Assembly (NCBI GenBank): GCA_002179805.1
Contig: NAVB01000981.1
Coordinates: forward strand, 1 to 37,705
Source of the DNA: Acanthamoeba lenticulata
Lineage: Eukaryota > Discosea > Longamoebia > Acanthamoebidae
DNA length: 37,705 bases
Reading direction: 5' to 3'
Both the position numbers and the translations under genes were made by a program. Positions 1 through 37,705 of this stretch are shown piece after piece. Within the stretch, counting starts at the first letter, position 1; every line of letters begins with the position of its first letter. A model generated the notes under the pieces. The model saw only the letters and a list, made by a program, of their open reading frames with translations, did not search any database and was not told the origin of the DNA.

Positions 1-63
1 CCAAAGCGCGACATCTGACCTCGCTTCTTCAACCTGTCACTATGCTGCCTTTTGTCTTCATAG

Positions 64-1418
64 ACGTGGTGGAACGACAACCGATACGAGGGTGAGTGGA
101 AGGACGATGTGAAGCACGGCTATGGCGTCAAGACCTGGGCCAACGGCGACCGCTACGAGGGCGAGTGGCGAGACGGAACCAAGCACGGTTCGCCTCGGCT
201 CTCTCTTTCTCCTTTTCTCTCTCTATGGATCCTTACAATCTCTGCGAGTCCTGATCGACCTCTGCTCTACTTTACTCTCTTTGGTGCTCTGCCCATCATC
301 AACGCAGGCAAGGGCACCTACACGTGGGCCAACGGAGACAAGTATGTCGGTGAGTGGTTCGAGGACAAGAAGCATGGCAAAGGCGTCTTCCACTTTGCCA
401 ACGGCCGACGAAAAGATGGCACTTGGGACAATGACCTCAAACATGTACGCCCACCTGCCACCATTAGTTCACCTCCTTCTGTCCGTCTCGTCGCACAACC
501 AAACCAATCTGTCCACCATTTCTATCTCTCTCTCTCTCTCTTCTTTCTCATGCAGGGAGCGTTCACTTTCGTCGATGAGCGGTCGAAGGTGTACCTCCAG
601 ATCTATGAGGAAGGGAAGCTCATGTCTTCCGTTCTCAAGCAGGAGCACACGACAAGCGCATCATTTGCCCACTTTGTCTCAAGCGCGCAGCAATGGTGCG
701 GACTTACAGACCGGACGCTTGCGCTTGCTTGTGTACACGCTCTTGTCTCAATACCGTCGTGCTGTCCATCGTATACAGGTTCTCCGTGTTTGAAGATCAC
801 ATCAAGCAGCTGGAGGAGAAGAAGCTCGAGGTCGAGCAGCTACGCACGCAATACGAGAGTCGCAGCAACATGGAGCAGGAACTCAAGGGCAAGATCAAGG
901 AGCTGCAAACCAAGCTGCAGCTGGTGCAGGACGAAAACGCTCGCCTCATCGGTGGTGGCTCGGAACTTTGCACGCTTGGGGTACCCTAAAGACCACCACA
1001 ACTGGCTTGCGCCTTCCTGCGCCGCCGCGGCACCATCCTCTTGACGCCCTTGCACACGACGGTAAACCTTACACGCTATCTCCCTCATGTGCGGCACACA
1101 GGAGCTTCAAGTATTGGAACGCACACTCGAACGATCGCGTGCGCTCGTCTCCACGCGAATTTCAATCATGAACTCGCAGGTCGCGCTCGTCGAGAAGTCG
1201 CGCTGCATGCACTGTACTGAAAAGAACAAGGAGGTGCGAGACCACGCTCTTCCCCTTTGTCTGTCTTGATGGTGTCTGACATTGAAGAGGCGGCGCTGCA
1301 GGTCGTGTTTGTACCATGTGGGCACCGTGCGCTGTGCCAGGCCTGCGCTGGGCCGGTGCTTCTGTGCCCTGTCTGCGAGACTGCAATTGCCTCCAAGGTG
1401 GTGTCGTACGATACTTGA
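64..1418 (+). CDS. MORN-repeat, coiled-coil, RING-finger protein (5' end outside window)
   Basis: Six exons fit one frame: 64-187, 308-444, 556-695, 779-980, 1102-1233 and 1290-1418, giving the last 287 residues; the first exon follows an acceptor at 61-63, so the start lies upstream. Seen: MORN-type repeats (RYEGEWKDDVKHGYGVKTW, RYEGEWRDGTKHGKGTYTW, KYVGEWFEDKKHGKGVFHF); then an extended charged coiled coil (EDHIKQLEEKKLEVEQLRTQ onward) and a C-terminal C3HC4 RING finger (CMHC, then PCGHRALCQAC, then LCPVC). MORN repeats usually bind membrane lipids or partners, and RING-HC fingers recruit E2 enzymes, so a membrane-associated E3 ubiquitin ligase is inferred. The last acceptor could be 1289 or 1301; both keep frame. 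A CT-rich tract (about 524-545) lies in the second visible intron. Confidence 0.8.
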
Positions 1419-1699
1419 AGAGAGAGAAAGATGAAGTAATGAAGACAGGGAGGAAAAGAGAAAGCCATGTACATAAGCAGCCAAAAACCCAAGGGCAGAA
1501 ACCAAACACTCAACAAGAAGAAGGCGCTCTACCTGCCTGCGGCTGTGCGACGGGGAACGTGAAGAATTCGCAAAAAACTCCGTAGAGCCGGCTCGCTACG
1601 AACAGCCAGCCTGTTATCGTCAAATACAGCACTCTCGCTACACGACGTGGCGCACATCACCGTCTCGATCAGTATTCATTCTCTCAGTGTCGATCGAGA

Positions 1700-3046
1700 A
1701 TGATGAACTCGTCTGGCGCAACGCGCTTGCTGCTGGCGGGAATGGTGGCGCTCATCATTTTGAATTATTTCATTTTCTACAATGTCCTCGACCGACACGC
1801 TGGTGATGGCACCAATGATCCCGCCTCTGTCCGCCTTGATGTGGAGCAACTTTCCAAGCAAGTGGCGGTGGACATTCTCGAGCTGCAGCTCGCCCGTAAG
1901 GAGAATCGCATCAAGGAATTGGAGCAGCAAATCGTGTGGGCCAGGTCTGGCAACGGTCGCCCTTCTTCCAAGTCCACGCGGTCCAAGTCCAAGCAGGTTC
2001 TCCACGTTGGCTGGGAGTGGAAGGACCGTGAGACCAGGAAGGTGCGATTCTTTGATGGCAACGAGGCATTCGTCTACAAGACCACCTACGAAGGTTCCAT
2101 GGCCAATCCAAACACGCCCACCGTGGACTGGTGGAACTCTGTGGAGGTGCGCGCGTGGGAGATCGAAACCTTCTTCGTCTACAAGACCTTCCTTACTCCT
2201 GAGAGCTCCTTCATTGATTTCGGTGCCTGGATTGGGCCCACTCTCCTCTATGGCGCCACTCTCGTACGTAGCCTTTGTTGTGGGGACCTTCTCGCCGCGC
2301 TACACTACTACGACTTGTTGTTTTCCTTTAGTGTTTCTCACTCTCGGACCTCTTCACGTGATTGTGTGCCGCAGGCCAAGAACGCTTACGCCCTCGAGCC
2401 TGACCCATACGCCTTTAACGAGCTGCGCGCCAACGTGGCCCTCAACCCGAAACTGCAGGACCACACTTACATCTACTGGAAGTGCATCATGGACAAGCCG
2501 GGCATCTACCCCATGGGTGGAGGCGGTGGCGACAGCATGGGCTCGGTGGGCTCAGACAACCATCCCAAGAGCTGGAAGGTATAATGAGAGCTGGCCTCTG
2601 TATGGGAAGCTCATTTGCTGAGACCGGTTGTTCCCTTCACTTCAGGTCGACTGCATGACTCTGCCTCAGTTCATCGACGAGAACCAGATCGAGAACCTGC
2701 ACCTAATCAAGATGGACCCCGAAGGCGCCGAGCACATCATTCTCCCCGCGTTCAAGCAGTGGCTCATGCAGCAAAAGGTACTCTTTCTGAACGTTACACG
2801 CGTCGTTTATGCATTCTGCGCTCGGCTTCTTACCATCAAGCCTTTCAGGTCAAGCCGACGCTGTGGCTCAGCATTCACAAGTGGAATTACGGTCCTGGCG
2901 GCGAAGAGGCTGTTCTCGACGTGCTGCGCCTCTACAAGAGAGTGCACGAAGGCCACTTGGACCCGGTGAACTTGGACAACTATGTGCTCTGCTCCTTCTG
3001 CACCATCCTCGCGACAGACCTCGACGTCAAGATCTACCACGAGTAA
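1700..3046 (+). CDS. FkbM-family methyltransferase, predicted type II membrane protein
   Basis: Four exons, all joined in phase 0 (1700-2263, 2375-2578, 2646-2777, 2849-3046), encode 365 residues. Residues about 8-28 are one hydrophobic segment (LLLAGMVALIILNYFIFYNV) and act as an uncleaved signal anchor, followed by a short coiled coil (about 45-80). The catalytic part has the SAM-binding motif FIDFGAWIGPTLLYGATL, the acidic adenosine-binding YALEPDPYAFNELRANV, and the FkbM hallmark HLIKMDPEGAEHIILPA. FkbM enzymes O-methylate sugars and other hydroxyls. With a lumenal orientation, a Golgi or ER glycan methyltransferase is inferred; the substrate cannot be read from sequence. The GGGGG insertion near residue 238 is unusual. 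The second of two adjacent Met codons could also start. Confidence 0.88.
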
Positions 3047-3499
3047 GACGCTCGTCGGCGCAACGTGAACGAGGCTCACCCAGGCACTCAGACTGTGAAA
3101 GCTTTCACAACTTCTCTCTCTTGCTTACTTCGTTCGTTTCCCTCCTCTGCTTTCGGATCCGGCGTTTTCCTTCTTGTTCTTGTTCTTCTTCGCCTCGCTT
3201 CCGTGAGGCCTCTCGCTTGCCTCGGTCGGATCGACCTACCACACTGCGTGCACGTTTCGCTTTTTTTTCTTCTTCTGTGCGCCCTGAGCTTCATCACTCC
3301 CTCTTTCCTTTGATGTGTGTACAAAATGGGATTCCTACTTTTGTCGTAACTTTGCTTATTAGTACATCTGCACAGATGGAAAGTTACTGTTCTTTAAAAG
3401 GAAAAAAGTGGTCTGTAACGTTTGGGTGGCAAGCCGGTGAGATAGGGCCACTCCAAGCTTGCCATCCACCCACTGTGAGAGGTTCACGGGCGTCACCGT
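3047..3499. other. Intergenic stretch without a recognisable gene
   Basis: After the methyltransferase stop the sequence is pyrimidine-rich (CT/TTC runs about 3110-3300), then mixed composition. No family motif, tRNA or AATAAA signal was seen. It probably holds the methyltransferase 3' end and the old promoter of the lectin pseudogene. Confidence 0.5.
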
Positions 3500-4840
3500 A
3501 TGTTGTTTCCTTCACGAGATAAGCTGCTGGTCTTGCTGGTGGTGTACCTCGTGGGCGGTTGGGTGGAAGCGGCCAACCATCCCTCCGCCCACAGCAAAAC
3601 AATCCAAGGTATGACTGAGACTTGGAAAGAGCTCGCCTTCCCAACCATAGAACCCTCTTGGCTAAGTTGAACTCCATCTATGAAGACTACGATATCTTGT
3701 TCGGACTGAACAACATGGGCGCCAACACCAAATACTGGAGCTGATGGACCAAGGTTGGTGCCCTTAAAGCAGGCACGTCCAACCCTTCCGTGAAGACTTC
3801 AAGCACTACCTGCGCCTCCGTCAAGCTGTCATCTTCATTTACCCTCGTGTATACCAGCCGTCCCTGCAGCAGCGCCTTCCCCTACATCTGTGAACACATT
3901 CAAAATTCCTGAGAGGGAGCAGTATCAGGGGAGCTGATAGGGCTCTTCGCTGGAAGTGTGTGCAAGTTGACCAGCGACGAGGCCGACTATACATGCAAAG
4001 TGTACAACAAGCGTGTGATGACGCTTCATTCCCAACAGGAACACTATCACCAGCCTTGGGATGGTGGTGTCCAAAGACGTTTCTGGCTTGGCGGCCTCAA
4101 CGACAGCATCAACGCCAAGGTGTGCTGAAATGACGGCTAAGCGTTCAACTTTAACAAGTTTAACAACACTGCCCTTCGTGGCACCTCTCTTGTGTTGGAC
4201 AGTACCTTCCTCTACGACGACGAGGACCCTGATCATTGTTCGGTGAATGCAAACTGGCAGGCTGACCCACCAGATGCCCAGAACAGAGTGATCTCGCTGC
4301 TCGGCATTGGGCAACACCATCCCTGCACTTGGCAACTGCTTGAGCTTTACCGCCACCGTGATCACGACCACCCCTTCAAACACTCCCTCTGCGTGACGCC
4401 TACGCGCAGCCCACCAGCAGCCCCACGTCATCGCCATCGCCCACGCCCACCAGGACCCCGTCGCGCACGCCCACTCCCTCGGCCACACAGAGCCCGACCA
4501 ACTCGCCATCTAACTCGCCCAGTCGATCCAGCACTCCTTCTACCACGTCCTCTACTTCGCCTTCTTCGTCTGTGACTGCTACCACGACACCGAGCAACTC
4601 CTTCGAATACGCCATCAAAGTCGCCTGTCACCAACCTCCTCGAGTACCCGTTCGCGTACGCCAAGCCGCACGCAATCGCGTTCGCCCTCGAACTCGCGCA
4701 CGCTGAGCCGCACTCCCACGCCAACTCGCACGCCGAGCCGCACGCCATCGAATTCTCCCTCGAGCTCACGCACGCGGAGCAGCACTCCCACGCCAACGCG
4801 CACGTCAACACCCACTGTTACCAGCACGCCGACCCAATAA
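3500..4840 (+). pseudogene. Decayed C-type-lectin gene with Thr/Pro/Ser-rich stalk
   Basis: ATG at 3500 opens a good signal peptide (core LLVLLVVYLVGGWVEA) that runs to a plausible donor at about 3609. Downstream, two C-type-lectin-like remnants are readable: FGLNNMGANTKYWSW then FPYICEH (about 3690-3910), and FWLGGLNDSINAKVC with later Cys (about 4075-4350). They are broken by stops (TGA 3742-3744, another near 3908, two near 4125-4136) and by frame changes. From about 4410 a PTSSPSPTPTRTPSRTP stalk starts, changes frame near 4600-4650, then runs as RTPSRTPSNSPSSS to a stop at 4838-4840. No transmembrane segment follows, so the intact ancestor was probably secreted. The stalk resembles the flanks of the giant repeat gene at 10-26 kb. 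The antisense VGVGVR-type frames here are shadows of the stalk. Confidence 0.7.
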
Positions 4841-4974
4841 CCCACTCACCAAGCAGCTCAGCGCTGACGAAGTTCTGCATTCAATTATGATAAAAAAATA
4901 GTAATTTTTTATGTTTGTTTTGTTTTTTTTTTGCTTCACACGCCAGCATTTTCCCGCTCTTGGGCCCAAGCAAG

Positions 4975-7881
4975 ATGTTGGGACTGTTCTCGAAGCTCGT
5001 GAATTCGCCTGCGAAACCGAGCCCCTACGTCGGCGTAGCGGAGACCGAAGACTTTTAGTGCGTGTTCTCGCCTCATCGCGAACCATTTCATTGAGCTAAT
5101 CTCTTGGATCTCCTGCTTTTGAAGCTTCGAGGATTTGCTTTCCGCCTTGAATCAGGACAGCGTGCGCATTGTGGTATGCAACACTCCCTGTACAATCTTG
5201 CAGCCTCCGTCTCTGACCACGCTGCGTGCAGTTCTACCAAGAACGAGCTGGGCAGGGAAGCGCAGAGCTGCTCTTTGACTCCCATGCCGTGGCGAAGCCC
5301 CGCGAGGCGCCGCACAAGGGCAAAGAGCAACACAGCAGCAATGCCAGAGACAAACCAGCCGACGGCGTCGCTCCGCCACCACACAAGGTACGCTCACTAC
5401 GCTCGCGACGTGACCGTGACTGCGTCCTCGAATCGCCTCACCCATGAACAGAAACTGCCGCCGTCACTGGGCGAGATGATCTTCGGCACGATGCCCATGT
5501 CGCTCGAGGGCCGAAGCAGCAAGATGCACTTTCTTCCCTCACTCGACATCGTACGACCCACTTGTGCCACCCCCAGGCGACTTTTTCATCAGCGCATTCG
5601 CGTGCTATGCGCACGCTGACATGCGCATCATCATCATGATGACCTCTTCTTCTTCTTCTTGTCCTCGTCGGTAGGTGTTGATCTCGCGACTGGTCACCCT
5701 TCGCCTTCGCCAAGGCTTCAAGGTCACCTTTGCCGTCGGCGTTCTGTTTGATGTATATAACGCCTTCTTGTCCTTCTTCCTCCCGAGCGTGTCATCCTTG
5801 ATCGTTGTCTTCTCAACGTTACGAACTCAAACTCCATCGTTCTATCGGGCAGATCAAGTTTCGCGACTTTCTGCTGTGGCACTTTGGGAGCGGGGTGGAG
5901 CGGGAGGTGGACCACCTCCTTCGCCACTTCCTGCGCACCGTCATGTCGCCCGAATGCCCCGCCTCGCTCGAGGTGCGCCTCTTCCCCCTCTCCCCTCCCC
6001 CTTCTCTTCTTCTTCTCCTCCTCGAGAGCTCGGCCCTCACCGCCTCCCTCTCCATCGCCGGTATCATCATCATCAACCAGGCCTTTCAGGCAGAGCCCAA
6101 CTTGGTGCGGGCGGTCCACAACTTTCGAACAGCCTTCAATCGGCTGGTCTCGGCGCCGCGCCTCGACGTACGCCTCTCTCTTATCGCGCCTTCGTCTGGC
6201 GTGGCCCGCCGAGGCCCTGCGGTTATTGAAAGAGGCCTTTTGGGGGGACAGCGAGTGATGTGGGTCGACATCTTTGTGAAGGGCGCGGACTCGGAGCGAC
6301 GCGAGGCCGCCACCGACTTTCTGTGCACGCTCGAAGCCATGCGGGCGCGGTGGGACAGCCCGCGTAGCGGCTACTTCCTCTCGACTCTGGTCACTTCCCT
6401 CCTCGCCACCGATCTCTCGTGGACTCTCTCCTTCACTTCCTCTTCTTCTTCTTCTTCCTCTTCTCCATCATCTTCGTCTTCGTCTTCGTCGCCGTGGCTT
6501 CCATCGTCGCGCACGATCCTCACGGGCCTTGGGCCGTCGCACCTTCGACCGCTCCTCTCCCTCCTCTCCTATTTTGTGCGGCCACGCGGGCCCACGCTGC
6601 CGACGACGTCGCCTCTCGGGGGCCTCTTGTCCGCCCACGACGCCAGCGACGACGGCACCGCCATCGCTGACGACCGACCAACACCCACGACCCGAGAGTA
6701 CCGCCTCTCCCGTGCCTTAAATATTATGATATTATATTATTATTTTTTTTTAAAAAAAATATGTTAATTAATATTTGATCAATTTTTATTTGTGCTTCCC
6801 AAAAGGGAGCGACGAGAAAGCATTGGAGGAGCGTTGGAGGAGGTCTCGGTGGCCCACCTGAGTATGTTTCCGCTCGATCAGCCCGGCCCGGACCACCTGG
6901 GCTCCGGCCTCGACCTCAACAGCTCCATCCTCGCCGCCCGATGCGAGCTCGCGCAAACGCTCTTTGCCTCTTGCCTTCCCTACTACTCGGACCACTTTGG
7001 TACGCCCTATTGCCTCGCTGCGACCCCGCCTGGCCGAGTCTCACACTGTCGAGTGCGCTGCGTGCAGTGCTGATGGGGACGGGCAAGCCCGACTCGGAGG
7101 CCGACTTCACACAGCGCGTGCAGCACGACGTCAAGGCGCGAGCCGTGCAGGCCGGCCAGGCCTACTGCCTGGTCGCTGATGTGGCCAGCCTGCAATGCCA
7201 AGTCGTTTGCTGCGGGCACGATCCGTCCGCCAGCACGTCATCGTCGTCGTCATCGTCATCATCATCATCACCTTCTTCGCCTCCTCCGGTTTCCTCCTCC
7301 TCCACCGGCGTCGGTGCCCCGACGGCGGTGACCACCATGAGCGGCCGGCCGGCCGGTTGCTCTGACTTTGTGCGCGAGAGTCTCATCGCCACGGAGGGCC
7401 TCTGGAAGTCAGGCCTCCCACCAGAGGGCTGCGTCCAATACCTGGAGGACAGGTGCAGTCTCCTTAGTGTCTCTGTTTCATCATCATCATCATGTAGCCG
7501 ACCTTCTGATGCATCACACCCACATCATCACACAGATTGCAGCAGCTGCTGGAGCTGAGCCGCCTGCTGGGCGAGTATCTGGCTTCGTTGGACTCATCGT
7601 CAACCACCAGCAACGTTGGACAGGCCAAGGCGCCTTCGCCTCGGAAGCCGGCGCGGATCACGCTGGCCGAGGCGGCGAGCCGGCTCGGGCTGGCCGTGGC
7701 CGACGCCAACCTCCTGCTTTCGCTCACGCTCGTCGCCGCGCCACACGCCGCGCCGCAGCAGCAGGCGGACCCGCGGACGCCGGCGGCGCCAATGGGCTTC
7801 CCATCTCTGGCGGCCGATGGGATCGCACTCCAGCCGCCCTTCGCCGCGGCCCACTTCCACCGGCGCCTGCAGCAGCACTGA
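4975..7881 (+). CDS. FNIP: Folliculin-interacting protein (FNIP) homologue
   Basis: Eleven exons join with matching phases: 4975-5057, 5125-5173, 5232-5387, 5452-5550, 5675-5722, 5853-5972, 6081-6167, 6252-6697, 6806-6999, 7068-7452, 7536-7881; product 670 residues. Family hallmarks in order: N-terminal DSVRIVFYQE and ELLFDS; LGEMIFGTMPMSLEG (about 102), the FNIP N-domain signature; GYFLSTLVTSLLATDLSW then LLSLLSYFV (about 255-320); DHFVLMGTG (about 426) and AYCLVADV; GLPPEGCVQYLEDR joined to LQQLLELSRLLGEYL (about 542-571), the C-terminal signature. In other eukaryotes FNIP pairs with folliculin through longin and DENN domains at the lysosome, acts as GAP towards RagC/D and contacts AMPK, so a nutrient-sensing role is inferred. 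Two poly-Ser loops (6436-6490, 7240-7310) are low complexity. The sixth intron could end at 6080 or 6089. Confidence 0.88.
6698..6805 (+). other. AT-rich intron inside the FNIP gene
   Basis: This 108-nt intron has donor GTACCG and acceptor AAAAG. Its middle (6718-6790) is nearly pure A/T, in sharp contrast with the GC-rich exons around it. Phase (2 nt before, 1 nt after) restores an Arg-Glu-Glu junction and the family alignment, which supports removal. Confidence 0.6.
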
Positions 7882-8059
7882 TGAAGAACGGAGGACGAGA
7901 GGTCAGCGCACGTCCGCCGAAATTTTGAAGAAGTAGTAAATCGAAGAAAAATCAAACGCCGGCAATGGAGCGCAATGTTCGGCCATTATTGACATCGATT
8001 TCACTTCCTTGAAGGAGAGAAGAATCAAATAGGGGATAACTTGCTCACACTAGATTGAG

Positions 8060-9660
8060 ATGAGGGCAAGCGGGGTACTTGCTGAGCGCAAGATTACGCG
8101 CACGCTTTACAAAGCGCTGATGCATTCGGCACGCACTTTTGAAAGGGAACCAGGCCTCAAGGCGCTTCTCTCCCGAAACAGCAGCCCACTGATGAAGTCC
8201 ACGCCGACCGAGGAGGAATCTTCATGCTTAAGTGAGCTCTACGATGAGTTTCTGGGTTCGCAACAAGCGTGCTTCTATCACCCGGAACTGGCAACACAGT
8301 CCACCCTGCCAGACATCATCAGGCGACGCTTCCGCCAGCCCTTGCCCCCTTCACCTGAGGTACGTCGCGCAATACACCGTTATCGGCACTGTGGCCTCAT
8401 GCTGTACACGCGTGGGCGTGACGTTCCTGCCAGGCGAGGGAGGCCGCAGTGGACGCTGGCTTTCGCGCCCTCCAGCACCTGGAGGAGGCCACCGCCGTGG
8501 GGCGCTCTATCGGGCTCATCAACACGCCGGACAGGCCAATAGAACAGGAGAGGCAGGCACAGCCAGAGACTAAACGACCGCTGGCCCGAGCGGCCTCGAT
8601 GGCGGAGGTAGGCGCGGGCATGCTCCTCGTCCCGCACCCGCTGCTCATGGATCCCTTCTGGCATCACACGGTCATCCTCTTGCTCAACTATTCACCAGAG
8701 ACCGGGGCTTATGGGGCGGTCATCAACCGACCTGGTGCGGTCCCCCGCTTGCCCTCCAAGCCCTTTTTCGCCAGCTGTGCTGACGCTTGATGGCTGTTAT
8801 GTCGACAGAGAGCCGCTTCTTCATGAGGACGGCGGAAGATGGCCAAGACGACAAGGCCGACAAAAAGAGCGAGGGGACGACCATACCAGAGGCCTTTAAG
8901 ACGTTCTACGGTGGACCCGTGGCGTGGTCCGACCTCTACTGGCTGAGCCGAGCCGAACCGACAACACTGCCGCCTGCTCAAGAGGTCTACCCGGGCCTCT
9001 CTTACGGCCGCACCCACGCCATCTTTGACTGGGGCCGACCCAGCTGGCCCGACGCGAGCACCACGAGCCCAGCCGGCGAGCCGACAAAGTCAAGCACCGC
9101 CCAGGCAGAGGAGGAGAACGGCAAGAACGAAAAGGAGTCAGATGCGGGCCTAATCGTCTCGGTTGAGCAACGAACGGGGACCACGTTGACGGTGCGAATG
9201 TGGAGCAACCCCGACGTCAAGTGGTTCAACGGCGTCGCATCCTGGACGCCCGGCCAGCTCGAACGCGAGTTTCAGGAAGGTGAGATCGAGCGTCTCGCCA
9301 AATCAACTTCCACTCACGCGCGCGCGTGTTGGTGTGTCGTCGACTGCAATGTCTGCAGGGACGTGGTTTGTGGCGCGACCAGAAGGAACCGAGGTCGTGT
9401 TCCCGGACCCGCCGCTCTTCAGCACGGTGAGCCTGCCGCCCGGCGAAGTGGTCGACGTGGCCGACCGGGACAAGCAGACCCGCGTGTGGGCCGACCTGCT
9501 GCGCGCCATGGGCGGGCCCTATGAGCCGCTCGCGCGGTTTGGCTCCTTGCCCCGTCCCAAGAGCGACCAGAGCGAATTCACCGACGACATGGACATGGAG
9601 GACGACGAGGAGGAGGAGGAGACGACGGAGGAGGAGAAGCCAGGACGAAGGGACGACTAA
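8060..9660 (+). CDS. AlgH/UPF0301 (DUF179) protein with LYR-like N-terminal region
   Basis: Exons 8060-8359, 8434-8734, 8809-9279 and 9359-9660 join in phase to 457 residues. The AlgH core is clear: GAGMLLVPHPLLMDPFWHHT and VILLLNYSPETGAYGAVINR (about 160-200), FYGGPVAWSDLYWL (about 233), KWFNGVASWTPGQLEREFQE joined across the last intron to GTWFVARPEG (about 340-370), VWADLLRAMGG near the end. Bacterial AlgH proteins have no settled biochemical role; plant and protist versions are often organellar. The first 130 residues (LYKALMHSARTFE, LPDIIRRRFRQP, then a helix FRALQHLEE) resemble the Complex-1 LYR fold of mitochondrial iron-sulfur and respiratory assembly factors; this match is weaker. 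An acidic tail (DDMDMEDDEEEEE) closes the protein. A 60-residue Lys/Glu/Ser-rich insertion splits the AlgH domain. Confidence 0.85.
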
Positions 9661-10051
9661 CGCTTTGCGGGCGAGGAGCAGATGGTGACGAAGCGAAGAC
9701 GAAGAGGGGTAATTAGCTCAATTTGACAACGCGTGGATAAAACGGCCCACACATGTGTTGTCTCCAGCTGCGCATGTCTGCCAAATAAACGAACGTTGCA
9801 ACGCCAACCAGGGCAACGCCAACTGCCCTGCAACCAAAAAGGAAAATCACTTCTCCTCAAATAGACGGGATCTTGTTCAAAAAGGAAGGCGACACGCCAA
9901 GGGGGACAGAATTGGTAGGTGGCGTGATATGGATCTGCAACCGGTTTCCAGCGCAATGCTAGCGTTTGACGCCAGAGGAAAGAGCGGCCGTTAAAGAAAT
10001 CAACTCTGAATCAACCACTGCGCCAGGGGCGCATGTGAGCATCATCATCAC
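9661..10051. other. Intergenic region between AlgH gene and giant stalk gene
   Basis: Holds the AlgH 3' end and, by position, the promoter of the giant gene. No convincing TATA box, conserved RNA or additional coding frame was recognised; small open frames here lack any family motif. Confidence 0.5.
9784..9789 (+). terminator. Possible poly(A) signal of the AlgH gene
   Basis: AATAAA lies 124 nt after the AlgH stop and before the giant gene on the same strand. Position is reasonable; no transcript evidence. Confidence 0.35.
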
Positions 10052-13000
10052 ATGGGGGGTCTAAGCGCAAATCTGCTTGCTCTCCTCGCTCTCCTCCTTC
10101 TCTCTTTCTGCGCGTGCTCTATCCACGCCGGATGTAGTAATACGCCATGTTCTTCATACACCTTCCCGGGCCAGTTCGTTCAGAGTCTCCCCAACGGCGA
10201 GACGTACAACTCATACTACAGCTGGATCACCAGCAACATCTTCCTCGAAGGCCAACGAGTTAGCTCGACCTATGTCGCTCAGAACACCGCCTGGCCCAAC
10301 ATCGCTTTCCTCACCACCTCGCGGAGTTGCCACGTCAACGTCACCATGATCAGCACCAACGCCGGTAACCGCAACCAGATCGGCTGGTACCAGTTCAACA
10401 AGACGGCGCCCTCCGGCAGGAAGATCATCAACAGCACCGTTTTCACGATGTGGCCCGACGCGACGACAACCGTCGTCACCGGAACTTGGGGTTCAGGCGC
10501 TTGTATGGCGCAGGGTTCCACCGTGACCTTGGGGCCGTTCCCCTCGAGCGCGGGCGTTGGCTTTTACATGGATCCCGACGGAGTGTGTGTTACTTCAGCC
10601 CAGCGACTCTACAGCTTGGACGAAGAGAACATGAAGTACAACACCGCCAACTGGAACAACATCACCAGGTTGTACGGTCGAACGATTGCCGTCGTCAGGG
10701 TAACGATCCTCCCCCCTCTCCTTGACTCTCGTCTCAAAAAAGTCAGGTCCGCGTACTCATCGACGGTGGGCTTTCTCCCAGGACCCAACATCCGAATCTG
10801 TATTTTTTGGCTTCGACGACACTGTCACACAAGGCAGTGACATGGACTACAATGACGCCGTGGTCGCCGTCACGTCCAACTGTTCTCTCGACACGTCTAA
10901 GCTTCCCTGCTTCGCGACCTGCCGATTCTCCGCCCAGATCTTCAACGCGCTCACTTGTACTTGTAGCTGTCCCAACGCCACCGCGCAAGCGCTGTGTTTG
11001 TTTCCAAACACATGGGACGACACAACCTGCCAATGCCGCTTGCGTACGTAGGCTTAGCTCTGAGCGATCGCTTGCTTTTTTTTCTTTTTTTTTCTTTCTT
11101 TCTTTTGTTAACTGGACCTCGAGTGGCAACTTACCTCACCGTTCCCCGCAGCGAGTCCTTCTCCGTCGGTGACGCCCACCTCGACGGTCACCCCCACGGT
11201 GACACCCTCGTCCTCACGCTCTGTCACTCCGAGTCGCTCACCGACCAGGACCTTCACCCCATCTCGCACGCCCTCCGTCTCCGTCACTCCTTCAGTGTCC
11301 AACTCGCCCAGCTCCACCACGACCCCCACGATTAGCCGATCTCCCACACCCTCCCGGACGCCTTCCCGTACCGCAACCATCTCCATCACGCCATCTCGCT
11401 CGCCCACTGTAACACCAACAGTCACGCCAACTGTGACACGCTCTGTAACACCCACGCCTACGCCCACGGTCACGCCCACGGTGACGCGTACCGCATCGCC
11501 CACGGTGACACCCACAGTAACGCCCACGGCCTCGCCCAGTGTCACCCCGACCCGAACCCCAACGGTGACGCCGACGGTGACGCCAACCGTCACTCCTACC
11601 GTGACGCCAACTGTCACGCCCACAGTGACACCCACTGTCACGCCCTCTCCCTCGAGAACAGCCACAACCTCTCCCACTGTCACCCCCACCGCTACACCTT
11701 CAGTCACCCCAACGGCTTCTCCTACGGTCACGCCGACCGTGACGCCCACCGTAACGCCCACTGTGACGCCCACCGTAACGCCTTCCCGTACGCCGACAGT
11801 TACCCCCACGGTGACACCCACGGTGACGCCCACTGTCACGCCTACTGTCACGCCTTCACGGACGCCTACCGTGACGCCCACAGTGACTCCTACTGTCACG
11901 CCTACTGTCACGCCTTCACGGACACCCACTGTAACGCCAACTGTCACGCCGACGATGACGCCCTCGGTTACACCCTCGGTCACACCTACCGTGACGCCCA
12001 CAGTAACTCCCACGGTGACGCCCACGGTCACGCCCACTGTCACGTCGACAGTGACTCCCACGGTGACGCCTACTGTGACGCCGACTGTAACTCCCACGGT
12101 GACGCCTTCACGAACACCTACCGTAACGCCAACTGTCACGCCGACAGTCACGCCCACGGTTACCCCGACGGTTACACCCACCGTGACGCCCACCGTAACG
12201 CCTTCTCGTACGCCGACAGTTACACCCACGGTGACACCAACAGTTACACCTACAGTCACGCCCACGGTAACACCTACGGTGACGCCTACTGTGACGCCCA
12301 CCGTCACGCCCACTATCACGCGTACTGTAACGCCCACAGTTACGCCTACCGTAACACCAACAGTGACGCCGACCGTCACACCCACGGTGACGCCCACCGT
12401 AACGCCTTCCCGTACGCCGACAGTTACCCCCACGGTCACACCAACAGTTACACCTACAGTGACGCCCACGGTAACACCCACTGTGACGCCGACCGTCACG
12501 CCCACAGTTACGCCCACCGTCACACCAACAGTGACGCCGACCGTCACACCCACTGTGACGCCTTCACGAACACCTACCGTAACGCCAACTGTCACGCCGA
12601 CGATGACGCCCTCGACTACACCCACGGTAACACCGACAGTGACGCCCACGGTGACGCCCACCGTAACGCCTTCCCGTACGCCGACAGTTACGCCTACGGT
12701 GACACCTACCGTAACACCAACGGTCACGCCTACAGTAACGCCCACTGTGACGCCTTCACGAACACCTACCGTAACGCCAACTGTCACGCCGACAGTCACG
12801 CCCACGGTTACCCCGACGGTTACACCCACCGTGACGCCCACCGTAACGCCTTCTCGTACGCCGACAGTTACACCCACGGTGACACCAACAGTTACACCTA
12901 CAGTCACGCCCACGGTAACACCTACGGTGACGCCTACTGTGACGCCCACCGTCACACCCACTATCACGCGTACTGTAACGCCCACTGTCACGCCGACGGT

Positions 13001-16000
13001 GACGCCCACTGTGACACCTACCGTAACACCCACGGTCACGCCTAGTGTAACGCCCACTGTAACTCCCACCGTGACGCCCACCAGAACACCGACAGTCACA
13101 CCCACTGTTACGCCTTCACGGACGCCCACGGTAACTCCAACTGCCACGCCGACAATGACGCCCTCGGTTACACCAACGGTCACGCCGACGGTAACGCTCA
13201 CTGTAACACCCACGGTTACACCCACTGTGACGCCGACGGTCACGCCTACGGTGACGCCCACAGTGACGCCATCCGTTACGCCAACTGTAACACCGACAGT
13301 CACTCCTACCGTGACGCCGACCGTGACGCCCACAGTGACCCCGACGGTTACGCCGACAGTGACGCCGACAGTGACTCCTACCGTTACACCCACGGTTACT
13401 CCGACGGTGACTCCTACAGTGACACCAACAATTACACCCACAGTAACGCCCACCATTACTCCTTCCCGGACTCCTACAGTAACACCTACGGTGACGCCCA
13501 CTGTTACGCCCACAGTGACACCAACTGTTACGCCCACGGTAACGCCCACCGTGACGCCCACGGTGACGCCGACAGTTACACCCACTGCCACGCCCACGGT
13601 GACGCCCACTGTCACTCCTACCGTGACGCCGACGGTAACGCCCACCGTTACGCCCACTGTCACGCCGACAGTTACACCCACTGTTACGCCCACAGTGACG
13701 CCGACAGTGACGCCCACGGTGACCCCTACGGTGACGCCGACCGTGACACCGACAGTGACGCCCACGGTGACGCCCACGGTGACGCCGACTGTAACACCCA
13801 CAGTGACGCCCACCGTGACGCCTACCGTGACACCCACTGTTACGCCAACAGTAACTCCTACAGTGACGCCCACGGTAACACCCACCGTTACGCCCACCGT
13901 GACGCCCACCAGAACACCAACTGTTACTCCCACTGTCACGCCAACTGTCACCCCTACAGTCACACCAACGGTGACACCCACCGTTACGCCCACCGTCACA
14001 CCTACGGTCACCCCCACAGTGACCCCCACGGTGACGCCGACCGTCACACCCACTGTCACGCCCACGGTGACTCCTACCGTCACGCCCACGGTGACGCCTA
14101 CGGTTACCCCCACCGTCACTCCCACGGTCACGCCCACGGTGACTCCGACGGTGACGCCGACATTGACCCCTACTGTTACGCCGACTGTTACTCCCACGGT
14201 GACACCCACGGTGACGCCGACCGTCACGCCCACTGTGACGCCCACAGTCACACCTACCGTGACGCCGACCGTCACTCCCACTGTCACGCCGACCGTTACA
14301 CCTACAGTGACCCCGACTGTAACTCCCACGGTCACGCCGACCAGAACACCAACTGTCACGCCGACCGTAACGCCAACTGTGACGCCCACAGTGACCCCGA
14401 CTGTGACGCCTACTGTGACGCCCACGATCACGCCTACTGTGACGCCCACGGTTACGCCCACAGTCACCCCCACAGTGACGCCTACCGTCACGCCGACAGT
14501 CACGCCGACCGTCACTCCAACTGTGACACCTTCGGTAACGCCCACTGTGACGCCCACAGTTACCCCGACGGTGACGCCAACTGTTACGCCTACGGTTACG
14601 CCGACAGTCACGCCTACTGTCACGCCCACGGTCACGCCCACAGTCACGCCTACCGTCACGCCCACTGTCACACCCACTGTCACGCCCTCTATGACGCCTA
14701 CTGTAACGCCGACAGTGACGCCCACGGTGACGCCCACGTTGACGCCCACTGTTACACCGACGGTGACTCCCACAATAACGCCCACTGTCACTCCAACCGT
14801 CACACCAACGGTCACGCCCACTGTCACGCCTACTGTCACGCCGACTGTCACACCGACCGTCACACCAACAGTAACGCCCACTGTGACACCGACCGTCACA
14901 CCAACAGTGACGCCTACTGTCACGCCCACTGTGACACCGACCGTTACTCCCACAGTTACACCGACCGTCACGCCAACGGTCACTCCCACGGTGACGCCTA
15001 CGGTAACTCCCACGGTGACGCCTACGGTTACTCCAACTGTTACGCCGACTGTAACGCCTACTGTCACACCGACGGTGACGCCCACTGTTACCCCTACAGT
15101 GACGCCCACGGTCACCCCAACCGTGACACCGACGGTGACACCTACCGTCACACCGACGGTCACGCCAACCGTCACGCCTACCGTCACGCCGACAGTGACG
15201 CCCACTGTCACACCCACCTCAACGCCAACTGTTACACCCACTGTGACGCCTACGATGACACCTACGGTCACTCCCACTATTACTCCTACGGTGACGCCTA
15301 CAGTTTCCCCAACTGTTACTCCTACCGTTACACCCACTGTGACGCCCACAGTCACTCCTACTGTCACGCCGACAGTGACGCCCACGGTGACGCCTACACT
15401 GACGCCCACTGTAACTCCCACAGTGACGCCGACAGTGACGCCGACTGTTACACCCACCGTTACGCCGACCGTGACGCCTACTGTCACGCCCACTGTGACC
15501 CCTACCGTTACACCCACAGTGACGCCGACGGTGACGCCAACAGTGACACCAACGGTTACCCCCACGGTGACGCCGACCGTTACGCCCACAGTGACACCCA
15601 CGGTCACACCCACTGTGACGCCTACTGTAACGCCGACAGTGACACCTACCGTGACGCCCACAGTCACGCCAACAGTTACTCCTACCGTTACACCCACGGT
15701 CACGCCGACAGTTACGCCTACAATGACCCCGACTGTAACGCCCACGGTTACGCCCACTGTGACACCCACTGTCACTCCCACTGTCACGCCTACCGTGACG
15801 CCCACGGTCACGCCCACAGTGACGCCTACTGTAACGCCGACCATGACGCCCACAGTGACGCCCACGGTGACGCCAACAGTGACGCCGACAGTCACGCCCA
15901 CGGTCACGCCTACCGTGACGCCCACGGTAACACCTACGGTTACACCCACTGTATCCCCTACAGTGACGCCCACAGTGACGCCGACAGTCACTCCCACGGT

Positions 16001-19000
16001 GACGCCTACCGTGACGCCCACAGTGACGCCGACGGTGACGCCCACAGTGACCCCTACCGTGACGCCCACTGTCACTGTCACTGTGACGCCCACCGTCACG
16101 CCGACTGTCACTCCTACCGTGACGCCCACGGTCACGCCTTCAGTTACACCTACTGTAACGCCGACCGTGACGCCCACAGTCACGCCAACAGTCACACCAA
16201 CGGTGACACCTACTGTGACGCCCACGGTCACGCCTACCGTGACGCCCACGGTGACTCCCACCGTCACGCCCACCGTGACTCCGACTGTTACGCCCACAGT
16301 CACCCCTACGGTTACACCCACGGTGACCCCTACCGTGACCCCCACTGTAACGCCCACGATCACGCCAACAGTTACGCCGACCGTCACTCCTACTGTAACG
16401 CCTTCGGTGACGCCGACAGTAACGCCCACGGTTACGCCTACCGTGACGCCCACGGTCACACCAACGGTCACACCCACGGTTACGCCCACAGTGACACCAA
16501 CAGTTACACCGACGGTCACGCCCACGGTCACTCCCACTGTTACGCCTACGGTTACGCCCACAGTGACGCCCACTATCACACCTACCGTCACGCCTACGGT
16601 GACGCCTACAGTCACTCCCACGGTGACGCCCACTGTCACGCCTACCGTCACGCCTACGGTGACGCCCACAGTGACGCCGACTGTAACACCCACGGTCACG
16701 CCCACTGTCACGCCTACCGTTACGCCTACAGTGACACCTACGGTGACGCCTACAGTGACGCCCACGGTGACACCTACAGTCACGCCGACAGTCACGCCCA
16801 CGGTAACGCCTACCGTGACGCCCACTGTTACTCCCACGGTCACTCCTACAGTAACTCCAACTGTAACGCCAACTGTCTCACCTACCGTCACTCCGACTGT
16901 GACACCAACGGTGACGCCCACGGTTACGCCCACAATAACTCCGACTGTTACGCCAACTGTAACGCCAACCGTCACTCCCACTGTTACGCCCACGGTATCG
17001 CCCACAGTGACGCCCACTGTCACTCCAACGGTCACACCGACTGTGACACCTACAGTTACGCCAACTGTCACACCTACCGTCACGCCGACAGTGACCCCTA
17101 CCGGCACTCCAACTGTTACGCCCACGGTGACGCCCACAGTGACGCCAACAGTGACGCCGACAGTCACGCCTACTGTAACGCCAACTGTGACTCCTACGGT
17201 AACGCCCACCGTCACGCCCACAGTGACGCCCACGCAAACACCCAGTGTCACGCCTTCGGCCACGCAAACGGCTACGCCGACGGTTACACCCACAGAGACT
17301 CCAAGCGTTACTCCTTCCGTCACGCCAACGATGTCGGCAACAGTGCCGCCTACACCAACAGTCACGCCAACCTTGACGCCCACAGCCACACCGACGGTCA
17401 CGCCAACGGTGACGCCCACTGTCACGCCGACAGTCACGCCAACCGTCACGCCCACGGTTACACCCACCGTAACACCAACAGTGACGCCAACAGTCACACC
17501 TACCGTGACGCCCACGGTGACGCCGACTGTGACGCCCACTGTCACGCCGACGGTAACACCCACGTTGACGCCGACAGTCACGCCGACAGTCACGCCGACA
17601 GTGACACCGACAGTAACACCCACTGTGACGCCGTCAGTCACGCCAACAGTGACGCCCACTTTTACGCCGACTGTGACACCAACAGTGACCCCCACGGTCA
17701 CACCCACGGGGACGCCCACTGTTACTCCCACCGTGACGCCTACTGTGACGCCCACCGTCACACCCACCGTCACGCCCACGGTCACACCAACAGTGACGCC
17801 CACAGTCACCCCCACGGTTACGCCCACGGTCTCCCCAACGGTGACACCCACTGTCACACCGACAGTGACGCCGACCGTCACGCCAACAGTGACGCCGACT
17901 GTCACACCCACGTTGACACCCACGGTCACGCCCACCGTTACTCCAACAGTGACACCGACCGTGACGCCGACTGTGACACCTACGGTCACGCCCACAGTGA
18001 CACCGACAGTGACGCCCACAGTCACGCCCACTGTTACGCCCACAGTGACGCCCACAGTTACGCCCACTGTCACTCCGACGGTAACGCCTACAGTGACGCC
18101 GACGGTGACGCCCACTGTCACTCCGACGGTAACGCCTACAGTGACACCGACAGTGACGCCGACAGTTACGCCCACTGTCACTCCGACGGTAACGCCTACA
18201 GTGACGCCGACGGTGACGCCCACTGTTACGCCGACTGCGACGCCTACCGTGACACCGACAGTGACGCCCACGGTCACTCCCACCGTCACGCCCACTGTAA
18301 CGCCGACTGTCACGCCCACAGTGACGCCCACCGTAACACCAACAGTCACCCCCACGGTTACTCCAACTGTTACGCCTACACCGACGGTGACGCCCACTGC
18401 AACCTCCACTGTGACGCCCACGGTTACGCCTACCGTTACGCCCACCGTCACACCTACGGTTACTCCTACTGTGACGCCCACAGTGACATCCACTGTTACG
18501 CCTACCGTGACGCCCACAGTGACGCCCACGGTCACTCCTACCGTGACCCCGATGGTAACCCCAACTGTCACGCCTACAGTAACGCCAACCGTCACTCCTA
18601 CGGTCACACCGACAGTGACACCGACAGTGACACCGACAGTGACGCCCACTGTGACGCCATCAGTCACGCCTACTGTTACCCCCACCGTAACACCTACGGT
18701 CACACCAACAGTGACACCCACGGCTACCCCTACTGAGACGCCCTCAGCGACTCCCAGCATCACGCCGACCGTAACGCCCACGGTCACGCCGACCGTGTCA
18801 CCTACCGTCACCCCCACGGTGACACCGACCGTAACGCCCACGGTCACGCCGACAGTCACGCCCACGGTCACGCCGACGCAAACGCCCACGGTCACACCCT
18901 CAGTCACTCCGTCCGTGACACCTACAGTTACACCGACTGAGACGCCAAGCCCGACGCCTTCGGTCACACCTACCATGACGCCAACAGTCACGCCCACGGT

Positions 19001-22000
19001 GACGCCTACCGTAACGCCCACGGTCACGCCGACCGTGTCACCTACCGTCACGCCCACGGTGACGCCGACTGTTACGCCTAGCGTTTCGCCTGCTGTAACG
19101 CCTACCGTGACTCCTACCGTGACACCCACGGTGACGCCCACTGTGACTCCCACCGTTACGCCCACGGCCACGCCAACGGTCACACCCACGGTCACGCCAT
19201 CAGTTACGCCCAGTGTGACGCCCACAATAACACCCACCGTGACTCCTACAGTGACACCCACGGTTACTCCGACCGTGACCCCTTCGGTAACGCCAACTGT
19301 CACGCCCACAGTGACGCCCACGGCGACGCCGACTGTCAGTCCTACTGTCACACCGACGGTGACGCCGACGGTGACGCCCACAGTCACACCGACGGTGACC
19401 CCTACCGTGACGCCCACTGTAACGCCCACCGTGACCCCCACGGTCACGCCCAGTGTTACTCCCACGGTTACGCCTACCGAGACACCATCAGTTACGCCAA
19501 CCGTTACGCCCACTGTGACGCCCACGGTCACACCTACCGTGACGCCCACGGCGACGCCCACCGTGACGCCCACTGTCACGCCCACAGTAACGCCCACTGT
19601 TACGCCCACGGTGACGCCCACCGTGACGCCCACTGTCACACCCACTGTGACGCCCACGGTGACGCCTACGGTGACACCCACCGTGACGCCCACTGTGACG
19701 CCCACTGTGACGCCCACTGTGACGCCTACTGTCACACCCACAGTAACGCCCACTGTGACTCCCACGGTGACACCTTCACAGACGCCGACAGTAACACCGA
19801 CCGTGACACCGACGGTTACGCCCACTGTCACGCCCACAGTCACCCCTACTGTGACGCCCACGGTTACGCCAACCGTGACGCCCAGTTTCACACCGACAGT
19901 CACACCCACACTGACGCCTACGGTCTCGCCTACTGTGACGCCATCAGTGACACCTACCGTGACGCCAACAGTTACACCAACAGTCACTCCGACTGTCACA
20001 CCCACGGTCACGCCAACTGTGACGCCTACCATCACGCCCACAGTGACGCCCACGGTCACTCCTACGGTGACCCCGACGGTAACACCAACTGTCACGCCTA
20101 CGGCAACGCCTACAGTAACGCCAACCGTCACGCCCACGGCGACTCCTACCGTCACACCGACAGTGACGCCCACTGTGACGCCATCAGTCACGCCTACAGT
20201 TACCCCCACTGCGACACCGACAGTTACCCCCACCGTAACACCTACGATCACGCCAACGGTGACACCCACGGCTACTCCTACTGAGACGCCCTCAGCGACT
20301 CCCAGTGTCACGCCTACTGTATCACCGACGGTCACACCCACAGTTACCCCGACGGTGACGCCCACGGTGACGCCCTCGGCCACGCCTTCAGTGTCGCCAA
20401 CGGTGACGCCCACAGTCTCACCGACAGTTACTCCGACTGTGACGCCGACAGTGACACCCACGGTGACGCCCACAGTCACGCCCACGGTGACGCCCACGGT
20501 GACGCCCAGCGTGACTCCATCAGTAACACCGACAGTTACTCCGACAGTCACGCCGACCGTCACTCCTACAGTAACTCCTACCGTAACGCCCACGGTGACT
20601 CCATCCATGACGCCGACAGTCACGCCAACCGTCACGCCCACGGTCACGCCCACGGCTTCACCGACAGTGACGCCCACTGTCACACCGACGGTAACGCCTA
20701 CAGTGACGCCCACGGTCACGCCCACGGTTACGCCGACTGCGACACCTACCGTGACACCGACTGTTACGCCGACTGTCACACCGACAGTGACGCCCACCGT
20801 CACTCCCACGGTGACGCCGACTGTCACGCCCACAGTGACGCCTACCGTGACGCCCACTGTTACACCTACGGTGACGCCTACCGTAACGCCCACTGTTACG
20901 CCGACGGTGACTCCGACCGTTACACCCACGGTGACGCCTACTGTGACGCCGACTGTAACGCCGACGGTGACACCTACCGTGACGCCCACCGTCACGCCAA
21001 CAGTTACGCCGACCATCACTCCTACAGTGACGCCTTCGGTGACGCCCACCGTTACGCCCACAGTGACGTCTACCGTGACGCCCACGGTCACGCCCACGGT
21101 CACGCCGACAGTAACGCCCACGGTTACGCCAACGGTAACGCCTACGGTCACACCCACGGTGACGCCGACGGTGACGCCTACAGTGACGCCTACCGTGACG
21201 CCCACGGTAACACCTACGGTCACACCCACCGTTACTCCTACGGTGACGCCCACCGTGACGCCAACAGTTACACCGACGGTCACGCCCACCGTTACTCCCA
21301 CGGTGACACCTACGGTCACGCCTACGGTCACGCCCACAGTGACGCCCACTGTCACACTTACCGTGACGCCTACGGTGACGCCTACAGTCACACCCACGGT
21401 TACCCCAACTGTGACACCCACAGTGACGCCGACTGTAACGCCCACCGTGACGCCCACTGTGACGCCTAGCGTTACGCCAACCGTGACGCCCACGGTCACT
21501 CCCACAGTCACGCCAACTGTCTCACCTACCGTAATTCCGACTGTTACGCCCACCGTTACTCCAACAGTGACACCGACCGCGACGCCGACTGTCACACCCT
21601 CGTTGACTCCCACAGTCACGCCCACCGTTACTCCAACAGTGACACCGACCGTGACGCCGACTGTCACGCCGACTGTGACACCTACGGTAACGCCCACAGT
21701 CACACCGACAGTGACGCCCACTGTCACTCCCACAGTTACGCCCACTGTCACTCCGACGGTAACGCCCACGGTCACACCCACTGTTACGCCGACTGCGACG
21801 CCGACCGTGACACCGACAGTATCACCCACGGTTACTACTACGGTGACCCCGACGGTAACACCAACTGTAACGCCTACTGTCACGCCAAGTGTGACGCCCA
21901 CGGTGACTCCCACGGTCTCGCCCACTGTGACGCCATCAGTGACGCCGACTGTTACCCCCACTGTGACACCCTCGGCGACTCCCAGTGTCACGCCTACGGT

Positions 22001-25000
22001 CACGCCGACCATGACGCCGACCGTAACGCCCACTGTGACGCCGACAGTGACGCCCACGGTTACGCCTACCGTGACCCCTTCGGTAACGCCAACTGTCACG
22101 CCTACTGTCACGCCAACCGTCACGCCCACGGTCACTCCTACGGTCACGCCAACCGTGACGCCCACCGTGACGCCTACCGTGACTACCACTGTCACGCCCT
22201 CACCAACAGTAACGCCTACCGTTACACCGACCGTGACGCCAACCTTAACACCTACGGTGACGCCGACGCAAACGCCCAGCGTCACGCCGTCGGTCACGCC
22301 GACAGTCACGCCCAGTTTGACGCCCACGCTGACCCCGACGGTCACGCCCACAGTCACACCGACAGTGACCCCGACCGTTACGCCCACTGTGACACCGTCA
22401 GTTACACCGACAGTGACGCCCACGGTCACGCCCACAATCACGCCCACAGGTACACCGACGGTGACTCCCACCGTGACGCCCACAGTCACGCCCACTGTGA
22501 CGTCTACGGTCACTCCTACCGTGACACCAACAGTGACACCGACGGTGACGCCCACTGTGACGCCCACTGTGACGCCCACGGTCACGCCTACTGTCACGCC
22601 GACCGTAACGCCTACTGTGACGCCCACTGTTACGCCCACGGTCACGCCCACGGTCACGCCTACTGTCACGACCACGGTCACGCCCACTGCCACACCGACG
22701 GTGACACCCACGGTGACGTCCACGGTGACGCCCACCGCTACACCGACAGTGACGCCGTCTGTAACGCCCACGGTGACGCCTACGGTCACACCAACAGTCA
22801 CACCAACAGTAACGCCCACGGGTACGCCCACAGTTATGCCTACAGTTACTCCTACTGTTACTCCTACCGTCACGCCCTCGGTGACGTCCACTGTCACACC
22901 AACGGTTACTCCCACTGTAACTCCTACCGTAACACCGACCGTTACCCCCACCGTTACACCTACCATCACGCCTAGTGTTACACCAACTTTGACGCCCACG
23001 GTCACGCCCACTGTGACGCCTACCGTTACACCCACGGTGACGCCAACGGTGACGCCAACAGCGACACCAACGGTTACGCCCACGGTGACGCCGACCGTAA
23101 CGCCCACAGTTACGCCCACGGAGACGCCTACTGCAACACCGACAGTGACTCCAACAGTGACGCCCACTGTGACGCCCACGGTGACGCCTACTGTAACTCC
23201 CACAGTGACCCCTACGGTGACACCTACCGTGACGCCCACCGTGACGCCCACTGTGACGCCCACTGTGACGCCAACGGTGACTCCCACTGTGACGCCCACT
23301 GTCACTCCCACCGTCACGCCTACCGTCACGCCCACGGTGACACCCACTGTGACCCCCACAGTTACACCCACCGTCACTCCTACTGTGACGCCGACCGTAA
23401 CTCCTACTGTAACGCCCACCGTCACGCCTACTGTGACGCCCACTGTGACACCGACGGTGACGCCGACCGTGACGCCCACGGTCACGCCCACTGTGACGCC
23501 CACTGTGACGCCAACGGTGACGCCCACCGTGACGCCCACGGTGACGCCTACCGTCACGCCCACGGTCACGCCCACCGTAACGCCCACTGTGACGCCCACT
23601 GTCACTCCGACGGTAACGCCCACTGTGACACCGACCGTGACGCCGACGGTCACGCCGACGGTGACGCCCACTGTGACGCCAACGGTGACGCCTACTGTGA
23701 CGCCCACTGTCACGCCCACTGTGACGCCAACGGTGACGCCCACTGTGACGCCCACTGTCACGCCTACCGTCACGCCCACGGTGACGCCCTCCGTCACGCC
23801 TACTGTGACGCCCACTGTGACACCGACCGTGACGCCGACGGTCACGCCTACCGTCACGCCCACTGTGACGCCCACTGTGACGCCCACTGTCACGCCCACT
23901 GTCACGCCTACCGTCATGCCCACTGTGACGCCCACTGTGACGCCCACCGTCACACCCACTGTGACGCCCACGGTCACTCCCACCGTCACGCCCACGGTTA
24001 CGCCCACCGTCACGCCTACTGTGACGCCCACTGTGACACCAACCGTGACGCCGACTGTGACGCCTACGGTGACGCCCACGGCCACGCCCACGGTGACACC
24101 CACTGTTACGCCCACGGTCACGCCTACTGTTACGCCCACTGTGACCCCCACTGTGACCCCGACGGTGACGCCCACAGTCACTCCTACCGTGACACTCACA
24201 GTAACGCCCACAGTGACGCCCACTGTCACTCCCACTGTCACACCGACAGTAACGCCAACGGTTGCTCCCACCAGAACGCCTACCGTGACGCCTACCGTCA
24301 CTCCCTCGGTAACGACCACAGTAACGCCAACAGTTACGCCTACCGTTACACCCACGGTCACTCCCACGGTCACGCCGACAGTTACGCCTACAGTGACGCC
24401 GACTGTAACTCCCACGGTGACCCCCACAGTGACCCCCACAGTGACGCCCACCGTTACGCCCACGGTCACACCTACGGTCACACCTACGGTCACGCCTACC
24501 GTCACGCCCACAGTGACGCCAACCGTCACTCCGACCGTCACGCCGACGGTAACGCCCACGGTGACGCCCACAGTGACGCCCACGATCACGCCTACTGTGA
24601 CGCCCACTGTGACGCCCACGGTCACGGCGACAGTAACGCCGACAGTAACGCCGACAGTAACGCCTACTGTAACGCCTACGGTCACGCCAACAGTGACGCC
24701 CACCGTGACGCCCACCGTGACGCCCACGGTCACGGCGACAGTAACGCCTACTGTAACGCCTACGGTCACGCCAACAGTGACGCCCACCGTGACGCCCACC
24801 GTCACGCCGACAGTAACGCCGACAGTAACGCCTACTGTAACGCCTACTGTAACGCCTACGGTGACGCCCACGGTCACGCCAACAGTGACGCCTACGGTGA
24901 CGCCCACGGTCACACCCACCGTTACTCCAACGGTGACACCGACCGTGACGCCGACTGTCACGGCGACTGTTACACCTACGGTCACGCCCACAGTGACGCC

Positions 25001-26540
25001 GACTGTCACACCGACGGTAACGCCTACAGTGACGCCCACGGTCACGCCAACAGTGACGCCGACTGTCACACCAACAGTCACACCGACAGTAACGCCAACG
25101 GTTACTCCCACCAGAACGCCGACCGTGACGCCTACGGTCACACCCACTGCCACGCCCACGGTGACGCCCACAGTTACACCAACAGTGACACCCACGGTGA
25201 CTCCCACCAGAACGCCGACCGTGACACCTACCGTCACTCCCACTATCACACCGACAGTAACGCCAACGGTGCCTCCCACCAGAACGCCGACCGTGACGCC
25301 TACCGTTACGCCCACGGTTACGCCCACAGTGACGCCGACTGTCACTCCTACTGTAACACCAACTGTGACGCCCAGTGTGACTCCCACTGTTACGCCAACT
25401 GTCACACCGACAGTCACTCCAACAGTGACGCCCACTGTTACGCCGACGGTGACGCCTACGGTCACACCCACTGTCACGCCCACGGTTACGCCCACAGCCA
25501 CACCAACAGTGACGCCGACCGTGACGCCCACCGTCACGCCTTCCGAGACGCCCTCCGTCACACCCACCGTAACTCCATCCAGTACAACATCACCTACTCC
25601 GTCGATCTCCGAGTCTCCCTCATCTACATCATCCCCTACGTCGTCCATCTCGTTGTCACCAACTGCTTCCATCTCCCTTTCTCCATCTCCGAGTCTCACT
25701 CCGGGTCTCTCTCCTTCCTCGTCGCACTCGAGGACGCCCACCCCTTCGCGCACTCCGACGCGCACTCCTTCTTCCACACCGTCGAACTCGCGCTCAGCGA
25801 CTCCCTCGATCTCGCGGTCGCCCACATCCTCAATCACACCCACGGCCACGCGGACCTCTACCCCAACCCCTTCAGTGAGCCGAACATCCTCGCCCACGTC
25901 ATCGCCCTCTAAATCGGCCTCACTATCACCGTCCGCGCCCAACTCGCCAACCTCTTCGCCGTCCGTGGGCACTTCGCCGACTGCGACCGTGACACCCACC
26001 CCGTCGATCTCTCGTACCGCGACCCCGTCCCCATCTGCTTCGGCGTCTGCAACGACCACCCCGTCAACGACCGCCTCAAGCTCTCGGACACCCTCAACAA
26101 CCCCGACCAACTCAGCAACAAGTTCTCCCACCAGAAGTCCCTCGACCAGCCCTCGCTTCGTCAACGGAACCGGAGCCGCCGACGGTGGTGGTGGCATCGA
26201 CGTGGGCATAATCGCAGCGGGCGTAGCCATTCCACTGGCTCTGGCGGCAGTCGCAGGACTTGGTGCGGCGGCGGCGCTCCTGCTCTGGCGACGCAGGGCT
26301 GCGGCGACCCCCACGCTTGACCCGACAGTGGTGGACGTCGCCAGCTTGGGCAACGTCAGTGTGTCTCCCATCTACGAGACCCGCACAACTACACACAAGA
26401 ATGAGCTCTACGCTGGAGACAACGGAGAGGAGCCTGACGATGTGTTCTTCTTCAGCAATCCCTCGCCTGGCGGCGACATGGGCGGTGCAGGCCGAGATGC
26501 ATCCTACCAAGCCCACGCCATGACCTGGGACAATGTGTGA
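10052..26540 (+). CDS. Giant type I membrane protein: DUF4114-like head, (TPTV)n stalk, TM, short tail
   Basis: Exons 10052-10699, 10782-11043 and 11152-26540 join in phase to 5,432 residues. Order: signal peptide (1-26, core [19 protein letters not shown]); ectodomain with NQIGWYQFN, several N-glycosylation sequons (NVT, NKT, NST, NIT), then [19 protein letters not shown], the pattern of the extracellular DUF4114 family; Cys-rich CTCSCPN and WDDTTCQC segment (about 255-303); about 4,700 residues of nearly pure Thr-Pro-Thr-Val (about 387-5109); Ser/Thr/Pro linker with FVNGTG; transmembrane helix ([17 protein letters not shown], about 5318-5345) stopped by WRRR; 80-residue tail with [18 protein letters not shown] and [11 protein letters not shown]. 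Inferred role: cell-surface adhesin or receptor whose ligand-binding head is held far from the membrane on a stiff, O-glycosylated rod. No Cys is seen in the stalk. Array length in an assembly may be inexact. Confidence 0.85.
12131..12990 (+). repeat. Higher-order duplication inside the stalk array (648-bp offset)
   Basis: A block of roughly 200 bp beginning with AACTGTCACGCCGACAGTCA at 12131 recurs at 12779 with almost every synonymous third base the same, including the TPSRTP module and the rare TPTITRTV variant. The offset is 648 bp, exactly 54 units, so the copy kept frame. Neighbouring units differ far more, so this is a recent duplication or conversion. Confidence 0.75.
24615..24880 (+). 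repeat. Local higher-order repeat marked by rare TATV variants
   Basis: The uncommon GTCACGGCGACAGTAACG variant (Pro to Ala) occurs at 24621 and again at 24729, 108 bp or nine units apart, with the following units nearly identical. This indicates a local in-frame duplication. Confidence 0.65.
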
Positions 26541-26589
26541 CATGTGATTAGCGTCAACCGGTTTAAAATTGAAGTAAACACTTCTTTTT

Positions 26590-27569
26590 TACCATTTTTT
26601 TTTTTTTTATTCAGCCTCCGGGCGCTCCTTTGCCGGGGCTTGACCACTATCGTGGCTTCCGGGTCTAGCATGATGGGGTGGGGTGACGTAAGTTGTGCCA
26701 ACCAGCGGCGGCAACGCGGTTGCATCGCTCCTGGAGGCCATTGTTGGTTGGTTGGTTCGCGTGTAGCCTGCTTGGCGAAGGCTGTTCATCCATTGCTTGT
26801 GCAGGACATGCTTAGGGATGAAGAGTTCGGGTCTGGTGACATCCTGAACATCAAGGACGGCCCTTGTTATCAAGGTCCGTCGGCGTTGATGGGGTATGGT
26901 GGCCATTGGCAGCCCCCTAGTTGGGGCACAGGTAGCGAAGACTGACGTCGAGATTCTGCGCTTCGTTGTTCGGTGGCGGAGAAGGGGAACGACACCATCC
27001 TGTCGACCAGGTTTCAACCAGTCAGTGACTTGGTGTGCGTGTGTGAAGCCGGCGGCCCTGGCTACCGAGCGGGCTGGCGTTGATTCCTTATCGGAGATTC
27101 TAGCCATTGCAAAGAGTGTGCTGAGTGGTAGGTTCGGCCAGTCTGTTCGCAGTAAGCTCTCCATTCCGTGGGCCGCCATGGTTGCGGCGAGCTAATTCGC
27201 CAGGCTTCTGACCTCGGCTGTGGGTGTTGGAAGGGGTCGCGGTCGTGGTAGACCAGGCGCCTCATGTCCAACAAGGTGATGGCAGTGGTGGTGGCGCATT
27301 CCGTGTCCGGGCCGTTCAGGAAGTGATACATGCCGTGCACCAGTCGCGCCTTGCAGGACGCTTGGAGGTCGGTGATGTTGAATCCGACGTGCTCCTTTGG
27401 GAGGCACAGCACTTGGTGGTCAACCCTTGCGCTGGCGGAGGGCAGAGGACGGCTCTGGTCGCTGCTATCTGGACGCGTTTTGTCCAATCGACCGGGAAGG
27501 GGCAGACGTCCGCCGCATAGGTGATCTTGCCGAAAACGTCGTAGTTCACCAAGTTGGATTTGGCTAACC
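26590..27569 (-). mobile_element. 5'-truncated LINE-like (non-LTR) retrotransposon remnant
   Basis: On the minus strand, from 27569 downwards, frames in succession read [19 protein letters not shown] and VLCLPKEHVGFNITDLQ followed by SCKARLVHGMYHFLNG. These resemble the region after the reverse transcriptase in LINE ORF2 proteins (K-x-x-Y-x-A-x-V-x-P, then LCxPKxxGGxxIxDL with conserved helices). Frame changes between these pieces, plus stops, show it is dead. A run of 14 T at 26595-26608 on the plus strand is a poly(A) tail for a minus-strand element, as expected at a LINE 3' end. The 5' end abuts directly on TPTV repeat sequence at about 27570. No catalytic YxDD motif is present, consistent with 5' truncation. 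No target-site duplication was recognised. Confidence 0.55.
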
Positions 27570-29044
27570 ATGACACCAACTGTCACACCGACAGTCACGC
27601 CCACGGGGTCACCTACCGTGACACCGTCCGTTACACCTTCGGGGACGCCTACGATCACGCCCACGGCCACTCCCACTCGACCAGTAACACCCACAGTCAC
27701 GCCTACCGTTACTCCCACCATAACTCCAACCGTAACGCCCACAGTGACTCCCACTGTGAGTCGATCTGTAACGCCCACGGTCACTCCTACAGTCACGCCT
27801 ACGGTCACGCCAACAGTCGCTCCCACTGTGACTGCAACGGTCACTCCTACCGCTTCACCGACGGTGACGCCCACAGTCACGCCCACTGTCACGCCGACCG
27901 TCACACGCACTGTGACTCCCACAGTGACGCCCACAGCCACGCCCACGGTGACCCCAACAGTGACGCCCACAGTTACGCCGCCGGTGACGCCCACAGTAAC
28001 TCCTACCTTTACACCCACGGTCACTCCGACGGTGACGCCCACGGTAACACCAACAGTGACACCCACCGTTACGCCTTCCCGACGCCGACAGTAACACCCA
28101 CAGTGACGCCGACGGTGACGCCCACAGTGACACCCACGGTGACGCCTTCTGTTACGCCTACGGTCACACCTACAGTCACGCCTACCGTCACGCCAACAGT
28201 GACACCGACCGTCACTCCGACTGTAACGCCGATGGTAACGCCCACGGTGACGCCCAAAATCACACCCACAGGTACATCGACGGTGACTCCCACCGTGACG
28301 CCCACAGTCACGCCCACTGTGACGTCTACGGTCACTTCTACCGTGACACCAACAGTGACACCGACGGTGACACCCAAGGTGACGCCCACGGTCACGCCTA
28401 CTGTCACGCCGACCGTAACGCCTACTGTGACGCCCACTGTGACGCGTACCGTCGCGCCCACGGTGACACCTACCGTCACGTCCACGGCTACACCTACGGT
28501 TACGCCGACTGTTACGCCCACTGTGACTCCCACTGTGACAACGACGGTGACGCCGACCGTGACGCCTACCTTCACGCCCACTGTGACTCCGACAGTAACA
28601 CCAGTGACGCCCACAGTCATGCCATCGTCAACGCCGACTTAACGCCAACCGCGACTCCCTCCCGGACGCCCACGGTGACACCTACAGTCACGTCCACGGT
28701 TACACCTACGGTTACGCCGACTGTTACGCCCACTGTGTCTCCTTCAAGGACGCCCGGCCATCCCGTTGGCCCTGGTCGCTGTGGCGGGCATGCTCGCGGC
28801 CGCCGCGCTCCTGATGTGGCGCCGCAGGGTCAACAAACCGCCCACCGTGTCGCCTTGGGGCGTGGACGCGACGGGCCAGGAGATGGTCACGACGTCGCCC
28901 ATCTACGAATCGCGGACCACCACGCACATGAACGAGCTCTATGCGGGCGAGGACGGCGATGTGCCGGACAGCTTCTTCTTCACAAACCCCGCGCCCGACG
29001 ACTCAGGCAACACCGCACACACCCTGCCGTGGAACCGCGTCTAA
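27570..29044 (+). pseudogene. Truncated, frameshifted copy of the giant TPTV stalk gene (3' part)
   Basis: Starts abruptly inside TPTV repeats and ends with the same membrane anchor and tail as the giant protein: IPLALVAVAGMLAAAALLMW, RRR, SPIYESRTTTHMNELYAG and FFFTNPAPDD, stop at 29042-29044. There is no signal peptide or head. The frame is broken near 28080 (one base lost in a TPSRTP module), by a TAA near 28640 followed by a frame change, and again near 28755, where the stalk runs out of frame into the membrane segment and the linker is missing. About 28260-28440 is nearly identical, synonymous bases included, to 22440-22630 of the giant gene. It is therefore a duplicate of that gene rather than an independent array. 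Confidence 0.75.
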
Positions 29045-29215
29045 ACCACAACACCCATACATTCAAAAAAAAAACAAAAAACAAAAAACAAAAACTAAAC
29101 CTAATTGTAATGACTAGATAAAATCAAAATAAATAATAGTAACTAAACCTAAAAATTGAAAGTGCATAGTTTGATGAAAGATGAAGATGAATTATTTATA
29201 ACCAAAGAAAATGCC
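29045..29215. other. AT-rich spacer between convergent transcripts
   Basis: Between the pseudogene stop and the minus-strand dehydrogenase stop. Contains A-rich tracts (29065-29100) and AATAAATAATAG-like sequence; probably 3' UTRs of both loci. No gene seen. Confidence 0.5.
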
Positions 29216-30944
29216 TCAAAGCGCGGCAGCACTCCGGAAGGAGACGCGCCGGCCGAGGCCGCGCTGTTGGGCGGCGACATAGATAGCGTGGGCCACCGCC
29301 ACGTCCTGCACGGCGTTGCCGACTGACTTGAAGAGCGTCACGTCCTGCTCCGACTGTCTCACCTCCTAAAGAAATCCCGTCCTTTTGGTGTAAATAAAAG
29401 AATGCCCGCACTGATAAAATTAAAGGGAAATTACGTCAAAAAAAGGGGAGGCCAAACCATCTCCTCAGCCAGAACCTGACCAAGCTCGGCGACGATGCTG
29501 GTGGCCGGGTCGATGAGACCCTTTTTGGCGGGGATCACGATATCGCCCGCCTCCTTGAGCACGGCCTCGCGGTTATCAACCACAATCTACCACACACTTG
29601 AGAGTCAGCTCATGATCCACTACTTGTCAGCGTAAAGATGTGAAAGCCTACCTTGGCCTTTTGTACAGTAGTTTCATCCAACTCCTGCATCGAAGGAGTG
29701 TAGGATCCTGCCAAAAAACGTCAGAAATTATACATTAAAAAAAACAGTAAAAGAAAAGTTGTTTAAATTAACAAAAGATTAATTTGAAACCTAACGATAA
29801 AATATAGAGGGGGTTGTGGAGGGGTACCAATAGCATTGATGTGAACTCCAGGCTTAAGGTGGCGACCATTAAAGACGGGCGTGTGCGAGTTGGTGGCCGT
29901 CACGATAATGTCCGCGCGGCTTACTGCCTGGTCCTCTTCTGGCGAGTCCTTGTCGACAACATGCCACGTGATCTCCGTGTAGCCGTGGCCCACGGCCGCC
30001 TGGTAGCGCTGCTGCAGGTCGAGCGCCTTGGCCTTGGTCCGGTTGATGAGATAAACCTCCTTGAGACTCCGCACGGAGCAAATGGCCTCGATGTGGGCCT
30101 GGGCCTGTTCGCCCACTCCGAAGACGACCATGACCCGCGCGTCGCGTCGGGCCAGTGCGTTGGTCGCTGCGGCCGAGCCTGCTGCAGTGCGTAGGGCGGT
30201 CAGCTGCGTGGCCTGCATGAGGGCCAGCGGCAGGCCGGTGACCTCGTCGAGCAGCAAGACTGAGGCCGGCACTGTAGGCAGGCCCTTCGCGGCATTGCTC
30301 GGCCGGACGCTCACTGATGTGTGGTGTCCACGCGACAATAAATATTTGAAATAGTTGCATTGTCAAAAATAATAAATGATCAAATAAGAACGAACGGCGA
30401 AAGACGCGAGCGCGGGAGAAGGAGGGAACGCGGACAATACCGAGCTTGATGCCGAGCGCGCCGGTCTTGGCCAAGCGAGCGGGCATGAAGAGGGTGGTCG
30501 CGCCAGCTTCGCTCGCGGGAAGCACGCTGCGCAGGGGCACCTGCAAGTCATGTGAGCTGTGAGTAGTGGTCCGGTAAAGGAGGATTAAACGACACACAAC
30601 GCAACGGCGCAACGAGCTGCTCAGAAAGATAGGATTTGATTAGCGTTGTGCAAAACAAGCCAAGCCCCACCCTCGCAAGTAACAGAGGCGTGTCAGCAGA
30701 AAACATTAATCAGAATTTAATGGGCGCCGTGCGCACTTGCACCACACCGTGAGGTAATTGGCGAGATGAGGAACAAGGAGGCTATGGGGCGAGTACGTAC
30801 TTGAGCTTGCTTGGTGTGGAGCTGGACGAAGGCCTCGCTGACCACCTTCACGGCCTCCTTTGCGCTAATCACCTGGCCCACTTCGTCATCGCTAAGGAGC
30901 AAAAGTTGGTGCGATCCCTTCTCGGCTTGGTTGGGTTTACTCAT
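29216..30944 (-). CDS. Ornithine cyclodeaminase / mu-crystallin family NAD(P)-dependent enzyme
   Basis: Six minus-strand exons join in phase: 30944-30801, 30540-30441, 30313-29828, 29707-29652, 29586-29458, 29365-29216; 354 residues. Motifs: LLLLSDDEVGQVISAKEAV at the N-terminus; KTGALGIKLVSVRP, with the conserved Lys; LTALRTAAGSAAATNAL, with the conserved Arg; the dinucleotide-binding VVFGVGEQAQAHIEA (from about 147) followed by YLINRTKAKA; ADIIVTATNS; NAIGSYTPSMQELDE; VVDNREAVLKEAGDIVIP; TLFKSVGNAVQDVAVA near the end. The family includes bacterial ornithine cyclodeaminase, alanine dehydrogenases and mammalian ketimine reductase (CRYM); substrate cannot be decided from sequence. The start was set at the ATG at 30944. 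The gene diverges from sulfiredoxin. Confidence 0.88.
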
Positions 30945-31296
30945 CTCTTCAAAAGGCAATTTATTGTGTTTGCCGATTCTGACTCAATCTGCAGTTGTGT
31001 ATCCTCAAGTGGAATCGACTTCTAATCACTCAAATGCTGGAGCACTCGCTGCCAGATCTGCTTGGTGAAATGTCTTGTGCCTGCGCCCGGAGGCCGGATT
31101 TATTCTGGAACGGCAAATCAGAATTTCAGAATTCCTCTCATGCCTAGCATTTCTGCTGGCCAAATGGGGAAAACCGAACCTTTCCGCGTATCGCCGAGAC
31201 TTCCGCGCGAGCGCAAGAAGAAAAGCGACAAGCGCGCATGGCCCACAACTAACAGACCTGACTTAAACCAAACCAACAAGGAACTTCTTCGCGAGT
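30945..31296. promoter_or_regulatory. Shared intergenic region of divergent dehydrogenase and sulfiredoxin genes
   Basis: The two start codons face away from each other across 352 bp, so this stretch must carry both promoters and both 5' UTRs unless one lies inside a gene. No TATA box or defined factor site could be assigned. Small open frames here have no family match. The bidirectional role is inferred from layout only. Confidence 0.4.
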
Positions 31297-31745
31297 ATGG
31301 CTCAGCCACACACAACCGCCCCCACAACAGGTATGCTTCACTCATGTTTTTCTTGATACCTACTGCAGCTGGATTCACTGAGTGCGCATGCTGTGCAGAA
31401 GGAGAAGACAACATGAGCATACACACCCGGAGTGTGTCAGAGATCCACGAGATGCCGTTCCGCGCCATCACGCGTGGGCTTCCCCTAGAGATCGATAATG
31501 CAAAGGTCGAGTCAATCATGTCCACACTGCAGGACCCATCAACACGACACCTTGTGCCGCCCATCGACGTGATGTGGGTGCAAGGCCAAGATCCCGCCAA
31601 CAACTACTACTTCGCCTTTGGCGGCTGCCACCGCTATGAAGCACACCGACGACTTGGCAAACAAACCATCCGCGCCAAGATATTCAAGGGCACACCGGCC
31701 GACGTTCGCACTTATCTTGGCTCGGCCACACCCGACCTGAAGTAG
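31297..31745 (+). CDS. SRXN1: Sulfiredoxin
   Basis: Two exons, 31297-31330 and 31399-31745, encode 126 residues; the first gives MAQPHTTAPTT and joins in phase 1 to EGEDNMSIHTR. The enzyme uses ATP to repair the cysteine sulfinic acid of over-oxidised 2-Cys peroxiredoxins. The catalytic signature FGGCHRYEAHRRL carries the essential Cys and the ATP-binding His-Arg. Other family blocks are EIHEMPFRAITRGLP, VPPIDVMWVQG and the terminal TYLGSATPDLK, which closely match the human enzyme's ends. Length suits a cytosolic form; there is no clear targeting peptide. Met at residue 17 (MSIHTR) is an alternative start if the first exon is not used. Confidence 0.93.
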
Positions 31746-31747
31746 CC

Positions 31748-31753
31748 AATAAA
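31748..31753 (+). terminator. Possible poly(A) signal of sulfiredoxin
   Basis: AATAAA lies two bases after the sulfiredoxin stop, before the EF-hand gene starting at 31845. It implies a very short 3' UTR, in line with tight gene spacing. Confidence 0.45.
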
Positions 31754-31844
31754 CGTTGTTGAGACCACACACGCCCAAAAGAGGAACTTCTCCTTTTGCA
31801 TGTATGCGAAGTGTTTGAAAAACTGTCTTTAGAAAAGTGAAAAG

Positions 31845-32678
31845 ATGCACTCACCAGCTTCATGGGGTAAATTGGCCAGTGGGAGCAACCTCACCATGGA
31901 GGAGGTGACGGCCCTTCTGGACACGTTCAAAGCCAAAGGCAACAGCAAGGGCCAGCCCATCGCGCTCAAGCCCTTCCTCAAGGTGGTCGAGGAGGTCAAC
32001 CAGACCTACCACCAGCCGCTCTTCAACCATGAAGCAGCCGCGCTCACATTCCATCTCCTCGACACCAACCACGACGGCAAAGGTGGTTTTGTTTAGTCTT
32101 GCCTTGTCCTCATCCCCCTCCCCCAATTTTCACTCACTTGCTGGTGGTGCAGTGGACCCGTTTGAGTTGATCTACGGCGTGTCGGTGCTGTGCGAAGGCT
32201 CAGCGCAGGACAAGGCTGAGCTGGTGTTCAAGGCCATCGATCTTGACAACAACGGCCTCATCTCCAAGCCTGAGCTTCATCACTACCTTCGTGAGTACTG
32301 GAATTTGCTTACTTCAAACAAAACTGGACTAATCAGCTGTGATAGAAATAACGCTCAAGGTGGCAAAGAAGGTCGCTAAGGAGTACATCAAAAGGGAGAA
32401 GCTGACCAACAAAAAGGGGCTGCTGGAACTAGTTTCTAGCATGCGCCAAGAATTGCTTACAAAGCTTGTGGACAAGATCTTCACTGCTGATTCAAACAAG
32501 GTTTGGGCACCTTCTTCCTCAAGTTGCTTTTCTCACACGTAAGTGATCTTTTCAGGATGGCAACATTGATATGGCAGAGTGGAAGAGTGCTATTACGGAT
32601 AATGATACCCTAAAACAACTCATCAACCCTTCACGCAGCTTGTACATCATCCAAGAGCAAATTGGGCAAGGGCAGTGA
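31845..32678 (+). CDS. EF-hand calcium-binding protein, copy 1
   Basis: Exons 31845-32082, 32153-32290, 32346-32500 and 32556-32678 join in phase to 217 residues. Three canonical EF-hand loops are present: DTNHDGKVDPFE (about 74), DLDNNGLISKPE (about 112) and DSNKDGNIDMAE (about 174), each with acidic ligands at positions 1, 3, 5 and 12 as expected or conservatively changed. A helical N-terminal region (MEEVTALLDTFKAKG) may be a degenerate first hand, giving the four-hand layout of calcineurin-B/NCS-like sensors. Two introns fall inside EF loops, after DGK and after DSNK. No N-myristoylation glycine follows Met. Role: calcium sensing or buffering in the cytoplasm; partner unknown. It lies just upstream of a close tandem paralogue. 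Confidence 0.9.
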
Positions 32679-32784
32679 AAAGAAAACTTGTTGGTGAGCT
32701 ACCATTGGACCATCACCCAGCAACAACGGCAGCTGCGTTCCTCCGTAGGGGAGGAAGGGCATCTTGTCAAGAACCCTGCGGTGA

Positions 32785-33686
32785 ATGGAACCAAGCACGA
32801 CGTGGGGCAGAGTGAGCAGTGGCAACCACCTCACCGTGGAGGAAGTGACGGGTCTCATGGAGGCGTTCAAGGCCAAGGGCAACAGCAAGGGCCAGCCCAT
32901 CGCGCTCAAGTCCTTCCTCAAGGTCATTGAGGAAGTCAACCAGACCTACCATCAGCCGTTGTTTAACCCCGAAGAAGCCACGCTCACGTTCCACCTCCTC
33001 GACACCAACCATGACGGCAAAGGTGGCGTTCTCTTGTTCTGCCTCTTGGCCCATGAAATCCGGCGTAACTAATCTTTCACCGTTGCCTGGCGCCGTCCAG
33101 TGGATCCGTTCGAGTTGATCTACGGCGTGTCGGTGCTGTGTGAGGGCACACAACAGGACAAGGCTGAGCTGGCCTTCAAGGCTATTGACCTCGACAGCAA
33201 CGGCCTCATCTCCAAGGCCGAGCTCCTCAACTACCTCGGTCGGTGTTGTCACCAGCTTCCTCTCTCTGGGCGTGGATTGTGGGCTGATGGATGTCCCTGC
33301 TGCGTTGTCCCCTGGAAACCACGAACACAACAGAGAAAACGTTGACGGTGGCGGAGAAGATCGCCAAGGAGCACATCAAGCGAGGCAAGCTGGCCAACAA
33401 GAAGGAGCTTCTTGAACTGGCCAGCTCAACCCATCGAGAGCTTCTCGCAAAGACGGTTGACGAAGTGTTTGCTGCTGACACGAACAAGGTACCATGATAG
33501 AGGTTGCAACGTGTGTGGTCGACCACCATGTTGACAGTGCCTGTGCGCGTTGTGCAGGACGGCAACATCGACATGGCCGAGTGGAAGGACGCCGTGGCAA
33601 ATAATCCGGCCATCAGGAACCTCATCAACCCCTCCCGCAGCGTCTACGTCATCCAGGAGACTGTGGAAAAGAAGAAAGCCCACTGA
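32785..33686 (+). CDS. EF-hand calcium-binding protein, copy 2 (tandem duplicate)
   Basis: Exons 32785-33022, 33101-33238, 33334-33488 and 33558-33686 encode 219 residues. The first three exons have exactly the same lengths (238, 138, 155 nt) and phases as copy 1, and long stretches are identical (GNSKGQPIALK, EEVNQTYHQPLFN, HLLDTNHDGK, VDPFELIYGVSVLCEG). EF loops are DTNHDGKVDPFE, DLDSNGLISKAE and DTNKDGNIDMAE. Differences gather in the second half and at the C-terminus, which ends VEKKKAH instead of IGQGQ. Introns have diverged completely in length and sequence. Copy 1 and copy 2 are separated by only 106 bp, so copy 2's promoter must be short or shared. Confidence 0.9.
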
Positions 33687-33737
33687 GGCCTTGTGTACAC
33701 TTGGAAAGCAAAGAAAACGCCGCTTCATCCTCGGACG

Positions 33738-34989
33738 TCAAAGGTCCTCGAGCTGCTCGAGCAGGCGGCTGATGTGTGCGGAAATGGGAACCTTGCTCTC
33801 GTAGAGGTGATGCTGCGTGGCGACCACACGCAGCCGCGCGCGAAGCATTTGAGGCGGGATGACCTCGGCCGTCTCTCGCCTCGTTCTTGGGGGGTGTCGG
33901 GGCAATGAGTTAACAACGCAAGGAACCTGAAGAAGAAGAAGAAGCACCTTTCCCCTTCTTGCTTCTCCTCCTCAATGCCATCAATGGCGCCCAGCCGTAG
34001 CCACGGGTCCTCAAACGTGCTGGTGCTAAAGGCCATGGAGAGCGCCACGCGGGGCACCACCGCCCGCTTGCTCGCTCGGCCGCCAAAGTGCAGCGTCCGC
34101 CCGCCTGCAAGGGCGCACCAATACATGCCTCAATTGAGGAAACCTCTTCAAGGAGCAAAACGAGTAGCGAGTAGCGAGTCACAAGTTGGATGAACCCATA
34201 CCCCACGCCAGCACGGAGCCCTCCTCGGCCGGCAGGGCTCGCACGTTCTGCACATCAAAGTCGACCGACTCCCTCCCGCTGTCGTAGTCCTGGCGCCCCA
34301 ACAACAACACGTTACATTTGATAATTGTTGAGGACGAAGCACAAGGATAAGCGCAGGGATAAGCGCTACACACCTCATCAAACGACGCCGGGACGACGTA
34401 GATGCACCCGTTCTCTGGTGTGGCGTCCGTAAACGGCACCCATGCTGTGGGGGTTGGGGGTTGATCAGCCGCTACGCTACGCAGATGAAACATGAAACGG
34501 GCCGGTTGTACCGGTCACGTACTCGGGCTCGCCGCGGGCGTTGAAGGGCATCGTCTGGCGGTCACGATGGGGCTCCCAGCCCTTCTCCTAGTGCGTTGGG
34601 TCGATGTACCATGCCCAGAAGTCGGCGTTGAACTGCAGGTCGCGATTGACCGTCTGCCGCACCAGGAAGTGGAGGGCGTAGGCCAGCAGCCAGGCCTCGT
34701 CGTACATGAGGATCCAGGCCGGGTGCCATCCGAAGCGCACGAGCGTGGCCACCGCCTGGGCGAGTGGCCGCATGGCAAACGGCCATTCGGTGCTACTGGA
34801 AGGCAGCTGTGTAGAGGCACATGATGAGCTTCGAGGGCATGTGGCTTGCCCCCTGCCCCACTTCATGCGCACCTTGAAGTAGCCTTCGGTCAGCATCTGC
34901 TCACGCAATGACGCGTGCAGCGACGAGCCGCCACTCCAGCGCAGGTCCAGCGTCATTTTGGTGTTGCTGATGTACTGCTCATCATTCAC
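33738..34989 (-). CDS. Phytanoyl-CoA dioxygenase (PhyH)-like gene with in-frame TAG; 5' end unresolved
   Basis: Minus-strand exons fit in phase: 34989-34873, 34806-34512, 34444-34374, 34289-34202, 34104-33948, 33885-33738. Family blocks: GWEPHRDRQTMPFNARGEPE with the His-x-Asp iron ligands; YVTAWVPFTDATPENGCIYV; VRALPAEEGSVLAWGGRTLH with the distal His; ending SRLLEQLEDL. PhyH proteins are Fe(II)/2-oxoglutarate oxygenases that hydroxylate lipids or small metabolites. The frame holds a TAG at 34590-34588, nine codons before the iron-binding Asp and between FWAWYIDPTH and EKGWEPHRD. It cannot be spliced out in phase with the nearby GT/AG pair. Either the gene is freshly inactivated or the base is an error. 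Upstream exons probably lie in 34990-35321 (candidate ATG 35321, MKRRRQDD), but frames there could not be joined with confidence. Confidence 0.65.
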
Positions 34990-35557
34990 CTGGCCATATT
35001 GCCGTTGCGTCAGCCCAGATTCAGCATGCTCTGCCTGCCCTTGAGTGCAGCGCCCTCCGACTGCGTGCGGCTTGATGTACGTGTAGCCAAGGGCATAACT
35101 GCCGCCAGTAGCATGCTCCCTCTACGGATGCGGCGCTCTGCTGCCTGTAGCAGTGATGTCAGAGATGAGGGTGTTGATTAAGAGAATGGGGCTGAGCCTG
35201 ACCGTGCATCCCGCAACGCCTCGCTTTCAAAAAGAGGCCTATGCACCCAGCCAACGCAAAGTTCGTCCTGAGGCCCTTCCTCTTCGCCACAGGAGACGTC
35301 GTCTTGGCGCCTTCGTTTCATCTTTCTGTCGTCTGGTCGAGCCCAGTCTCGAACCCACAGCAGGTGCACGGAAACGAAAGCCCGCTTCTGTCTCCCAGCC
35401 GACGGCAGGCCACAACGCCAGACCCGACGTAGAAGTCGCACGCGCAGCAGCTGCCGCCGTCGTCTGAAGGCAGAGCTGGAGTGGAGCCGAAGCGTAAAGG
35501 AACGTGCTTGACTGATCTCAGCATCATTTAGACGAACACATCCAGCAAGACCGCACA
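34990..35557. other. 5' region of the PhyH-like gene and divergent promoter
   Basis: A minus-strand frame from an ATG at 35321 (MKRRRQDDVSCGEEEGPQDE) and a second open stretch (ALGYTYIKPHAVGGR, about 35107-35060) are plausible early exons of the PhyH-like gene; neither is certain. The remaining 35322-35557 lies between divergent starts and probably holds both promoters. Confidence 0.4.
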
Positions 35558-36943
35558 ATGAGCAGCAAAAAGTCGTCCAAATCCAGGAAATCAAAGACAT
35601 CGGTCACAGATGTGGAGGATTATGATTCGGATGAATCGTCCTCTTCAAGACGGAGCACATCTTCCACAGCCTCGGCCTCAGGCGAAAAGAAGAAGAAGCG
35701 TGGCCTGCGCGGGCTGTTCTCGAGGAAGAAGAAGAACAAGGACAAGGGCGAGTCCATGACTGACTATGAAGAATCGGAGTCCGAGTACAGCGAATCGGAC
35801 AACGAATCGGTCTCATCGCGACGCAGCACCGACAGCGCGCGCAGCACGAGCAGTACGGCAAGCAAGAAGGAGAAGAAAGAAGAGAAGAAGCGGGAGAAGG
35901 AGGAGAAGAAGCGAGAGAAAGAACGGGAGAAGGAGGCCAAGAAGAAGGAGAAGGAGCGCAAAAAGCGGCTCAAGAAGGAGAGCTCCAGCGCCTCCCTGGC
36001 CGGTAGCGACGGTACATCCAGATCCAACCCCTCGTTTTATCCGAATAAAGATTTACTAATAGAGTGGACCTTGTCAACAACAGGCGAAAAGAAGAAGCGT
36101 TCCGTGCTGGGCCTGCGGAAGAAAAAGAAGAAGGGCAGTGATGGTGACAGCTACACCGACTACACCGACTCCGAGGCTGCCTCTGATGTTGGCTCAGGTA
36201 TGCAACTCTTCCCTCCCTTCTCGCGAACAACCATAACTTATAGAGTCGACACCACACAACAGAGTCTGACTTCAACAGCGACAGCGACGACGATCGTCGC
36301 GGCAGTCGGCGGGGTGGCGGTGGCGGTGGAAGCCGAATCTCGTCTCATCGAAGTACGTCGTACTCGCCCTCGCGGCTCGATCTGTGCCCAGTCCTGTGCC
36401 TCCTGACTGACTCTCGCTGTGCGCCGTTCTCTCTTTCTTCCCTTTTCTCCCTCAGAATCCGCCCGAAACGACTATGATGACGACTTTGACGACGACTACG
36501 GCGGGCGGCGAGGCAAGACCAAGAGCCCGCGTGGCGGCGGAGGCGGTGGGGGCTTTAAACGAGGCGGCTACGATGACGACGACGATGACTACAACGATCG
36601 ACGAGGCGGAGGCGGTGGCGGAGGCGGCCGAGGCCGCGGCAACAGTGGCGGCCGCGGGAGCTACGATGATGGCGGCGGCCATGATGATGACGACGAGTTC
36701 ATCCCGGCCGAGGTCCTACGGCTGGACGACGGCAGCGAGAAGATCCTCAACGACGGCTCGGGTGGCGGGCGAGGGCGCCGCGGGGGCTACGGCTCGCTGG
36801 ACGATGGCGACGACGAGGAGAAGGTGCCCAAGGAGCAGCTGCGGCTCAACGACAAGGACTACGAGGAAGCCATGAAGTTTGCCAGTGAGGCCACCGCCCT
36901 CATGTCTGGCCGCAAGACGTGCCTCGGCTGCGTCCTCTCGTAA
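35558..36943 (+). CDS. Charged low-complexity protein with C-terminal CVLS prenylation box
   Basis: Exons 35558-36011, 36084-36197, 36263-36352 and 36456-36943 join in phase to 381 residues. The protein has Ser/Lys-rich segments, acidic SMTDYEESESEYSESDNES, a Lys/Glu block (about 105-140, KKEKKEEKKREKEEKKREKE) likely to form a single helix or coiled coil, repeated GLRGLFSRKKK / VLGLRKKKKK basic modules, and Gly-rich Asp/Arg stretches (GGYDDDDDDYNDRRGGGGGG). Two short repeats near the end match each other: PAEVLRLDDGSEKILNDGSG and PKEQLRLNDKDYEEAMKFA. It ends KTCLGCVLS; CVLS is a CaaX farnesylation signal and the Cys three residues before it is a possible palmitoylation site. Membrane attachment is inferred. 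No enzymatic family was recognised. The two first introns are optional by frame (72 nt, no stop). Confidence 0.8.
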
Positions 36944-37185
36944 AAGCAAAAAGCAAAAGAAAATGTAAAATGAAACAATAAATACCGAAAAGAATTCAAA
37001 GAATTCGTCGCCAAAGGAAGCATAAATTCTGTGCAAAATTGTTGTGAACGAAGTTTGTTGGCTGGAACAACGAAGTCAAATTGCCATCAACTAAATGAGC
37101 AGCACAGGGATCAACAAAAAAGAGAAATAGACAAGAAATAAGTTACCATCGGCACATTTGTCCGCGCCTTTATTCACAAACACAA
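36944..37185. other. AT-rich intergenic spacer
   Basis: Holds the 3' UTR of the CaaX protein and the promoter of the RhoGAP gene. No further gene or RNA was recognised. Confidence 0.5.
36977..36982 (+). terminator. Possible poly(A) signal of the CaaX-box protein gene
   Basis: AATAAA 34 nt after the stop codon in A-rich sequence; the only such hexamer close to this gene end. Confidence 0.45.
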
Positions 37186-37675
37186 ATGGATCTTGGCTCG
37201 GCCAGCAGCAAATCCAAACTATTGAACAATGTTAAAAAGCGAGCCGCTTCCCTCTCGCGGTACTGCCTCGTCCGCCCTTGCCCCTTGGTCTCCCGCCTAC
37301 ATTTTATTTTTCGTCTCATTTTTATTTACTCGCCATTTTTTTGTTGCTCCATGGAACGCGTGGCTGCAGGCAGCGGAAGGGCACCAAGGACAAGGCCAGC
37401 TCGCTCTCCTCAGCTGCTGACTTGCGAATTTCTGGGCCGACCAACTACCGCAACTGCTCTGTCACAGGTGAGACTCACCCCTGCTTAGCACCTTGGCCCG
37501 AGTCGAGCAACGTGGTCAACTGACGTGCACACAAAAACGCAAACACGTGCCACAAGGCTTGTTCGGGGTGCGGTTCGAGCAGGCGCTGAAGGAGCACGAA
37601 GCAGCGGGCTTCCAGGTGCCGCCCTTCATCGAGCAAATATGCCTCCACATCGAACAGACCATGCTCCACCGCGAG
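37186..37675 (+). CDS. RhoGAP-domain protein, N-terminal part (continues past window)
   Basis: Exons 37186-37259, 37370-37467 and 37557-37675 join in phase and give the first 97 residues; the next donor is at 37676 and the gene runs off the window. A basic N-terminus (SSKSKLLNNVKKRAASLSRQ, then RKGTKDK) precedes ISGPTNYRNCSVTG, which resembles the start of a CRIB Rho-binding motif (I-S-x-P-x-x-F/Y-x-H), lacking the usual His pair. It is followed at once by LFGVRFEQALKEHEAAG and VPPFIEQICLHIEQTMLHRE, the opening helices of a RhoGAP domain. The catalytic Arg finger lies beyond the window. A CRIB-RhoGAP order is known in plant RopGAPs. Inferred role: turning off Rac/Rho GTPases in actin control. 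Confidence 0.7.
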
Positions 37676-37705
37676 GTACAGCATGTCCTTGTTGTTTCGT
37701 CAGAG

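Follow-up and report, generated by a model that had tools for sequence, protein, structure and literature searches.

A mannose-binding protein relative with a giant Thr-Pro-Thr-Val stalk is predicted in Acanthamoeba lenticulata

The mannose-binding protein (MBP) ranks among the major adhesins of Acanthamoeba and serves as a diagnostic target. Published accounts divide it into MBP1 and MBP2, and one of them names another, uncharacterised protein (PMC11934332). MBP1 (AcMBP-1, 833 aa; Q6J288/AAT37864) has a signal peptide, an N-terminal DUF4114-type head with a calcium/mannose loop and an adjoining CXCXC, a spacer of many Cys-rich repeats, a single transmembrane (TM) helix near the C terminus and a cytosolic tail that bears a pair of NPx[Y/F]-like sites (this layout follows PMC9692275 and PMC11934332). 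The calcium/mannose motif is given as ED(xx)GxDxDYND (PMC9692275), and the tail has been described as integrin-like with a potential talin-binding motif (PMC12686525). The DUF4114-type domain of AcMBP-1 was reported to bind mannose-agarose and human corneal cells, and the bacterial two-calcium lectin BclA is given as a structural match of the protein; the same account reports that the head bound neither cyst walls nor trophozoites and that walls still formed in the presence of mannose (PMC11934332). MBP2 (360 aa; L8GXW7) shares the DUF4114 head and as a rule has just one CXCXC (PMC9692275). It has no Cys-rich repeats, no cytosolic domain and no room for a long stalk.

The yeast flocculins Flo1 and Flo5 carry a Thr-rich repeat stalk, with DNA-level repeats, and a GPI/cell-wall anchor. 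Their head is a PA14 domain, a calcium-dependent mannose lectin at the N terminus that is borne on an unstructured stalk (PMC6308950); the likeness to the protein described here is functional and not homologous. In the mucin-stalked receptor TIM-4, a binding head is likewise held out on a mucin domain, of 179 residues (PMC10550946).

The gene described here lies in the window, the whole stretch of DNA analysed (contig NAVB01000981.1, 37,705 nt), which contains no N. Its three exons encode 5,432 aa (543.7 kDa), in which a signal peptide is followed by a DUF4114-type head and a Cys-rich knot, then by about 4,700 TPTV residues, a TM helix and a tail:

10052–10699, + strand: exon 1; signal peptide by eye at residues 1–26, followed by the N-terminal portion of the DUF4114-type head (27–216)
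10700–10781, + strand: intron 1; GT-AG, 82 nt, both splice points in agreement with the relative P0001
10782–11043, + strand: exon 2; end of the head with a calcium/mannose-type loop, then a Cys-rich knot containing one CXCXC (CTCSC)
11044–11151, + strand: intron 2; GT-AG, with 11048–11155 equally possible and protein length unchanged
11152–26540, + strand: exon 3; 15,389 nt, open in frame throughout, with stalk, TM helix, cytosolic tail and stop
11439–25541, + strand: Thr-Pro-Thr-Val stalk core; residues about 400–5100, 958 exact TPTV among 1,145 counted units
12087–12985, + strand: recent internal duplication; 12087–12337 matches 12735–12985 at 98.8%
25542–26153, + strand: membrane-proximal spacer rich in Ser, Thr and Pro, with similar spacers in several paralogues
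26196–26288, + strand: TM helix, then RRR (by eye)
26289–26537, + strand: cytosolic tail, in which SPIYE (residue 5375) and NELYAG (5387) align with NPLF and NPMF of an MBP1-type tail

A first-pass annotation had proposed a frame of 5,432 residues from signal peptide to tail with the whole stalk in one exon, and the three-exon model gives the same. The signal peptide and TM helix were called by eye on the translation, the latter also on the tail alignment. Many alternative GT/AG pairs keep the frame open, giving proteins of 5,376–5,453 aa; the two introns listed were chosen because the head then stays continuous. Relative P0001 reads ...AVVR, then an intron, then DPTQQVFFGFDD, and the window likewise has ...AVVR before intron 1. 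This relative-based support covers intron 1 alone, intron 2 being chosen on frame and head continuity. Two paralogues, C436 and C1728, run through head, stalk, TM helix and tail in a single open frame (1,923 and 1,857 codons, respectively), and therefore the architecture is independent of the splice model. ORF length was rejected as evidence for a gene: open length is weak evidence because no single-base change turns an ACN, CCN or GTN codon into a stop. Antisense frames stay open for the same structural reason, and the antisense frame of 5,087 codons is a by-product of the motif.

MBP1-type genes in the same genome stood in for MBP1 in the comparison; their heads are 32–35% identical to that of the window protein in the head alignment. 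A Pfam scan of the head returned DUF4114 and a sub-threshold DUF6157 only, with no PA14 or CBM49. The DUF4114 profile (PF13448) scored 26.8 bits (E 1e-5) on the 303-residue spliced head, 0.2 below the curated cut-off of 27, and 25.6 bits on exon 2 alone, in a scan where five of the six genome matches exceeded the cut-off; the C436 and C918 heads scored 22.0 and 22.1 bits, also under it. The N terminus is a DUF4114 domain by homology, borderline by score. An alignment of seven chosen heads, from the 15 head-bearing loci of the genome, has 37 invariant columns, and the head cysteines and loop DYND are kept in all seven. In exon 2, GSDMDYND matches the GxDxDYND core of the calcium/mannose motif; the full motif is absent, with DD for ED and four residues before the G instead of two. 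The knot beside the head holds one CXCXC, with no series of such repeats between head and membrane. Where MBP1 has many Cys-rich repeats, this protein has the one CXCXC, followed by some 4,800 Thr/Pro/Val/Ser residues; the single CXCXC means that it is not MBP1 proper and is nearer to MBP2 in this respect. A search of solved structures with the window head gave no match at E 1. With a profile of the seven heads, PA-IIL/LecB (chains of about 115 residues) appeared only at E 0.59–0.82, which is not significant and is limited to the calcium loop, where its acidic loop EDGTDNDYND lines up; the top-ranked row, at E 0.29, was a neuropilin-VEGF chain, which is unrelated. By sequence homology, the head is a relative of the MBP lectin head and not the orphan that had been supposed, and it would be expected to bind sugar, presumably mannose.

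The stalk had been called pure TPTV, which stands for about 94% of it; 263 of 4,680 core residues (5.6%) depart from the motif. Third codon positions are nearly random (1.49–1.99 bits) compared with 0–0.45 bits at first and second positions, of which the two zero-bit positions arise by construction because units were picked on Pro. Over 14,071 nt the main array shifts register four times, each time by 6 nt and never with a change of frame, compared with two frame-changing jumps in 1,171 nt of the broken array downstream. Over alignable stalk stretches, dN/dS was 0.05–0.23 in every comparison except one (0.46, over 70 codons only). Departures from Thr were to Ser in 92 of 100 cases, compared with the 16.4% that single-base changes would give if transitions count double (binomial 3e-62, a value that treats departures as independent, which they are not fully); this bias fits what O-glycan acceptors would require. 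Near-random third positions, mostly unique 51-mers, an intact frame, low dN/dS and the Thr-to-Ser bias together indicate that the stalk protein is what is kept, under purifying selection. The stalk may be O-glycosylated. Local duplications, and the differing lengths of the possible alleles C31 and C1109 (1,988 and 2,627 codons), would suit a selfish coding repeat, in which repeat expansion leaves the stalk as a by-product with no selected function, but we give this very little credence: the low dN/dS, Thr changes that preserve the hydroxyl and near-random synonymous sites all argue against it, and recent slippage would leave DNA repeats.

A recent-slippage DNA repeat was rejected on the near-random third positions, but not wholly, as 16.1% of 25-mers in the array are non-unique compared with 4.4% in 100 codon shuffles; part of the homogeneity of the stalk may therefore be recent copying. 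Selection against repeats between neighboring units was also considered and rejected, because the difference in adjacent identity (0.316, with 0.326 at random) is too small.

Within the array, 97.2% of 51-mers and 98.4% of 100-mers are unique. Near-identical internal copies reach 251 nt at most (98.8%), and because that one lies near 12.1–13.0 kb, copy number is least sure there. It is improbable, in our estimate, that the gene is an assembly or recombination chimera, with one gene's head joined via the array to another's tail and a stalk length that is not real. So few repeated 51-mers leave little to mis-join on, frame and register are held over 14 kb, and the 5' flank has no second copy in the assembly. 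Contigs C166 and C804 do end inside arrays, and the first gene on C167 has its last ~1.5 kb in common with the window gene (95–97.8% identity) but carries CBM49 and a C166-type head exon, so crossing-over or mis-joining in arrays does happen.

The protein does not stand alone. Searching the genome with the head gave 21 matches at the 15 loci. Loci C928 and C918/C208 have the MBP1 layout as defined in PMC9692275 (DUF4114-type head, many CXCXC repeats, TM helix, and tail with NPLF and NPMF), and ten further head-bearing loci, some perhaps alleles, have Thr/Pro/Ser stalks. Stalk lengths range from about 250 residues (C994, by eye) to about 4,800 in the window gene, which is the longest intact-reading stalked member in the assembly. 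The head tree took 14 of the 15 loci, omitting C167 gene 1, which lacks exon 1; the window branch is long (0.5), with a warning from the program of long branches meeting, so that its exact place is unsure, and the tree's 'TPstalk' label took in C621, which groups with MBP1-type heads and has no TM tail in the frame read. Extra modules (CBM49, DUF642) differ among paralogues; CBM49 occurs in C166 and C167 gene 1, the latter confirmed by scan.

Two alternatives bear on this variety. Paralogues vary widely in stalk length and modules while stalk chemistry is kept, and a Thr/Pro/Val/Ser stretch takes up 5,002 of the 5,432 residues of the window protein (Thr plus Ser, 50.5%), adjoining the TM helix as in mucin-type membrane proteins, whose long extracellular domain is Thr/Ser/Pro-rich. 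The stalk could thus be the working part, a protective or spacing glycocalyx brush, with the head a minor anchor for cross-linking or self-association. We regard this as unlikely given the conserved head cysteines and DYND loop, and the reported lack of trophozoite binding by the MBP head argues against self-association (PMC11934332). The CBM49 modules would suit a cyst-wall or encystation tether linking the plasma membrane to wall polymers, since CBM49 is the domain of the Luke lectins, cyst-wall proteins that bind cellulose and chitin (PMC6541295). For the window protein, we put little weight on this: its head region has no CBM49 and the remainder is stalk, Luke lectins are described without a predicted TM helix (PMC6541295), and the published MBP head results for cyst walls and mannose run against it (PMC11934332). 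The cyst-wall role raised in the first-pass annotation is weakened accordingly, although the CBM49 paralogues reopen it for themselves.

The window tail segment aligns with DNPLFHGNQVEMTNPMFAG of an MBP1-type protein in an alignment of ten chosen rows; C994 and C70, not among them, have tails with NPFF-type motifs. At the positions of the two NPLF-type motifs, the window tail has SPIY and NELY, unlike MBP1, and adaptor or talin binding is unsure because the first site is SP and not NP and the second is NELY and not NPxY. In the same genome, C98 has FERM_f0 and I/LWEQ matches that share a strand and are separated by ~8 kb, and so has C130; a Talin_middle search returned no match. Surface display and talin coupling may be proposed.

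Simulations of TIM-3 and TIM-4 mucin domains, preliminary according to their authors, gave persistence lengths of 8–41.5 nm (PMC10550946). In a worm-like chain model with these values, the free r.m.s. end-to-end distance of the stalk would be about 140–340 nm. The 1.4-micrometre 'rod' of the first-pass annotation holds as a contour length, which would be attained only under tension or crowding, and is overstated as a shape; the stalk could position a head that binds sugar at a distance of hundreds of nanometres from the cell. It is ~26 times longer than the TIM-4 mucin domain, almost wholly one tetrapeptide, and carries an unrelated head. Unlike Flo1 and Flo5, the protein has a TM helix, a signalling-type tail and codon-scrambled units.

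No relative was found in viral contigs. Searches of bacterial and archaeal genomes with two alignments gave 36 and 85 pattern matches, none confirmed, and are silent on the published bacterial origin. No giant relative was found by tail at E 1e-3 among 2,916 candidates in the protein collection, and no description of a mucin-stalked MBP form appeared in open-access Acanthamoeba or wider literature among the matches listed.

The gene structure, the homology of head and tail, the family and purifying selection on the stalk are shown at the level of sequence. The first-pass proposals of one gene with a surface-type architecture, a binding head, a mucin-like stalk and a possible adhesin or prey-sensor role are supported as interpretations. 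We consider it probable that the product is a single-pass membrane lectin related to MBP, in which a giant mucin-like stalk replaces the disulfide-rich spacer of MBP1, and that it serves as a long-reach catcher of mannosylated prey. The head would bind mannose-bearing surfaces (bacteria, yeasts or other prey) through its calcium loop. The Thr/Ser-dense stalk, if O-glycosylated, would be stiffened and extended, holding the head clear of shorter MBPs and the glycocalyx. Through its two NPx[Y/F]-like sites, the tail may couple the tether, once bound, to machinery of the endocytic or talin type and thereby draw prey in, and paralogues with graded stalks would form a set of tethers of different reach. 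The prey capture role itself is inferred. A broader scheme is offered only tentatively, as rather unlikely: one MBP-related head family on stalks of ~250–4,800 residues, some with CBM49 or DUF642 and most with integrin-like tails, in which length would set reach, the codon-scrambled stalk would resist slippage yet swap heads and tails by crossover (C167 gene 1, with a C166-type head joined to a window-type stalk end, would be an example), and tension would be passed inward as in integrin adhesion.

The stalk appears to be a coding repeat kept by selection at the protein level while the DNA repeat has been largely blurred, and this blurring also helps array assembly. The stalked family may provide a natural range of lengths for relating the stalk to receptor reach and phagocytosis. 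If the proposed reading is true, a set of MBP-headed, mucin-stalked proteins with stalks of up to ~4,800 residues would change the picture of prey capture and adhesion in Acanthamoeba.

The gene described here lies in a source genome of 48.48 Mb in 1,825 contigs, one of which (C730) is the window in its entirety.

Features of the window and of the window protein
10052-10699, 10782-11043, 11152-26540, + strand: exons of the window gene (5,432 aa, 543.7 kDa)
Residues 1-26: signal peptide
Residues 27 to about 250: DUF4114-type head
Ending at residue 303: Cys-rich knot
Residues about 305-5300: stalk, mostly Thr-Pro-Thr-Val (TPTV)
Residues about 5319-5349: transmembrane helix (TM)
From the TM to residue 5432: tail
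64-1041, + strand: neighbor with MORN repeats
5802-7555, + strand: neighbor with folliculin-interacting protein middle and C-terminal domains (the C-terminal just under cut-off)
8784-9521, + strand: neighbor with a sub-cut-off AlgH-like (DUF179) match
11108-26371, - strand: antisense open frame, 5,087 codons
27545-29044, + strand: second TPTV array, frame-broken; its end (28751-29014) is tail-like and resembles the window tail at 60%
31877-32288 and 32817-33236: two copies of a direct repeat of about 420 nt, with 81% likeness

The exon boundaries were chosen because they keep the head continuous; alternative splice pairs likewise leave the frame open (5,376-5,453 aa), and one relative in which reading passes through the intron (P0001) matches both flanks of intron 1. 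Residues 27-303 contain 14 Cys and six N-glycan sequons. The antisense frame was rejected as a gene, being a by-product of the motif: the complement of TPTV is unable to form a stop in that frame.

Pfam placed DUF4114 on the window head at E 1e-5, 0.2 bits below cut-off, and in a genome-wide search exon 2 (at 25.6) was the sole one of six matches under the cut-off. Compared with its own genome, the head gave 21 matches at 15 loci. Three of the genome's genes (C928, C918, and C208) combine a DUF4114-type head with many CXCXC repeats, a TM, and an NPLF + NPMF tail, which is the published layout of the mannose-binding protein MBP1, except that PMC9692275 gives two NPLF motifs in the tail. In that source MBP1 seems to be confined to Acanthamoeba groups 2 and 3, which would make Acanthamoeba or a very close relative the probable source of the window. 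ED(xx)GxDxDYND is the site assigned there to calcium and mannose binding; the window has GSDMDYND at its core, preceded by DD in place of ED and by four residues where the motif has two. The domain bound mannose-agarose and human corneal cells and was named the mannose-binding domain (PMC11934332). A seven-head profile aligned this loop with EDGTDNDYND of PA-IIL/LecB, below significance (E 0.59-0.82; the best row, at 0.29, was an unrelated chain). A 14-head tree, which carried a long-branch warning, placed the window head beside those of C1109, C31, C166, C167 gene 2, and C1450 (support 93/98) and separated it from the MBP1-type heads. Of 10 aligned tails, 8 retain the window's tail motif or a close variant; C436 has SPLYE...NPTYE, and the MBP1-type NPLF...NPMF occupies the same columns. 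The strongest indication that the window protein is related to MBP but has a different spacer is that its two ends are homologous and the part between them has been exchanged.

An open frame across an ACN CCN ACN GTN tract is weak evidence because such a tract contains neither an in-frame stop nor a codon that a single base change would turn into one. In codons 401-5090, Thr is encoded by ACG (1041), ACA (497), ACT (410), and ACC (298), and all four codons are used for Pro and Val too. Third codon positions were nearly random, at 1.49-1.99 bits, versus 0-0.45 at first and second positions, where two zero values arise by construction. Third-position agreement between units 1 to 399 apart was close to that of random pairs (0.326), with neighbors at 0.316 and a maximum of 0.348, and 97.2% of 51-mers were unique. 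Non-unique 25-mers reached 16.1%, versus 4.4% after shuffling codons within amino-acid context (100 shuffles); the array is more repeated than this expectation and therefore expanded through duplications, of which some are recent (251 nt at 98.8%) and most have long since blurred. Its register jumps number four in 14,071 nt, each of 6 nt. In the broken downstream array, two jumps within 1,171 nt change the frame, and the mismatch rate at constrained positions is roughly double (6.3% versus 2.9%); the genome head search found no head match upstream of it, and it is likely the remains of a neighboring family member.

dN/dS (codons) over stretches alignable at 90% or more; some codons from head, modules, or tail fall within the spans where frames hold them, and picking similar stretches acts on both classes of change
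Window/C167 gene 1: 0.070 (966)
Window/C1450: 0.199 (160)
Window/C804: 0.046 (584)
C804/C1117: 0.073 (707)
C436/C1728: 0.208 (1,258)
C1109/C31: 0.19 (1,800)
C167 gene 1/C166: 0.048 (929)
Internal duplicates of the window gene: 0.049 (369)

Under other settings, for which four of the seven pairs lacked a usable alignment, C436/C1728 gave 0.215 (stalk alone, 0.229), C1109/C31 0.115 (0.106), and C167 gene 1/C166 0.459 from just 70 codons (0.122 for the stalk, from 96). With 40-residue windows scoring under 30 left out (2 of 117), Thr was replaced at 100 of 2,300 positions, Pro at 24 of 1,150, and Val at 117 of 1,150; 92 of the 100 Thr departures were to Ser, versus 16.4% from single-base changes. 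Keeping all windows gave 263 departures in 4,680, with 96 Thr to Ser. Retention of a hydroxyl is what a putatively O-glycosylated stalk would need. Together, the gene reading and these stalk tests confirm the first-pass observation of a one-frame giant protein with head, TPTV stalk, TM, and tail.

At C436 and at C1728, a single frame (1,923 and 1,857 codons, respectively) runs from the head through stalk and TM to the tail.

Other stalked frames (codons, stop to stop)
C1450: 1,654
C31: 1,988
C1109: 2,627
C167 gene 1: 3,335; 5' end lost at contig end
C815: 2,608; no head match in the genome head search
C804: 2,028; no head match in that search; starts at contig start
C1117: 3,796; no head match in that search; judged by frame size to begin near contig start
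C994 and C70: about 350 and 500; short stalks

Of the 32 matches to the tail, this survey covers those at about 1e-17 or stronger. A 29-base TPTV pattern occurs 3,174 times genome-wide (2,866 on one strand, 308 on the other), 786 of them in the window gene. C166 (L038) and C167 gene 1 (L043) have an MBP-like head followed by CBM49 (PF09478; the C167 copy scored E 4e-10), predicting a membrane-anchored product with two carbohydrate-binding-type domains. Between head and stalk, C167 gene 2 (L036) carries DUF642-like modules (PF04862, E 1e-10), and C1109 (L034) and C31 (L035) a repeated ~110-residue module (GCSGFTISGLTPSLTFNVNYNGYYVWDG...) that had no Pfam match. C436/C1728, C1109/C31, and C918/C208 may be alleles; their longest matched stretches are about 88-98% alike. 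In C167 gene 1 (C167:1-10305), a C166-type head exon and CBM49 are joined to a stalk end and a tail that match the window gene at 95-98%, the likeness stopping about 50 nt past the stop codon; either recombination through the stalk or mis-assembly would give this join. In C167 gene 2 (C167:12256-31200; L036, L058, L051), the head-side frame is open beyond 20650 and the tail-side frame, of 3,653 codons, differs from it; the gene may exceed the window gene in size, should the two frames be separated by an intron or an assembly error, or it may be broken.

The window protein is probably a calcium-dependent mannose lectin projected far outward on a putatively glycosylated stalk, and its tail would probably connect to the machinery of uptake or force coupling. 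All three of these activities (binding, surface display, and coupling) are putative. The MBP tail may bind talin, as suggested in PMC12686525. At both C98 and C130, a FERM_f0 match and an I/LWEQ match share a strand and are separated by about 8 kb, the arrangement expected of a talin gene, and both are candidate talin loci; Talin_middle itself had no match. The calculated contour length of the stalk is 1.2-1.5 micrometers at 0.25-0.31 nm per residue. With persistence lengths of 8-41.5 nm, values labeled preliminary in their source (PMC10550946), its calculated free r.m.s. extent comes to about 140-340 nm. This extent, far below the contour length, describes a long flexible tether instead of a rigid rod. 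The earlier interpretation held in part. The interest of the window protein lies in its length, its family membership, and the upkeep of its stalk at the protein level.
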